Position numbers and translations under genes: made by a program. The notes beneath the pieces were generated by a model. That model was not told the origin of the DNA. It saw only the letters and a list, made by a program, of their open reading frames with translations, and made no database searches. From Actinomyces sp. oral taxon 414 (lineage in GTDB: Bacteria > Actinomycetota > Actinomycetes > Actinomycetales > Actinomycetaceae): a stretch of 64,000 bases of DNA. Of this stretch, positions 1 through 64,000 are shown piece by piece (position 1 is the stretch's first letter; every line of letters begins with the position of its first letter). The stretch lies in the NCBI RefSeq assembly GCF_001278845.1, contig NZ_CP012590.1:682001-746000 (forward strand), in the 5' to 3' direction.

Positions 1-432
1 GGCCTTCGCCCAGCCGTGCTCGTTCCTGAGCCACGAGCTTACGATGATGTGGCCGGCCAGGGCGTGCGGCATCTTGTGCCGTTCGGGTTTGAGGACCTCG
101 GACGGCTTTTGGTTCAGTCCCGCCTCCTTCATGCGGTCGTTCAGGTTCGAGACCTGGATGGAGAAGGCCGGGGTGCACTTGCCGATGTCGTGAACACTGG
201 CGATCCAGGCGGCGAGGAGGCGGAACTCGTCCGCCGGGGCCAGGCCCGACGTCGAGTCGGCGAACTCGCGCTCGATGAGGTCGCCGGTGGTGGGTGCCAG
301 CCAGGTTCGGGCGAGGTGCTCGGCCACGGCGGCGGCGTCGAGCAGGTGCAGCCACAGGGGGAGCCAGTGACGACTCTCAGGGTCGTAGCCGGACTTGGCC
401 CACACGGAGCGGGCGCGGGCTGACAGTGTCAC
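1..432 (-). CDS. cas3: CRISPR-associated helicase/nuclease Cas3, N-terminal HD part (runs off the window)
   Basis: Cas3 is the nuclease-helicase that Cascade recruits to degrade target DNA in type I CRISPR systems. Only the first ~144 residues are present; the reading frame is open to base 1. The start region reads TLSARARSVWAKSG, followed by WLPLWLHLLDAAAVAEHLA, which carries the first HD-domain histidine. Then come AAWIASVHDIGK, with the diagnostic His-Asp pair, and HKMPHALAGHIIVSSW with further metal-ligand histidines. The GTG at 432 is chosen because AAGGA lies 7 nt upstream; an in-frame ATG at 447 lacks a ribosome site. The gene reads leftwards, so the Cascade and cas1-cas2 genes should lie outside the window. 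It fits the type I-E repeat of the array starting 8.5 kb away. The helicase part cannot be seen. Confidence 0.9.
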   Translation of the reverse strand, partial: MTLSARARSVWAKSGYDPESRHWLPLWLHLLDAAAVAEHLARTWLAPTTGDLIEREFADSTSGLAPADEFRLLAAWIASVHDIGKCTPAFSIQVSNLNDRMKEAGLNQKPSEVLKPERHKMPHALAGHIIVSSWLRNEHGWAKA

Positions 433-604
433 AGGGAGGTCCTTCATCGGAGTGGGGGAGCCCAGGTTATTGCGGTGGGCGCGGCGCGGCGGGCCAGTTC
501 GCGGACCGTTACCGAATCGTTGCCCGGATGGGGGCGGGTGTGATCTGTGTGAAAGCCGGGACTGCGGGTGCGTCGGCTTGGGGCGGCGGGCGCCAGCAGG
601 TAGC

Positions 605-642
605 CTGGGTGTGGGCGCAGGTATGACTACGCCCACACCCAG
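605..642. terminator. Perfect 13-bp hairpin between the 47-aa gene and cas3
   Basis: CTGGGTGTGGGCG at 605-617 pairs perfectly with CGCCCACACCCAG at 630-642 across a 12-nt loop. It starts 15 nt past the stop of the small minus-strand gene and about 170 nt before cas3. It probably ends the small gene's transcript. There is no clear U-tract, so termination is an inference. The remaining 160 nt before cas3 holds no ORF I can support and no convincing promoter. Confidence 0.6.
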
Positions 643-656
643 ACACATGTCCCGCA

Positions 657-800
657 TCATCCGAGCATGGTGATCAGCGCATGGATGGTGGAGGCGACGG
701 CGGAGACGATGGCGGCCGTGTGCCGGAGGCACTCCGTGAGAAGGTGGATCCCGTCCAGGTCCGACCGTCGGCTCCCCTTGCGGGGCGTGTGTCTGTTCAT
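657..800 (-). CDS. Small uncharacterised 47-aa protein beside cas3
   Basis: I do not recognise this protein. It starts ATG at 800 behind a strong ribosome site (AAAGGAG, 5 nt before the start), by far the best in this stretch, so I take it as real. The N-terminal half is basic and polar (MNRHTPRKGSRRSDLDG). The C-terminal half is hydrophobic (AAIVSAVASTIHALITMLG) and could be one short membrane-associated helix. It sits between the fossil CRISPR repeats and cas3, reads in the same direction as cas3 and is followed by a 13-bp hairpin. A cas accessory role, a toxin-like peptide or a phage-derived peptide are all possible; nothing in the sequence decides. Confidence 0.6.
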   Translation of the reverse strand: MNRHTPRKGSRRSDLDGIHLLTECLRHTAAIVSAVASTIHALITMLG

Positions 801-887
801 ATCAACTCCTTTCTAACGTGTGGTGACTAGCTGTATTAGTCCCATAGAGCGGATGTTAGCATACTTCTCGGCTTCGGCTTGAGCTGG

Positions 888-965
888 AAGACCCTGCGTG
901 CTGTAGCGGGGATGACCCAGTGTGATGACTAGCTGTCGCGTATACCCCGCGCGAGCGGGGATCCG
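888..965 (+). repeat. Two degenerate type I-E CRISPR repeats of opposite polarity to the main array
   Basis: At 940-965 the sequence GTATACCCCGCGCGAGCGGGG continues with ATCC. This is the reverse-complement form of the main array repeat with one substitution and a 3-nt deletion near its end. At 888-917 a more decayed copy keeps AGCGGGGATGACCC. The interval between them is only 22 nt, shorter than a true spacer. The stretch GTGTGATGACTAGCTGT at 920-936 is nearly repeated at 818-834 (GTGTGGTGACTAGCTGT). I read this as a vestigial second array or leader end next to cas3. Confidence 0.55.
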
Positions 966-981
966 GGCTCGGGCTCAACGA

Positions 982-1020
982 TCGAGGGGGTCCGCCACAG
1001 AACGCGGCGGACCCCCTCGA
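982..1020. terminator. Perfect 15-bp hairpin
   Basis: The arms 982-996 (TCGAGGGGGTCCGCC) and 1006-1020 are perfectly complementary around a 9-nt loop. The hairpin lies between the CRISPR fossils and the glyA riboswitch. It could end a transcript arriving from either side. No U-tract follows, so function is inferred from structure only. Confidence 0.55.
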
Positions 1021-1124
1021 CTCGGTTGGCCGAGGCGGAGGCGGTGCTCGTAAGCGGCGTGTCGCGCAGGCGGGCGGGAGAGTCGTCGCGACGCGCCCCG
1101 ACGTCGGCGGCGCGGTAGCATGGG

Positions 1125-1232
1125 CGCGTCGTCGCGACTGGCGCAAAGGTGGTCACCACCGGGGAGCGGCGGCGCCGCGCCGGATCGCCCGGGGCGGCCA
1201 TCACGAACCTGGTCGCCCGCCTGGGCCGAGGT
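1125..1232 (+). promoter_or_regulatory. ZTP (pfl-type) riboswitch upstream of glyA-folD
   Basis: The stretch CGACTGGCGCAAAGGTGG at 1136-1153, then TCACCACCGGGGAGCG, and after a variable GC-rich stem CGCCCGCCTGGGC at 1214-1226, matches the conserved core of the pfl/ZTP riboswitch as I know it. That RNA senses the purine intermediate ZTP/ZMP, which builds up when 10-formyl-THF is short, and it controls one-carbon genes such as glyA, folD and purH. A TAGCAT -10 box at 1116-1121 would start the RNA just before it. The motif recognition comes from reading the sequence; no covariance search was run. Confidence 0.8.
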
Positions 1233-1275
1233 CACCGCCCCCGCACGGCGCCGCCGTGCCGACACGAGGAGAACC

Positions 1276-2586
1276 ATGACCGGTCCCGCCAGCACCGCCC
1301 TCAATAACCTGCCCCTGGCCGAGCTCGACCCCGAGATCGCCGCCGTCCTCACCGGAGAGCTCGACCGTCAGCGCGAGACCCTGGAGATGATCGCCTCGGA
1401 GAACTTCGTTCCCCGCGCCGTCCTGCAGGCCCAGGGCTCGGTCCTGACCAACAAGTACGCGGAGGGGTACCCGGGCCGCCGCTACTACGGCGGCTGCGAG
1501 GTCGTCGACGTCGCCGAGAGCCTCGCCATCGAGCGGGCCAAGGCCGTCTTCGGGGCCCAGTGGGCCAATGTCCAGCCCCACTCCGGCGCCCAGGCCAACG
1601 CCGCCGTCCTCCACGCCCTGGCCGATGCCGGCGACACCATCCTGGGCCTGTCCCTGGCCCACGGCGGCCACCTCACCCACGGCATGAGGATCAACTTCTC
1701 CGGCAAGAACTACCGCGCCACCGCCTACGGCGTGGACGAGACCACCATGCGCATTGAGATGGACCAGGTGCGTGAGGTCGCCCTGCGCGAGCGCCCCCGG
1801 GTCATTATCGCCGGCTGGTCCGCCTACCCGCGCCACCTCGACTTCGAGGCCTTCCGCGCCATCGCCGACGAGGTCGGCGCCGCCCTGTGGACCGACATGG
1901 CCCACTTCGCCGGGCTCGTCGCCGCCGGACTGCACCCCTCCCCCCTGCCCGCCTCCGACGTCGTGTCCACCACCGTCCACAAGACCCTGGGCGGCCCCCG
2001 CTCCGGCATGCTCCTGTCCAACCGCGCCGAGCAGTGGGGCAGGAAACTCAACTCCGCCGTCTTCCCCGGCCAGCAGGGCGGACCCCTCATGCACGTCATC
2101 GCCGCCAAGGCCATCGCCATGAAGATCGCCGGCACCGAGGAGTTCAAGGACCGCCAGAAGCGCACCGTGCGCGGCGCGGCCCTCCTGGCCGAGCGCCTGC
2201 TCGCCGACGACGTCGGTGCCGCCGGCATCCGGCTGGTCACCAGCGGCACCGACGTCCACCTGGTCCTGGTGGACCTGCGCGACTCCTGCCTGGACGGCCA
2301 GCAGGCCGAGGACCTGCTGCACGAGGCCGGCATCACCGTCAACCGCAACGCCGTCCCCTTCGACCCGCGCCCGGCGCGCGTGACCTCCGGACTGCGCATT
2401 GGCACGCCCGCCCTGGCCACCCGCGGCTTCGGCGACGCCGAGTTCACCGAGGTCGCCGACATCATCGCCACCGCCCTGGTCGCCGGCGCCGCCGGGGCGG
2501 CCGACGAGGAGCTGCTGACGGCCCTGCGCGGCCGCGTGCGCGCCCTGACCGACGCCTTCCCGCTCTACCCGGGGCTGGTCCAGTGA
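1276..2586 (+). CDS. glyA: Serine hydroxymethyltransferase
   Basis: GlyA is the cytosolic PLP enzyme that interconverts serine + THF and glycine + 5,10-methylene-THF. The 436-residue product has family length. It carries [11 protein letters not shown] and SGAQANAAV near the N-terminus and the PLP lysine in [13 protein letters not shown] (Lys236). The start ATG follows AGGAG by 4 nt. The frame is open further upstream to 1120, but that extension would overlap the riboswitch and is rejected. folD overlaps the stop by 4 nt (GTGA), so the two are one operon under the ZTP riboswitch. Confidence 0.97.
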
Positions 2587-3488
2587 GGGCCCCCTGGAGC
2601 GGACCCGCCCGGGTCCTGGACGGCAGGGCCACCGCCGCCGCCATCAAGGCCGAGCTGACCGGGCGCGTCGCGGCCCTGCGCGAGCGCGGCGCCGCCGTCG
2701 GCCTGGGCACCGTCCTGGTGGGCGAGGACCCCGGCAGCCTCAAGTACGTGGCCGGCAAGCACGCCGACTGCGCCGAGGTGGGCATCGAGTCCATCCGCGT
2801 CGACCTGCCCGCCACGGCGACGCAGGCCGAGGTCGAGGCCGCCGTCGACGCCCTCAACGCCGATGAGGCCTGCACCGGCTACATCGTCCAGCTGCCCCTG
2901 CCGCGCGGCATTGACGCCAACGCGATCCTGGAGCGCATCGACCCGGACAAGGACGCCGACGGCCTGCACCCCACCAACCTGGGCCGCCTCGTCCTGCGCA
3001 GATCCGGGCCCATCGACTCGCCCCTGCCGTGCACGCCCCGGGCCTGCATCGAGCTCATGACCCGCCACGGCATCGACCTGGCGGGCGCCGACGTGTGCGT
3101 CATCGGGCGCGGCGTGACCGTGGGGCGCTCCATCGGACTGCTGCTGGGGCGCAAGGACGTCAACGCCACCGTCGACGTGTGCCACACCGGCACGGCGGAC
3201 CTGGGGGCGCACGCGCGCCGCGCCGACGTCGTCATCGCCGCCGCCGGGCACGCCGGGATCGTGCGCCCCGAGATGGTGCGCCCCGGAGCCGTCGTCCTGG
3301 ACGTGGGGGTCTCGCGGGTCGTCGACCCGGCCACCGGCAGGGCCCGCATCGCCGGGGACGTGGCCGACGGCGTCGACGAGGTGGCCGCCTGGATGTCCCC
3401 CAACCCCGGCGGAGTCGGGCCCATGACCCGCGCCCTGCTGTTGGCCAATGTCGTCGAGGCCGCCGAGAGGCGGTCCGGAATCGGCTGA
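2583..3488 (+). CDS. folD: Bifunctional methylenetetrahydrofolate dehydrogenase/cyclohydrolase
   Basis: FolD oxidises 5,10-methylene-THF to methenyl-THF and hydrolyses it to 10-formyl-THF, using the product of GlyA. The 301-residue protein shows the substrate motif [23 protein letters not shown], the nucleotide-binding [14 protein letters not shown] and the C-terminal [14 protein letters not shown]. It starts with GTG overlapping the glyA TGA, which implies translational coupling. A 24-bp perfect palindrome follows the stop immediately. Confidence 0.97.
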
Positions 3489-3512
3489 GGCGGGCGCCGG
3501 CCGGCGCCCGCC
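3489..3512 (+). terminator. 24-bp GC palindrome after folD
   Basis: GGCGGGCGCCGG followed by its exact complement CCGGCGCCCGCC starts on the base after the folD stop. It can fold as a hairpin and probably ends the glyA-folD transcript. There is no U-run. Confidence 0.55.
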
Positions 3513-3568
3513 GGCACCGGTGCGCCGGACCGCGGACCGCGCCGGCGCTCAGTTGCCCGTGACGGAAC

Positions 3569-3871
3569 TCAGTTGCCCATGACGAAGGCGCGGTGCCGCA
3601 GGCTGCCGGGGCGGCGCTCCTCGATCTGGACGGAGGCGACCGACGCCCAGCGGGGGCCGTGGTAGAGCCAGGCGATGAGGCGAGACACGTCGTCGGCGGG
3701 GCCCTGGGCGAGGACCTCGACATCGCCGTCGTCGAGATTGCTGACCTCGCCGACCAGGCCGAGCCGGGAGCCCTCCTCCATGCACGTCCAGCGGAATCCG
3801 ACGCCCTGGACGCGCCCGGACACGAGGGCGCGGATGGTTCGGGTCCTCTCCGGGACGGGCCTCCTCCTCAT
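3569..3871 (-). CDS. acyP: Acylphosphatase
   Basis: Acylphosphatases hydrolyse carboxyl-phosphate bonds of small metabolites. The 100-residue product has the family length and both active-site signatures: GRVQGVGFRW (catalytic Arg) and SNLDDGDVEVLAQG (catalytic Asn). I chose the ATG at 3871 because CACAAT ends 6 nt before it, matching the leaderless arrangement seen elsewhere here. The frame is open further upstream, but that part overlaps the divergent exonuclease gene. A 20-nt unit containing the stop (CTCAGTTGCCC...) is tandemly duplicated just downstream at about 3549-3588. Confidence 0.9.
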   Translation of the reverse strand: MRRRPVPERTRTIRALVSGRVQGVGFRWTCMEEGSRLGLVGEVSNLDDGDVEVLAQGPADDVSRLIAWLYHGPRWASVASVQIEERRPGSLRHRAFVMGN

Positions 3872-3920
3872 GGCACCATTGTGCACCGGTGCGCACCGGG
3901 CTGGCACGTACCCTGTGCGC

Positions 3921-4799
3921 ATGCGCATCGCCACCGTCAATGTCAATGGCATTCGCGCCGCGGCCCGCAAGGGCATGGCCGCGTGGCTTGAGACCGGCGC
4001 CCCCGACGTCCTGCTGCTCCAGGAGGTGCGGGCCGATGCGGACACCGCCGCCGCCCTCCTGCCCGGCTACCACTCGCTCATCTGGCCGTCCCGGATCAGG
4101 GGCCGCGCCGGGGTGGGTGTGGCCGTGCGCGACGGCGGCCCACTGACCCTGGGCCGGGCCCGCCGCGGGGTGGCCGACGGGGGAGAGGAGCCCGACGTGG
4201 ACTCCGGCCGTTGGCTGGAGGTGGAGCTGGAACCCGCCGACGGCGCCGGCGCGGGGGGCGGGGCGGCGGCGCTCGCGGCGCCGGGCGCCGGCCTCGCCGT
4301 CGGCGGCCTCACGGTCGTGTCCGCCTACCTGCACGCGGGGCGGGTCGGCACCCCCAAGCTCGGCGAGAAGCTCGCCCACCTGGCCCTGGTGGACGCCCGC
4401 ATGGCCCGGCTGCTGGCCGGGGCCCGCGCCGGCGGCCGCCAGGTGATCATGGCCGGGGACCTCAATGTGGTCCGCTCCGAGCGCGACATCAAGAACTGGA
4501 GGTCGAACCACAACCGGGTCAGCGGAGTCCTCGACGTCGAGATCGAGCACCTGGAGGGGTGGTTCTCCTCCGGCTGGGTCGATGTGACCCGCGCCCTGAA
4601 TCCCCGCACCCAGGGCCCCTACACGTGGTGGTCGCAGCGGGGCCGGGCCTTCGACAATGACGCGGGCTGGCGGATCGACTACCAGGTGGCCACCCCCACG
4701 GCGGCGTCCCGGGCCCTGGCGGTGCGAGTGGATCGCGCGGGCGCCTACGATGAGCGCTGGTCGGATCACGCCCCGCTCGTCGTCGACTACGCCGACTGA
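3921..4799 (+). CDS. xth: Exodeoxyribonuclease III / AP endonuclease
   Basis: This is a Mg-dependent endonuclease/exonuclease/phosphatase-fold DNA repair enzyme acting at abasic sites. The 292-residue product opens MRIATVNVNGIRAA and contains LLQEVRAD, the AGDLNVVRSERDI loop, RIDYQVAT and the terminal SDHAPLVVDY, which together form the catalytic set. The region around residues 75-130 carries a Gly/Ala-rich insert. TACCCT at 3909-3914 ends 6 nt before the ATG, so the mRNA is probably leaderless. It is divergent from acyP, and the two share a short promoter interval. Confidence 0.93.
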   Translation: MRIATVNVNGIRAAARKGMAAWLETGAPDVLLLQEVRADADTAAALLPGYHSLIWPSRIRGRAGVGVAVRDGGPLTLGRARRGVADGGEEPDVDSGRWLEVELEPADGAGAGGGAAALAAPGAGLAVGGLTVVSAYLHAGRVGTPKLGEKLAHLALVDARMARLLAGARAGGRQVIMAGDLNVVRSERDIKNWRSNHNRVSGVLDVEIEHLEGWFSSGWVDVTRALNPRTQGPYTWWSQRGRAFDNDAGWRIDYQVATPTAASRALAVRVDRAGAYDERWSDHAPLVVDYAD

Positions 4800-4860
4800 G
4801 CCGCGGGCGGTACTCTTCCCTTTTCCTCCCCGTCTCACTCACATCTTCAGAGGAGCCCGT

Positions 4861-5787
4861 GTGCGCATCGTCCTCGCCCTGGGCGGCAACGCCCTCCTGC
4901 CCCGCGGGGCCACTCCGGACACCGCGATCCAGGTCGCCAAGGTGCGCCTGGCCGTGGAGGCCCTACGGCCGCTGGCCCTGGCGCACGAACTGGTCCTCAC
5001 CCACGGCAACGGACCCCAGGTGGGTCTGCTCGCCGCGGCCACGGCCGGCTCGGACCTGCCCGCCAACGTCTACCCGCTTGACACCCTCGTCGCCCAGACG
5101 CAGGGGATGATCGGCTTCTGGATCACCCAGGCCCTTACCGACGCCCTGCCCGGCAGGCCGGTGGCGGGACTGCTCACGCGCACCCTGGTCGATCCCGACG
5201 ACCCGGCCATGAGCCGGCCCACGAAATTCGTGGGCGCGGTGCTCAGCGAGCAGGAGGCCCAGCTGCTGGCCGCCGAGCGAGCCTGGACCATGGCGCGCGA
5301 CGGCGAGTACTGGCGGCGCGTGGTCCCCTCGCCGGCGCCCAGGAGCATCCTGGAGGCCGACGTCGTCGCCTCCCTGCTGGACCGGGGGACGATCGTGGTG
5401 TGCGCGGGCGGCGGCGGGGTCGCGGTGCGCACCTGGCAGGACGGCACGCACGAGGGCGTGGAGGCCGTGGTCGACAAGGACCTGGCCTCGGCGGTACTGG
5501 CGGAGCAGATCGGCGCGGACCTGCTCATCGTCCTCACCGACGTCGCCGGAGTGGTCGCGGATTACGGCACCCCGCAAGCGCGGCTGCTCGAGCGGGCCAC
5601 ACCGGCCCAACTGCGGGCGCTGGGCCTGCCGGCCGGGTCCATGGGGCCCAAGGCGGAGGCCTGCGCGAGCTTCGTGGAGCGCACCGGCGGGCGCGCGGTC
5701 ATCGGGGCGCTGGGCCAGGCCGCGGAGATCGTGGCCGGGTGCGCGGGCACGCAGGTGGTTCCCGATGACGACCAAGGCCGCGACTGA
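4861..5787 (+). CDS. arcC: Carbamate kinase
   Basis: Carbamate kinase makes ATP from carbamoyl phosphate + ADP, usually as the last step of the arginine deiminase pathway. The 308-residue product has LALGGNALLPRG, THGNGPQVGLL, TKFVGAVLS, VVDKDLASAVLAEQ, LTDVAGV and GSMGPKAEA, all typical of the amino-acid kinase fold of ArcC. The GTG at 4861 follows AGAGGAG; a TACTCT -10 box lies at 4811-4816. No arcA or arcB is visible, so carbamoyl phosphate must come from elsewhere in the genome or the gene stands alone. Confidence 0.93.
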   Translation: MRIVLALGGNALLPRGATPDTAIQVAKVRLAVEALRPLALAHELVLTHGNGPQVGLLAAATAGSDLPANVYPLDTLVAQTQGMIGFWITQALTDALPGRPVAGLLTRTLVDPDDPAMSRPTKFVGAVLSEQEAQLLAAERAWTMARDGEYWRRVVPSPAPRSILEADVVASLLDRGTIVVCAGGGGVAVRTWQDGTHEGVEAVVDKDLASAVLAEQIGADLLIVLTDVAGVVADYGTPQARLLERATPAQLRALGLPAGSMGPKAEACASFVERTGGRAVIGALGQAAEIVAGCAGTQVVPDDDQGRD

Positions 5788-5830
5788 GGCGGAACGGGGC
5801 GGATCGACACGGATCGGGACGGGAGCGGAT

Positions 5831-6481
5831 ATGGCCAGGCGGCCTGTTTTCACACCCCTGGGGACGAGGCCTTACGTCCGCGAGGTCAACACCGAGTTCG
5901 TCTTCCACCCGGGGTTCTCCCTCAAGCAGAAGCAGCGGTCCGTCGACAGCCTTCATCGTTCCTTCCTGGCCGCGTACCCGGGCGCGCGGATGCTGGAGGT
6001 CTCGGGCAGGTCCCCGCTCACCCTGGGAGTGGAGCTGAGCGCCTTCCGCCTCATGATCCGCCAGGGCGGTGCGGAGTACCCGGTCGAGTCGGCCTTCCAG
6101 GCCTCCAAGGTCTTCGCGGATGGAGGGCCGTTCACCGACCTGCTCGGAGCGAGTCCCCGCGACGCCAAGCGCGACCCGCGACTCCGGACGAGCGGCGAGC
6201 TGGTGGGATTCGAGTTCTTCTCGCGCGCCTTCCCTTTGGAGCCGCGGACCTTCTTCTACGACTGGTTATACGTGGGCGCCCTGGCGGGGCGTCCCGAACT
6301 AGTTGACGAGCTGGCGTCCTACACGGCCTTCACGGATATCGAGTTCAACCCGAAGCGGTCGATCAATTGCCAGGCGCGTTCGGTGTCCCTCTTCCAGGGG
6401 TTGCGGGCGGCCGGCGCCGTGGACCGGGCCCTGAAGTCGGCGGACGCCTTCCTCCGGGTGTGCTACGACTCCGGTCGTTGA
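5831..6481 (+). CDS. DarT1-associated NADAR-type antitoxin, without a visible toxin
   Basis: NADAR-domain proteins of this family remove the ADP-ribose that DarT1 toxins attach to DNA. The 216-residue product shows the family pattern: an N-terminal FTPLG...VREVNTEFVFHPGFSLKQKQRSV, then VESAFQASKVFADGGPFTDL, DAKRDPRLRTSGELVGFEFF, FPLEPRTFFYDWLYVGAL and FTDIEFNPKRSINCQARS. GGAGCGG lies 6 nt before the ATG at 5831; an earlier in-frame ATG at 5765 overlaps arcC. No DarT-like gene lies on either side. An IS insertion begins 145 nt downstream, so the partner may have been lost. Family assignment is by recognition of these motifs. Confidence 0.8.
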   Translation: MARRPVFTPLGTRPYVREVNTEFVFHPGFSLKQKQRSVDSLHRSFLAAYPGARMLEVSGRSPLTLGVELSAFRLMIRQGGAEYPVESAFQASKVFADGGPFTDLLGASPRDAKRDPRLRTSGELVGFEFFSRAFPLEPRTFFYDWLYVGALAGRPELVDELASYTAFTDIEFNPKRSINCQARSVSLFQGLRAAGAVDRALKSADAFLRVCYDSGR

Positions 6482-6625
6482 AAACTCGCCAGACCCATCG
6501 CGATCGTCTCTACTTGCGCGGAACTTACGGCTGCCGCGCATTGAAGTGGAGCCCCAATGCCCGGACGTTCAATCGGCCTGTTATCTCAAGGCTGGTCCAG
6601 GGGGGAATCCGCTTCGATTCCTAAT
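6482..6625. other. Gap between the NADAR gene and the IS element
   Basis: This 144-nt stretch holds no gene I can support. One plus-strand frame is open across it and ends LVQGGIRFDS before a TAA at 6622-6624, but it has no start or recognisable family. It could be the tail of a gene destroyed by the IS insertion. Confidence 0.3.
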
Positions 6626-7426
6626 TGAGCCTTTCTCACCAGAACTGGCGGTTCGGGGGTGGGGATCGGCGTGGTGGTGCGGGAAGGATCGGGCGGGGGG
6701 TGGGGGTGGTGCGCGCGGGGACCGGTCCGGGATAGTGTGTTCTAACCACACGAATCACTACCAGGGGGTCCCCGCGCGGGTGTCTTATCCTGCCACTGGC
6801 GATGTTCCCGAGTCCATCGCCCACGCCATCTGCCTGTGGTTGGCGGCCCACCGCAGGGCGCACGGGCGCGAGGCCGTGGCAGAGGGCGGCCACCTGCCGG
6901 GCCCCGGGCGGTGCTGGTGCTGGGGTGGATGGTGGCGGGCACGGCCCTGACCACTCTGGCCCGCGACTCGAGGGTGAGCCGGGCCACGGCCTACAGGTAT
7001 CTGCATGAGGCCCTGGGGGTGATCGCGGACCGGGCCCCGGACCTTCCCGAGGTCCTTCAGCGGTTGCGCGAGCGGAAAGAGCCGTTCGTCTGTCTGGACG
7101 GGACCCTGATCCGCACCGACCGGGTGGCCCCGGCGCAACCCGGACACGGGCCACCACCTGTGGTATTCAGGTCTTGGCCGGGGCGCTGGGCGGCAACGTG
7201 CAGGTGGTGATGGATTTTCGCTGGGTTCCCGGTGTACACGGGTCCGGTGGAGCCCGGCTCCACCCACGACCTGACCGCGGCCAGGCTGCATGTGCTGCCG
7301 GCCCTGTACCGGTCGGCCTGTAGCAAATACGAAACAAGATAAACCGCTGTTAATTCGGCTCACCTGTGGAGGTGGACGACCCCCGAGGGGCGCGCATTCC
7401 GGGTGGATTGGAATCGGATTGCGCGT

Positions 7427-7432
7427 TATAAT
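7427..7432 (+). promoter_or_regulatory. TATAAT -10 box of the IS630 transposase
   Basis: A perfect TATAAT ends 6 nt before the ATG at 7439, predicting a leaderless transcript as for many host genes in this window. I see no good -35 hexamer at 16-18 nt. Confidence 0.6.
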
Positions 7433-7438
7433 AGTGGC

Positions 7439-8596
7439 ATGAGCGCGATTCAGCTGACCGATGACGAGCTGCGCATCCTCCAGGACCACAGGAAGGGTGC
7501 GCCGCACAAGCTCATGAGGCTCAAGTCCGAGGCGATCATTATGCTGTCGATGGGGGCGAGCAAGAAGTTCGCCGCCGAGTTCGTGGAGCGATCCATCGAA
7601 ACGATCAAGAGATGGGTCAGGCAGTGGAAAGAGTTCGGACTGGCATCCATCCGCACCGGACACGCCGGGAACGACAACGCCTCGAAACTCACTCGGGAGC
7701 AGGCGGAGGAGACCAAGGAAGCGCTTTCCCGGCCCCCGTCGGAGCAGGGCATCCCCGCCGACTTCTGGAATGTTCCCCGCCTGGCCGGTTGGATGCACGA
7801 GCATTTCAACGTCGAGTACAAGTCCAGATCCTCCTACCACCGCCGATTCCACATGGCGGAGCTGTCCTTCCACAAGCCCCTGGGCGTGGACCGGCACCGC
7901 GCCCCGGAGGCGGAGATCGAGGCCCGCATGGAGCAGATCGACGCCGAGATCGCCAGGATCACGGGGCAGAAGCGGGACGGGAAGAAGGAGGACGGGCAGG
8001 AGGAGGACCAAAGACGGCGGGAGGCCGAGACGAACGACAAGAAGACGAACGACGAGAAGGCGAACGACGAGAAGAAGGTCCGTGAGGATGTCATAGTGGT
8101 GTCCGCCGACGAGGTGGGCATCGAACACGAGGCAGTTATTAGGCGGGCCTGGTGCAAAAGGTGCGCCAAGACCAAGATCAGGGTCGACCGGGAACGGCAG
8201 TCCCAGAAGTACATCGGGTTCCTCCACGAATCGGACGGGAGGGTGGATCTCATGCGACTGGATCGGTGCAATACCGACAACGTCTTGAAGGCCCTGACCG
8301 AACTCACCCTGAAGTACCCGGACAAGACGATCGTCGTGGTGTGGGACAACGCCGGCTGGCACAAGTCGAGCACATTGCTCGCGCAGACGGGGGAGGGAAA
8401 GCCCCTGGAACGCGTCCAGTTCATCAACCTGCCGCCCTACAGCCCCGATAAGAACCCCATAGAGAAAGTCTGGAACGAGGGCAAGAACTCCATCAGCAAC
8501 AGGCAGAGGGCCTTCTTCGAGGACACCTGCGAAGCATTCGAATCCTTCGTCACCTCAAAGAAATTCAAGTATCGACTCCTGAAGTCATCTCGTTGA
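7439..8596 (+). CDS. IS630-family transposase
   Basis: A 385-residue DDE transposase that cuts and pastes its element into TA sites. The N-terminus has the family's double helix-turn-helix (FVERSIETIKRWVRQWKEF). The catalytic part has SADEVGIEHE (first Asp, about residue 224), VVVWDNAGWHKS (second Asp) and NLPPYSPDKNPIEKVWNEGKN (Glu). Residues ~176-216 form a very charged, Asp/Glu/Lys/Arg-rich insert ahead of the catalytic core. An earlier ATG at 7403 is possible, but the start at 7439 sits correctly behind TATAAT. The frame is intact, so the element may be active. Confidence 0.92.
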   Translation: MSAIQLTDDELRILQDHRKGAPHKLMRLKSEAIIMLSMGASKKFAAEFVERSIETIKRWVRQWKEFGLASIRTGHAGNDNASKLTREQAEETKEALSRPPSEQGIPADFWNVPRLAGWMHEHFNVEYKSRSSYHRRFHMAELSFHKPLGVDRHRAPEAEIEARMEQIDAEIARITGQKRDGKKEDGQEEDQRRREAETNDKKTNDEKANDEKKVREDVIVVSADEVGIEHEAVIRRAWCKRCAKTKIRVDRERQSQKYIGFLHESDGRVDLMRLDRCNTDNVLKALTELTLKYPDKTIVVVWDNAGWHKSSTLLAQTGEGKPLERVQFINLPPYSPDKNPIEKVWNEGKNSISNRQRAFFEDTCEAFESFVTSKKFKYRLLKSSR

Positions 8597-8925
8597 ATTT
8601 TTGCTATGGTTGGGGATGCCGGTCCTGGCGGACAAGGGGTACCAGGGCGCGGGGATCGGTGTGCCGGCCCCCACGAAGAACCCCTGCCCGACCCCCGACG
8701 AGGAGGCCTGCAACAGCCTGCTGTCCACCCTGCGGGCCCCCGCCAAGAGAGAGGGCGCCATGTTCAAGCACTTCAGGGCCCTGCAACGAGTCTCCCCAGG
8801 CCCCGCCACCATCACCACGATCATGGCCGCCGCCCTCGTCATCATCACCCTCTGGCACGAATCCTGACACGATTCTTAACACGAATCCTGGTGAGAAAGG
8901 CTCATTATACCATTTGCCGTCTTGG

Positions 8926-9626
8926 GAGCAATCCCCGCTCGCGCAGGGTTTACAGAGCCGCCACTGCACCGGCTCCAAGGACGACAGGATCATCCCCGCT
9001 CGCGCGGGGTTTACACGACGCCCCGGCGATCGCGCCGGGGCTGTGCAGGATCATCCCCGCTCGCGCGGGGTTTACGGGTCGGGTACGGTCCCGATCCGGG
9101 CGGCCGCGGGATCATCCCCGCTCGCGCGGGGTTTACGACTTCTTCTTCAAGTCGACGCCCAACTACTACGGATCATCCCCGCTCGCGCGGGGTTTACCGG
9201 TGGACGTGGACCATAGGAGGGTGATGAGATGGATCATCCCCGCTCGCGCGGGGTTTACTCGATGCGGTGTCCCGCCTTCACCCCGGAGGCGGGATCATCC
9301 CCGCTCGCGCGGGGTTTACGTGTTGCCCCAGATCCGCTTGACGGCCCCGTCCGGATCATCCCCGCTCGCGCGGGGTTTACGGCTTGGACGTACGGTCCAG
9401 CAGCACCGTGCCATGGATCATCCCCGCTCGCGCGGGGTTTACTCGGTGAGGTTGGGGAAGACCAGGTGCGACTTGGGATCATCCCCGCTCGCGCGGGGTT
9501 TACCGGGTGTACACGCCCAGGAAGGAACCGGTACGGGGATCATCCCCGCTCGCGCGGGGTTTACTCAATGGCCGCCGTCAGAGCTTCGCGGACCTGGTGG
9601 ATCATCCCCGCTCGCGCGGGGTTTAC
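8926..9626 (-). CRISPR. Type I-E CRISPR array, leader-distal segment (12 repeats)
   Basis: Twelve 28-nt repeats start at 8926, 8987, 9048, 9109, 9170, 9231, 9292, 9353, 9415, 9476, 9537 and 9599, separated by 33-34-nt unique spacers. The plus-strand repeat begins GGATCATC, has the palindrome CCCCGCTCGCGCGGGG and ends TTTAC, so crRNA sense is the minus strand. The first copy (8926-8953) is degenerate, marking the leader-distal end. The last spacer (9627-9660) is cut off by the IS256 insertion from the next repeat at 11112. Confidence 0.98.
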
Positions 9627-9660
9627 CCGACCTGTGGGGCCCCGACAAGCCCGCGATCCT

Positions 9661-11103
9661 GGTCAAGTCTTTTGGTGTGGTGTTCTTTCGGTCAGGTGGT
9701 GATGGGGGGCAGGGCGGCGCGGCCGCCGTCGCCGCCGGTGTTGTCGGTGTGGAGCATGTCGGTCAGGCGCTGCAGGGAGGTCTGGGAGAGGTATCGGCGT
9801 TCGCCGTACTGCCACTCCTCGTTGCTCTGGCAGGGCGGATCCGATCAGGGGGCGTGCGGAGTCGCTGTCGGGGAAGACCTGGACGACGTCTGCGCGGCGC
9901 TTGATCTCGCGGTTGAGGCGCTCGATGGGGTTGTTGGACCAGATCTTGGTCCAGTGCTCGCGGGGGAAGGCCGCGAACGCGGTCAGGTCCGGCTCGGCGT
10001 CCTTCAACATCTGAGCGATCTCGGGGAAGGCGTCCCTCAGGGTGTCGATGACGTGCTGGTACTGGGCCATGACGGCCTCGGGCGTGGTCTGGGCGAAGAT
10101 GGTCGAGACGAGCGCGTTGACGGGCTTGGATCGGGCCGAGCCGAGCCTGGAGGTGATGGTGCGGGCGAAGTGGACGCGGCAGCGCTGCCAGGCGGCTCCG
10201 GGAAGGATCGCCCTGACGGCGGCGCGGATGCCGGCGTGGGCGTCACTGGTGACCAGGACCACGCCCTCGGGGTCGTGGGGTGAGGGGACCTTGAGGCCGC
10301 GCTCTCGCAGGGACCGCAGGAAGGAGGTCCAGAAATCGGTGGTCTCGGCGTCGCCCAGGGCCATGCCCAGGATCTCCCGGCGCCCTTGGGCCGACACGCC
10401 GGTGGCCACCACCAGCGCCCGGGAGACCACCCGGTGCCCCGCCCTCACGTCCAGGTACGTGGCGTCCACGAACAAGTAGGGGAACCAGGTGTGGTCCAGG
10501 CGGCGGGCGAGGAACTCGTGCACGCCCTCGTCGATGTCCTTGCAGATCCTTGAGACCGTGGAGCGGCTGATCCCGGACTCGTTGCCCAGGGCCTTGACCA
10601 GGTCGTCGACCTTGCGCGTGGACACGCCCTCGATCCACGCGGAGCAGATCACCGCGTACAGGGCCTTGTCCACGCGCCTGCGCGGGTGGAGCAGGGAGGG
10701 GAAGAACGACCCGGTGCGAAGCTTGGGGATGGCCAGTTCGACCTCCCCGGCGGTGGTGGCCACCGTCTTGGGCCTCGTGCCGTTGCGGCGGTTGGTGCGC
10801 TGCGGGGTGCGCTCGTAGCGCTGCGCGCCGATCACGGCGGCGGCCTCGGCGTCGACCAGGTCCTGCAGCCCGGCCTGGAGCAGGCGGCGGAAGACGTCAT
10901 CGTGAGCCAGATCGGGGTCGGCCAGGACTTCCCGGATCAGCGTGGACACGGCAGACTGGTTCGTGGCGGGCATCGCGGGTGCACTCCTTGTGAATCTTGG
11001 TCGAGGAACAGGACTCCCACGATGCCCGCCGCCCTCCCGGGCCGGCGGGCCCCTCGACGCCGAGGGCCCCGCGGGAATTGCCACCACACTAAGAGACGCA
11101 CCC
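9661..11103 (-). mobile_element. IS256-family insertion sequence inside a CRISPR spacer
   Basis: The element is 1443 bp, flanked by the 8-bp target duplication GCGATCCT (9653-9660 and 11104-11111). Its ends are imperfect 22-bp inverted repeats sharing GTGTGGTG (left GGTCAAGTCTTTTGGTGTGG; right, reversed, GGGTGCGTCTCTTAGTGTGG). It interrupts the spacer that begins at 9627, immediately before the next repeat. An uninterrupted copy of the same spacer exists at 11323-11356, which confirms the junction. Confidence 0.92.
9663..10973 (-). CDS. IS256-family (mutator-type) transposase with frameshifted C-terminus
   Basis: The product starts MPATNQSAVSTLIREVL. It contains NRRNGTRPKTVATTAGEVELAIPKLR, SRSTVSRICKDIDEGV, FVDATYLDVRAGHRVV (first Asp), LVTSDAHAGIRAAV (second Asp), WQRCRVHFARTI and WSNNPIERLNREIKRRADVVQVFPDSDSA (Glu). 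The whole DDE core is therefore present. Near 9833 the frame shifts. The expected end EWQYGERRYLSQTSLQRLTD, stopping at 9692, is read out of frame and replaced by ~50 Arg/His-rich residues ending at 9663. Activity is uncertain because the catalytic part is complete. Confidence 0.9.
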   Translation of the reverse strand: MPATNQSAVSTLIREVLADPDLAHDDVFRRLLQAGLQDLVDAEAAAVIGAQRYERTPQRTNRRNGTRPKTVATTAGEVELAIPKLRTGSFFPSLLHPRRRVDKALYAVICSAWIEGVSTRKVDDLVKALGNESGISRSTVSRICKDIDEGVHEFLARRLDHTWFPYLFVDATYLDVRAGHRVVSRALVVATGVSAQGRREILGMALGDAETTDFWTSFLRSLRERGLKVPSPHDPEGVVLVTSDAHAGIRAAVRAILPGAAWQRCRVHFARTITSRLGSARSKPVNALVSTIFAQTTPEAVMAQYQHVIDTLRDAFPEIAQMLKDAEPDLTAFAAFPREHWTKIWSNNPIERLNREIKRRADVVQVFPDSDSARPLIGSALPEQRGVAVRRTPIPLPDLPAAPDRHAPHRQHRRRRRPRRPAPHHHLTERTPHQKT

Positions 11104-11111
11104 GCGATCCT

Positions 11112-14100
11112 GGATCATCCCCGCTCGCGCGGGGTTTACCGACGGTATCCTCTCCGTCCTCGGTCCGGCCGAGGATCATCCCCGCTCGCGCGGGGTTTAC
11201 GCGATCGTCCTGGCCGGCGGCGCCGTCCTGGCGGGATCATCCCCGCTCGCGCGGGGTTTACCCACGACCGCACCGCACCACGACGACGTCCACGGGATCA
11301 TCCCCGCTCGCGCGGGGTTTACCCGACCTGTGGGGCCCCGACAAGCCCGCGATCCTGGATCATCCCCGCTCGCGCGGGGTTTACCGACGGTATCCTCTCC
11401 GTCCTCGGTCCGGCCGAGGATCATCCCCGCTCGCGCGGGGTTTACAGCGGATCATCGCTGAGATGCAGGCGCAGGGCAGGATCATCCCCGCTCGCGCGGG
11501 GTTTACACGTAGTCGATCAGGGCGGCCAGGCCGGCCCGGGGATCATCCCCGCTCGCGCGGGGTTTACGCCTTGCTGAGCTTCCGGAAACTGACTGCGGTG
11601 GGGATCATCCCCGCTCGCGCGGGGTTTACAGAAGAACTTGTCCGATCTCGCGCCCGGGGCGCGGATCATCCCCGCTCGCGCGGGGTTTACACCTGCACCT
11701 CGACGGCCGCCGCATTGATCGGCGGATCATCCCCGCTCGCGCGGGGTTTACCTGATCACGTCCAGCACCGCCTGCAGGCGGTCCGGATCATCCCCGCTCG
11801 CGCGGGGTTTACGACGCGGGCTGCTCGTAGAGCAGATCCTCCCGGGGATCATCCCCGCTCGCGCGGGGTTTACCGGCCGAGGAGCCCGCGCCGGACCATC
11901 GGCGGAGGATCATCCCCGCTCGCGCGGGGTTTACCCACTATGGCCCTGGCCTGGGCCGCCCGCATCCTGGATCATCCCCGCTCGCGCGGGGTTTACCCCG
12001 GATATTTGTCCGAAGGGGCGGAGGACGAGGGATCATCCCCGCTCGCGCGGGGTTTACGGGCGGACAGACCCGGGCGGGGCTCCTCGATCAGGATCATCCC
12101 CGCTCGCGCGGGGTTTACTGCTGGCTTGCGAGGAAACGATCGGCGTCGTGAGGATCATCTCCGCTCGCGCGGGGTTTACACAAGGAATGGGAATGTCACG
12201 CAGAAGGAAGAGGGATCATCCCCGCTCGCGCGGGGTTTACGCGCCACCATGAGCGGCGCCGAATTCACCGCCCGGATCATCCCCGCTCGCGCGGGGTTTA
12301 CTGCGCGGCCTTGAGCGCCTCGGCATTCTTCGCCGGATCATCCCCGCTCGCGCGGGGTTTACGAGGGAAGTGCGCGGGGATGATAAGTGCGGTTAGGATC
12401 ATCCCCGCTCGCGCGGGGTTTACGCCCACGCGGGCATGGTGCCCGTGGCCGCCGGGGGATCATCCCCGCTCGCGCGGGGTTTACGTCGCCAAGGAGGCGG
12501 CAACGTCGACGTCGACCAGGATCATCCCCGCTCGCGCGGGGTTTACTACAAAACCGAGATGCGCGCCACGACCACATTCGGATCATCCCCGCTCGCGCGG
12601 GGTTTACACAGCCCGGCGCCGGCTACAGGCCCGGCGACAAGGATCATCCCCGCTCGCGCGGGGTTTACCCGGGGTTTTATGCGAATGACGAGGTCATCGC
12701 GGGATCATCCCCGCTCGCGCGGGGTTTACCTACGCTGAGTGTGGCCGAGTAGTGAGGGAGGTGGGATCATCCCCGCTCGCGCGGGGTTTACAATACGGTG
12801 CCCGCCTGCGACTCAACGGAATTGGGATCATCCCCGCTCGCGCGGGGTTTACCTACGCTGAGTGTGGCCGAGTAGTGAGGGAGGTGGGATCATCCCCGCT
12901 CGCGCGGGGTTTACTTTCCCTTGACCTAGCCCCGCCCACGGGGTACCGGGATCATCCCCGCTCGCGCGGGGTTTACACCGTGCGGACGCCCCGTCGAGGA
13001 TCATTCAGAGGATCATCCCCGCTCGCGCGGGGTTTACTACGGGGAGTGCTGCGAGTGCTGCGGAACCGAGGGATCATCCCCGCTCGCGCGGGGTTTACAA
13101 CCACCAGCGCTTCCACAGCGGCTTCTTCGCCGGATCATCCCCGCTCGCGCGGGGTTTACAACGCCCTCTTCAGTGGCAGACGCATCGGAGCCGGATCATC
13201 CCCGCTCGCGCGGGGTTTACGCCGCGAAAGTCGGCATCCCCGCGGGATTATAAGGATCATCCCCGCTCGCGCGGGGTTTACCGCGTCGAGCACGTGCGGG
13301 CAGGTGCGGGCAGGGGATCATCCCCGCTCGCGCGGGGTTTACGAGACCCACACGACCGGCCCTTTCAGCGACCAAGGATCATCCCCGCTCGCGCGGGGTT
13401 TACGGTGGCGAGTCGTTGGGCGGCGGCTTTGTAGGCGGATCATCCCCGCTCGCGCGGGGTTTACTCTGGCGCCGGAAGGAGCACATCGGCAATATGGAGG
13501 ATCATCCCCGCTCGCGCGGGGTTTACGTCGCGTCGGCCTGGAAATGCGCCGTGATGACCGGATCATCCCCGCTCGCGCGGGGTTTACAAAACACGGGCCG
13601 TCAATTCCGAGGCGCCCCAGGGATCATCCCCGCTCGCGCGGGGTTTACCGGCGCCGCCTAAGGCGCCGGTTCTCGGTGCGCGGATCATCCCCGCTCGCGC
13701 GGGGTTTACACAGTCCTGTCTGAGGCTCAGCGGCTTGCCGGCGGATCATCCCCGCTCGCGCGGGGTTTACGGTACTGTGGAGGGGCAGGAGCCCGACGTG
13801 CAGGGATCATCCCCGCTCGCGCGGGGTTTACCATGGTCGCGGATACTCTCATCGAGACGCGGGCGGATCATCCCCGCTCGCGCGGGGTTTACTCGATCGC
13901 GTATCAGTATCAGGCTGCGGATTGGGGATCATCCCCGCTCGCGCGGGGTTTACAAGTTCGCGTGCTACCCGTATGCTGCGATCGAAGGATCATCCCCGCT
14001 CGCGCGGGGTTTACCCATGAACGTCAATTCTGGCGAGGAGAAGCACGGGATCATCCCCGCTCGCGCGGGGTTTACGCCCCACTGCGAGCGGGCCAGCGTG

Positions 14101-17100
14101 GGCGGCGTGGATCATCCCCGCTCGCGCGGGGTTTACTTTTGTGGTGGGGGCGGCCGCCCGGAGAGCTGCGGATCATCCCCGCTCGCGCGGGGTTTACTCA
14201 AGCCGAGTCTTTCGGACGCCGTCGAGCGCGGGATCATCCCCGCTCGCGCGGGGTTTACTTAAATGGCGTAATATGCCGCCCGGGATTGACGGGATCATCC
14301 CCGCTCGCGCGGGGTTTACCGGCTCGCGGGCGCAGCGGCGTCGCGCTCGACGGGATCATCCCCGCTCGCGCGGGGTTTACCCGAAATTGCGCCACGTGTC
14401 CCCGCCGTAGATGGGATCATCCCCGCTCGCGCGGGGTTTACGCGAGTACGCGAAAACACTGCCCAATGCGGATAGGATCATCCCCGCTCGCGCGGGGTTT
14501 ACGCGGCGGTCCGCAGGCGGGTTCCTTCTCCCCCGGGATCATCCCCGCTCGCGCGGGGTTTACTCCTGGTCGCCTGCTGGGGCAAGGACGCGGCCGGGAT
14601 CATCCCCGCTCGCGCGGGGTTTACTCAGCAGCTGCTGCTCGGCGTCGGAGAAGCTCAGGATCATCCCCGCTCGCGCGGGGTTTACCGTCGCCGCCCTCGA
14701 CCTGGACACCCGGCTCCTGGATCATCCCCGCTCGCGCGGGGTTTACCTCGCGGGCGACGAACTGTCCGAGCGCCCGCCGTGGATCATCCCCGCTCGCGCG
14801 GGATTTACTCCCCATGATCCGAAATCTGGAGACCAACGGCGGGATCATCCCCGCTCGCGCGGGGTTTACAACTCGCTCCGGAAACCAGCAGCGCGATATG
14901 AAGGATCATCCCCGCTCGCGCGGGGTTTACCTACTGCGTGGTGACCGGCGAGGTCGACCACACGGGATCATCCCCGCTCGCGCGGGGTTTACGGGGCGAT
15001 CTCCGGCTTTCCGGCGAGACCCCTCAGGATCATCCCCGCTCGCGCGGGGTTTACTTTGCGTGAGGTGAATGCTGAGTGCGGGTATCAGGGATCATCCCCG
15101 CTCGCGCGGGGTTTACGGGTGGGTGGCGGACCTGGACCTGACGGCCCCGGGATCATCCCCGCTCGCGCGGGGTTTACGCGGACTCGTAGGGCGTCGCCCA
15201 GAGCGGGAGAGGATCATCCCCGCTCGCGCGGGGTTTACTCGCCCGGGCGCGATTATCTTGAGGGCGAGATCGGATCATCCCCGCTCGCGCGGGGTTTACC
15301 CAGTCCGACGCCACCGGCGATAACGCGACCGCGGATCATCCCCGCTCGCGCGGGGTTTACCCAGTCCGACGCCACCGGCGATAACGCGACCGCGGATCAT
15401 CCCCGCTCGCGCGGGGTTTACGCTCGGTCGACATCGTCCAGGATGGAGCGGAGGGGATCATCCCCGCTCGCGCGGGGTTTACTAATGAACCCCAAGACCT
15501 ACATCCCCATGCCGAGGATCATCCCCGCTCGCGCGGGGTTTACGGGCCGGTGATCCGCAGGGCGGCGTCGATGAGGGGATCATCCCCGCTCGCGCGGGGT
15601 TTACTCAAGGCGCAGGTCCGGATGGTCTCGCCACGGCGGATCATCCCCGCTCGCGCGGGGTTTACTCGACGTCGCCGAAGCGCGTACTGCTAGCGCGCGG
15701 ATCATCCCCGCTCGCGCGGGGTTTACGACGTCGAGCGCTACGCCGCCGCGATCCGCCGCCGGATCATCCCCGCTCGCGCGGGGTTTACCCGGCCATGTCC
15801 TCATCGCCACACCGGAGGGCAGGATCATCCCCGCTCGCGCGGGGTTTACCCGCTGCCCGCGAGCGCCGCGCCCCCATGGTGGGGATCATCCCCGCTCGCG
15901 CGGGGTTTACGCTCTCACCAGGGAGGTGTGCCGCTCCCAGGCCGGATCATCCCCGCTCGCGCGGGGTTTACCGGCCCGCGAGATCCTTACTCGGGCGGAG
16001 GGCCGGATCATCCCCGCTCGCGCGGGGTTTACCACAGCGCATCATCGCCATCACAGTGCCCGGACGGATCATCCCCGCTCGCGCGGGGTTTACGGTGTAC
16101 TGAGTGTTGCGCAGTGGGCCATGATGGGATCATCCCCGCTCGCGCGGGGTTTACATGGTGCCCGAGTCGGCGATTTTCAAGGACGTTGGATCATCCCCGC
16201 TCGCGCGGGGTTTACCCATGCGGGTCAAGGGAGAGAACAAGATCGTCTGGATCATCCCCGCTCGCGCGGGGTTTACCTCTTGGTTCAGTCGGTGGGTCGG
16301 TGGGTGACGGGATCATCCCCGCTCGCGCGGGGTTTACACGTTCTTCTCGAATTTCAAGGCCCACTGCCTGTGGATCATCCCCGCTCGCGCGGGGTTTACC
16401 CTCGGCGTCGCGGGCGCGCAGCCAGGCGGCCAGGATCATCCCCGCTCGCGCGGGGTTTACGCCCAGAGCGGCAGATTCATGAGCACACTGTCAGGATCAT
16501 CCCCGCTCGCGCGGGGTTTACGGCGGCGTGGGCGAGCAGGGCGTTCAGGGTGGGGGATCATCCCCACTCGCGCGGGGTTTACGTTGCGCAAGGCCATCAC
16601 CATGTGTATGGTCCGGGATCATCCCCGCTCGCGCGGGGTTTACTTCAGGGTCAAGTGCCCTGATATGCAGTCGCTGGGATCATCCCCGCTCGCGCGGGGT
16701 TTACATGATGGTGGTCACGCCGGTGACGGGCCGCCCGGGATCATCCCCGCTCGCGCGGGGTTTACCCGGCACCGCCGGCAGCGGCAAGAGCGTGGGCGGG
16801 ATCATCCCCGCTCGCGCGGGGTTTACCCGGCACCGCCGGCAGCGGCAAGAGCGTGGGCGGGATCATCCCCGCTCGCGCGGGGTTTACCACGCTTGATGGC
16901 CGGGTAGACGTTGGCGGGGGGATCATCCCCGCTCGCGCGGGGTTTACGTCGCCGTTGGCGGCGCGCGCCCCCGGCCGCGCGGATCATCCCCGCTCGCGCG
17001 GGGTTTACGCTTCCGGGATATCATCGCCGATGGGCACAATAGGATCATCCCCGCTCGCGCGGGGTTTACGCGGCTGTGGTCCTGGCGGTTTGCTGCGCCC

Positions 17101-20100
17101 TGGGATCATCCCCGCTCGCGCGGGGTTTACCCGGCGCCTACCGGTACCGGGTCACCGTCTCCAGGATCATCCCCGCTCGCGCGGGGTTTACTGACGTTGG
17201 TGTTCATGGTGTCCTCCGTGGACAGGATCATCCCCGCTCGCGCGGGGTTTACGGTCCAGTGGTAGCGCCCATTGGAGGTGAGCCACGGATCATCCCCGCT
17301 CGCGCGGGGTTTACCCCTCGCCGCCCGATACTCCCGCGACGGCGGGGGGATCATCCCCGCTCGCGCGGGGTTTACACGGCGCACCGGACGCGGACGGCGG
17401 ATGAGACCGGATCATCCCCGCTCGCGCGGGGTTTACAGAATTATTACCCCGTGACTGTGAATGAGGATAGGATCATCCCCGCTCGCGCGGGGTTTACGCA
17501 CCGAGGACCGGACTCTTCGGGGCCGTCGGGGGATCATCCCCGCTCGCGCGGGGTTTACACTCTCTACGGCGTCATGGAGGCTATCCACGAGGGATCATCC
17601 CCGCTCGCGCGGGGTTTACTCCACCTCGAAGTTCTCTGAGGCCTTCGCGAGGGGATCATCCCCGCTCGCGCGGGGTTTACGTTTTTCACTGACCAGACAG
17701 AGCCGTCGCAGAAGGATCATCCCCGCTCGCGCGGGGTTTACCAGGTATTATTCCGGGGCCGCCGATGGTGGGCGGGATCATCCCCGCTCGCGCGGGGTTT
17801 ACGAGTGCTTGCCCATTATTTAAGGAATATTCCTTGGATCATCCCCGCTCGCGCGGGGTTTACCTCGCAGGATGAGCGGGTGAGCATGATGAACGCGGAT
17901 CATCCCCGCTCGCGCGGGGTTTACGCCGACTCATACGGTGTGGCCCACAGCGGCAGAGGATCATCCCCGCTCGCGCGGGGTTTACGCCGTGTTTTATTTT
18001 GACGCGGATTATGACCGTGGATCATCCCCGCTCGCGCGGGGTTTACCCATCCGACCTCCAACGATTCCTCGAAGGACCCGGATCATCCCCGCTCGCGCGG
18101 GGTTTACCAACGGTCTGGCCGTGTTTTATTTTGACGCGGAGGATCATCCCCGCTCGCGCGGGGTTTACACCTCTCCCGCCCTGAAATCGCGCGAGACGCC
18201 CGGATCATCCCCGCTCGCGCGGGGTTTACATTCAGATTGCGGTGCAGACCGTGGTCGCCTGGGGATCATCCCCGCTCGCGCGGGGTTTACGGAATACTAT
18301 GAGAAGGACGAGTACGACGACGGGGATCATCCCCGCTCGCGCGGGGTTTACGTGGTGGCGATGTTGGCGGCGGCCCAGGCGCGCGGATCATCCCCGCTCG
18401 CGCGGGGTTTACCGGACAGGGCGAGCGCCCCGCCCCCGTCGGGACGGATCATCCCCGCTCGCGCGGGGTTTACGCGATCTTCAAGCGCGGCAATATCGTG
18501 CACGGGGGATCATCCCCGCTCGCGCGGGGTTTACATCCAAACCGTGGTGATGGTGGTGGTCGCCTGGGGATCATCCCCGCTCGCGCGGGGTTTACGTCGC
18601 CGGTGTAGGTGGCGTCGCCGGTATCGAAGGATCATCCCCGCTCGCGCGGGGTTTACCCCAGGCCCCGCGGCACTCCCTTCAGGGCGTGGGGATCATCCCC
18701 GCTCGCGCGGGGTTTACCGCCCCATCCGGTAGGCGGTCACCGCCCTCGTAGGATCATCCCCGCTCGCGCGGGGTTTACGCTTGAGTTTCCATTCGCATCC
18801 GGTGAAAAGGCGGATCATCCCCGCTCGCGCGGGGTTTACCGTCAGAATCGATTCTGTGCACGTTCTGACCCAGGATCATCCCCGCTCGCGCGGGGTTTAC
18901 TGGTTGTGTTCTCATCACCTCTGTGGTGATGGCGGATCATCCCCGCTCGCGCGGGGTTTACTACCGCTCCGGACACGCTCTCCCTGGGCATCGGGGATCA
19001 TCCCCGCTCGCGCGGGGTTTACGTCGGCACCTAAGATTTATCCGCATACTCGGCCGGGATCATCCCCGCTCGCGCGGGGTTTACCTATGGCCACGATCGG
19101 CCAGATACCGCAGATCGGGATCATCCCCGCTCGCGCGGGGTTTACCCTGCGATGATGGAGGTCATGTGTGACTGGGAGGGATCATCCCCGCTCGCGCGGG
19201 GTTTACGCTACCTCCTCAACGGACATTCCTGCAAGCGAAGGATCATCCCCGCTCGCGCGGGGTTTACTCCCGCCGGTCGTCAATGACGGCGGGGCGGCGC
19301 GGATCATCCCCGCTCGCGCGGGGTTTACCGGGAAGGCCTCCAGGAGGGCGTCTCGCGCGATGGATCATCCCCGCTCGCGCGGGGTTTACAAGCGCATCTC
19401 GGCGGGGATCGCCGCCACCCGAGGATCATCCCCGCTCGCGCGGGGTTTACCAGATGGGGATGCAGTCGCGTCCGGATATGGTCGGATCATCCCCGCTCGC
19501 GCGGGGTTTACATCGTGCGTGGAATTGGCGCTGCCGGTATCGAAGGATCATCCCCGCTCGCGCGGGGTTTACACGTTGTACAGAGTCGTGCTGGAAACTC
19601 GCTGGGGATCATCCCCGCTCGCGCGGGGTTTACTGCCGATGGTGGAACGGCGGCGGCCACATAGAAGGATCATCCCCGCTCGCGCGGGGTTTACCATCAT
19701 TGCCGAGGCGGGAGGTGATGTGGACGAGGATCATCCCCGCTCGCGCGGGGTTTACAGGGATGAGGATGGTGTGATCTCGGATCTCCCGGGATCATCCCCG
19801 CTCGCGCGGGGTTTACGTCACATCTGCCCCATTCGTCACACCAGTAACAGGATCATCCCCGCTCGCGCGGGGTTTACTTTCAGGATCGAACGGGTTTTGG
19901 GGCTATCGAAGGATCATCCCCGCTCGCGCGGGGTTTACCAGTTTCCATTGGTCGGCGGCCAGGATAAAGGCGGATCATCCCCGCTCGCGCGGGGTTTACA
20001 TCTCGGATCTCCCGTACGGCGATCCTCGCGACGGATCATCCCCGCTCGCGCGGGGTTTACGTCAGTAAATCGGGCTCCAATTTAATTCTACACGGATCAT

Positions 20101-22380
20101 CCCCGCTCGCGCGGGGTTTACCTCGCGTACTCATGCTCGCCAACGCCGTGAGCAGGATCATCCCCGCTCGCGCGGGGTTTACGCCGACGTCGCCCACGAG
20201 TACCCGCGCCACAATGGATCATCCCCGCTCGCGCGGGGTTTACCCTACACCGGCGACCTCCTACCCGCACTCGCAGGGATCATCCCCGCTCGCGCGGGGT
20301 TTACTCTGGCTGACCACGGCCACAGGGTGATGCTGCGGGATCATCCCCGCTCGCGCGGGGTTTACATGACTGTGGCGCAGATGGCGAAGGCTTTCGAGGG
20401 ATCATCCCCGCTCGCGCGGGGTTTACCTGATAGCACCGCACCGCTTATCCACCTTCACGGGATCATCCCCGCTCGCGCGGGGTTTACGCTCATACATCCT
20501 GAGGGATGAGGATGGGTGTAGGATCATCCCCGCTCGCGCGGGGTTTACCCTCAAATAATGGGCAAGCATTCTCTTGACAAAGGATCATCCCCGCTCGCGC
20601 GGGGTTTACAGTACGTCGCGCCCGGGACCACGCAGATCACGCGGATCATCCCCGCTCGCGCGGGGTTTACCCAGCCCCACACCCACAGGCGAGCACTGGC
20701 AAAGGATCATCCCCGCTCGCGCGGGGTTTACCACTGTGGCCGAGGGATTGGACATGGGGTCGGAGGATCATCCCCGCTCGCGCGGGGTTTACCCCGCGAT
20801 GATGATCAAGACGGGACGGATGAGCGGATCATCCCCGCTCGCGCGGGGTTTACGCCATCAACAACGCTGACAACGGCGTCCTCATCGGATCATCCCCGCT
20901 CGCGCGGGGTTTACCTGGGCGTCGGCCGGCGGCAGCGGGAGCGCGGGGGATCATCCCCGCTCGCGCGGGGTTTACATCCTTACCTCCTGCTCCGTTCGGT
21001 TCTTCCTCGGATCATCCCCGCTCGCGCGGGGTTTACGAGATGGATCTGCTGCGGGGAGTGATGAGCTTCGGATCATCCCCGCTCGCGCGGGGTTTACGCG
21101 ACTGGCTGGCCCGCGCCGAGGCCCTGCGCGGGATCATCCCCGCTCGCGCGGGGTTTACTATCAGCGCACGATATCACCTTCGAGCGCCCACGGATCATCC
21201 CCGCTCGCGCGGGGTTTACGGCGTCGGTCACGCACCCAAATTAACCGATCGGGGATCATCCCCGCTCGCGCGGGGTTTACGTCATGAAGAATGCCATTGA
21301 GAAGGGCGAGGAGGGATCATCCCCGCTCGCGCGGGGTTTACGGGTCGCCCCGGACTCCCAGCGCGCCACCGTGAGGATCATCCCCGCTCGCGCGGGGTTT
21401 ACCCATCTGACCTTCAGCGATTCCTCGAGGGAGACGGATCATCCCCGCTCGCGCGGGGTTTACCTTTCTGTGCGGTTTCAGTCGAGTCCGGCGAGGGGAT
21501 CATCCCCGCTCGCGCGGGGTTTACATGAGGGCGGCGATGCGCGCCCGGTCGGCGCGCGGATCATCCCCGCTCGCGCGGGGTTTACGGCGATCCGGTCGAG
21601 TCCGCCACGGTGACGGGCGGATCATCCCCGCTCGCGCGGGGTTTACGTCCCTCCGCCCATCGCCCCCGCTAGGACCACGGGGATCATCCCCGCTCGCGCG
21701 GGGTTTACGGGGCGGTCCCTTACCGGTCCGGAGCGGCCTGGGGATCATCCCCGCTCGCGCGGGGTTTACCCGCGGGACTAGTTTACCGCCCCAGTGTTGA
21801 TCGGATCATCCCCGCTCGCGCGGGGTTTACCTGGGAATCGGACAATGGACGCAGGGCCGCGCAGGATCATCCCCGCTCGCGCGGGGTTTACTGGGTTTGG
21901 TCGGACGGCTGAGGAGGTGTTGTCGGATCATCCCCGCTCGCGCGGGGTTTACCCTTGAGCTCCTCGAGAAGGTGCGCGCGGCGGTGGATCATCCCCGCTC
22001 GCGCGGGGTTTACACCGAGTGCGGGCACAAGTACGGCATCACGGGGGGATCATCCCCGCTCGCGCGGGGTTTACAAGATTTCATTAACGATTTCAAGGCG
22101 AAGATCATGGATCATCCCCGCTCGCGCGGGGTTTACATATTGATTTCGCGGGAGACCTCGTGCATTGGAGGATCATCCCCGCTCGCGCGGGGTTTACTCG
22201 ATCTCATCGAGGTGCTGCCCGCCGAGATGGGGATCATCCCCGCTCGCGCGGGGTTTACACTCACTCCACCTGGGGCCTTACGACTCTGAGCGGATCATCC
22301 CCGCTCGCGCGGGGTTTACGTCACGTCGACCCGACCGGCGGCGATCACGGGGGGATCATCCCCGCTCGCGCGGGGTTTAC
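11112..22380 (-). CRISPR. Type I-E CRISPR array, main segment (185 repeats, 184 spacers)
   Basis: Counting each repeat start gives 185 copies of the 28-nt repeat at a 60-62-nt period, with spacers of 32-34 nt. Only three single-base variants were noticed: near 12152 (C to T), 14782 (G to A) and 16555 (G to A). With the 12 repeats left of the IS256 element the locus holds 197 repeats and 196 spacers. Several spacers are duplicated or overlap (see findings). Repeat polarity and the decayed left end place the leader and newest spacers at the right, about 22380. The RNA reads leftwards. No cas gene adjoins the leader end; the only cas gene seen is cas3 at the left edge. Confidence 0.98.
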
Positions 22381-22569
22381 ACTTGCGGATCCTTGGAATC
22401 CCAACGAACCCATACTCTACCAGACCCCGGTTGCCTTCACTGCCGACCTAGGGCCCGCTCGTCGGGTCGTGGTAGCGCCGCCTCGCCAGGAGTGACATAC
22501 ATCACTACTGGACATGGCTCGACCGCCACAGCCTCAGCCCCGGCGCCCGGACGGGGGAACGGCGTCCGG
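22381..22569 (-). promoter_or_regulatory. Presumed CRISPR leader
   Basis: This 189-nt non-coding interval lies between the last perfect repeat and the ABC permease gene and is somewhat richer in A/T than the flanks near 22490-22510. By array polarity it should carry the crRNA promoter and the integration site for new spacers. On the minus strand a TAGAGT that could be a -10 box lies about 40 nt before the first repeat. I see no convincing -35. The assignment is by position. Confidence 0.45.
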
Positions 22570-23999
22570 CTAGAAGCGGATCGCATCGATCGGGCGGATC
22601 CGCACCGCCACGATTGCGGGGATGATCCCCGCCAGGGCTCCGACCCCGGATGCCGCCACCAGTCCGATGAGCGCGGCGGACATGGGGAAGGGCGGGTTGT
22701 CCGGCACCGGGATGTCCGACAGGATGGCGCCCAGCGGCACCACCCGCAGGGCCACCACTGCGATGCCGACGCCGACGATGCCGGCCACGATCGTCGCCAC
22801 CACTGACTCCAGCATGATCGAGAAGAAGATCCGGCGGCTCGTCGCGCCGAAGGAGCGGCGCACCCCGATCTCGTGGATGCGTTGGCGCACCGTCACCAGG
22901 GAGATATTGACCAGCCCCAGCGCCCCGAGCACCATGACGAAGACGCCCGCGCCGGAGACCACCGTGGTGAAGGCCCCCGTGCTCAGGTTCGCATTGGCGG
23001 ACTGCAGATTGTCGGTGACCTGGGTCGAGCCCTGCCCGAACTGGGCGTCAAGATTGTCCTTGGCCCGCTGCTTGATCTCGCTGGCCCCCGCCGTCCCGGT
23101 CCAGACCTCCAGGGACGGGGCGGGGCGCACGGCATGGACGGGCAGCTGCTGCTCGTAGGAGGAGTTCAGGACGAACGCGGACAACGACTGCGGACAGGGC
23201 ACCGTATTGCCCTCGGCGTCGGTCGTTGTGCAGTAGGACAGGTCCTCCGGCTCCAGCACACCCACGATCGTGTAGGTGGTGCGCGTCGGCTCGTAGGAGG
23301 TGACCGTGAGCGGGCCGGTGAGGGTCTCCACCCCCATGGCGTCGAGGAACCCTTGGGAGACGACCAGCGATGGGGACATGTCATCGGCGTCGTCCGAGCG
23401 CAGCCAGCGCCCCTGGGTCACTTGCGTGTGGTGGAGCAGACCATAGCCCGTGCTGACGGCCTGGGTGCGCACCTGGCGGGGGCCGTCGGGGAAGGCGAAG
23501 CGGATGGAGGTGTCGTAGGTCGTCGCCCAGACGCCGATCTCATAGCGGTCCACGAAGGCGCTCATCGCCTCGGAGATGCGGATGGAGGTGTCCGACGACG
23601 CGGCGGCCCCTCCGGCGGAGCCCGCCGCGGCCTGCCCGCCACCACCCGCTTGGCCTTCGGCGCCCGCCTGCCCGCCACCGCCCGCCTGCCCGCCGGAGCC
23701 CCCGGCCCCGCCGGAGTCGTCGCTCCCGGCGTCGTCGTCCGGCCTGCTCACGCCCCGCCAGGTGGGGGAGACGCTGATCGTCACCGTGCCGGGGCGCCCG
23801 CTGTACTGCTCCATGACGGCGTTGACCGCGGAGACGGACACCTGGCCGACGGCGATGACGAAGGACATGGCCGCCACCGCGACCGCCACCCCCACCAGGG
23901 ACAGCAGCACCCGCAGCTTGCCGATCCGCAGCTGCGCCCACGCCTCGATGACCGCGCCGGTCAGACCCGTGAATACGCCCCCGAGTCCCGTGAAGAGTT

Positions 24000-24003
<4 letters not shown>
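22570..24003 (-). CDS. MacB/FtsX-type ABC transporter permease
   Basis: A 477-residue membrane protein of the MacB/FtsX class, which moves lipoproteins, peptides or drugs by mechanotransmission. One N-terminal membrane helix (LRVLLSLVGVAVAVAAMSFVIAV) is followed by a large outside domain. That domain includes a Gly/Ala/Gln-rich linker at about residues 95-140. Three C-terminal helices surround the FtsX signature region (VRQRIHEIGVRRSFGATSRRIFF). Its ATG overlaps the ATPase stop by 4 nt. It is the last gene of a three-gene efflux operon (adaptor, ATPase, permease) and ends beside the CRISPR leader. The substrate is unknown. Confidence 0.88.
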
Positions 24004-24775
<772 letters not shown>

Positions 24776-24779
<4 letters not shown>

Positions 24780-25831
24780 CGGGTCTCCTTGCCGTTCTCG
24801 TCGTAGCACACCGAGTTGTCGGGCTCGCAGCTGTTGGGCGTGCCGTTGCGCACAATGTCCTTGCCGGGCACGAAGAGCAGGATCGTCTCGCCCTCGGTCA
24901 GGCCGTCGGTGACCTGGATGTTCGTGCCGTCGTTAATGCCCAGGGAGACCCGGCGCTGCTCGGTGGTCGCGGGGTCGGCCGGGTCGGGGACTACCCAGAC
25001 GATGCCGGTGGACACCGAGCCCTCGACGGCGGTGACGGGCACGAGCAGCGCCCCGGTGGCGCTGCCCGCGTCGATGCCGATGGTCACCGACAGCCCCGCG
25101 AAGACCTTCTGCTCGGAGGGCACCGAGCAGCGGACCTCCACGCTCGTGCCGTCCCCCGTGGTCGTCGTCGTGCTGCCGTCCTGGCCGGTGGTCGTCGACG
25201 TGGTGGGCTTGGTGCCGATGGTCAGGTCGGAGCAGGAGAAGGGGGCGGGGCCGCCCTCGACGTTCAGGGTCGCCGACGTCGGGGCGCTGGTGAGCCGGTA
25301 CTGCTGGGAGGCGCTAATGGTGCCGGTCGCCGAGTAGGTGTCGGGGGTGACGGTGGCGACCACCATGCCGACGGTGGTGTCCTGGTTCTCAATGACATTG
25401 AAGGAGACGGTGCCGGTCGTCGGGGCGTAGACGGTGTCCCAGGTGACCTTGTCGGGAACCTCCGTCTGGGTGGTGTTCCCCTCCTCGTCGGTGGTGACCT
25501 TCGGCTGCTGCGGCTCGACCTTCTTGAGGTAGACCAGGGGCGCCCCCTGCGTGATGTGCCCGCCCTTCTCAATGGCCAGGGAGTCGACGACGCCGGTGAG
25601 CGTCGCCTTCGCCTCGACGGCCTTGTCCTGCACGATCCTCCCCTTGACCTCCACCGTGCTGGAGATGTCGCCGACCGCGACCGTCGTGGTCTTCGTGCTC
25701 AGCTGGTAGCCCGGGGTGATGTCCGCGGTGGCGGAGTCGCCCTGGTCGGGGAAGAAGGCGATCTTGATCAGGGCGACGGCGACGACGACGGCGATGAGGA
25801 CCTTGAGGGCGGGTATGACGTAGCGCTTCAC
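24776..25831 (-). CDS. Periplasmic-adaptor/membrane-fusion-like subunit of the efflux operon
   Basis: A 351-residue MacA-like protein with an N-terminal membrane anchor (YVIPALKVLIAVVVAVALIKIAFF). A barrel-sandwich region follows: TVAVGDISSTVEVKGRI, then GVVDSLAIEKGGHITQGAPLVYL, then VYAPTTGTVSFNV. The C-terminal domain has VPVTAVEGS and LTEGETILL. A Thr/Gly-rich stretch lies in the middle. I chose the GTG at 25831 because GGAGG precedes it; the frame runs further up. Being Gram-positive, the protein would act outside the single membrane beside the FtsX-type permease. Confidence 0.85.
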
Positions 25832-25970
25832 GGCGTCCTCCACGACGAAGAAGGGGAGCGGGGCGGAACGGGGCAACGGGACCAGGTTAAAGGCTCCGCC
25901 GCCCCGGCGGATCCTCCTGGGGAAGGCCCGCCAATCCTCCCGGAGGATGAGGAATGAGGATTCAGCCGCC

Positions 25971-27263
25971 TCAGGCCAGGCGGCCGGCGGGGGCCGAGGG
26001 CACGGCGTCGAGGAAGGCCGGCGGGGCGAAGCCCTCCCGGGCGTAGGCGGCCACGACGGCGCGGGCGACGGCGCCGACGGCGTCGGCGTCCACCAGCGCG
26101 ATCGCGGAGCCGCCGAAGCCGCCGCCCGTCATGCGGGCCCCGTGGGCCCCCGCCGCCCGCGCCGCCTCCACGGCCGCATCCAGCTCGGGGCACGTGCACT
26201 CGTAGTCCACGCGCAGGGACTCGTGGGAGGCGTCCATGAGCGCGCCCGCCCGGGCGAGCTTGTCCCCGGCCAGCGGGCGGCCGTCGCGCAGCAGCGCGAC
26301 CAGGTCGCGCGTGCGCTCGATCTCGGTGACCACGTGGCGGGTGCGCCTGACCAGCTCGGCGGCGTCGGGCTCGCCGCAGGCGGCCAGATCGGCCAGGCGC
26401 TCCTCCAGGTCGGCCGCCTCCAGGTCCGCCAGCAGCTCGACGCCCAGGATGCGGGCCGCCCTCTCGCAGGCCGCCCGCCGGGCCCCGTACTGGCCGTCGA
26501 CCAGGGAGTGCCTGGCCCGGGTGTCGATGACCAGCAGGGCCAGGCCCGCCCCCTCCAGGTCGAAGGGCACCCGGCGGGCCCGCCCGGTGCGGCAGTCCAG
26601 CTCCAGGGCGCTGCCCGCGGCGGCGCGCAGGGACGCCGCCTGGTCCAGGCCGCCCGTGGGGGCGCCCGCCATCTCGTTCTCCGCCCTCACGCAGGAGGCG
26701 GCCAGTCGGGCCCGGCCCGCGTCGTCGGGCTCGGCGGCCGTGCCGGCCAGCCCCAGGCCGTTGACCTCGTCCAGGGCGACGGCGGTGGCCGCCTCCAGGG
26801 CCGCGGAGGAGGACAGGCCCCCGCCCAGCGGCACGCACGAGTGCAGGGCCGCGTCGAAGCCGGCCAGCGGCCCCAGCCCGTCGCGCTCCAGCGCCCAGGC
26901 GACGCCCGCCACGTAGGCGTTCCAGTGGCGCACCTCGCCGGGCGTGCCCTTGGGGCCGATGGCGTCCAGGTCGAGGACGTCCACCGAGTCCCGCGTCTGC
27001 GAGGAGACCAGGCGCACAGTCCGGTCGTCGCGGCGGCGCAGCGCCAGGTGGGCCCGGTGCGGCAGGGCGATCGGCAGGGCCGTCCCGCCGTTGTAGTCGG
27101 TGTGCTCGCCAATGAGGTTGACGCGCCCGGGCGCGTACCACACGCCGTCGGGCTCGGCGTCGAAGGCCTCGCAAAAGAGCGCCGTGGCCGCGGCGGCCCC
27201 CTGCGCGGGAGCGAGGGCGGGGGAGAAGACGGGGGCGGCGTCGCCGGGGCCGGAGTGCTGCAT
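25971..27263 (-). CDS. galK: Galactokinase
   Basis: GalK phosphorylates galactose to galactose-1-phosphate, the first Leloir step. The 430-residue product has the galactokinase signature GRVNLIGEHTDYNGG, the GHMP ATP motif VPLGGGLSSSAALE, and the C-terminal MTGGGFGGSAIALV. The start ATG at 27263 lies 6 nt after CACAAT, matching the leaderless pattern. No galT or galE is visible nearby. Confidence 0.95.
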   Translation of the reverse strand: MQHSGPGDAAPVFSPALAPAQGAAAATALFCEAFDAEPDGVWYAPGRVNLIGEHTDYNGGTALPIALPHRAHLALRRRDDRTVRLVSSQTRDSVDVLDLDAIGPKGTPGEVRHWNAYVAGVAWALERDGLGPLAGFDAALHSCVPLGGGLSSSAALEAATAVALDEVNGLGLAGTAAEPDDAGRARLAASCVRAENEMAGAPTGGLDQAASLRAAAGSALELDCRTGRARRVPFDLEGAGLALLVIDTRARHSLVDGQYGARRAACERAARILGVELLADLEAADLEERLADLAACGEPDAAELVRRTRHVVTEIERTRDLVALLRDGRPLAGDKLARAGALMDASHESLRVDYECTCPELDAAVEAARAAGAHGARMTGGGFGGSAIALVDADAVGAVARAVVAAYAREGFAPPAFLDAVPSAPAGRLA

Positions 27264-27443
27264 GGGCCCATTGTGCCCCGGTCGCAAGCGCCCCACGTCA
27301 CAACCCCGCGTCACGGCGGTCCTCGGGTGGGACCACCGTCCCGGTGCGGGATAGGGTGCGCAGATGGGGGCCGCGCCCGTCGGGCGCCCGCACCCGGATC
27401 CGCTGCCGCTCCTGCGCTCGCGCCGCCACACCACGGAGGAACC

Positions 27444-28016
27444 ATGGACGTCCCCACGGCCGGACCGTCTCAGTGCGTCCTGGGCGTGACCCTGCCCGTG
27501 CCCGAGCCCTGGGCCGCCCGCATCCGGCTCGTGCGCTCCGACGCCGGCGACCCCCTGGCCCTGGCCGTGCCCCCCCACATCACTCTCCTGCCCCCCACGC
27601 TCATCGAGCTCGACGCGCTCGGCGCGGCGGTGGCCCACGTGCGCGCCATCGCGGGGCGGACCGCCCCCTTCGTCGTCGAGCTGCGCGGGGCCGAGACCTT
27701 CCGGCCCGTCAGCGCCGTCGCCTACCTGGCCCTGACCCGGGGGGCGGAGGACTGCGCGGCCCTGGAGGGGGCGCTGCGCGCCGCCGACGGGCCCCTGGCG
27801 GTTCCGGTGCGCTTCCCCTTCCACCCCCACGTCACTCTCGCCCACGACGTGGAGGACGAGGCCCTGGAGGCCGCGCGCGCCGGGGCCGCGCACATGGAGG
27901 CCCGCTTCGTCGTCGACCGCATCCACCTGCACCGCCTGGCCCCCGACGCCACCTGGGCCCGGCTCGACGCCCCGCCGCTGCGCGGGCCCGTCGGCGCCGC
28001 CCCCCGGGCCCTGTGA
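27444..28016 (+). CDS. 2'-5' RNA ligase / 2H phosphoesterase family protein
   Basis: The 190-residue product has the two HxT motifs of the 2H superfamily, PPHITLLPP (about residue 44) and FHPHVTLAHD (about residue 125), at the spacing expected for one two-lobed domain. Members hydrolyse or ligate 2',5' or cyclic phosphodiesters; the substrate is unknown. ATG at 27444 follows GGAGG by 4 nt. A TAGGGT -10 box at 27349-27354 suggests an ~80-nt leader. The next gene follows 8 nt after. Confidence 0.85.
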   Translation: MDVPTAGPSQCVLGVTLPVPEPWAARIRLVRSDAGDPLALAVPPHITLLPPTLIELDALGAAVAHVRAIAGRTAPFVVELRGAETFRPVSAVAYLALTRGAEDCAALEGALRAADGPLAVPVRFPFHPHVTLAHDVEDEALEAARAGAAHMEARFVVDRIHLHRLAPDATWARLDAPPLRGPVGAAPRAL

Positions 28017-28024
28017 GGAGCGCC

Positions 28025-29014
28025 ATGACCCGCTTCGCCGCGCTCGTCGAACGCGTCAAAGCCCTCCTGGGGCGCTGCCGGCGCACCCGCGCGGCCCGCG
28101 CCTTGGCCCGCTACTCCACCGGTCGCGGCCCGCTCCTGGCCGGGGGCATCGCCTACACCGGCCTGTTCTCCGTTTTCGCCGCCCTGACCATCGGGGTGAG
28201 CCTGCTCATGGTCGCCATCGGTCACCGCCCCGCCATGAGGCGGGCCACCTTGGATGCGGTCGACTCGATGCTGCCGGGCATGATCGACGACGGCACCGGC
28301 ACGGGTCTGGTGAGCATCGACCAGCTCACCCTGGACTCGGCGGTCAATCCGGGCTCCGTCCTGGCCACCGCCGTTCTCCTGTACTCCGCCCTGAGTCTCA
28401 TGGGCGCCCTCGTCAGCGGCATTCGGGCCATGTTCGGCCTGGCGACGGCGCATCCGGGCGGCCCGCTCCGGGCCCAGGTGCGCAACCTCCTGGGCTTCGC
28501 CGTCATTACGGTCTCCGTCCTGGTCACCGCCGCGGCCTCCATCCCCACCACCGCCCTGGCCGGCGCCGGCTCGCTGCCGGACTGGCTGACCGGGCCCGGC
28601 GCGAGGCTGATCGCCCTGCTCGTCTCCTTCCTCATCGACGCCGGCGTCCTGGCCCTGCTCATCCGCGTGTGCGGGGTCAGGGCGCCCCGCGGGGACCTGC
28701 TCCAGGGGGCGGGTCTGGGCGCCCTCGGCTTCGGGATCCTGCGTCAGACGGGCACCGGGGCGGTGGGGGCCGCGGCGAGGGGGAACCCGATGCTGGCCCC
28801 CTTCACCGCCATGATCGTGCTCATCCTGTGGCTCCACCTGGCCTGCCGCGTCGTGCTGTACGCGTGCGCCTGGACCGCCAACCCGCCGCTGCCCCGGCCC
28901 GCCGCCCGCCCCGACGGGGCCGGCGCCGACCACCGGCCCAATTACGCGAGCCTCTCGGCGCCCCCGGGCCGCGGGCCGGGGGCCGGCGCGCCGACCGCTA
29001 GCCTGGACCCGTGA
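28025..29014 (+). CDS. YihY/virulence-factor BrkB family membrane protein
   Basis: A 329-residue integral membrane protein with about six hydrophobic segments, including LLAGGIAYTGLFSVFAALTIG, ATAVLLYSALSLMGALVSG, LLGFAVITVSVLVTAA and FTAMIVLILWLHLACRVVLY. The layout fits the YihY/BrkB family (formerly misnamed ribonuclease BN), whose role is unsettled. The Pro/Gly-rich tail is cytosolic. ATG at 28025 follows GAGGAG. The stop overlaps the GTG of manC by 4 nt. Confidence 0.85.
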   Translation: MTRFAALVERVKALLGRCRRTRAARALARYSTGRGPLLAGGIAYTGLFSVFAALTIGVSLLMVAIGHRPAMRRATLDAVDSMLPGMIDDGTGTGLVSIDQLTLDSAVNPGSVLATAVLLYSALSLMGALVSGIRAMFGLATAHPGGPLRAQVRNLLGFAVITVSVLVTAAASIPTTALAGAGSLPDWLTGPGARLIALLVSFLIDAGVLALLIRVCGVRAPRGDLLQGAGLGALGFGILRQTGTGAVGAAARGNPMLAPFTAMIVLILWLHLACRVVLYACAWTANPPLPRPAARPDGAGADHRPNYASLSAPPGRGPGAGAPTASLDP

Positions 29015-30168
29015 AGGACCAGCACCGCCAGCGCCGCGACGACCGCCCCATCCACGCCATTATCCCCGCCGGGGGGGCGGGCACCCGGCTGTGGCCGCTG
29101 AGTCGGCGCGCGCGCCCCAAGTTCCTCCTCGACCTCACCGGCGCGGGCCGCTCCCTCCTCCAGGGCACCGTCGCCCGCCTGGAGCCGGTGGCGGCCTCGA
29201 TCAGCGTGGTCACCGGCGCCGCCCACCTGGCCGCCGTCGCCGATCAGCTGCCCGGCCTGCCGCGCGAGAACCTGCTGGCCGAACCCGCCCCGCGCGACTC
29301 CATGGCCGCCATCGGCCTGGCCGCCGCCGTCATCGCAGCCCGTCACGGCCGCGAGGCGATCGTGGGCTCCTTCGCCGCCGATCACGTCATCGCCGACGAG
29401 GCCGCCTTCGTCGGCGCCGTGCGCCAGGCCGCCGCGCTGGCGGGGGCGGGATGGGTGGCCACCATCGGCGTCGAGGCGACCGGCCCGTCGACCGCCTTCG
29501 GCTACATCCACTGCGGGGGCCCCGCCGACGTCGCTGGCGCCCCCGACGGGCGGCGCGTCCTGGCCTTCACCGAGAAGCCCGACGCCGCGACCGCCGCCGC
29601 CTACCTGGCCGCCGGCGACTACCGCTGGAACGCCGGCATGTTCGTGGCCCGCGCCGGCGTCCTGCTCGACCACCTGGCCGCCCGGCGGCCCGCGCTGGCG
29701 GCGGGCGTGGAAGCCATTGCCGCCGCCTGGGACGGCCCCGGGCGCGAGGAGGTGCTCGCCGCCGTCTGGCCGGGCCTGGAGCCGATCGCCATTGATCACG
29801 CCATTGCCGAGCCCGTCGCCGCCGCCGGGGGGGTGGCCACCGTGCCCGTGTCCATGGGCTGGGACGACGTCGGCGGCTTTGACGCCCTGGCCGGGCTCGT
29901 GCCCGCGCGCGCGACCGGGGCGGCGGCCGGGGCCGCCGTCCTCGACGACGCCGCGGGCGGCGGGCCGGGCGCCGACGTCGAGGCCGTGGACTCGCCCGGG
30001 GCCCTGGTGGCCTCGACCACCGGCCGCAGGATCGTCCTGCTCGGGGCGGCGGGCCTGGTCGTCGTCGACACCCCCGACGCCCTGCTCGTCACGACGCCGG
30101 GGCGCGCGCAGGACGTCAAGGGGGTCGTCGACCGTCTGGGGGCCCAGGGGCGCGCCGAGCTGCTGTGA
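29011..30168 (+). CDS. manC: Mannose-1-phosphate guanylyltransferase
   Basis: The enzyme makes GDP-mannose from mannose-1-phosphate and GTP for glycan and cell-wall mannosylation. The 385-residue product has the nucleotidyl-transfer motif IIPAGGAGTRLWPLSRRARPK, followed by FAADHVIAD, FTEKPD, WNAGMFV and VPVSMGWDDVGGFDAL. It lacks the extra isomerase domain of bifunctional ManC. GTG at 29011 lies 6 nt after TAGCCT, so it may have its own leaderless promoter inside the previous gene. Confidence 0.92.
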   Translation: MKDQHRQRRDDRPIHAIIPAGGAGTRLWPLSRRARPKFLLDLTGAGRSLLQGTVARLEPVAASISVVTGAAHLAAVADQLPGLPRENLLAEPAPRDSMAAIGLAAAVIAARHGREAIVGSFAADHVIADEAAFVGAVRQAAALAGAGWVATIGVEATGPSTAFGYIHCGGPADVAGAPDGRRVLAFTEKPDAATAAAYLAAGDYRWNAGMFVARAGVLLDHLAARRPALAAGVEAIAAAWDGPGREEVLAAVWPGLEPIAIDHAIAEPVAAAGGVATVPVSMGWDDVGGFDALAGLVPARATGAAAGAAVLDDAAGGGPGADVEAVDSPGALVASTTGRRIVLLGAAGLVVVDTPDALLVTTPGRAQDVKGVVDRLGAQGRAELL

Positions 30169-30306
30169 GGGCGGCCGGACGCCGTCGGGCGCGGGCGACG
30201 CGGCGGGCACGCGGAGTCAGAACCGGGCTCACCGTCTATCCTGGTGCCGAAGGTCTCCGGACGCCCCGTCCGGATGACGTCTCCTCACGCCATGGAGATC
30301 ACAGTG

Positions 30307-31413
30307 ATGAAGAAGTCCCACCCCGCCATCGCCCTCGGCCTGACCGCTGCTCTCAGCCTCGGTCTGTCCGCCTGCGGCTCCGCCCCCACCGACTCGGCGT
30401 CCTCGTCCTCATCCGGGGGCTCGGGCACCAGTTCGGACTTCATGGCCTGTATGGTCTCCGACGAGGGCGGCTTCGACGACCAGTCCTTCAACCAGTCCGG
30501 CAAGGACGGGCTGGACCGGGCCGGCGCCGATTTCGGCATTAAGACCGTGGCCGTGGAGTCCAAGAGCGCCGCCGACTACCCGACGAACGTCGACTCCCTC
30601 ATTCAGCAGAAGTGCAACCTCATTATCGGGGTCGGCTTCAACCTGGCCGATGACATGACCAAGGCCGCCGAGCAGAACCCCGACGTCCAGTTCGCCCTCA
30701 TTGACGCCCAGTTCACCAAGGCGGGCCTGCCCAACGCCAAGCCCCTCATCTTCAATACCGCCGAGGCCGCCTACCTGGCCGGCTACGCCGCCGCCGGCAC
30801 CACCAAGACCGGCAAGGTCGCCACCTACGGCGGCCAGGCCATCCCCACCGTCCAGATCTTCATGGAGGGCTTCGCCAAGGGCGTGGAGAAGTACAACGCG
30901 GACAACGGCACCTCCGTCGAGGTCCTGGGCTGGGATCCGGCCAACCCCTCGGGCGGCTCCTTCGTGGGCGACTTCTCCAACACCGCCAAGGGCCAGCAGC
31001 TCACCGAGCAGTTCCTGTCCCAGGGCGCCGACATCATTATGCCCGTGGCCGGCCCGGTCGGCCAGGGCACCCTGGCCGCCGTCAAGGCCGCCGGGGGCGA
31101 CTCCAACGCCGTCATCTGGGTCGACGCCGACGGCTACCTGACCACCGAGAAGGACGGCGGCGCCCCCTACATGCTCACCTCCGTCATTAAGGAGATCGGC
31201 ACCGCCGTCTACGACACGGTCGAGGAGGCCCAGCGGGGCGGCTTCTCCGCCACCTCCTACATCGGCACCCTGGAGAACCAGGGCGTGGCCATCGCCCCCT
31301 TCCACGACTGGGACCCCAAGGTCGCGCCCGAGCTCAAGACCAAGATCGACGAGCTCAAGCAGCAGATCGTCAGCGGGGCGCTGAACGTGTCGACCGCCTA
31401 CGACCCCTCCTGA
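30307..31413 (+). CDS. BMP-family nucleoside-binding lipoprotein
   Basis: The binding protein captures nucleosides outside the cell for the ABC importer encoded downstream. The 368-residue product has a lipoprotein signal (MKKSHPAIALGLTAALSLGLSAC) with the lipobox cysteine near residue 23. A Ser/Gly-rich linker and the BMP/PnrA fold follow, marked by DEGGFDDQSFNQSGKDGL, VGFNLADDM, EAAYLAGYAA and DGYLTT. A TATCCT box at 30238-30243 suggests a ~60-nt leader. A strong hairpin separates it from the ATPase gene, letting the binding protein be made in excess. Confidence 0.92.
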   Translation: MKKSHPAIALGLTAALSLGLSACGSAPTDSASSSSSGGSGTSSDFMACMVSDEGGFDDQSFNQSGKDGLDRAGADFGIKTVAVESKSAADYPTNVDSLIQQKCNLIIGVGFNLADDMTKAAEQNPDVQFALIDAQFTKAGLPNAKPLIFNTAEAAYLAGYAAAGTTKTGKVATYGGQAIPTVQIFMEGFAKGVEKYNADNGTSVEVLGWDPANPSGGSFVGDFSNTAKGQQLTEQFLSQGADIIMPVAGPVGQGTLAAVKAAGGDSNAVIWVDADGYLTTEKDGGAPYMLTSVIKEIGTAVYDTVEEAQRGGFSATSYIGTLENQGVAIAPFHDWDPKVAPELKTKIDELKQQIVSGALNVSTAYDPS

Positions 31414-31422
31414 CCGCCCCGT

Positions 31423-31460
31423 CCCGCCGCCCCGGCGCAACCGGCCGCCGGGGCGGCGGG
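31423..31460 (+). terminator. 15-bp hairpin after the BMP lipoprotein gene
   Basis: CCCGCCGCCCCGGCG (31423-31437) pairs exactly with 31446-31460 across an 8-nt loop, 10 nt past the stop. It probably terminates or attenuates transcription between the binding protein and the transporter genes. Confidence 0.7.
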
Positions 31461-31489
31461 GACGACGCGCGGCGCGCGGGGCCGGGCGC

Positions 31490-31495
31490 TATATT
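31490..31495 (+). promoter_or_regulatory. -10 box of the nucleoside ABC operon
   Basis: TATATT lies 39 nt before the GTG of the ATPase gene and just after the BMP terminator, so the transporter genes have their own promoter. No clear -35 is seen. Confidence 0.5.
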
Positions 31496-31534
31496 TCCAC
31501 CAGCCCCGCTCACCACCGACGGAAGCGAGCACAC

Positions 31535-33091
31535 GTGCAGCTCGAGTTACGCGGGATCACGAAGGCCTTCGGACCGCTCGTGGCCAACGACCACATCGAC
31601 CTCACCGTCGAGCCCGGCCAGATCCACGCCCTGCTGGGCGAGAACGGCGCCGGCAAGTCCACCCTCATGAATATCCTCTACGGTCTGTACGAGGCGGACG
31701 AGGGCGAGATCCTCATCGACGGCGAACCCGTGGCCTTCTCCGGGCCGGGCGACGCCGTGGCCGCCGGCATCGGCATGGTCCACCAGCACTTCATGCTCGT
31801 GCCGGTCTTCACCGTCGCCGAATCCGTGGCCCTGGGCTACGAGCCGGTCGGGCCGATGGGCATGATCGACGCCCGGGCCGCGGCCGCCAGAGTCCGCGAG
31901 ATCTCTGAGCGCTTCGGCTTCGACGTGGACCCGGCCGCCCGCATTGAGGACCTGCCCGTGGGCATTCAGCAGCGCGTGGAGATTATTAAGGCCCTCTCGC
32001 GCGAGGCCCGGGTCCTCATCCTCGACGAGCCCACCGCCGTGCTCACCCCCCAGGAGACCGACGAGCTCATGGGGATTATGCGCGACCTCAAGGCCGCGGG
32101 CACCTCCATCGTCTTCATCACCCACAAGCTGCGCGAGGTCCGCGAGGTGGCGGACACCATCACCGTCATCCGCCGGGGCGCCGTCGTGGGCACCGCCGAC
32201 CCCTCCGCCCCGGCGGGCGAGCTCGCGGGGCTCATGGTCGGCCACGACGTGCGCCTGAGCGTCGACAAGACCCCGGCCCGCCCCGGCGGCGCCGGCCTGA
32301 CCCTGGAGGGCGTGAGCCTGGTGGCCGACGGCGCCGTCCTGCTCGACGACGTCTCCCTGGAGGTGGCCTCCGGCGAGATCCTCGGTGTCGCCGGGGTCCA
32401 GGGCAACGGCCAGACCGAGCTGGGGGAGGTGATCCTGGGCCTGACCCGGCCGACGGCCGGATCCATCCGCCTGGGCGGGCGCGACATCACCCGCCTCGGC
32501 GTGCACCGGCGCCTGGGCGCGGGCCTGGGCTTCGTGCCCGAGGACCGCTCCACCAGCGGCATGGTCGCCGACTTCTCCGTGGCCGAGAATATGATCCTCG
32601 ACCGCTACGACGACCCCGCCTTCGGGTCCGGCCCCTCCCTGAGCCCGGCCAGGATCCGCGCCAACGCCCAGAGGCTGCGCGAGGAGTTCGACGTGCGCGT
32701 CACCGACGTCGCCGATCCCGTCTCGACCCTGTCGGGCGGCAATCAGCAGAAGACGATCCTCGCCCGCGAGCTGTCCCGGGACCTGAGGGTCCTGGTCGCC
32801 TGCCAGCCCACCCGCGGCCTGGACGTGGGCTCCATCGAGTTCGTCCACCGGCGCATTGTGGCCGAACGCGACGACAACGGCACCGCGGTCCTGGTCATCT
32901 CCAGCGAGCTCGACGAGATCTACTCGCTGTCCGACCGCATCGCGGTCATGTACCGCGGCAGGATCGTCGGCGTCGTCGACCCGGACACGCCCCGCGGCGT
33001 CCTGGGCCTCATGATGGCCGGGGTCCCCCTGGACGAGGCCCTGGCCCGCAGCGACGTCGCCGTCGCCACCAGCACGGAGGAGAACCGATGA
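31535..33091 (+). CDS. Nucleoside ABC transporter, double ATP-binding protein
   Basis: The 518-residue protein has two ATPase halves, as in BmpA-NupABC-type importers. The first has Walker A GENGAGKSTLMN, MVHQHFML and LILDEPTAVLTP. The second has a degenerate P-loop, GVQGNGQTELGE, and the signature LSGGNQQKTILARELS followed by ACQPTRGLDVG. It energises the two permeases that follow. Start GTG at 31535; the ribosome site is weak. The stop overlaps the next ATG (ATGA). Confidence 0.93.
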   Translation: MQLELRGITKAFGPLVANDHIDLTVEPGQIHALLGENGAGKSTLMNILYGLYEADEGEILIDGEPVAFSGPGDAVAAGIGMVHQHFMLVPVFTVAESVALGYEPVGPMGMIDARAAAARVREISERFGFDVDPAARIEDLPVGIQQRVEIIKALSREARVLILDEPTAVLTPQETDELMGIMRDLKAAGTSIVFITHKLREVREVADTITVIRRGAVVGTADPSAPAGELAGLMVGHDVRLSVDKTPARPGGAGLTLEGVSLVADGAVLLDDVSLEVASGEILGVAGVQGNGQTELGEVILGLTRPTAGSIRLGGRDITRLGVHRRLGAGLGFVPEDRSTSGMVADFSVAENMILDRYDDPAFGSGPSLSPARIRANAQRLREEFDVRVTDVADPVSTLSGGNQQKTILARELSRDLRVLVACQPTRGLDVGSIEFVHRRIVAERDDNGTAVLVISSELDEIYSLSDRIAVMYRGRIVGVVDPDTPRGVLGLMMAGVPLDEALARSDVAVATSTEENR

Positions 33092-34335
33092 GCGAATCCG
33101 CCATGACCGCATCCGGCGGGGGGACGGGCGCGCCGGACGGGTCCGACGGTCCCGGCGTCCTGAGGCGGATCGCCGAGTCCAACGCCCTCATGGGCGTCCT
33201 CGCCGTCTTCTCCGCCGCGGTCGTGGGCAGCGTCCTCATCCTCGTGGCCGACTCCGAGGTGCGCACCACCGCCGGCTACCTCCTGGCGCGGCCCTCCGAC
33301 TTCCTGCACGCCGTCGCCTCCGCGCTGACCGGGGCCTACTCCGCCCTCGTGCGCGGGGGCGTGTTCGACTGGCAGGCCACGACGACGGCCCGCATGTGGC
33401 GACCTGCCACCGAGACCCTCACCGTCTCCGCCCCCCTCATCCTGGCGGGCCTGGGCATGGCGGTGGCCTTCCGCGCCGGACTGTTCAACGTCGGCGGGCA
33501 GGGGCAGATCATCCTGGGGGCCATGGCCGGCGGCTACGTCGGCTTCGCCTGGAACCTGCCGGCGGGGCTGCACGTCCTGGCCGCCATGGCCGGCGCCGCC
33601 GCCGGCGGGGCCCTGTGGGGCGGCATCGTCGGCGTCCTCAAGGCGACCACGGGGGCCAGCGAGGTCATTACGACCATTATGCTCAACTCCGTCGCCGCCT
33701 ACCTCCTGGCCCACGCGCTGACCACCCGCGCCTTCATCGGGGACGGCACCAACCCCAAGTCCCTGCCGGTCGGCGCCAGCGCCCAGTACCCACTCCTGCT
33801 GGGCGGCCCCTTCCGCCTCCACCTGGGCTTCGTCGTGGCCCTCGTCGCAGCCCTGTGCGTGTGGTGGCTCATGGAGCGCAGCGAATTCGGCTTCCAGTTC
33901 CGGGCCACCGGCTCCAACCCGCAGGCCGCCCGGACCGCCGGCATCAGCGTCCCCCGCGTCACCGCCCTGGTCATGACCGTCTCCGGGGCGCTGTGCGGCC
34001 TGGCCGCCACCGGCCCCGTGCTCGGCACCCAGCACAACCTGACCATCTCGATCGCCGGGTCCATCGGCTTCGACGCCATGACGGTGGCCCTGCTCGGCCG
34101 GTCCCGGCCGCTGGGCACGGTCCTGGCCGGACTGCTCTTCGGCGCCCTGAGCGCCGGGGGCACCACCATGCAGGCGACCACCGGCACCAATATCGACATT
34201 GTGCTCGTCTTGCAGTCCACGATCGTCCTGTTCATTGCGGCGCCCCCGCTCGTGCGCGCCGTCTACGGCCTGCCGGCGCCGGGGTCCTGGAAGCGCCGCG
34301 CCCGCCGCCCCGATGCGACCGATCAGGAGGCCTGA
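33088..34335 (+). CDS. Nucleoside ABC transporter permease 1
   Basis: A 415-residue membrane protein of the RbsC/YufP class with 8-10 hydrophobic segments. It contains the conserved AFRAGLFNVGGQGQIILGAM stretch and SIAGSIGFDAMTVALLG, typical of BMP-linked nucleoside importers. The first ~30 residues are polar. ATG at 33088 overlaps the ATPase stop, with GGAGGAG ahead. It pairs with the next permease. Confidence 0.92.
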   Translation: MSESAMTASGGGTGAPDGSDGPGVLRRIAESNALMGVLAVFSAAVVGSVLILVADSEVRTTAGYLLARPSDFLHAVASALTGAYSALVRGGVFDWQATTTARMWRPATETLTVSAPLILAGLGMAVAFRAGLFNVGGQGQIILGAMAGGYVGFAWNLPAGLHVLAAMAGAAAGGALWGGIVGVLKATTGASEVITTIMLNSVAAYLLAHALTTRAFIGDGTNPKSLPVGASAQYPLLLGGPFRLHLGFVVALVAALCVWWLMERSEFGFQFRATGSNPQAARTAGISVPRVTALVMTVSGALCGLAATGPVLGTQHNLTISIAGSIGFDAMTVALLGRSRPLGTVLAGLLFGALSAGGTTMQATTGTNIDIVLVLQSTIVLFIAAPPLVRAVYGLPAPGSWKRRARRPDATDQEA

Positions 34336-34338
34336 GCC

Positions 34339-35616
34339 ATGACCGTCTCCGCCGGCCCCGTCCTGCGCAAGAGCGTCGACGACGTCGACATCGACGGGCC
34401 CCTGGACCTCAGGGCGCCCATCACCGGCGCCGTCGTCGTGCTCCTGGAGGTCCTCATGGCCGCCTTCAGCCGCGGCGCCACCCGCTTCCAGCTGAGCACC
34501 GGCGCCGACCTCGTCCAGATCCCCGTCCTCGACCTGCCCGCCCGCCGGGTCGTGATCGTCATGCTGGTGGCGGCCGGGGCGACCACGGCGTCCGCCCTGG
34601 TGCGGGCGGTGCGCCGGACCGCCGTGCCGACGTGGACGACTCTGCTGCTGGGCCTGACCTTCGTCATCTCCTTCCTCACCTGGGCGGGCGCCGGGCGCAG
34701 CTCGGTCATTCCGCTGGTGACCATCCTGTCCTCCACCCTGGCCCTGTCCGTGCCGCTGGTCTTCGGAGGCCTGGCCGGCGTCGTGGGGGAGCGCAGCGGC
34801 ACCATTAATATCGCCATCGAGGGTCAGCTCCTGGGGGGCGCCTTCCTGGCCGCCATGACGGCCTCGGCCTCGGGCAACCCCTGGGTCGGCCTGCTGGCCG
34901 CCCCCCTGGCCGGGGTCCTCGTCGCCCTCCTGCTGGCCCTGTTCGGGCTGAAGTACCGGGTCAACCAGATCGTCGTGGGCGTGGTGCTCAATGTGCTCGT
35001 CTCGGGCCTGACCGGCTTCCTGTTCTCCACGGTCCTGACCGGCTCCGGGTCCCTCAACCGGGCCATGCGCCTGCCCCGCCTGCCGATCCCCGGCCTGTCG
35101 CACGTGCCCGTCCTGGGTCCGGTCCTGTTCAACCAGACCGTCCTCGTCTACGCCATGTACGCGGTGGTGGGGATCTTGTCCCTCATGCTCTTCCGCTCCC
35201 GCTGGGGCCTGCGCATGCGCGCCGTGGGCGAACACCCCCGGGCCGCGGACACCGTGGGCATCGCGGTCATGCGCACCCGTGTCAACAACCTCGTGCTCGG
35301 CGGGGCGCTGGCGGGCCTGGGCGGAGCCTTCTTCACTGTGGGGTCGGGCCTGTCCTTCACCAAGGACATCTCCGCCGGCAACGGCTACATCGCGCTGGCC
35401 GCCATGATCCTGGGGGCCTGGAACCCGCTGGGCACCCTCTGGGCGGCCCTGCTCTTCGGTTTCGCCACCTCGGTGGGCCAGACCCTGTCCATTATCGGCT
35501 CGCCCGTCCCGACCAATTTCATTCTCATGATCCCCTACGTGGTGACGGTCCTGGCGGTGGCCGGCTTCGTCGGCAGGGTCCGCGCTCCGGCCGCGGAGGG
35601 CGTCCCCTACCCGTGA
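34339..35616 (+). CDS. Nucleoside ABC transporter permease 2
   Basis: A 425-residue second permease (YufQ class) with about ten membrane segments. It shows GGLAGVVGERSGTINIAIEGQLLGGAF and ISAGNGYIALAAMILGAWNPLGTL, the equivalents of the conserved motifs in permease 1. It starts 3 nt after the previous stop, behind AGGAGG. The N-terminus has ~30 extra polar residues. Confidence 0.92.
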   Translation: MTVSAGPVLRKSVDDVDIDGPLDLRAPITGAVVVLLEVLMAAFSRGATRFQLSTGADLVQIPVLDLPARRVVIVMLVAAGATTASALVRAVRRTAVPTWTTLLLGLTFVISFLTWAGAGRSSVIPLVTILSSTLALSVPLVFGGLAGVVGERSGTINIAIEGQLLGGAFLAAMTASASGNPWVGLLAAPLAGVLVALLLALFGLKYRVNQIVVGVVLNVLVSGLTGFLFSTVLTGSGSLNRAMRLPRLPIPGLSHVPVLGPVLFNQTVLVYAMYAVVGILSLMLFRSRWGLRMRAVGEHPRAADTVGIAVMRTRVNNLVLGGALAGLGGAFFTVGSGLSFTKDISAGNGYIALAAMILGAWNPLGTLWAALLFGFATSVGQTLSIIGSPVPTNFILMIPYVVTVLAVAGFVGRVRAPAAEGVPYP

Positions 35617-35695
35617 CGGAGCCGTGACGAACCGCGGGCGGGCGGCGCGGTGTATCGTCGGTCATCCACGACCGCGCGCGAAAGGCGGATGAGCC

Positions 35696-37537
35696 ATGAC
35701 GGTCCCGGCGGCCCCGACGGGGGCCCTGACTCCCTCCGACATCGACGGGGCCGTCTGGGCGCGGCTGCGCTCACTGGCCGTGGAGGCCATGGAGCGCGCC
35801 TACGCGCCCTACTCGCGCTTCCGCGTCGGCGCGGCCGGACTGGTCGACGACGGGCGCCTGGTGTCGGGCTGCAATGTGGAGAACGCCGGCTACGGGGTGA
35901 CCCTGTGCGCCGAGTGCGGGCTCGTGTCCGAGCTGGTGCGCACCGGGGGAGGACGACTGGTCGCCTTCGCCTGCGTCGACGGGCGCGGCCGGCCCTGCGC
36001 CCCCTGCGGGCGGTGCCGCCAGGTGCTCGCCGAGCACGCCCACCCGCGCATGCTCCTGGCCATGCCCGGCGGTCTCATGACGATCGACCAGGTCCTGCCG
36101 GGCCGCTTCACCCGCGCCGACCTGGAGGGCTCCGGCGCCGGGGGCGGCGGGCGGGCGGATCCGGCGGCCGGGGCGCAGGGGACCGGCGCTCGCGCCGACG
36201 CCGTCGAACCCTTCGACGCCGTCGACGTCATCGCCGCCAAGCGCGAGCGCCGGCGCCTGTCGGACGCCCAGATCGACTGGGTCGTGGACGCCTACACCCG
36301 CGGCGCCGTCGCCGAGGAGCAGATGAGCGCCCTGGCCATGGCCATCTGCATGGGCGGCATGGACCACGCCGAGATCGCCCGCTGGACCGACGCCATGATC
36401 CGCTCCGGGGAGCGCATGGACCTGTCCGGCCTGGGGCGCCCGACGGCGGACAAGCACTCCACCGGCGGCGTCGGCGACAAGATCACCCTGCCGCTGGCGC
36501 CCCTCGTGGCCGCCTTCGGGGTCGGCGTCCCCCAGCTGTCCGGACGGGGGCTCGGGCACACCGGCGGCACCCTCGACAAGCTCGAGTCCATCCCCGGCTG
36601 GCGGGCGGATTTGACGGGCGGGCAGATCATGTCCATGCTCGGCCCGCACGGCCCCGGCGCCGTCATCTGCGCCGCCGGGCCGGGCCTGGCCCCGGCCGAC
36701 AGGAGGCTCTACGCCCTGCGCGACACCACCGGCACCGTCCCGTGCATCCCCCTGATCGCCTCCTCCATTATGAGCAAGAAGATCGCCGAGGGGGCCGGCG
36801 CCCTCGTACTCGACGTCAAGGTCGGCTCCGGCGCCTTCATGAAGGACCTGGACGGCGCGCGCGAGCTCGCCCGCACCATGGTGGCCCTGGGCGCCGACGC
36901 CGGCGTGGCCGTGCGCGCCCTGCTGACCGACATGTCCACCCCGCTGGGGCTCACCGCCGGCAACGCCCTGGAGGTCCGCGAGGCCGTGGAGGTCCTTTCC
37001 GGCGCCGGCCCCGACGACGTCGTCGGCCTCACCCTGGCCCTGGCCGCCGAAATGCTCGACGCCGCGGGCCGGCCCGTCGGCCCCGACGAGCTGCGCGCCG
37101 CCCTGGCCGACGGGCGGGCCATGGACGTGTGGCGCGAAATGATCCGGCGCCAGGGCGGCGACCCCGACGCCCCGCTGCCCGTCGCCCCCGAGACCGACAC
37201 CCTCACCGCCCCGGCCGACGGCGTGCTCGTGACCCTCGACGCCCTGGCCGTGGGCGTGGCCGCCTGGCGGCTCGGGGCCGGCAGGGCCCGCAGGGGCGAC
37301 CCGGTGCAGGCCGGGGCCGGGGTGGAGATGCACGCCAAGCCGGGCGACGCCGTGCGCGCCGGGCAGCCGCTGCTCACCCTCCACACCGCCGACCCCGAGC
37401 GCTTCGCCCGGGCGCGCCGGGCCCTGGACGGCGCCGTCGTCGTGGCCGGGCCGGACTCGCCCGAGGCTGCGCGCGCCCGGGAGCGCGCGGGGGCGGGCGT
37501 GGTCCTGGAGCGCCTCGCACCGGGGGCGGGCGCGTGA
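35696..37537 (+). CDS. Fused cytidine deaminase-thymidine phosphorylase
   Basis: One 613-residue polypeptide carries two pyrimidine salvage enzymes. Residues ~15-150 are a cytidine deaminase: [16 protein letters not shown] with the catalytic Glu73 and Zn Cys71, and PCAPCGRC with the other Zn cysteines. A Gly/Ala linker follows. From ~residue 180 on it is thymidine phosphorylase (DeoA): [12 protein letters not shown], the family signature [27 protein letters not shown] and a C-terminal [11 protein letters not shown] region. It could turn (deoxy)cytidine into uracil plus (deoxy)ribose-1-phosphate. It lies between the nucleoside importer and deoC. There is no stop or frameshift at the junction. 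Confidence 0.93.
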
Positions 37538-38355
37538 GCCGCCCCGGCCCCGACTCCGGCGCCGGCGGCGGCCCCGGCGGCGTGCGCGCCCGCGTGATCG
37601 GCTCGCGGCTGCGCGTGGGCGCCTTCGCGCGCCCCGGCGACGCCCTCACCCTGATCCAGGGCGACGCCACCACCTGCGGGGCCACCGCCGTCCTGGCCGC
37701 CCGCCTGCTGCTGGGGGACGCCCCGCCCGCCCTGGCCGCCCGCGCGCGGGGCCCCCGGCCCGTGCGGGCCCTGGAGCGGGCCCTGGCCGCCGAGGGCCGC
37801 CGCCTCCAGGCGCATATGAACCGGCGCGCGGGCGGGCCGCTGGGCCCCCTGCCGTGGACGCGGCGGCTCGGCTCGACGCCGTGGGCCGTGGCCGCGGCCA
37901 TGAGCGCCCCGGCGGGAGGCGGGCCGCGCTACGCGGTGCGCCGGGTGGACGACGCCGGCCCCGCCTGGCCCGGGGACGTCGAGGCCCTGCGGGCCCGCCT
38001 GGCGGACGGGGCCCCGGTGATCCTCCTGACCGGCGGGCCGCTCGCCCGCCCCCGGCCCGACGACGGGATCCTGGCGGGGGCGCTGCACCGGGTCCTGGCC
38101 GCAGGCCCGGCGCTGCCGCGCCACTACGTCCTGGCCGTGCCCGCCATGCCCGCCGGCCCCCCGGAGCCGGGGGCCGGGCGCGTACGCGTCTACGACCCCT
38201 CCTCGGGCGCCGTCGGCGTCCTGGACCTACTCGCCCCGCGCGGACGCCACGGCCCCGGCCCCCGCGAGCTCGGCTACTGGCCGCGCATCCTGTCCCTCAT
38301 CGAGCCCCGGGCGGAGCACCCGCGCGGGGCGGCCCAGACGGAAGGAGACCTGTGA
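37534..38355 (+). CDS. Uncharacterised protein with a papain/C39-like Cys-His-Asp pattern, in the deo operon
   Basis: I do not recognise the family. The 273-residue product shows [22 protein letters not shown] (Gln42, Cys48), [11 protein letters not shown] (His197) and [14 protein letters not shown] (Asp221). Order and spacing fit a C39/papain-like catalytic set (oxyanion Gln, nucleophile Cys, His, Asp). No signal peptide or membrane segment is seen. It starts with GTG overlapping the deoA stop and ends overlapping the deoC GTG, so it is translationally coupled to nucleoside catabolism. Peptidase, transglutaminase-like or inactive roles remain open. Confidence 0.7.
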
Positions 38356-39005
38356 CCACCCGCCGCGACATCGCCCGCATGATCGACCACACCCTCCTCA
38401 GGCCCGAGGCCACCGGCGCGCAGGTCGCCGCCCTGGTCGCCCAGGGCGCCGAACTCGGCGTCTTCTCGGTGTGCGTGTCCCCCAACCAGCTGCCCCTCCG
38501 CACCCCCGACGGGCTCGCCGTGACCACGGTCTGCGGCTTCCCCTCGGGCGCCCACGCCACCGCCGTCAAGGCGGCCGAGGCCGCCGGGGCCGTGGCCGCA
38601 GGGGCGGACGAGATCGACATGGTCGTCAACCTCAAACTGGTCAAGGAGCACGACTTCGACGCCGTCGAGGCGGACGTGCGCGCCGTCAGGGGGGCGGTGG
38701 GGGAGGGGGTCCTCAAGGTCATTATCGAGTCGGCCGCCCTGAGCGACGAGGAGATCGTCGCCTGCTGCCGGGCCGCCCAGAGCGCCGGGGCCGACTTCGT
38801 CAAGACCTCCACCGGCTTCCACCCGGCGGGCGGGGCCGACGTGCACGCCGTCGAGCTCATGCGCGCCACCGTGGGGGAGAGCCTGGGCGTCAAGGCCTCC
38901 GGCGGGATCCGCACCGCGGCCGACGCACTGGCCATGGTGGCCGCCGGGGCCAACCGTCTGGGCGTGTCCGCCACCGCCGCCATCCTCCGAGGCCTGGGCG
39001 ACTGA
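38352..39005 (+). CDS. deoC: Deoxyribose-phosphate aldolase
   Basis: DeoC splits deoxyribose-5-phosphate into acetaldehyde and glyceraldehyde-3-phosphate, finishing deoxynucleoside breakdown. The 217-residue TIM-barrel product has [30 protein letters not shown], the Schiff-base lysine in [14 protein letters not shown] and [17 protein letters not shown] at 38352 follows AAGGAG by 4 nt and overlaps the previous stop. Confidence 0.96.
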
Positions 39006-39042
39006 GGCCGCCCCGATGCGGGGGCGGGACGGCCGCGACGAC

Positions 39043-39071
39043 TTGAAAGTTTCGTATGGCCGAAATATTCT
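39043..39071 (+). promoter_or_regulatory. Promoter and candidate metal-regulator operator of the Zn/Mn ABC operon
   Basis: TTGAAA (39043-39048), a 17-nt spacer and TATTCT (39066-39071) form the best -35/-10 pair in the window. Transcription would start within a few bases of the ATG at 39080. Between the boxes TTTCG (39050-39054) and CGAAA (39061-39065) form an inverted repeat, a plausible site for a DtxR/MntR- or Zur-type repressor. The regulator's identity is inferred from the genes controlled. Confidence 0.6.
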
Positions 39072-39079
39072 CCGGGCTC

Positions 39080-40275
39080 ATGAGAAGAGTCATCACCAGA
39101 TCGCGGCGCGCGGCGCTCGTCCTCTCCGCGCTCGCTCTGGCCGTCCCCGCCCTGGCGGCCTGCTCCCCCGGCACCGGGGCCCAGAACCCCAACGCCACCC
39201 AGATCAAGGCGGTCGCCTCGACCACCCAGATCTGCGACTACGTCACCCAGCTCGCCTCCGGCGGGCAGGACCTCGCCTTCACCCGCACGGGCGCGGACGG
39301 CAAGACCGCCGAGCTCGGCGCCGACGCCGCCACCGCCCCGGTGCACCTGAGCCTGACCTGCCTGCTGGCCCCCAACGCCTCCGCCCACGAGCACGAGATG
39401 ACCGCCGCCCAGTCCCGGGCGCTGTCCGAGGCGGACCTCTTCCTCGTCTCCGGAGTCGACCTGGAGCACTTCCTCGACGACGCCGTGACCTCCACCGGCT
39501 TCAAGGGCACCATGGTCGTCACCTCCGGGGTCCTGGGCGCCGCCGACATCGACGACCTGGCCGCCCAGCAGGCCAAGGAGAAGGACCTGCCCTACACCGT
39601 GGACCGCGGCGCCGCCAAGGTCGACGTCGCCCCCTGGCCCTTCCCGCCCGAGGACGGCCAGAGCGCCCCCGAATTCCGCTTCGACCCCCACGTGTGGACC
39701 TCGCCGAAGAACGCGATCGTCCAGGTGACCAATATCGGCGCCGCCCTGGAGAAGGCCGCGCCCTCCGGCGCGCAGACCATCAAGAGCCACGTCGACGCCT
39801 ACACGGCCCGGCTCAACGACCTCGACCAGTGGGCCCGCGACACCCTGGCCTCCGTGCCCCCGGAGCGGCGCGTCCTGTTCACCAGCCACGACGCCTTCGG
39901 CTACTTCTCCGCCGAGTACGACGTCCGCTTCGAGGGCGCCGCCCTGTCCGACTTCAACGCCCAGCAGGACGCCACCGCCCAGAAGATCCAGCAGACCGCC
40001 GACGCCGTCAGGGCCTCCGGCGCGGTCGCGATCTTCGCGGAGAACTCCAACAACTCCAAGTCCGTCGAGAAGGTCGCCTCCCTCGCCGGAGTCAGGGCGA
40101 TCATCGGCGACGAGGCGCTCTACGGCGACTCCCTGGGAGAACCGGGCTCGGACGGGCAGACCTACATCGGCTCCATCCTCCACAACGTCACCAACCTCGC
40201 CATCGCCTGGGGCTCCACCCCCGCGCCCGTGCCCCAGACCCTGACGCAGTGGACGCCGACCCAGACGGTCGCGCC

Positions 40276-40279
<4 letters not shown>
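39080..40279 (+). CDS. Zinc/manganese ABC transporter substrate-binding lipoprotein
   Basis: A cluster A-I (ZnuA/PsaA-like) metal-binding protein of 399 residues. It has an Arg-rich start, a hydrophobic signal and lipobox ALAAC near residue 27. Probable metal ligands are His in NASAHEHEMT, FDPHVWTSP and FTSHDAFGYF, plus the acidic pair near FAENSNNSK and GDEALYGD. A His/acidic-rich loop typical of zinc proteins is short here, so Mn or Zn cannot be separated. The next three genes overlap or abut it and complete the importer. Confidence 0.9.
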
Positions 40280-41072
<793 letters not shown>

Positions 41073-41073
<1 letters not shown>

Positions 41074-41966
41074 TGGACGCCTTCGTCCAGGCGGTGGAGT
41101 GGCTGCGCCTCCTCCTGGTCCACGTGCCCGGCCTGGCGCCCCTGGCGGCGGCCCCCTACCTCTTCCGGCCGCTGCTCATGGTACTGGCCCTGGGCGCCGC
41201 CGGCGCCCTCGTCGGCGTCCTGGTCAACCTGCGCTGCGCCGAATTCCACGCCGAAGCCCTCGTCCACGCCGTCTTCCCCGGAATCGTCGTCGGAGCCGTC
41301 TACCGGGGCATCGAGGCCATTATCCCCGCCGCGGCCGTGGCCGGCGTCGCGGCCGCCGCAGTCCTGACCTGGGTGGGCCATCGCTCCCGCCGGGAGGCCT
41401 CGGAGGCCGGCACGGCCGTGGTCCTGACCTCCTTCTTCTCCATCGGCCTCATTATCCTGCTCGCCAAGGGCGACATGTCCGGCCAGCTCGAGGCCCTCAT
41501 GTTCGGACGCCTGCTGGAGATCACCGACGTCCGCCTCGCCCAGGCCCTGGCCGTGAGCGCCATCGCCCTGCTCCTGGTCCTGGCCACCTGGAAGGAACAG
41601 GTCGCCCACGCCTTCGACCCGGTCGGCGCACGCGCGAGCGGCCTGCGCCCGGTGGTGCTCGACCTGGTCCTCAATGCGGCGGTGGCCGGCGTCGTCGTCT
41701 CCGCCTCCACGGCCGTGGGCACCCTCCTGGTCATCGGCTACCTCGTCATCCCCGGGGCCACGGGCCGCATTCTGGCCGGGCGGGTGCGGACCATGGTGGC
41801 CATCTCCCTGGCCACCGGCGTGGGCGGGGGCTACCTCGGACTGCTGATTATGATCGCGCCCCTGCCCCGGCCGGTGTCCCCGCAGGCCTGCGTCGTGCTG
41901 GTCATGGCCGCCGCCCTCCTGACGGCCGCCGCCACCCGCTCGCACCGGACGGGGGCGAGCGCATGA
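41073..41966 (+). CDS. Zinc/manganese ABC transporter permease 1
   Basis: A 297-residue ABC-3 family permease with about eight membrane segments. It includes FHAEALVHAVFPGIVVGAV, the family's conserved cytoplasmic coupling stretch, and GTLLVIGYLVIPGATGRILA. It is coupled by overlap to the ATPase upstream and to a second permease downstream. Confidence 0.92.
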
Positions 41967-42838
41967 GCGTGAGCTGGCAACTGCTCGCCCTGCCCCTGAC
42001 CGAGGCCCTCGTCATGGGGCTGCTGGCCGGACTCGTCGGAGCGCTGGCACTGCTCGACCGGCGCATCTTCCTCACCGAATCCCTCACCCACTCGACCTTC
42101 CCGGGCGCAGTGGCCGGCGTCGTCGCGGCCTCGGAGGCCGCCACGGCACTCACCGGCGCCCGCGCCGGCCACGAGACACTGACCGTCGCCCTCCTCATCG
42201 GCGCGGTCCTCCTGTGCCTGCCCATGGCCCAGCTCATGCGATGGCTGTCCACCGTGCCGGGCGTATCCTCCCAGTGCGCCGCCGGCGTCGTGCTGGCGGT
42301 CGGCTTCTCCCTGGGCCACCTGCTGAGCACCTGGTTCGCGCCGCTGCCCCTCAAGGTCGACGGCTTCCTGGCCGGCTCACTGCTCAACGTCGGCGTCACG
42401 GACGTGGCCCTGACGACGGCGGTGCTCGCCACGGCGCTCGCGGTCGTCGCCGTGGGCGGGCGCCTTCTCGTCTTCCACTGCTTCGACGCCGTGGGCTACC
42501 GCGCCGCCGGACTGAGGAGCGGCCCGGCCGAGGCGGCCATCCTCATTCTGATCTGCCTGACCATTGGGGCGCTCGTGCCCGCCATTGGCACGATCCTGCC
42601 GATCGCCCTCATTGCCGCGCCGGCGGCCTCCCTAGTCGCCTGGGTCCGCGGCTCCCGCGGGCTCCTGGTGGGGGCGGCCGTCCTGGGCGCCGCCTGCTGC
42701 CTGGTCGGCACCGGCCTGGCGGTGGCGCTGGAGCTGAGCGTCGGCGGCGTCATCGCCACGCTGTGCGGGGGCGTGTACGCCCTGTCCCGCCTCGCCCGCC
42801 TCATACGCCCAGGACGCCGCGCAAGTCGCTCCTCATGA
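41963..42838 (+). CDS. Zinc/manganese ABC transporter permease 2
   Basis: A 291-residue ABC-3 permease with RRIFLTESLTHSTFPGAVAGV, the counterpart of the coupling motif, and IGTILPIALIAAPAASLVAW. Two different permeases imply a heterodimeric channel. It starts at an ATGA overlap. Its 3' end overlaps the convergent phosphoglucomutase gene by 38 bp. Confidence 0.91.
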   Translation: MSVSWQLLALPLTEALVMGLLAGLVGALALLDRRIFLTESLTHSTFPGAVAGVVAASEAATALTGARAGHETLTVALLIGAVLLCLPMAQLMRWLSTVPGVSSQCAAGVVLAVGFSLGHLLSTWFAPLPLKVDGFLAGSLLNVGVTDVALTTAVLATALAVVAVGGRLLVFHCFDAVGYRAAGLRSGPAEAAILILICLTIGALVPAIGTILPIALIAAPAASLVAWVRGSRGLLVGAAVLGAACCLVGTGLAVALELSVGGVIATLCGGVYALSRLARLIRPGRRASRSS

Positions 42839-44558
42839 GCTCCAGCCGCTCGGCGGCGGTGCGCCGGGCCACCTCCACCGGCTCGTCGACGGCCACCGGC
42901 ACCACGACCTCGCAGTAGCACTTGAGTTTGGGCTCGGTGCCCGAGGGGCGGATGACGACCCGGTCGTTCGCGGCCGTCTTGAAAATGAGGCCGTCGGTGG
43001 GGGGCAGCCGGCCGCCGTTGCCGTCCGAGGCGCCGTCGAGCAGGTCGAAGACGTCGACGACGGGCGAGCCGGCCAGCACGGCGGGGCCGCCGCCGGCCCG
43101 CAGCCGCTCCATGGTCGAGGCGATGAAGGACGGGTCGCTCACGCGCACGCTCAGCGGGCTCGTGGCATACAGGCCGTGCTCGCGCGCCAGGCGGTCCAGC
43201 AGCCAGGGCAGCGCGCGCCCCTGCTGCTTGAGCACGCCGGCCAGGGCCGCCAGGCGCACGGCCGCCGAAATACCGTCCTTGTCGCGCACGGCGGCCGGGT
43301 CGACGCAGTAGCCCAGCGCCTCCTCGTAGCCGAACACGAGCCCGGGCACGCGACTGATCCACTTGAAGCCGGTGAGCGTATTGCGGTGGGCCAGCCCGTG
43401 CGCCTGGGCGATGCGGCGCAGCAGTCGGGAGGAGACAATGGAGCTGGCCAGGACCCCGGCCCCGGTGAAGGAGGCGAGCTCGGCCGCCTGCTCGCCCAGG
43501 AGCGCCCCCACCTCGTCGCCCGTGAGCCGGCGCCAGCCGCCGGGGGCGTGCGCGTCCGGGACGGCGGCCGCGCAGCGGTCCGCGTCCGGGTCGTTGGCGA
43601 GCACCAGGTCGGCGCCGACCTCGCGCGCCAACTCCAGGGACAGGTCCAAGGCGCCGGGCTCCTCGGGATTGGGGAAGTCGACGGTGGGGAAGTCCGGGTC
43701 GGGCTCGAACTGCTCGGCGACCACGACGACGTCGTCGAAACCGGCGCGCACGAGCGCCTCGCGGCAGACGCGCCCGCCCACCCCGTGCAGGGCGGTGAGC
43801 ACGATCCGCAGGGGGGCGGCGGCCCCCGCGCGGGCGGAGCGCACCACGGCGTCGAGGTACTCCTCGACCATGTCGGCGCCGACGGCCCCCCAGCCGGAGG
43901 CGGGCATGGGCACCCGCGCCGGCGGCCCGACGGCGGCAATGCGCTCGGCGATCTCGTCGTCGTAGGGCGGGACGATCTGGGCGCCCCGGCCCGGGCCGGT
44001 CACGGCCCGCCCGCCCAGGTACACCTTGTACCCGTTGTCCTGCGGCGGGTTGTGCGAGGCGGTCACCATGACCCCGGCGTCGGCCCCCAGGCGGCGCAGC
44101 GCGAAGGCCAGCACCGGGGTGGGGCAGCGCTCGTCGAACAGGAGGGCGCGCCCGCCGGCCCCGGTCACCACGCGGGCGGTGTCACGGGCGAAGACGGCCG
44201 ATCCGTGCCGCGCGTCGTAGCCGATGACGACGGTGAAGCCCTCGCCCAGCCGCTCACGCAGCCAGGCGCTCAGGCCCGCGGCGGCCCGAATGACGACGGC
44301 GCGGTTCATCCGGTTCGGCCCGGCGCCCAGGCGGCCCCGCAGTCCCGCCGTGCCGAACCGGAGGGGCCCGGCGAAGGCGTCGGCCAGCTCGGCCGCGGCC
44401 GCCGCGTCGCCGGCCTGGCGGGCGGCCAGGAGGCGGCTCAGCTCCTCGCGCGTGCCGGGATCGGGGTCCCCGGCGATCCAGGCGGCCACGGCCTCGGCGT
44501 CGAAGGGCGCCGGAATGGGGCGGGCAGCGTCGAGGCCGTTCTCGGAGGGCTGAGTCAT
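42801..44558 (-). CDS. Phosphoglucomutase/phosphomannomutase (alpha-D-phosphohexomutase)
   Basis: The 585-residue enzyme interconverts hexose-1- and 6-phosphates. It has GTAGLRGRLGAGPNRMN at the N-terminus, the catalytic phosphoserine loop TASHNPPQDNGYKVY (residues ~166-180), the metal loop ANDPDADR, the sugar loop GYEEALGY and the phosphate loop RPSGTEPKLK. Length fits the PgmB/Pgm2-type class. Together with ManC it could feed GDP-mannose. ATG at 44558 lies 7 nt after TACCGT; the frame is open upstream, but no start there has support. Confidence 0.93.
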   Translation of the reverse strand: MTQPSENGLDAARPIPAPFDAEAVAAWIAGDPDPGTREELSRLLAARQAGDAAAAAELADAFAGPLRFGTAGLRGRLGAGPNRMNRAVVIRAAAGLSAWLRERLGEGFTVVIGYDARHGSAVFARDTARVVTGAGGRALLFDERCPTPVLAFALRRLGADAGVMVTASHNPPQDNGYKVYLGGRAVTGPGRGAQIVPPYDDEIAERIAAVGPPARVPMPASGWGAVGADMVEEYLDAVVRSARAGAAAPLRIVLTALHGVGGRVCREALVRAGFDDVVVVAEQFEPDPDFPTVDFPNPEEPGALDLSLELAREVGADLVLANDPDADRCAAAVPDAHAPGGWRRLTGDEVGALLGEQAAELASFTGAGVLASSIVSSRLLRRIAQAHGLAHRNTLTGFKWISRVPGLVFGYEEALGYCVDPAAVRDKDGISAAVRLAALAGVLKQQGRALPWLLDRLAREHGLYATSPLSVRVSDPSFIASTMERLRAGGGPAVLAGSPVVDVFDLLDGASDGNGGRLPPTDGLIFKTAANDRVVIRPSGTEPKLKCYCEVVVPVAVDEPVEVARRTAAERLELMRSDLRGVLGV

Positions 44559-44645
44559 GCCCGTGACGGTACCGTTCGCAAGAGACCTTGAAACGCCACA
44601 ATGATCGCCCTCACGGGTGGTTCCGACCACAGGGGCGCACTCGCC

Positions 44646-45269
44646 TCACGCGGGCGGGGGAGGCGCCAGCGCGTGCCAGGCGGGCTCGAGCTCGAAGCCC
44701 AGCGCCCGATTGACGGCCAACGACCCGGCATTGACCCCGGCCCCGCCCGTGCCCCAGCACCGGGCCCCGGCGGCGCGGGTGACCAGGATGGAGGCGGCCT
44801 TGACGGCCGTGGCCAGCCCCCGGCGCCGGTGCGCCGCGTCCACCGCGGTGCGCTCCACCTCCCAGCGGTCGGGCTCGGGGCGCAGGATCGTGAAGGCGAC
44901 GAGCCCGCCGCCGGGGGCCGACGCCCCGAAGGCGAGCCACCGGCCCGCGGCCAGGTCGCGGCCCAAGTCCGCCGGCAGCGGCTCGTGGCGGGAGGCCGGG
45001 GTGTCGGGGAAGTCGGGGCCCACCCGCTCATCGAGATCCGCGAGCGCGGGCAGGTCGGCCCCGCCCAGGCGGCGCACGGCGTAGCCGGCTCGGCGCACCG
45101 CGGCCAGGGCCGCCTCCAGGGCGGAGACGTCGGCGTCGTCGGCCAGGGTCAGGCGCGCCCCCCAGGAGCGGGAGACCACCCGCCAGCCCAGGCCCGTGAG
45201 CCGGGCGTGCTCCGGGTCGTCCTCGCGCACGATCCGCAGGTCGGCTCGGGGACTCGGAGGCGGGTTCAC
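44646..45269 (-). CDS. GNAT-family N-acetyltransferase
   Basis: A 207-residue product with a C-terminal GNAT fold. It shows ERTAVDAAHRRRGLATAVKAASI, the acetyl-CoA pyrophosphate-binding motif A, and NAGSLAVNRALGFELEP (motif B). The acceptor substrate is unknown. GTG at 45269 lies 6 nt after TAGGGT, and dapE diverges from the same 44-nt interval with a TACCCT box, so both transcripts look leaderless. Confidence 0.85.
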   Translation of the reverse strand: MNPPPSPRADLRIVREDDPEHARLTGLGWRVVSRSWGARLTLADDADVSALEAALAAVRRAGYAVRRLGGADLPALADLDERVGPDFPDTPASRHEPLPADLGRDLAAGRWLAFGASAPGGGLVAFTILRPEPDRWEVERTAVDAAHRRRGLATAVKAASILVTRAAGARCWGTGGAGVNAGSLAVNRALGFELEPAWHALAPPPPA

Positions 45270-45313
45270 CCCGCCACCCTACCCGGCGCCCGCCTTGCGC
45301 CTACCCTGGCCCC

Positions 45314-46486
45314 ATGACCCGCGCCGCGACCGCCCCCGAACCCGTCGTCCTGCCCGCGCTGGAGGGGCCCCTGGCCGACCTCGCCCTGGCCCTCGTCGAC
45401 GCCCCCAGCGTCTCGGGCGCCGAGGGCCCGCTGGCCGACGCCGTCGAGACCGCCCTGGCCGCCCGCCCCCACCTGGAGGTCCTGCGCCACGGCGACACCG
45501 TCGTGGCCCGCACCCGCCTGGGGCGCCCCGGGCGGGTCGTCGTCGCCGGCCACCTCGACACCGTGCCGGTCTCCCGGCGCACCGGCAATGTCCCCGGCCG
45601 CCTGGAGACGCGCGCCGGCGAACCGGTGGTGTGGGGGCGGGGCAGCGTCGATATGAAGGGCGGCGTCGCCGTCGCCCTGCACCTGGCCGCGACCCTGAGC
45701 GCCCCGCGCCGGGATGTGACCTGGGTCTTCTACGACAACGAGGAGGTCGTGGGCGAGCGCAACGGGCTGGGTCGGGCGCTGGCGGCCCACCCCGACTGGT
45801 TCGAGGCGGACCTGGCGGTCCTGGGCGAGCCCACCGGCGCCGGCATTGAGGGCGGTTGCAATGGCACCCTGCGCCTCATCCTTCACGTGCCGGGCACGGC
45901 CGCCCACTCCGCGCGGGCCTGGCGCGGCGCCAACGCCATCCACGCCGCCGCCGCCCTCATCGAGCGCGTCAAGGCGGCGCCGGTGCGCACCGTGGAGGTC
46001 GAGGGTCTGGCCTTCCGCGAGTCCTTCTCCGTGGTCCTCATCGAGGGCGGCACGGCCGCCAACACCATCCCCGACCACTGCCGCGTCACCGTCAACTACC
46101 GCTTCGCCCCCGACCTGGACGGCCCGGCGGCCCTGGCCCGCGCCAGGCGCGTGCTGGCCGGGCTGGATCCCGACGGCGCCGAGGCCGACCCGCCCATCGA
46201 CGCGGGCACCGGGCCGGTGGAGGTCGAGCTGGACGACCTCAGCCCGGCGGCCCGCCCGGGCCTGGACTCGCCCGGCGCGCGCGAGCTCGTCGACCTGGTG
46301 CGCGGGCGGGGGGGCGCGGTGGGCCCCAAGTACGGCTGGACCGACGTGGCCCGCTTCTCGGCGGCCGGCGTGCCCGCGCTCAACCTCGGCCCGGGCGACC
46401 CCATGCAGTGCCACACCGACGACGAGCACTGCCCCCTCGCCCAGATCGAGGCGGTCGCCGCGATCCTGCGGGACTGGTTGGCATGA
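45314..46486 (+). CDS. dapE: Succinyl-diaminopimelate desuccinylase
   Basis: DapE releases LL-diaminopimelate for lysine and peptidoglycan. The 390-residue M20-type metallohydrolase has AGHLDTVPV (Zn His), GRGSVDMKGGVAV (bridging Asp), DNEEVVGERNG (catalytic Glu), LGEPTGAGIEGGCNGT and QCHTDDEHC near the end (last Zn His). Gly-rich dimer-domain motifs lie between. TACCCT at 45302-45307 ends 6 nt before the ATG. The next gene overlaps by 4 nt. Confidence 0.93.
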   Translation: MTRAATAPEPVVLPALEGPLADLALALVDAPSVSGAEGPLADAVETALAARPHLEVLRHGDTVVARTRLGRPGRVVVAGHLDTVPVSRRTGNVPGRLETRAGEPVVWGRGSVDMKGGVAVALHLAATLSAPRRDVTWVFYDNEEVVGERNGLGRALAAHPDWFEADLAVLGEPTGAGIEGGCNGTLRLILHVPGTAAHSARAWRGANAIHAAAALIERVKAAPVRTVEVEGLAFRESFSVVLIEGGTAANTIPDHCRVTVNYRFAPDLDGPAALARARRVLAGLDPDGAEADPPIDAGTGPVEVELDDLSPAARPGLDSPGARELVDLVRGRGGAVGPKYGWTDVARFSAAGVPALNLGPGDPMQCHTDDEHCPLAQIEAVAAILRDWLA

Positions 46487-47442
46487 GGCCGACCACGCGC
46501 CCGGCCCGGGACGACGACGGGGACGGCGTCCTGCCGGACCGGTGGGCGCAGGGCGGCAACCGCCGCTCCTTCGTGGCCGAGCTCGACGGCGCCGTCCTGG
46601 GCCACTGCCGCGGCGTCGACAGCTCCTTCCACCCCGGTTCGCGCACCTTCATCCTCCAGGTGGATCCCGACCTGCCCCGCGAGGCGGCGGTGGCGGTGGC
46701 CGAGGCGCTCACCCGGGCCCAGCTGGCCGTCTCCGCACTGCCCCTCCGACTGCGCATAGGCGCGGACGACTGGCTGGAGCGGCGCGTCATGGACGCCTGC
46801 GACGGGGTCGTCGAGCAGGTGCTGGCGCCCTGGTGCTACCGGGTCGGCCCGGCGCTGCGGGCGTGGGCCGCCGCCCGTCCCGCCGCGGGCGGGCTGCGGC
46901 CCGTCGAACCCCGGGACGAGGAGCCCTTGGCCCGCCTGTGGGCCCGCCACTACGCCGCCCAGCACGCCCGCTGGGCGCCGTCGGCCGCCCCCGACGAGCT
47001 CCGGCGCCTGTTCGCCAAGACCCTGGCCCGCGACTCGCCCGACTCCTACGACCGGCGCGCCTCGCGCGTGCTGGAGCGCGACGGCGAGCTCGTCGCCGCG
47101 GCCCTGGTGTGGCCCGAGGAGGAGGAGGGGGAGGGCCGGGAGGTCAACCTGGTCTCCGCCACCTACGAGGACTCGACGGCGCTCGCGGACAAGGACGCCT
47201 GCCTGGCCGACGTCGTCGGGGCCTGCGAGGAGGGGGAGCGCCTCCTCCTCGACACCCATATGACCGAGCCGGGCGAGCGGATCCTGCGGGCGGAGCTGCC
47301 GCCCGCCGAGGACTCGCAGTGGACCCTCCTGGTGGCGCTACCGTGCGCCGGCGGGCAGCTGCGCCCCTTCCCCGCCGGCATTCTCACCGAGTGGGACGCC
47401 CCCGCCTGGGTGAGGGGGGCCGTCGGGTCCGCCCGCCCGTGA
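46483..47442 (+). CDS. Uncharacterised protein, possibly a double GNAT-like domain
   Basis: The 319-residue product is cytosolic. Residues ~25-130 (FVAELDGAVLGHCRGVDSSF) and ~150-310 (LRPVEPRDEEPLARLWARHY, ASRVLERDGELVAAALVW) each resemble degenerate GNAT halves, but I see no clean acetyl-CoA loop, so this is a weak call. It is coupled to dapE by an ATGA overlap. Its last ~105 bp overlap the convergent PrsW-like gene. Confidence 0.65.
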   Translation: MRPTTRPARDDDGDGVLPDRWAQGGNRRSFVAELDGAVLGHCRGVDSSFHPGSRTFILQVDPDLPREAAVAVAEALTRAQLAVSALPLRLRIGADDWLERRVMDACDGVVEQVLAPWCYRVGPALRAWAAARPAAGGLRPVEPRDEEPLARLWARHYAAQHARWAPSAAPDELRRLFAKTLARDSPDSYDRRASRVLERDGELVAAALVWPEEEEGEGREVNLVSATYEDSTALADKDACLADVVGACEEGERLLLDTHMTEPGERILRAELPPAEDSQWTLLVALPCAGGQLRPFPAGILTEWDAPAWVRGAVGSARP

Positions 47443-48237
47443 GCGGGGCGGGCACGAGCGCAGGGCCGAGCGCCAGCAGGCCGCCAGCGCGGCCAGGCTG
47501 ACGGCGTAGACGACTCCCAGCGCCGGCTGCGCCCAGGACTGCGGCCAGTCGGCGTTCCAGGCGAAGTGCAGGGCGAAGCCGGCGACCACTCCGAGCACCC
47601 CGTGGCGCCGGCGGCCCGTGGCCATGGCCGTTGTCAGCCCCCAGCCGGCGATGGCCGTGCAGATCGCGTGCAGCCCGGCGCCCAGGCCCAGTTCGCGCTG
47701 GTGCCAGCTGTCCAGGGCCCCGGCCAGGTCCGAGCTCGGGTGCGCCAGCGCCCCGGCGACCCCGTAGATGAGGGTCTCGATGAGTTCGAAGCCCAGGCCG
47801 CAGAACAGGCCGATGATCAGGCCGTCGCCGGGGCGGCGCATGCGCGGCCACCAGGCGATGGAGATGAGGGCGACGCCGAGGTCCTTGGCGATCTCCTCCG
47901 GCCAGGCGCCCGAGACGGAGTCGGCGATGGCGTCCCAGCCGAGCCGGGCCATGAGGTCGTCGGTCTGGTCGGCGCACAGGATGATCAGGGCCGGGGCGGC
48001 CAGGGCGCCCCAGGCCAGGGCGAGGGCGACGGCGGCGCCGTGGCGGTCCCACAGGCGGCTGCGGCGCACCAGGGCGGCGGCGATGCCCGTGACCGTGGCG
48101 CTGATGAGCAGGCCGACGCCCACCGAGACGGGGGCGGCGCCGGCGTAGGCGCTCAGGTCGGGGCCCGAGACGGCGGCGCCCGCCGCGATGATGAGGGCCA
48201 GGGCCCATGCGGCGGGGCTGCGCAGAAGGCGGGTCAT
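47338..48237 (-). CDS. PrsW-like glutamic intramembrane protease
   Basis: A 299-residue membrane protein with about eight hydrophobic segments and the PrsW/CPBP-like site. It shows AWPEEIAKDLGV (Glu114-Glu115), GLGFELIETLIYGV (Glu151/154), GLHAICTAIAGWG (His190) and LHFAWNADW. PrsW proteases cut anti-sigma factors or other membrane proteins. The Pro/Gly-rich C-terminal ~35 residues are unusual, and their coding region overlaps the opposite gene by 105 bp. The ATG overlaps the stop of an upstream anchored protein, a possible partner. Confidence 0.85.
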   Translation of the reverse strand: MTRLLRSPAAWALALIIAAGAAVSGPDLSAYAGAAPVSVGVGLLISATVTGIAAALVRRSRLWDRHGAAVALALAWGALAAPALIILCADQTDDLMARLGWDAIADSVSGAWPEEIAKDLGVALISIAWWPRMRRPGDGLIIGLFCGLGFELIETLIYGVAGALAHPSSDLAGALDSWHQRELGLGAGLHAICTAIAGWGLTTAMATGRRRHGVLGVVAGFALHFAWNADWPQSWAQPALGVVYAVSLAALAACWRSALRSCPPRSRAGGPDGPPHPGGGVPLGENAGGEGAQLPAGAR

Positions 48238-48824
48238 GCGTCCTCCTGCTCGGCGCGGGCGGCGTCGAGGTCCTCCAGGAGGGCGTCGACCTCCTGCGCG
48301 GGCCCGGACAGGGTGGTGACCAGGGCGTCGCCCCCGCCGAGGTCCTCCAGGACGGTGACGTGCACCGCGCCGGTCCCGTCCGGCCCGCTCACGGCCGTCC
48401 ACACCGGGTCGCCAGGCTCGTGGGTCACCGTGATCCGGTCCCGTCCGGCCTCCTCGTCGTCGTAGAAGAGCCGTTCGGCCAGGGCCCTGCGCACGGCCGT
48501 GGACGGATCGGTCACGCCGCGGCGCGAGTCCGCGACCAGGGACGCGTCCGCGCACAGGTAGAGCTCGCCCGTGTCGCCCGTGGCGCCCGCGGGCGAGCAG
48601 GGCGTGCGGGTCGACGCGGCGGCGGAGACGACCGGGTCGGCCCCGCCCAGCGGGATCCGCGTGGTGGCCTGCGAATTGGCGTCGCTCCGGGCCAGGGCGG
48701 CGTCGGCCAGCACGGGCAGGGCGTAGAGCGCGGCCGTGAGGGCGAGCGCGGTGAGCGCCGCCGCGGCCGGGCGGGCCCGTCGGGGGCCCGCGGCGGGGGA
48801 GGTCGGGGGACGATTGCTCAGCAC
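48234..48824 (-). CDS. Small membrane-anchored extracytoplasmic protein, unknown function
   Basis: The 196-residue product has a basic N-terminus and one hydrophobic segment (PAAAALTALALTAALYALPVLA). An outside domain follows with two cysteines (RTPCSPAG and LYLCADAS) that could form a disulfide. The C-terminus is acidic. I do not recognise the domain. The GTG at 48824 is a guess; the frame is open to an ATG at 48947. It is coupled by a 4-nt overlap to the PrsW-like protease. Confidence 0.65.
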   Translation of the reverse strand: MLSNRPPTSPAAGPRRARPAAAALTALALTAALYALPVLADAALARSDANSQATTRIPLGGADPVVSAAASTRTPCSPAGATGDTGELYLCADASLVADSRRGVTDPSTAVRRALAERLFYDDEEAGRDRITVTHEPGDPVWTAVSGPDGTGAVHVTVLEDLGGGDALVTTLSGPAQEVDALLEDLDAARAEQEDA

Positions 48825-48945
48825 GGGGGCGAACCTGCCATGGCTCCGGGCGCCGCGGCCTCGGCCTGCGGGCGGAGGACGTCTCCTCCTGCCGGAGGAG
48901 TCGGGGCCGGGGCGGGCGCCGTCGGCATGGTGCATCATGCCCCTC

Positions 48946-49722
48946 ATGAGCAGACGAGAGTTCTACCGCCGGGGTCCGGTGCTCCTGCGCGGCGACCAGA
49001 TCCCGACCCAGACCACCGACACCCGCCTGCTGTCCGGCGGGAACGGCGCCGACTGGCTCCACAAGGATCCCTGGCGGGTGATGAGGATCCAGGCGGAGTT
49101 CATCGAGGGCTTCGGGGCGCTGGCCGAGCTGGGGCCGGCGATCAGCGTCTTCGGCTCGGCGCGCACCGCCCCCTCCGATCCGCACTACGCCCTCGCCGAG
49201 GGCATCGGCGCGGGGATCGCCCGGGCCGGCTACGCCGTCATCACCGGCGGCGGCCCGGGGATGATGGAGGCCGCGAACAAGGGCGCCCGGGAGGCGGGCG
49301 GCGTGTCGGTGGGGCTGGGCATCGAACTGCCCCGCGAGCAGGGGATGAACGACTACGTGGACCTGGGCGTCCATTTCCGCTACTTCTTCGCCCGCAAGAC
49401 GATGTTCGTCAAGTACTCCGACGGGTTCGTGGTCATGCCCGGCGGCTTCGGCACGCTCGACGAGCTCTTCGAGGCCCTTACCCTGGTCCAGACCCGCAAG
49501 GTCCTCGGCTTCCCGGTGGTGCTCGTGGGCAGCGGCTTCTGGGGGCCCCTGGTGGAGTGGATTCGCGGCACGCTAGCCGGCCGGGGGATGATCTCGCCGC
49601 GGGATCCGCAGCTGCTCCACGTGGTCGACACGGTCGACGAGGCCGTCGACTGCGTCGTGGCGGAGGCGCGGAGGCTGCGCAACGGGGACGACGCCGGGTC
49701 CGGGGCGCCGGGGGCGCGGTGA
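48946..49722 (+). CDS. LOG-family (TIGR00730-type) Rossmann protein
   Basis: A 258-residue protein of the lysine-decarboxylase-like/LOG fold. It shows ISVFGSARTAPSDP, AVITGGGPGMMEAANKGA and the diagnostic VMPGGFGTLDELFEALTL. LOG enzymes release nucleobases from nucleotide 5'-monophosphates; the substrate here is unknown. The start is either ATG 48937 or 48946; CATCAT at 48933-48938 would suit a leaderless start at 48946. Confidence 0.88.
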   Translation: MSRREFYRRGPVLLRGDQIPTQTTDTRLLSGGNGADWLHKDPWRVMRIQAEFIEGFGALAELGPAISVFGSARTAPSDPHYALAEGIGAGIARAGYAVITGGGPGMMEAANKGAREAGGVSVGLGIELPREQGMNDYVDLGVHFRYFFARKTMFVKYSDGFVVMPGGFGTLDELFEALTLVQTRKVLGFPVVLVGSGFWGPLVEWIRGTLAGRGMISPRDPQLLHVVDTVDEAVDCVVAEARRLRNGDDAGSGAPGAR

Positions 49723-49786
49723 GCGCGGGCGGGCCGACGGCGGCGGCCCCGCGGCGGTTTTCCGGGCCCCGGATGGGACCATGCCG

Positions 49787-49792
49787 TAGAAT
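49787..49792 (+). promoter_or_regulatory. -10 box of the DUF3117 gene
   Basis: TAGAAT lies about 50 nt before the ATG, giving a ~44-nt leader with a strong ribosome site. No clear -35 is seen. Confidence 0.5.
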
Positions 49793-49842
49793 GGGGCTGG
49801 TAGCGCGGTGAGTGCCGCGCCTTTGCACTGAAAGGGGAGCAC

Positions 49843-50010
49843 ATGGCTGCCATGAAGCCCAGGACCGGCGACGGGCCTCTCGAGGTCGTCAAGGAAGGCC
49901 GCTCCATCATCATGCGGGTCCCGCTGGAGGGCGGCGGCCGTCTCGTCGTCGAGATCACGCCCGATGAGATCAAGGAGCTCCAGGAGGCCCTCGCCTCGGT
50001 CAAGGTCTGA
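49843..50010 (+). CDS. DUF3117 family protein
   Basis: A 55-residue conserved actinobacterial protein of unknown role: MAAMKPRTGDGPLEVVKEGR, then IIMRVPLEGGGRLVVEITPDE and the end ELQEALASVKV. It follows AAAGGGGAG by 3 nt, a strong ribosome site, and has its own TAGAAT promoter. Length and sequence fit the family in full. Confidence 0.9.
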   Translation: MAAMKPRTGDGPLEVVKEGRSIIMRVPLEGGGRLVVEITPDEIKELQEALASVKV

Positions 50011-50140
50011 GGGTCGGGGTCTGGGCGGCCCGGCCGGTCCGAGGCGCGCGATGAGGACCGGGACCCCTGGGGCCCGGTCCTCATCCGTCATTCGCGGGCG
50101 GGCCCGGCCGGGGCCGGCGCCCCGTCACGACCCACGTCCG

Positions 50141-50776
50141 TCACAACCGGCGCACCGCCACCAGGAGCCCGTCGCCCACGGGCAGCAGCGAGGTGAGCAG
50201 GTCCTCGCGTTCGCGCAGCGCCTTGCCCAGCTCGCGCGCGGCCACGGTGGCGGGGTCGCGGCGGGCCGGGTCGGCGACGTGGTCGTTCCACAGGGCCCGG
50301 GTGATGGCCAGCACGCCGCCCACGCGCAGCATGCGCAGGGCCTGGTCGATGAGCGCGGCGGACTCCTCCGGCTCGACGTCGAGGACCACCATGTCGTAGG
50401 AGCGCGCCGCCATGCGGGGCAGGACGTCGGAGGCCCGGCCCCGGATAATGCGGGTGCGTGAGCGCGCCCGGCCCCCGGACTCGAAGGCGCGGCGCGCCTC
50501 GCGCTGGATCTCGGGTTCGACGTCAATGGTGGTGAGTACGCCGTCGGGCCCCATCCCGTCCAGGATCCACAGGCCCGACACGCCCGTGCCGGTGCCGATC
50601 TCGGCGACGGAGCGGGCGGCGACCGAGGCCGCCAGCATGCGCAGTGCGGCGCCCGTGGCGGGGGTGACGGGGGCGGTGCCCAGTTCGATGCCGCGCAGGC
50701 GGGCCTGCATGGCGGCCTCGGGCTCGATGGGGAACTCCTCCGTGTAGGACCAGCTCAGCGTCTTGTCAGCACTCAT
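50141..50776 (-). CDS. SAM-dependent O-methyltransferase (class I)
   Basis: The 211-residue product has the Rossmann SAM motif VAEIGTGTGVSGLWIL, the acidic LTTIDVEPEIQREARRAF, and MVVLDVEPEESAALIDQAL, as in the Mdmc/caffeoyl-CoA methyltransferase-like family found beside sigE and tat genes in actinobacteria. The substrate is unknown. ATG at 50776 follows GAAGGAG. It is divergent from the tat gene. Confidence 0.88.
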   Translation of the reverse strand: MSADKTLSWSYTEEFPIEPEAAMQARLRGIELGTAPVTPATGAALRMLAASVAARSVAEIGTGTGVSGLWILDGMGPDGVLTTIDVEPEIQREARRAFESGGRARSRTRIIRGRASDVLPRMAARSYDMVVLDVEPEESAALIDQALRMLRVGGVLAITRALWNDHVADPARRDPATVAARELGKALREREDLLTSLLPVGDGLLVAVRRL

Positions 50777-50905
50777 GGGTGCTCCTTCCTCGAAGTGTGC
50801 TCCGCCGCGCGCCGCGGACGGCCGGCCCGGCGCCGCGCGGCCCCATTGTCCCAGGTCGCGGGCCGGGCGGCGGCCGCGGACGCGCGCCCGCTTATACTGA
50901 CGGGC

Positions 50906-51544
50906 GTGTTTGGCATTTCGGGCTCCGAGTTCCTCGTGCTGCTCCTGGTCGTCATTGTCGTCGTGGGGCCCCGGCGCCTGCCGGAGTACACGCGCCGGCT
51001 CACCCAGCTGGTGCGCCGGCTGCGCCTGTTCCTCGACAACGCCAAGGAGCAGATCGCCCAGGAGGTGGGCCCCGAGCTCGGGGAGCTCAACCTGGAGGAT
51101 CTCAACCCGCGCAATTACGATCCCCGCAAGATTGTGCGCGACGCGCTCGGCGAGGATCTCGACGCCATTCGCCGGGACCTGTCCAGCCCCTTCCAGTCCG
51201 CCGTGTCCACCGCTGAAAGGGCCGGCGACGAGGCCGTGGCGGCCGTGCGCGGCGCCAAGCCGCTGTCGGCGATGATCGACGCCGAGGCCGGGCGGGCCCG
51301 CGAGGCCGGGTCGGTGTCCGCGGCCGCCCCGGAGGTGCGGGCCGAGACCGCCACGCCGGAGCCGGCCGCCCCGGAGCCGGCCGCGGCTCCGACCGCCCCG
51401 GAGCCGGCCCGGGTGCCCTCGAGCCTGGTCGCCGATCGGCCCGCCGCGCCCGCCCGCCCGGTATCCCCGCGCGATATCGTGCGTGCCGCCCGCGCCGCCG
51501 CGCGCACCCGGCCCGAGGCCGCCGTCGCCGTCGTCGACGCCTGA
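50906..51544 (+). CDS. tatB: Sec-independent translocase TatA/TatB-type protein
   Basis: The 212-residue product starts with the Tat signature: a short N-terminus, Glu, and one membrane helix ending in GP (SEFLVLLLVVIVVVGPRRLPEY). An amphipathic helix (RRLTQLVRRLRLFLDNAKEQ) and an acidic segment follow, with a long Ala/Pro/Glu tail. The long tail favours TatB over TatA. TATACT at 50893-50898 ends 7 nt before the GTG, predicting a leaderless mRNA. Confidence 0.85.
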   Translation: MFGISGSEFLVLLLVVIVVVGPRRLPEYTRRLTQLVRRLRLFLDNAKEQIAQEVGPELGELNLEDLNPRNYDPRKIVRDALGEDLDAIRRDLSSPFQSAVSTAERAGDEAVAAVRGAKPLSAMIDAEAGRAREAGSVSAAAPEVRAETATPEPAAPEPAAAPTAPEPARVPSSLVADRPAAPARPVSPRDIVRAARAAARTRPEAAVAVVDA

Positions 51545-51557
51545 CGGGCGGCGCCGT

Positions 51558-52703
51558 TCAGCCGACCGGGCTGATACTCAGCTTCATCCCCGACAGGCCG
51601 CGCCGCACGCGGCCCAGTCGGCGGGCCACGTCGGCCAGGGCCCCGGCCGCCGGGGCGTCGGTGGCCGGAGCGCCGTCGGCGGCCACCGTCACCGGCACGC
51701 CGGCGTCGGAGCCCTCGCGCAGGGCGATGTCCAGCGGCAGCCGGGCCAGGAGCGGGACCTCGTAGCCCAGGGCCGTGCTCAGGGAGCGGCTGACAGCCAG
51801 GCCGCCGCCGGAGCCGAAGATCTCCAGGCGCGAGCCGTCGGGCTGGGGCAGGTAGGACATGTTCTCCACGACGCCCACGACCTTCTGCTTGGTCTGCACG
51901 GCGATGAGGCCGGTGCGTTCGGCGACCTCGGCGGCCGCGGTCTGGGGGGTGGTCACCACCAGGATCTCGGCGCCCGGCAGGAGCTGGGCCACCGAGATGG
52001 TTACGTCGCCGGTGCCGGGGGGCAGATCGAGCAGAAGGACGTCCAGGTCGCCCCAGAAGACGTCGGACAGGAACTGCTGGACCGCCCGGTGGAGCATGGG
52101 GCCGCGCCAGATGACCGGCTGCTTGTCCTCCACGAACATGCCGATGGAGATGACCTTCACCCCGTGGGCCACCGGCGGGACGATCATGCCGTCCAGCTGG
52201 GTGGGGACCCGCTCCACTCCGAGCATGCGGGGGATGGAGAAGCCGTAGATGTCGGCGTCGACCACGCCCACGCTCAGGCCCTGGGCGGCCATGGCGGCGG
52301 CCAGGTTGGCGGTCACCGACGACTTGCCGACCCCGCCCTTGCCGGAGGTCACGGCGTAGACGCGGGTGAGGCTGCCGGGCTTGGTGAAGGGGATCTCCGG
52401 CTCGGCCGCCCCGCCGCGCAGGCGCGCACGCAGCCCGGCGCGCTGCTCGTCGGTCATGACGCCCAGGCGGACCTCGACGCCGCTCACGCCCTCCAGGGCG
52501 CCGACCTCCCTGCGGGTGTCGGCGGTGATGGTGTCCTTGAGGGGGCAGCCGGCGACCGTGAGCAGCACGCCCACCGTGACGACGCCGTCCTCGATCTCCA
52601 CGGATTCGACCATGCCGAGGTCGGTGATGGGGCGGCGCAGCTCGGGGTCGATGACCCGGCTGAGCGCCCGGCGGACCTGGTCCTGGGTGGGGGTGGTGGC
52701 CAT
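51558..52703 (-). CDS. mrp: Mrp/NBP35 family ATP-binding iron-sulfur carrier
   Basis: A 381-residue cytosolic protein with an N-terminal DUF59/MIP18 domain (residues ~5-80, VAGCPLKDTI) and a P-loop domain. The latter has TSGKGGVGKSSVTANLAAAM, VVDADIYGFSIPRML, LLLDLPPGTGDVTIS and VVENMSYLPQPDG. The CxxC that follows ENMSY in many Mrp/ApbC proteins is absent, as I recall for other actinobacterial Mrp proteins. TAGGAT ends 6 nt before the ATG at 52703. Confidence 0.92.
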   Translation of the reverse strand: MATTPTQDQVRRALSRVIDPELRRPITDLGMVESVEIEDGVVTVGVLLTVAGCPLKDTITADTRREVGALEGVSGVEVRLGVMTDEQRAGLRARLRGGAAEPEIPFTKPGSLTRVYAVTSGKGGVGKSSVTANLAAAMAAQGLSVGVVDADIYGFSIPRMLGVERVPTQLDGMIVPPVAHGVKVISIGMFVEDKQPVIWRGPMLHRAVQQFLSDVFWGDLDVLLLDLPPGTGDVTISVAQLLPGAEILVVTTPQTAAAEVAERTGLIAVQTKQKVVGVVENMSYLPQPDGSRLEIFGSGGGLAVSRSLSTALGYEVPLLARLPLDIALREGSDAGVPVTVAADGAPATDAPAAGALADVARRLGRVRRGLSGMKLSISPVG

Positions 52704-52868
52704 GGCGTCATCCTAGGTGGGCCCCGCGGGGGCGTTTTCGTGGCGCACGGCACGTTGAGGCCGACATCTCCGTGCGCAAAGGCCCGCGCGGCGGCGTCGG
52801 CGTCGTAGCCTGGACGGGCCGCCAAGCGCGGATTGACGTCCCTCAAGCGACTCGGAAAGACACAGCGC

Positions 52869-54755
52869 ATGCCCTCGACTCAGCGCTCCACCAGCCCGCC
52901 GCCCGCCGGCGCCCCCGCGCGGGGCCGCATTGGCGGCCTCGACGGACTGCGCGCCATCGCCGTCGCCGTCGTCCTCGTCTACCACCTGCTGCCCGGGCTC
53001 CTGCCGGGCGGAATGGTGGGGGTCGACGCCTTCTTCGTCATCTCGGGCTTCCTCATCACCAGCCTCCTGCTCGTCGAGCGCCGCACCACGGGGCGCATCG
53101 ACGTCATGCGCTTCTGGACCAGGCGCCTGCGCCGGATCGTGCCCGCCCTGCTCGTGGCGGTCGCCGCGACCGTGGCTGCGGCCGCCTGCCTGGGCGGCGA
53201 CGTCCTGCTGGCCGTGCGCCGCCAGGTCATCGGCTCGGTCCTGCTGGTCTACAACTGGGTGGAGATCGTGGCCGGATCGTCCTACTTCGACCAGACCCAG
53301 CCGCTGCTGCTGACCAATGTGTGGTCGCTGGCGGTGGAGGAGCAGTTCTACCTGGTGTGGCCGCTGGTCATCATCGTCCTCCTGGCGCGGGGCGTCTCGC
53401 GCCAGCGAGTCAGGGTCGGCGCCCTCCTGGCCCTGGTGCTCTCACTGGCCTCGGCCGTCTGGGCCCTGCGCCTGGTGCGAGACGGCGCCCCCGTCTCACG
53501 CGTCTACATGGGGACCGACACCCACGCCTTCGGCCTCATGCTAGGCGCCGCCTGGGCCCTGTGGCACGGGCGCGCGACGCAGGGGGATCTCGAGCCCCTG
53601 CCGGCGGGACTGCGCCGGGTGCGCGGGGCGGCGGGGTGGGCCGGCCTGGCCGGCCTGCTCATCCTGGCCCGCGTCGCCGGCGAGACGGCGGCCGACGGCG
53701 GGTCGGGGCCCGAGCCGGCGCTCATCATCGCATCCGTGTGCACCCTCGCCGTCGTCCAGGCCCTCACCGGCGAGGTCGCCGGCGCCGACGGGCCGGCCCG
53801 CCGGCTGATGAGCCTGCTGGAGGCCCGGCCGCTGAAGTGGCTGGGCGAGCGCTCCTACGGGCTGTACCTGTGGCACTGGCCCCTGGGGGTCCTGGCCTTC
53901 TACGCCATCCCGCCCACCGTCAGCCCCTGGGTGGTGGCCGTCGGGGTCCTGGGGCTCACGCTGTGCACCGCGGAGCTGTCCTACGCGCTTATCGAGACTC
54001 CCGTGCGCCGCGACGGCCTCCTGGCCCGGCTGCGGGGCCTGGTCCGGCTGCGCCCGCGCCAGCTGGTGCCGGCGGGGGGCGGGGCCACCGCCCTCGTCCT
54101 GCTCCTGGTCCTCGCCTTCGCCTCCCAGCCCGCCCAGTCGGCGGCCCAGCAGGCCATTGCGATCGGCACCGGCCACCTCAGCGCCCCCTCCGCGGCCCCG
54201 GCTCCGGCCGCGACCGCCGCGCCGGCCCAGTCCGCCCCCGAGCCGAGCGCCGCCCCCTTCACCGGCGGGGAGGTGGTCGTCGTCGGCGACTCCGTGACCA
54301 TTGCGGCGGCGCCGAGCCTGGAGGCGGACCTGCCGGGCGTGGCCGTCAACGCCGAGGTCTCGCGGTCCGTGTACGCCGCCCTGCCCGCCCTCCAGGCCAT
54401 GGACGCGGGCGGGGCCAGGCCCTGCGTCGTCGTCGCCCTGGCCACCAATGGCTCGGTCGAGACCGACCAGCTCGATGCGATCCTGAGCTATCTGGGGCCC
54501 GACCGCAGGCTCGTCCTGGTCACCGCCTACGGCCCGGCGCGCACGACCTGGATCCCGCCGGCCAACGAGACGATCCGCGCCTTCGCCCAGGCCCACCCCG
54601 ACCAGGTGGCGGTGGCGGACTGGGACGCCGTCGTGGCCGCCCGCCCCGACCTCCTCGTCGACGACCAGGTCCACCCCGTGCCGGAGGGCGCCCAGCTGTA
54701 TGCGCAGACGGTGACGAACGCGGTCGAGTCCCTGAGGCGTCAGCCGGCGTCCTGA
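52869..54755 (+). CDS. Acyltransferase-3 (OafA/YrhL-type) with a C-terminal SGNH-like domain
   Basis: A 628-residue cell-envelope O-acyltransferase. The membrane part (about ten helices) has GLDGLRAIAVAVVLVYHLLPG with the catalytic His, GVDAFFVISGFLITSLLL, FWTRRLRRIVPALL and WSLAVEEQFYLVWP. After an Ala/Pro-rich linker comes an SGNH-like domain: VVVVGDSVTI (Ser), ALATNGSVE and LLVDDQVHPVPEGAQLYAQ (Asp-His). Such fusions acetylate wall or surface polymers. The ATG at 52869 is preferred to an in-frame TTG at 52833. TAGCCT lies at 52806-52811. Confidence 0.88.
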   Translation: MPSTQRSTSPPPAGAPARGRIGGLDGLRAIAVAVVLVYHLLPGLLPGGMVGVDAFFVISGFLITSLLLVERRTTGRIDVMRFWTRRLRRIVPALLVAVAATVAAAACLGGDVLLAVRRQVIGSVLLVYNWVEIVAGSSYFDQTQPLLLTNVWSLAVEEQFYLVWPLVIIVLLARGVSRQRVRVGALLALVLSLASAVWALRLVRDGAPVSRVYMGTDTHAFGLMLGAAWALWHGRATQGDLEPLPAGLRRVRGAAGWAGLAGLLILARVAGETAADGGSGPEPALIIASVCTLAVVQALTGEVAGADGPARRLMSLLEARPLKWLGERSYGLYLWHWPLGVLAFYAIPPTVSPWVVAVGVLGLTLCTAELSYALIETPVRRDGLLARLRGLVRLRPRQLVPAGGGATALVLLLVLAFASQPAQSAAQQAIAIGTGHLSAPSAAPAPAATAAPAQSAPEPSAAPFTGGEVVVVGDSVTIAAAPSLEADLPGVAVNAEVSRSVYAALPALQAMDAGGARPCVVVALATNGSVETDQLDAILSYLGPDRRLVLVTAYGPARTTWIPPANETIRAFAQAHPDQVAVADWDAVVAARPDLLVDDQVHPVPEGAQLYAQTVTNAVESLRRQPAS

Positions 54756-55357
54756 GCCGCGTCGGCGGCCCGCCCCGCGTCGGCCGGCGCCGGCCCGGTC
54801 TCGCCGTCGGCCGCCTCCTCGGAGAGCTCCTCCATGAGTTCGCCGACGATCTCCTCGCGCGAGCGGCGCTCCTCGGTCAGCAGCTCCTCCAGCATGTCGC
54901 GCAGCTCGGAGCGCACGAAGTCGCGGGTGGCGACGTCGTTCATGGCCAGGCGCAGGGAGGCGATCTCCCGGGTGAGGAACTCGGTGTCCTCCAGATTGCG
55001 CTGGGCGCGCTGGCGGTCCTGCTCGGCGGTGACGCGGTCGCGGTCGTCCTGGCGGTTCTGGGCCAGCAGGATTAGCGGCGCCGAGTAGGACGCCTGGGTG
55101 GAGAAGGCCAGATTGAGCAAAATGAAGGGGTAGGGGTCCCAGGCGCCGGCGTTGATCCTCACCAGGAGAATATTCGCCGCGATCCATGCCACCACGAACA
55201 CCGTCATGTACAGGACGAACTTGGGCGAGCCCATGAACCGGGCGGTCGCCTCGGCGAAGCGCCCGAAGCCGTCGGAGCGGGAGGCGCGCGCCGGGTGGAA
55301 CCAGCGCATCCACTGCGAACGGGACCGGGACAGCGGCTGGTCGAGCTGCTCAGCCAT
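54740..55357 (-). CDS. DUF1003 membrane protein
   Basis: A 205-residue protein with two membrane helices: KFVLYMTVFVVAWIAANILL, then PYPFILLNLAFSTQASYSAPLILLAQNRQ, the DUF1003 signature. A charged coiled-coil-like C-terminus follows. Function is unknown. ATG at 55357 follows GAGGAG and overlaps the end of the MgtE_N/CBS gene by 8 nt. The 3' end overlaps the acyltransferase gene by 16 nt. Confidence 0.9.
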   Translation of the reverse strand: MAEQLDQPLSRSRSQWMRWFHPARASRSDGFGRFAEATARFMGSPKFVLYMTVFVVAWIAANILLVRINAGAWDPYPFILLNLAFSTQASYSAPLILLAQNRQDDRDRVTAEQDRQRAQRNLEDTEFLTREIASLRLAMNDVATRDFVRSELRDMLEELLTEERRSREEIVGELMEELSEEAADGETGPAPADAGRAADAAQDAG

Positions 55358-56657
55358 TGGCGCTCCTCTCAATCATCTCATCGGTGATCTTGTCGTCGGC
55401 CTCGCGCCAATCGTCGGGCATGAGGTGGTCCAGGACGTCGTCGACGGACACGGCGCCCACCAGGCGGCCCGCCTCGTCGAGCACCGGCAGGGCGGTGAGG
55501 TTGTAGGTGGCCAGCAGGCGCGTGACGGTGCCGATGGAGTCGGCGGGGTGGACCCGGTCCAGGGCGGTGTCGATGATCGAGCCCACCATGCGCTGGGGGC
55601 GCTCGCGCAGGGCGCGCTGGAGGTGCACCATCCCCAGGAAACGGCCCGTGGGGGCCTCCAGGGGCGGGCGGCACACGAAGGCGACGGCCGCCAGGGCCGG
55701 GGGGACCTGCGCCTTGCGGGCCTGGGCGAGGAAGGTCGCCACATTCGCCTCCGGCGGCAGAATGATCGGCTCGGTGGTCATCAGGCCGCCGGCCGTGTAC
55801 TCGGCGTAGGTCATGAGGCGGCGCACGTCCTCGGCCTCGTCGGGCTGCATGAGGTCGAGCAGCTCGGCGGCCTTGGCCTGCGGCAGTTCGCCCACGAGGT
55901 CGGCGGCGTCGTCGGGCTCCATGGCGTCGAGCACGTCGGCCGCCCGGGCGGTGCTCAGGGCGGAGATGAGGGAGACGGCCTCGTCGTCGGACAGCTCCTC
56001 GACGGCGTCGGCCAGGCGCGCGTCGTCGAGCTCGGCGGCGACCTCGACCTGCCTGGCCAGGGGCAGGTCCGCCAGCACGTCGGCCAGGTCCGCGGGCTTG
56101 AGGTCCTCCATGGTGGCCAGCAGCGCCGTGGCGCCCTGCCGGTCGGCGCCGGAGGCCAGGCCGGAGACCTCCTCGGGGCGGACCATGAGCGTCTCGCCGC
56201 GGCGCAGGCCCAGGGGGCCGGAGGAGGCGCGCTGGACAAACAGGCGCGTGACCTTCCAGTCCTTGTTGCGGTCGGGCTCAATGGCGACGTCGCGGATCGT
56301 GACCCGGCCCGAGCCGTCGCGCAGGGTGACGACCCGGTCGAGCAGTTCGCCGACGACGAGGGTCTCGGCCTTGCGCTGCTCGAAGCGGCGGATATTGACC
56401 AGGCCCGTGGTAATGACCTGGCCGGGGTTAATGGCGGTGACCCGCGACAGGGGCAGGAAGACGCGCCGGCGCCCCGAGACGTCGATGACGAAGCCGACGG
56501 CGCGCGGGTCGCCGCGCATGCGGATGAGGACGATGACGTCGTGGACCTTGCCCACGGGGTCGCCGATCGGATCGAAGACCGTCGTGTCGACCAGGCGGGC
56601 GACGAAGACCCTCGACGACGTCGGCCGGGCCCCTGCTCGCGTCACGTTGTTCTCCAC
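55350..56657 (-). CDS. Soluble MgtE_N/CBS-domain protein with N-terminal PRC-barrel part
   Basis: A 435-residue cytosolic protein. Residues ~15-150 look like two PRC-barrel-type repeats (VFDPIGDPVGKVHDV and the later RVTIRDVAI). Then comes the MgtE intracellular helical domain (LADVLADLPLARQVEVAAELDD...LVGELPQAKAAELLDLMQPDEAEDVRRL) and a CBS pair (MTTEPIILPPEANV and LPVLDEAGRLVGAVSVDDVL). It has no membrane segments, so it is the sensor half of MgtE without the channel. GTG at 56657 lies 6 nt after TAGGCT. Confidence 0.87.
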   Translation of the reverse strand: MENNVTRAGARPTSSRVFVARLVDTTVFDPIGDPVGKVHDVIVLIRMRGDPRAVGFVIDVSGRRRVFLPLSRVTAINPGQVITTGLVNIRRFEQRKAETLVVGELLDRVVTLRDGSGRVTIRDVAIEPDRNKDWKVTRLFVQRASSGPLGLRRGETLMVRPEEVSGLASGADRQGATALLATMEDLKPADLADVLADLPLARQVEVAAELDDARLADAVEELSDDEAVSLISALSTARAADVLDAMEPDDAADLVGELPQAKAAELLDLMQPDEAEDVRRLMTYAEYTAGGLMTTEPIILPPEANVATFLAQARKAQVPPALAAVAFVCRPPLEAPTGRFLGMVHLQRALRERPQRMVGSIIDTALDRVHPADSIGTVTRLLATYNLTALPVLDEAGRLVGAVSVDDVLDHLMPDDWREADDKITDEMIERSANG

Positions 56658-56736
56658 GGGCACAGCCTATGCGCCCTGAGCGTCATGACCGCGGTACCGG
56701 GGCGTGGGCGGGGAGTCGGCGTGCGACCATGGGTCC

Positions 56737-57495
56737 ATGAGCTACCAACTGAGCCCCTCCGCGGACCGGGGTGCCCTCCCGTCCGGGCGCGTCATGCCCC
56801 CGGGCGAGGAGGTCGCCTCCTTCGCCACCTACGCCGAGGCGCAGCACGCCGTCGACTCCCTGAGCGACGAGGGCTTCCCCGTCCAGTACCTGGCGATCGT
56901 GGGCACCGACCTGCGCCAGGTGGAGAACATCACCGGGCGGATGAGCTGGGGGAGGGCGGTGGCCTCGGGGGTCGGCTCGGGGCTGTGGATCGGGCTCTTC
57001 TTCGGGGCGATGCTCAGCTTCCTGGGCCCCTCGCGCAACAGCGGCGCCGTCTCCTTCGCGGCGGCGGTCATTATGGGCGTGGTGTGGGGGGTCCTGTTCC
57101 AGGTCATCGCCTACGCCCTGACGCGCGGCCGGCGGGACTTCACCTCCACCAGCTCCGTGGTCGCCTCCCGGTACTCCATTATTGCCGCGCGCGAGGCCCG
57201 GGCGGCCGCCCAGTCGCTCGCCGCGACGCCCGGCAACCTCAGCCGCGGGGGCGAGGCCGCCCGCCGGGCCGAGGAGCGGCGCCGGGCCCGCCTGGAGGCG
57301 TCCGACGGGCCGACCGCCTTCGGCTCGCGCCCCGACGAGCAGCCGCGCTTCGGGGTGCGCGTGCCCGAGGGCGAGGACCCCGCCGCCTATGCGCGCGGCG
57401 GGGCCGGCGAGGACGCGGCGGACGAGAGCGCGGCGGCGGGCGAGGACGCGGCGGGGCCGGCGGCGCCGTCGGACGGCAAGACCCCGGACGCCTGA
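56737..57495 (+). CDS. General stress protein 17M-like membrane protein
   Basis: A 252-residue protein. Residues ~20-60 (VASFATYAEAQHAVDSLSDE, VQYLAIVGTDLRQVENITGR) fit the YflT/GSP17M domain. Two glycine-rich hydrophobic helices follow (residues ~70-130), then RRDFTSTSSVVASRY and a long acidic Ala-rich tail. The role is unknown. ATG at 56737 sits 6 nt after GACCAT, a weak -10 match. Confidence 0.8.
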   Translation: MSYQLSPSADRGALPSGRVMPPGEEVASFATYAEAQHAVDSLSDEGFPVQYLAIVGTDLRQVENITGRMSWGRAVASGVGSGLWIGLFFGAMLSFLGPSRNSGAVSFAAAVIMGVVWGVLFQVIAYALTRGRRDFTSTSSVVASRYSIIAAREARAAAQSLAATPGNLSRGGEAARRAEERRRARLEASDGPTAFGSRPDEQPRFGVRVPEGEDPAAYARGGAGEDAADESAAAGEDAAGPAAPSDGKTPDA

Positions 57496-57510
57496 GACGA
57501 GGGGTTCGTC

Positions 57511-58365
57511 ATGTCCATCCCCGTTGGTCTGTCGACCTCCTCGGTCTACCCCGGCAACGCCGCCACCACCTTCCGTCTGGCCGGCGAGCTCGGCTACGAC
57601 GGCGTGGAGGTCATGGTGTGGTCCGAGCGCGTCACCCAGGACGCCAAGGCCCTGCTGGCCCTGGCCGCGCGCTACGACCAGCCGGTGCTGGCGATACACG
57701 CTCCCACGCTCCTGCTCACCCGCCCCGTGTTCGGGGCCGACCCCTGGCAGAAGGTGGACCGCTCCATCGACCTGGCGCAGGCGGTGGGCGCCCCCACGGT
57801 GGTCCTTCACCCGCCCTTCTTCTGGCAGACCCGCTACGCCCGGTCCTTCGTGCGCGGGGTCGACATGCGCGAACAGGTCGCCGACGTGCGCCTGGCGGTG
57901 GAGAACATGTTCACCTGGCGCCCGCGCTCGGGCCACTCCACGCGCGACTTCCAGGCCTACTCGCCCACCTGGGATCCGGTGGGCCAGGGCTACCGCTCGG
58001 TCACCCTGGACATCTCCCACGCGGCGACCTCCGGCTCGGACGCCCTGGCCATGGCCCGCGCCCTGGGCCCGACGCTATGCCACCTGCACCTGACCGACGG
58101 CGTGCCCGGCTTCCACGACGACCACCTCCTGCCCGGGCAGGGCAACCAGGACTGCGCCGGGGTGCTGGCGCACCTGGCCGCCACCGGCTTCGAGGCCGGC
58201 GGCGGCCAGGTCGTCGTCGAGGTCAACACCCGTGGCATGAGCCGGGAGCAGCGGCGCGAGGGCCTGGCCAGTGCCCTGGCCTTCGCCCGCGAGCACCTGG
58301 AGGGGGCGGGGAACACGGGGGCGGTGCGCATCCCCCCGCCCACGCGCAGGCGCTACCGCTCCTGA
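57511..58365 (+). CDS. Sugar phosphate isomerase/epimerase-like TIM-barrel protein
   Basis: The 284-residue product has the AP-endonuclease-2-type barrel pattern: GLSTSSVYPGN, ELGYDGVEVMVWSE, VGAPTVVLHPPFF, VENMF, TLDISHAATSG, LCHLHLTDGVPGFHDDHLLPGQG and VVVEVNTRG. The carboxylate and His residues of the metal site are present. The substrate is unknown. It follows the stress-protein gene by 15 nt. Confidence 0.88.
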   Translation: MSIPVGLSTSSVYPGNAATTFRLAGELGYDGVEVMVWSERVTQDAKALLALAARYDQPVLAIHAPTLLLTRPVFGADPWQKVDRSIDLAQAVGAPTVVLHPPFFWQTRYARSFVRGVDMREQVADVRLAVENMFTWRPRSGHSTRDFQAYSPTWDPVGQGYRSVTLDISHAATSGSDALAMARALGPTLCHLHLTDGVPGFHDDHLLPGQGNQDCAGVLAHLAATGFEAGGGQVVVEVNTRGMSREQRREGLASALAFAREHLEGAGNTGAVRIPPPTRRRYRS

Positions 58366-58427
58366 GGGCCCGCCGAGCGCCGTCGTCAATCCGCCGAGCG
58401 CCCGCCGCGCCGTCGGCCCGCGCCCGC

Positions 58428-59348
58428 CTAGCGGCAGTCGACGGCCTCGCGGCGGCGCTGCGAGGCGGGCTCGAGCTGGAAGGTGGTGTGGGTGATGCGC
58501 ACCGGGAAGTGCTCGGCCGCGCAGGTGCGCAGCGCCTCGAGGATGACGGCGGTGTGCCCGTCGGCCAGGCACTCGTCGCGTACGACGACGTGCGCCATGA
58601 GCACCGGCATTCCGGAGGACACGGTCCAGGCGTGCAGGTCGTGGACGTTCTCGACGTGGTCGACCCGCAGTATGTGGCGGCGCACCTCGGACAGGTCGAG
58701 GTCCTCGGGGGTGAAGTCCATGAGGACCCGTCCGGCCGCGCGCAGCAGGGCCGCGGCCCGGGGGACGATGAGGACGACGATGAGCAGGGAGGCGAGCGCG
58801 TCGGCCCGGGTCCATCCCGTCAGGGCGACGACGACGGCGGCCGTGATGACCCCCACCGAGCCCAGGGCGTCGCCCACGACCTCCAGGAAGGCGGCGCGCA
58901 CATTGAGGTTCTCCCCGCGCCCGCCGGCCAGGACGAGCATGGAGATGACATTGGCGGCCAGCCCGATCACGCCCATGACGAGCATGCCTTCGGCTTCGAT
59001 CTGGCCGGGCCCGATCAGGTCGCCGATGGCGCGCACGCCGACGACCACGCCGACGACGGCGAGCATGCCGGCCTGGAGGGCGGCGCCAATGACCTCGGCG
59101 CGGCGCATGCCCCAGGTGGAGCGGTCCGTCGCCGGCAGCGTCGACAGGTGCGCGGCGGTCAGGGCGATGATGAGTCCGGCGGCGTCGGTGAGCATATGGC
59201 CGGCGTCGGCCAGCAGGGCGAGGGAGCCGGTGAGCAGGCCGGTGACGACCTCGGCGACCAGGACGGTGGAGGTCAGGGCCAGGGCGATGGCCAGGCGCCC
59301 TCGCGAGGCCCCGGCGGCGTGGTCGTGGTCGTGGCCGGCGGCGCTCAT
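58428..59348 (-). CDS. Cation diffusion facilitator (Zn/Cd/Co efflux)
   Basis: The 306-residue product has an N-terminal HDHDHAAG cluster and six membrane segments. The metal motifs are LLADAGHMLTDAAGL and, in helix 5, DALGSVG. The cytosolic domain has VHDLHAWTVSSGMPVLMAHVVV, as in CzcD/ZitB. It exports divalent metals by proton exchange. The ATG overlaps the ArsR-type regulator stop by 4 nt, so the two are one operon. Confidence 0.93.
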   Translation of the reverse strand: MSAAGHDHDHAAGASRGRLAIALALTSTVLVAEVVTGLLTGSLALLADAGHMLTDAAGLIIALTAAHLSTLPATDRSTWGMRRAEVIGAALQAGMLAVVGVVVGVRAIGDLIGPGQIEAEGMLVMGVIGLAANVISMLVLAGGRGENLNVRAAFLEVVGDALGSVGVITAAVVVALTGWTRADALASLLIVVLIVPRAAALLRAAGRVLMDFTPEDLDLSEVRRHILRVDHVENVHDLHAWTVSSGMPVLMAHVVVRDECLADGHTAVILEALRTCAAEHFPVRITHTTFQLEPASQRRREAVDCR

Positions 59349-59713
59349 GACCGCTCCTCGGCGTCGCCCCCGCCGGGCGCGGCGGCGGAGGCGAGGGTGC
59401 GGGCGGCGACGAGGACGGCGGTCAGCTCGTCGGGGTGTTCCAAGGCGCTCACGCTGGCGCGGCCGTGGGTGTGGGTGGAGATGAGCCCGGCGGCGCGCAG
59501 GATCGCCAGGTGCTGGGAGACGGTCGACTGTGCCAGGCCGAGGTGCTCGGCGAGCTCGCCGACGCGGTGCTCGCCGCCGCGCAGGTGGGACAGGATCGCC
59601 AGGCGGGTGGGGTCGGCCAGGACGGACAGGACGGCGGCCAGGGCGGCGGCGTCGTGAACGGCGGAGGTGTCGTCGGCGCGGTCAGTGGGCAGGATCTCAT
59701 GAACAATCGCCAT
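59345..59713 (-). CDS. ArsR/SmtB-family metal-responsive repressor
   Basis: A 122-residue winged-helix protein with LADPTRLAILSHL, the recognition helix region GELAEHLGLAQSTVSQHLAILRAAGLI and the wing THTHGRASVSAL. The classic cysteine metal site of ArsR/CadC is missing; His and acidic residues near the ends could form a Zn site. It probably represses its own operon through the inverted repeat in its promoter. Start ATG 59713 is 6 nt after TATCAT. Confidence 0.92.
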   Translation of the reverse strand: MAIVHEILPTDRADDTSAVHDAAALAAVLSVLADPTRLAILSHLRGGEHRVGELAEHLGLAQSTVSQHLAILRAAGLISTHTHGRASVSALEHPDELTAVLVAARTLASAAAPGGGDAEERS

Positions 59714-59719
59714 AAAACG

Positions 59720-59750
59720 ATGATATCGGTATATGCCGATGTAATGTCAA
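59720..59750 (-). promoter_or_regulatory. Promoter and operator of the arsR-CDF operon
   Basis: On the minus strand TTGACA (59750-59745), a 19-nt spacer and TATCAT (59725-59720) form the promoter. Transcription would begin at the ATG. The inverted repeat ATCGG-N6-CCGAT at 59725-59740 fills the spacer and touches the -10 box, as expected for an ArsR/SmtB operator. The long 19-nt spacer is like that of promoters twisted by metal-responsive regulators. Confidence 0.7.
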
Positions 59751-59965
59751 GGGGTGTCATCACAATCCCTCCCGCTCCTCACCGAAACCGGCGGAAACGA
59801 CACGCGAGACCGGCGGAAAGTGCACATCCTGTGGATAACTCGGCGCGGTCGGGGGGCCGGCCGCGCGCCGGCGTCCCAATGCACCGGCGTCCCAGTGCGC
59901 CTGCCCCGGGGACGTCGGCGGGATGTCTTGTCAAGGCGGGGCCGGTGTCGAGCTCGCCGGGCGAC

Positions 59966-60040
59966 CCGCGAGCACGTCACTCGACCCGCGAGCACGTACC
60001 TCTAGCAGACGTGCTCGCGGGTCGAGTGACGTGCTCGCGG
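59966..60040. repeat. Perfect 32-bp inverted repeat in a 450-nt intergenic region
   Basis: The arm 59966-59997 is the exact reverse complement of 60009-60040; the loop is 11 nt (ACCTCTAGCAG). Each arm contains CGCGAGCACGT twice, separated by CACTCGACC. It lies about 160 nt past the aminopeptidase P stop. It could be a terminator, or a dispersed palindromic repeat. The rest of the gap (59751-60198) contains no gene I can support. A short tandem unit, GGCGTCCCARTGC, occurs near 59871-59900. Confidence 0.8.
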
Positions 60041-60198
60041 ACCAGGGCGGTACTCCCGCCGGACCGCCCACCAGATCCGCCCGCCCTCCACGGGGGAGGA
60101 GACCCGCGGGGCGCACCCCCGCCGCGTCGGGGGACTCGGCGCGTCTCCGGTGGGCGGCCGCGCTCGTGGGCTCGGGCTGGCGGAGGTGCGGGCGGGGC

Positions 60199-61782
60199 TC
60201 AGTCGGCGATGAGGCCGCTCACCCAGGCCTCGACGTCGTCGGGGCGCCGCGGGATCGCCGCCGTGAGGTACTCGGGGCGCCCGTCGGGGCGGATGACGAC
60301 GTCGTCCTCGATCCGCACCCCCATGCCGCGCAGCTCGGCGGGGACCAGCAGGTCGTCCTCGCGGAAGTACAGGCCCGGCTCGATGGTGAACACCATCCCG
60401 GACACCAGGAGCGCGTCCATGGACATCTCCCGGCGCGCCTGGGCGCAGTCGTGCACGTCCAGGCCCAGGTGGTGGCTGGTGCCGTGGACCATCCAGCGGC
60501 GGTGGTACTGGCCCTGGGGGGACAGGGAGTCCTCGGCGCTGACGCCCTCGGGCAGCAGGCCCCACTCGTGGAGCCGGCGGGCCAGGACCTCCATGGCGGC
60601 CGAGTGCAGGTCCCGGAAGCGGACCCCGCTCTCGCCCGCCCGGGCGAAGGCAGCGTCGGCCGCCTCCAGCACCGCCTCGTAGACGCGGCGCTGGGGGGCG
60701 GTGAAGCGCCCGTCCACGGGGATAGTGCGGGTCACGTCCGCGGTGTAGAGGGAGTCGACCTCCACGCCGGCGTCGACCAGGACCAGCTCGCCGGGGCGCA
60801 CCGGGCCGTCGTTGCCGATCCAGTGCAGGGTGTTGGCGTGGTTCCCGGCGGCGGCGATCGTGTCGTAGCCCAGGCCGTTGCCCTCCTCGCGGGCCCGGGC
60901 CCCGAAGGCCCCCTCCAGGACGCGCTCGCCGCGCCAGTGGCCCTTGGCCCGCGGGATGGAACGGATGAGGTCGTCGAAGCCGGCCTTGGTGGCGTCGACG
61001 GCGGCCTGGAGCTGGTCGATCTCCCAGGGGTCCTTGATCAGGCGCAGCTCGCTGGCGGCCTCCGCCAGGGCGTCGTCGACGCTCCGGGCGTCCTGGCCGT
61101 GGACCTGCCCGGCGGAGCGCCGGACCTGGTCCACCTGCGCGGTGACGGCGGCGTCGGCCTCGGTGATGACGCGCAGCTGCACGCCCTGGGCGCCCGCGTC
61201 CTTGGCCAGGGCGTCGGGAAGGGTGTCGATGTGGGCCGCGCGCAGGCCCGTGGCGGCCTCGACCTCCTCGATGGAGGGGCGCACCCCCACCCACAGCTCG
61301 CCGTAGCGCGGGTCGGCGTAGAACTCCTCGCTGGAGCGCGGGGCCCGCGGCCGGAAGTACAGCACCGCCTCGTGGGTGGGCCGGCCGGCGGCCGCCGGCA
61401 GCCCCGGCGGGGTCAGGGGCTCCAGGACGAGCACGGCGTCGGGCTCGAAGTCCGTGCCGGTGCCCGCCAGGTGTGAGAAGGCCGAGTGGGGGCGGAAGCG
61501 GTAGTCGCAGTCGTTGTTGCGGGTCTTGAGGGGGCCGGCCGGCAGGACCAGGCGCTCGCCGGGGAAGCGGGCGCCCAAAGACTCCCGCCGCTTGGCGGCC
61601 CACGGCGCGGCCTCGGACAGGGCGGGCGGGGCGTCGGGGCGCGGACCCCATCCGGAGCCGATGAAGTCCCGGAAGGCCTGGTTGGTCGGCTGCCGGGAGC
61701 GGTTGTTGCCGCGCTGCGCGAGGGACTGGGCCTCCTTCGGGGCCTCGGAGGAGCTGGGGGAGGGGGTCTGCGACTGGGTCAT
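60199..61782 (-). CDS. pepP: Xaa-Pro aminopeptidase (aminopeptidase P)
   Basis: PepP removes N-terminal residues before proline. The 527-residue product has an N-terminal creatinase-like domain (residues ~45-220, LAGTGTDFEPDAVLVLEP). The metallopeptidase domain shows LVLVDAGVEVDSLYTADVTRTIPVDG (two Asp), the metal His in HHLGLDVHD, and the Glu residues in FTIEPGLYF and GVRIEDDVV. GGGAGG lies 8 nt before the ATG. An earlier ATG 7 nt upstream runs into a stop after three codons. Confidence 0.93.
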   Translation of the reverse strand: MTQSQTPSPSSSEAPKEAQSLAQRGNNRSRQPTNQAFRDFIGSGWGPRPDAPPALSEAAPWAAKRRESLGARFPGERLVLPAGPLKTRNNDCDYRFRPHSAFSHLAGTGTDFEPDAVLVLEPLTPPGLPAAAGRPTHEAVLYFRPRAPRSSEEFYADPRYGELWVGVRPSIEEVEAATGLRAAHIDTLPDALAKDAGAQGVQLRVITEADAAVTAQVDQVRRSAGQVHGQDARSVDDALAEAASELRLIKDPWEIDQLQAAVDATKAGFDDLIRSIPRAKGHWRGERVLEGAFGARAREEGNGLGYDTIAAAGNHANTLHWIGNDGPVRPGELVLVDAGVEVDSLYTADVTRTIPVDGRFTAPQRRVYEAVLEAADAAFARAGESGVRFRDLHSAAMEVLARRLHEWGLLPEGVSAEDSLSPQGQYHRRWMVHGTSHHLGLDVHDCAQARREMSMDALLVSGMVFTIEPGLYFREDDLLVPAELRGMGVRIEDDVVIRPDGRPEYLTAAIPRRPDDVEAWVSGLIAD

Positions 61783-61808
61783 GGGGTCATCCTCCCACTG
61801 CGCCGGCC

Positions 61809-62904
61809 CTACTCGTCGCCCGGCAGGCGCACCCCGACCTGCTCGCGGGCCCGGGCCAGCACCCGCACGCAGGCCAGCGAGGCCTCCAGCGGGTGGAGGT
61901 CGGACTCGCGCCTCCCGGCGCCCACGAGGCGGCAGACCTCGGCCAGTTCGCGGGCGAGCACCGGGCCGCCGTCGTCCGGGTTCACCGACAGGTCCTGCTC
62001 GCCCTGCGGCCCGGTCAGGGAGATGCGGCGGGGCCACTGCACGTCGTCCAGGCTCAGGGCCAGGCCGTCGGAGGCGATCGAGGAGGGGGCGGCGCCCCGC
62101 GAGGTCTTGGAGTGCAGGCACACGACCTCCAGGTCCGTGGCCCGCCCGTCCGGCAGGGTCTCGTACTTCCAGGACGACGACGCCGTGCGAGTCCGCCCCC
62201 GAGTCCAGCAGGCGGCCGGTGGCCCGCACCCGCGCGGGCTCGCCGAACAGGTGGACGGCCATGGACACGGGGTAGACCCCCAGGTCCATGAGGCTGCCCC
62301 CGCCGGCCGCCGGGTCGAAGGCGGGCGGCAGGCCCCCGGCCCGGTAGGCGGTCATACGGCTGGAGAACTGCTCCTTGACCAGCAGGGCGCGGTGGGGGCC
62401 CGGGCCGTCGTCGAGCAGGGCGGGCAGGGCCTCGCGCACGACCCGCGCACCCGGCTCGAAGGCCGTCAGCCAGCCCTCCATGAGGAAGCGGTCGTTGCGC
62501 CGGGCCGCGGCGATCATCTCCTCGGCCTGGTGCGGGTGCAGGGCGAAGGGCTTCTCCACCAGCACGTGGTAGCCGGCCTCCAGGGCGGCGATGGCCTGCT
62601 CGGCGTGCAGGACATTGGGCGAGCCGACGTGGATCAGGTCGATCTCGGACCCGGCGCGCCGCCCGCCCTCCAGCATTTGCGCCGGCGAGGCGTAGGCGCG
62701 GGCGATGGAGTGGGCGGCGGCGAAGGCCTTGGCGCGCTCGAGGTGGGCGGAGGCGACGGCCACGACCTCGGCCCCGGGCACGGCGGCGACGGCCTCCATC
62801 ATCCAGCGGGCGATGAAGCCGGCGCCGATCAGGCCGATTCTGACAGGGGGCGCGGCAGAGGCGGCGGAAGGCTCGACGGCGGGCGCGGCGGCGGGCGTGC
62901 TCAT
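61809..62904 (-). pseudogene. Gfo/Idh/MocA-family oxidoreductase with a frameshift
   Basis: The N-terminal NAD-binding half is intact: VRIGLIGAGFIARWMMEAV, IDLIHVGSPNVLHAEQAIAAL, HVLVEKPFALHP and GGSLMDLGVYPVSMAVHLFG. At about 62169-62170 one extra C (plus strand) shifts the frame. The expected continuation KYETLPDGRATDLEVVCLHS and the end VCRLVGAGRRESDLHPLEAS lie in the next frame and stop at 61809. Without the shift it would be an ordinary ~365-residue dehydrogenase. It may be a real mutation or a sequencing error. It diverges from the PHP gene. Confidence 0.85.
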
Positions 62905-62943
62905 GGCCGCCATCCTCCCACGGCGCCCCCTACACTGGCGGGC

Positions 62944-63789
62944 GTGCGCATCGATCCCCACACCCATTCGGCCTGCTCGGACGGCACCGACTCGCCCGCC
63001 GACCTCATGGCCGCCGCCGCGAGGGCCGGCCTCGACGTCGTCGGGCTGACCGACCACGACACGACCGCCGGGTGGGCCGAGGCCGCGGCGGCCGTGGCCG
63101 ACACCGGCGTCGCCCTGCTGCGCGGGGCCGAGATCTCCTGCTCCGACGACGGCGTGACCCTCCACCTGCTCGCCTACCTGTTCGACCCCGACGACGCCGC
63201 CCTGACGGCCGCCCTGGAGGAGGTGCGGACCTCGCGGGCCGGGCGCGGTGAGCGCATGGTCGAGCGCCTGGCCGCCGACTACCCCATCACCTGGAGCGAC
63301 GTGGCGGCGCGCGCCGCCGGCGCCGAGACCATCGGCCGGCCCCATATCGCCGACGCCCTCGTGGCGGCCGGCTGCTTCCCCGACCGCGCCGCCGCCTTCG
63401 CCGGCCCCCTGGCGACCTCCAGCCCCTACTACGTGCGCCACCGGGCCCTGGACCCCGTGGAGGCCTGTCGGCTCGTGCGCGCCGCCGGGGGCGTGCCCGT
63501 GGCGGCCCACCCGCGGGCGGCCTCCCGCCAGCGGCGCCTCGTGCCCGACGAGACCTTCGCGCGCATGGCCGAGGCCGGTCTGGCCGCCCTGGAGGTCGAC
63601 CACCGCGACCACGGACCCGTCCAGCGCGAGCAGGCCCGGCGCCTGGCCCTGAGCCTGGGCCTGGGGTGCTCGGGCTCCTCGGACTACCACGGCGCCGGCA
63701 AACCCAACCGCCTGGGGGAGAACCTCATGCCCCCCGAGCTGCTGGAGCGGATCGTGGCCGAGGGGGTCCTGCCGCTGGTGACGCCGTAG
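62944..63789 (+). CDS. PHP-domain phosphoesterase
   Basis: The 281-residue product has the four PHP motifs with their metal ligands: DPHTHSACSDGT, LTDHDTTAGW, GAEISCSDD and VAAHPRAAS, with a final GSSDYHGAGKPN. This resembles the TrpH/YciV nucleotidase class acting on 3',5'-bisphosphates or RNA ends; the substrate is not proven. TACACT at 62931-62936 ends 7 nt before the GTG at 62944, predicting a leaderless mRNA. Confidence 0.93.
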   Translation: MRIDPHTHSACSDGTDSPADLMAAAARAGLDVVGLTDHDTTAGWAEAAAAVADTGVALLRGAEISCSDDGVTLHLLAYLFDPDDAALTAALEEVRTSRAGRGERMVERLAADYPITWSDVAARAAGAETIGRPHIADALVAAGCFPDRAAAFAGPLATSSPYYVRHRALDPVEACRLVRAAGGVPVAAHPRAASRQRRLVPDETFARMAEAGLAALEVDHRDHGPVQREQARRLALSLGLGCSGSSDYHGAGKPNRLGENLMPPELLERIVAEGVLPLVTP

Positions 63790-63840
63790 CCGCCGCAGCC
63801 GCCTCCGACCAGCCCGCCTCCGACCCCGACCCGATCCCCG

Positions 63841-64000
63841 ATGCTCGACTCCGTCTTCGACCCCACCCTCTTCGCCACGGCCTTCACCACGGTCCTGGTC
63901 ATCCAGGACCCGCTGGGGGCGATCCCCATCTTCCTGTCGCTCACCAGCCGGCAGACGGACCGCGAGCGCCGGTCCTCGGCGCGCCAGGCCACGCTGGTGT
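63841..64000 (+). CDS. MarC-family membrane protein, N-terminal part (runs off the window)
   Basis: The first 53 codons read LFATAFTTVLVIQDPLGAIPIFLSLTSRQTD, the first membrane segment and DPLGAIPIFL motif of the MarC/UPF0056 family (usually ~200 residues). The family's role is unknown despite the name. The ATG at 63841 lacks a clear ribosome site. The gene is cut by the window end. Confidence 0.85.
   Translation, partial: MLDSVFDPTLFATAFTTVLVIQDPLGAIPIFLSLTSRQTDRERRSSARQATLV

Follow-up and report, generated by a model that had tools for sequence, protein, structure and literature searches.

A likely peptide CreTA module upstream of cas3, strongly supported by comparison among relatives, and a natural rewriting of CRISPR repeats are the novel features of the type I-E locus of Actinomyces sp. 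oral taxon 414. Array B is long, but its kind is known, and long arrays are common in this genus. The region analyzed, here called the window, is a 64,000-nt stretch (C1:682001-746000) of a genome that consists of one contig of 3,836,419 bp. We hold with considerable confidence that the locus comprises a single cas operon, two arrays whose repeats are copied from the leader end, an insertion of the IS256 type, and a proposed CreTA-like module.

Array B was delimited by scanning the window for its 28-nt repeat unit (GGATCATCCCCGCTCGCGCGGGGTTTAC on the plus strand), with up to 7 substitutions allowed. The array is read on the minus strand, as its leader, the form of its repeat, and the cas operon indicate. 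Its parts are as follows.

8926 to 22380, minus strand: CRISPR array B, type I-E, 197 repeats and 196 spacers, leader on the right
8926 to 9626, minus strand: trailer block of 12 repeats, ending in a degenerate terminal repeat (8926-8953)
11112 to 22380, minus strand: leader-side block of 185 repeats, from the repeat scan
22381 to 22470, minus strand: leader, agreeing with the leader end of array A at 78 of 90 nt

The scan recovered 197 plus-strand copies between 8926 and 22380, split 12 + 185. This is the count given by a first-pass annotation of this DNA, and rescanning did not lower it. The near-invariance of the repeats that was claimed there also stands: 193 copies are exact, three have one mismatch (12152, 14781, and 16555), and the degenerate end repeat at 8926 has five. 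Three mononucleotide shuffles of the window yielded no copies at ≤5 mismatches. Steps from repeat to repeat are 61 nt (174 cases), 62 nt (20), and 60 nt (1), apart from one of 1,513 nt that leads from repeat 12 to repeat 13. The 195 intact spacers accordingly measure 33 nt (174), 34 nt (20), and 32 nt (1), and 191 of them are distinct; the total is 196 because the interval between the two blocks carries one more spacer, split by an insertion. The stretch occupies 13.46 kb, IS256-type element included. Near-identical repeats with a 6-bp hairpin, 33-nt spacers, and a leader are all features of a type I-E array. Transcription of crRNAs would start from the leader at 22381 and follow the minus strand.

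The cas genes are on the minus strand between the two arrays in the order cas3-cse1-cse2-cas7-cas5-cas6-cas1-cas2. The operon (C1 673.1-682.4 kb) adjoins array A and is about 8.5 kb from array B; the second array and the complete operon are found 8.5-18 kb to the left of array B. No cas gene is complete within the window, which includes only the beginning of the first.

1 to 447, minus strand: start of cas3, which begins at 447 and leaves the window at its left end; the operon runs on to the left

Matches above the NCBIfam cut-offs were obtained for cse1, cse2, cas7, cas6, cas1, cas2, and both cas3 domains. No NCBIfam match was found for cas5, which was assigned from its position and its homologues. 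All eight genes of a type I-E operon (cas3, cse1, cse2, cas7, cas5, cas6e, cas1e, and cas2e) are thus present, and this complete operon next door confirms the earlier assignment of array B to type I-E.

Across the whole genome the repeat has 256 copies at ≤3 mismatches, all in a single orientation: the 196 in the window and 60 that fit array A (C1 667.6-672.7 kb), which starts 56 nt past cas2. The counterpart of the array B leader at array A includes about 34 nt of the cas2 end, and we infer that array B originated as a copy of the leader end of an array next to cas2. The nearest relative is G005, in which the flanks of both arrays were found beside repeats, although its contigs break inside both arrays; arrays A and B are therefore probably both older than the split from G005.

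The locus shares with E. coli type I-E its gene set and order, a 28-nt repeat with a 6-bp hairpin, 33-nt spacers, and an array placed after cas2. It differs from the E. coli system in having a second, much longer array 8.5 kb past cas3 and rewritten repeats in array A. The possible PAM here is (A/G)A, whereas that of E. coli type I-E is AAG. The system is of the E. coli type, in connection with which the available part of PMC12231136 names Streptomyces avermitilis. A winged-helix protein encoded at 59345-59713 (minus strand) has PADLOC matches to Csa3/CasR and adjoins a cation efflux gene; a role in metal sensing is more likely for it than one in CRISPR regulation.

Upstream of cas3, within the window, is a CreTA-like module (657-967). 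The lead to it came from the array-repeat scan, in which a reverse-strand repeat-like match with 6 mismatches appeared at 940. The module and the hairpins beside it are arranged as follows.

891 to 967, plus strand: mini-CRISPR, candidate creA (repeat 891-918, 21-nt spacer 919-939, repeat 940-967)
815 to 834, plus strand: PAM AAC (815-817) and target of the mini-spacer (818-834), ending 14 nt before the start codon of the ORF
657 to 800, minus strand: 47-codon ORF, candidate CreT-like peptide toxin; hydrophobic C-terminal stretch, ribosome site matching at 5 of 6 bases
982 to 1020, plus strand: strong hairpin past the mini-CRISPR, a possible terminator without a T run
604 to 642, minus strand: strong hairpin past the small ORF and before cas3, a possible terminator without a T run

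A consensus scan of 400-1200 found neither a consensus sigma-70 promoter nor a T-run terminator, and an Rfam scan found nothing at the module. The one Rfam match elsewhere is a borderline ZMP/ZTP riboswitch (1124-1202, plus strand; 39.2 bits, cut-off 39) that precedes a serine hydroxymethyltransferase gene. At 5765-6481 (plus strand) there is a DarT1-associated NADAR antitoxin gene (PF22397, E 1.1e-82) for which PADLOC gave no match; no DarT1 partner was found among the scanned neighbor ORFs, and this antitoxin is possibly an orphan.

These elements suggest a small hydrophobic peptide that is held off by a CRISPR-like guide, that is, a likely peptide CreTA. The mini-CRISPR RNA would guide Cascade to the short, partly matching, PAM-flanked site before the small-peptide gene, Cascade bound there would repress that gene, and loss of Cascade would release the peptide. 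The repeats, the likeness of the leaders, the operon, the insertion, and the guide-target match with its co-variation among relatives are seen in the sequences themselves, and we infer expression, crRNA processing, repression, and toxicity. The closest match to the module is the type I-E CreTA of Citrobacter rodentium, in which the toxin is a 96-bp ORF that needs translation (PMC12055562); in the CreTA of haloarchaea, according to the available text of PMC8501985, the toxin is an RNA. Both the Citrobacter module and the present one are next to cas3 and consist of a small ORF preceded by a crRNA-like gene that points the other way and partly matches a PAM-flanked site. The Citrobacter module is located between cas3 and casA, whereas the present one is upstream of cas3. 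Toxicity has been shown for the Citrobacter peptide; the candidate toxin here is likened to it by architecture. A literature search, for which most subscription papers were out of reach, turned up no CreTA described from Actinomyces or actinobacteria, and the word "toxin" is absent from the accessible portion of a 2025 review on actinomycete CRISPR-Cas (PMC12231136).

The module was compared with the operons of 26 relatives, each with all eight genes, making 27 with this genome. In 11 of the 27, a spacer-like stretch with a degenerate repeat on either side is present upstream of cas3, the stem being paired in one repeat or both; none was seen in the other 16. The repeat-to-repeat distance comes to 49-50 nt in ten of the 11 and to 61 nt in L078. 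For L011, L061, L075, and L065 the stem scan identified the second repeat only, and the first was placed at a fixed offset of 49 nt; the first repeat of L065 was also seen in a separate scan, and the stem of L011 in a fold prediction. Weak stem-like matches lying off the modules in L068, L070, L076, L077, L079, L080, and L085 were rejected as unlike the repeat, and two stray matches (L064 and L077) in the search for repeat-like ends in the other 16 operons were set aside. Across the family, 5 of 213 genomes contain the commonest form of the pattern; they are all from this genus, and in each it is at these loci.

In 10 of the 11 operons the mini-spacer partly matches a same-strand, PAM-flanked site between the mini-CRISPR and cas3, as judged from sequence and co-variation. 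The exception is L085, in which the mini-CRISPR is present and neither target nor small ORF was found. When each spacer was shuffled 300 times, the fraction of shuffles that reached the observed match was 0 at four loci, 0.003-0.007 at five, and 0.03 at one; L065 has an equal match on the opposite strand. All ten targets have AA at positions -3 and -2, although the PAM played no part in the choice of target and the frequency of AA in these regions is 0.025. If the second nucleotide of the mini-spacer is taken as guide position 1, all 10 pairs match at positions 1-5. Matches are found at position 6 in 2, positions 7-10 in 9-10, position 11 in 6, position 12 in 5, position 13 in all 10, and position 18 in 2. 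Type I-E Cascade skips every sixth base, and the pattern is suggestive of a fit to that skipped base.

The seeds vary among species (GTGTG, ATGTA, GTGCA, GTATG, and ACGTC), and guide and target change together. When guides and targets were re-paired among species, the observed total of matches was reached in none of 20,000 permutations. Non-cognate pairs reached 13 of 17 matches in 6 of 88 cases, the highest value being 15. The independent events are fewer than ten, because several of the loci look closely related (L011/L061 and L063/L068).

Small ORFs were accepted if they were ≤800 nt from cas3, had 15-120 codons and a ribosome site in which 5 or all 6 bases agreed; a hydrophobic stretch was defined as a mean Kyte-Doolittle value ≥1.6 over 17 residues, a threshold chosen after the data had been seen. 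With this post hoc threshold, a small hydrophobic ORF is present in 8 of the 11 operons with a mini-CRISPR and in 0 of the 16 without one (Fisher p 7e-5). L061 has an evident orthologue of the small ORF with a weaker ribosome site, and L078 has a target and no clear small ORF. The eight peptides are 27-47 residues long and differ in sequence, and each has its hydrophobic stretch near the C-terminus. CreTA-bearing operons were not found to be associated with longer arrays (median 55 repeats in 11 genomes versus 46.5 in 16, p = 0.23), a comparison in which many of the relatives' assemblies break inside arrays.

The main rival of the CreTA reading is CreR. Under this alternative, which we consider rather unlikely, the mini-CRISPR is an autoregulator that represses the cas operon and the small ORF is merely a leader peptide. 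The available text of PMC12737573 describes CreR as common in type I systems and as acting on cas promoters without a toxin. The target is upstream of cas3 and would belong to one transcription unit with it if the intervening hairpin fails to terminate. Inspection by reading found a long hairpin between ORF and cas3 in 6 of 9 operons and no strong hairpin in the other 3; the former argues against CreR, the latter for it. The mini-CRISPR of L085, close to cas3 and lacking the small ORF, also speaks for CreR; the association of small hydrophobic ORFs with the mini-CRISPR (8 of 11 versus 0 of 16) speaks against it. The CreTA-like module and the CreR/CrePA systems have in common crRNA-like guides that repress, or here would repress, a chromosomal gene, and CreP is usually a KilA-N protein, whereas the candidate here is a short hydrophobic peptide (PMC12737573, in the part available).

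Array B had been called exceptionally long, which overstates the case within the genus. Among 226 published I-E systems the mean is 30 spacers, the median 19, and the third quartile 37 (PMC5575924), which bears out the statement that most type I-E arrays are far shorter. The apparent I-E maximum in the same source, from a column without a heading, is 239 spacers, and its geometric I-E parameter of 0.034 gives a probability of 0.001 for at least 196 spacers. The available part of PMC8047081 reports 587 spacers in one array of Haliangium ochraceum, which, like array B, is well over 100 spacers long and is about three times longer. Among 48 relatives, however, 30 carry one or more repeats of the array B type, the total reaches 100 or more in 8, and a single array in G033 (L098, G033:C1:3066000-3082500) has 216. 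A lone perfect array repeat was observed outside arrays in G005 (L089, C13, at about 2845), between two similar short G+C-rich stretches.

The uniformity of the repeats had been taken as a sign of recent or heavy acquisition, a view that the relatives do not support: 129 of 129 repeats are uniform in the fetched array of L071 and 113 of 114 in that of L064. Uniformity is instead expected if each acquisition copies the leader-end repeat. The G033 array changes its repeat loop in a polar manner, with one loop in 162 leader-side repeats and another in the next 45, as copying from the leader end would leave it; it is an independent natural case of a repeat variant that spread through copying. It is very improbable that array B became uniform through homogenization (gene conversion or unequal crossing-over) or that its length is an assembly expansion. 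Four recombination-like spacer duplications in the array (B91/B92, B115/B116, B156/B158, and the block B180,B181/B184,B185) point in that direction, but wholesale expansion would not yield 191 distinct spacers among 195 intact ones, and both the equally uniform arrays of the relatives and the polar change in G033 fit copying from the leader end.

Array A, outside the window, has a second repeat type. The five leader-end repeats of that array (C1:672752-673023) are GTAAACCCCGCGCGGGCGCGATTCCCCG, and the older ones are GTAAACCCCGCGCGAGCGGGGATGATCC. The two types are alike in their first 14 nt and differ at 8 of the last 14. The old type is at the leader in nine relatives and is therefore probably ancestral; the new type was found in none of the 48 relatives at ≤3 mismatches. 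The spacer at the junction of the two types is 40 nt long instead of the usual 33. The predicted hairpin of the new repeat is weaker (-5.2 versus -13.5 kcal/mol), so Cas6e may or may not process it. Spacer A1, which follows a rewritten repeat, and B146 have a 14-mer in common, a hint that spacers from the usual targets were acquired next to rewritten repeats.

We tentatively propose, as a possibility short of an even chance, that one aberrant event fused a 14-nt half repeat to a 54-nt block of non-repeat DNA and that the product was then copied as a new repeat. A 28-nt ruler measured from the leader would copy the half repeat and the first 14 foreign nt at each later acquisition; subtracting the 14 copied nt from the 54-nt block leaves a spacer of exactly 40 nt. 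Rulers in type I-E repeats have been reported by others (PMC6895254, in the part available). A literature search found no papers on such two-repeat arrays. No second place matching the rewritten half was found in this genome or the 48 relatives (≤3 mismatches over 33 nt). Import of the new type by recombination with the array of another strain is unlikely. The shared first 14 nt and the leader could have acted as a crossover point, but none of the 48 relatives has the new repeat at ≤3 mismatches. The part scanned in the public collections, the 18-20-nt junction between the new half and the 40-nt spacer, was found in no viral contig and has one exact 20-nt match among genomes, in an environmental Gemmatimonadetes MAG contig. 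If the fusion did occur, repeat hairpins and crRNA handles of two kinds would coexist under one Cas6e and one Cascade, and nature can re-invent CRISPR repeats from foreign DNA.

The 1,485 nt between the two repeat blocks of array B encode a transposase.

9661 to 11100, minus strand: IS256-family insertion within a spacer, ends set by eye against the intact duplicate spacer
9663 to 11087, minus strand: IS256-family transposase (PF00872, E 2.4e-115; NF033543)

The direct repeat CCCGCGATCCT flanks the insertion at 9650-9660 and 11101-11111, and an intact duplicate of the split spacer is present four spacers leaderward, inside a duplicated stretch. The insertion therefore severs the trailer block of 12 repeats from the leader. 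In array A, a repeat is interrupted by a related element (89.5% identity over 1,464 bp). Directly before the trailer end of array B, 6629-8888 appears by eye to be one insertion element with GGTGAGAAAGG-like ends that was split by an IS630-family element (transposase 7403-8596); its outer fragments gave no family match.

Array B had also been described as a rich record of phages. The spacer search against phage sequences that had been proposed alongside was run on this array and gave nothing convincing in 50,697 records, and the few matches obtained in relatives are diverged, so that the description could not be substantiated. Megablast of the whole array, the search applied to the 12-repeat trailer block, returned no matches. 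Sensitive blastn of 11112-22380 returned nothing beyond one weak Microbacterium phage type (three records, E = 0.06 over 50 nt), which was judged to be chance. Of array A, the first two spacers were queried against the phage records; their matches were weak (E 0.3-4) and were disregarded. Four degenerate patterns made from similar spacers matched no viral contigs.

A genome-wide search of the 48 relatives was confined to 91 spacers, all from the 196 of array B (array A has 66), and scored 6 candidate places per genome; protospacers are under-counted because of this partial spacer set and the 6 places. The 91 spacers pointed to four places in three relatives. All 262 spacers, compared with the surroundings of these places, gave 13 distinct sites at ≤8 mismatches; a control with one shuffle per spacer and strand reached 8 mismatches in a single case each for L092 and L094 and in none for L093. 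The two nucleotides 5' of these diverged sites are GA or AA in 8 and CT, CC, GC, CG, or AG in the other five, and the best site (2 mismatches) is flanked by CT. L093 looks like a prophage from its gene content, 3 of 6 tested ORFs matching exonuclease, DNA methyltransferase, and RusA families; its RusA-like gene is struck by B84, B90, and A66, and its exonuclease gene by B93. In L092 one of four tested ORFs gave a match (FtsK-like).

Ten non-identical spacer pairs share a 14-mer, four of them between A and B, and the two arrays therefore seem to sample related elements. The spacers B70/B72 and B39/B43 (within 11140-22380) overlap by 15-23 nt; adjacent sites of one element were thus sampled repeatedly, as primed adaptation would do. 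Only one of the 262 spacers (A26) recurs among 1,284 spacers from the fetched stretches of relatives, with its match in G005, which supports high spacer turnover.

The locus matters for its CreTA-like guide-target pairs and for the half-rewritten repeat in array A. The latter is a natural case for asking whether a ruler or the sequence sets the 3' half of a repeat, and for Cas6 compatibility. The guide-target pairs come from ten species and amount to a natural experiment on the binding requirements of type I-E Cascade, in which the AA PAM and positions 1-5 and 7-10 are kept and position 6 is free. If the module is a peptide CreTA in this genus, then loss of the immune system can itself harm the cell.
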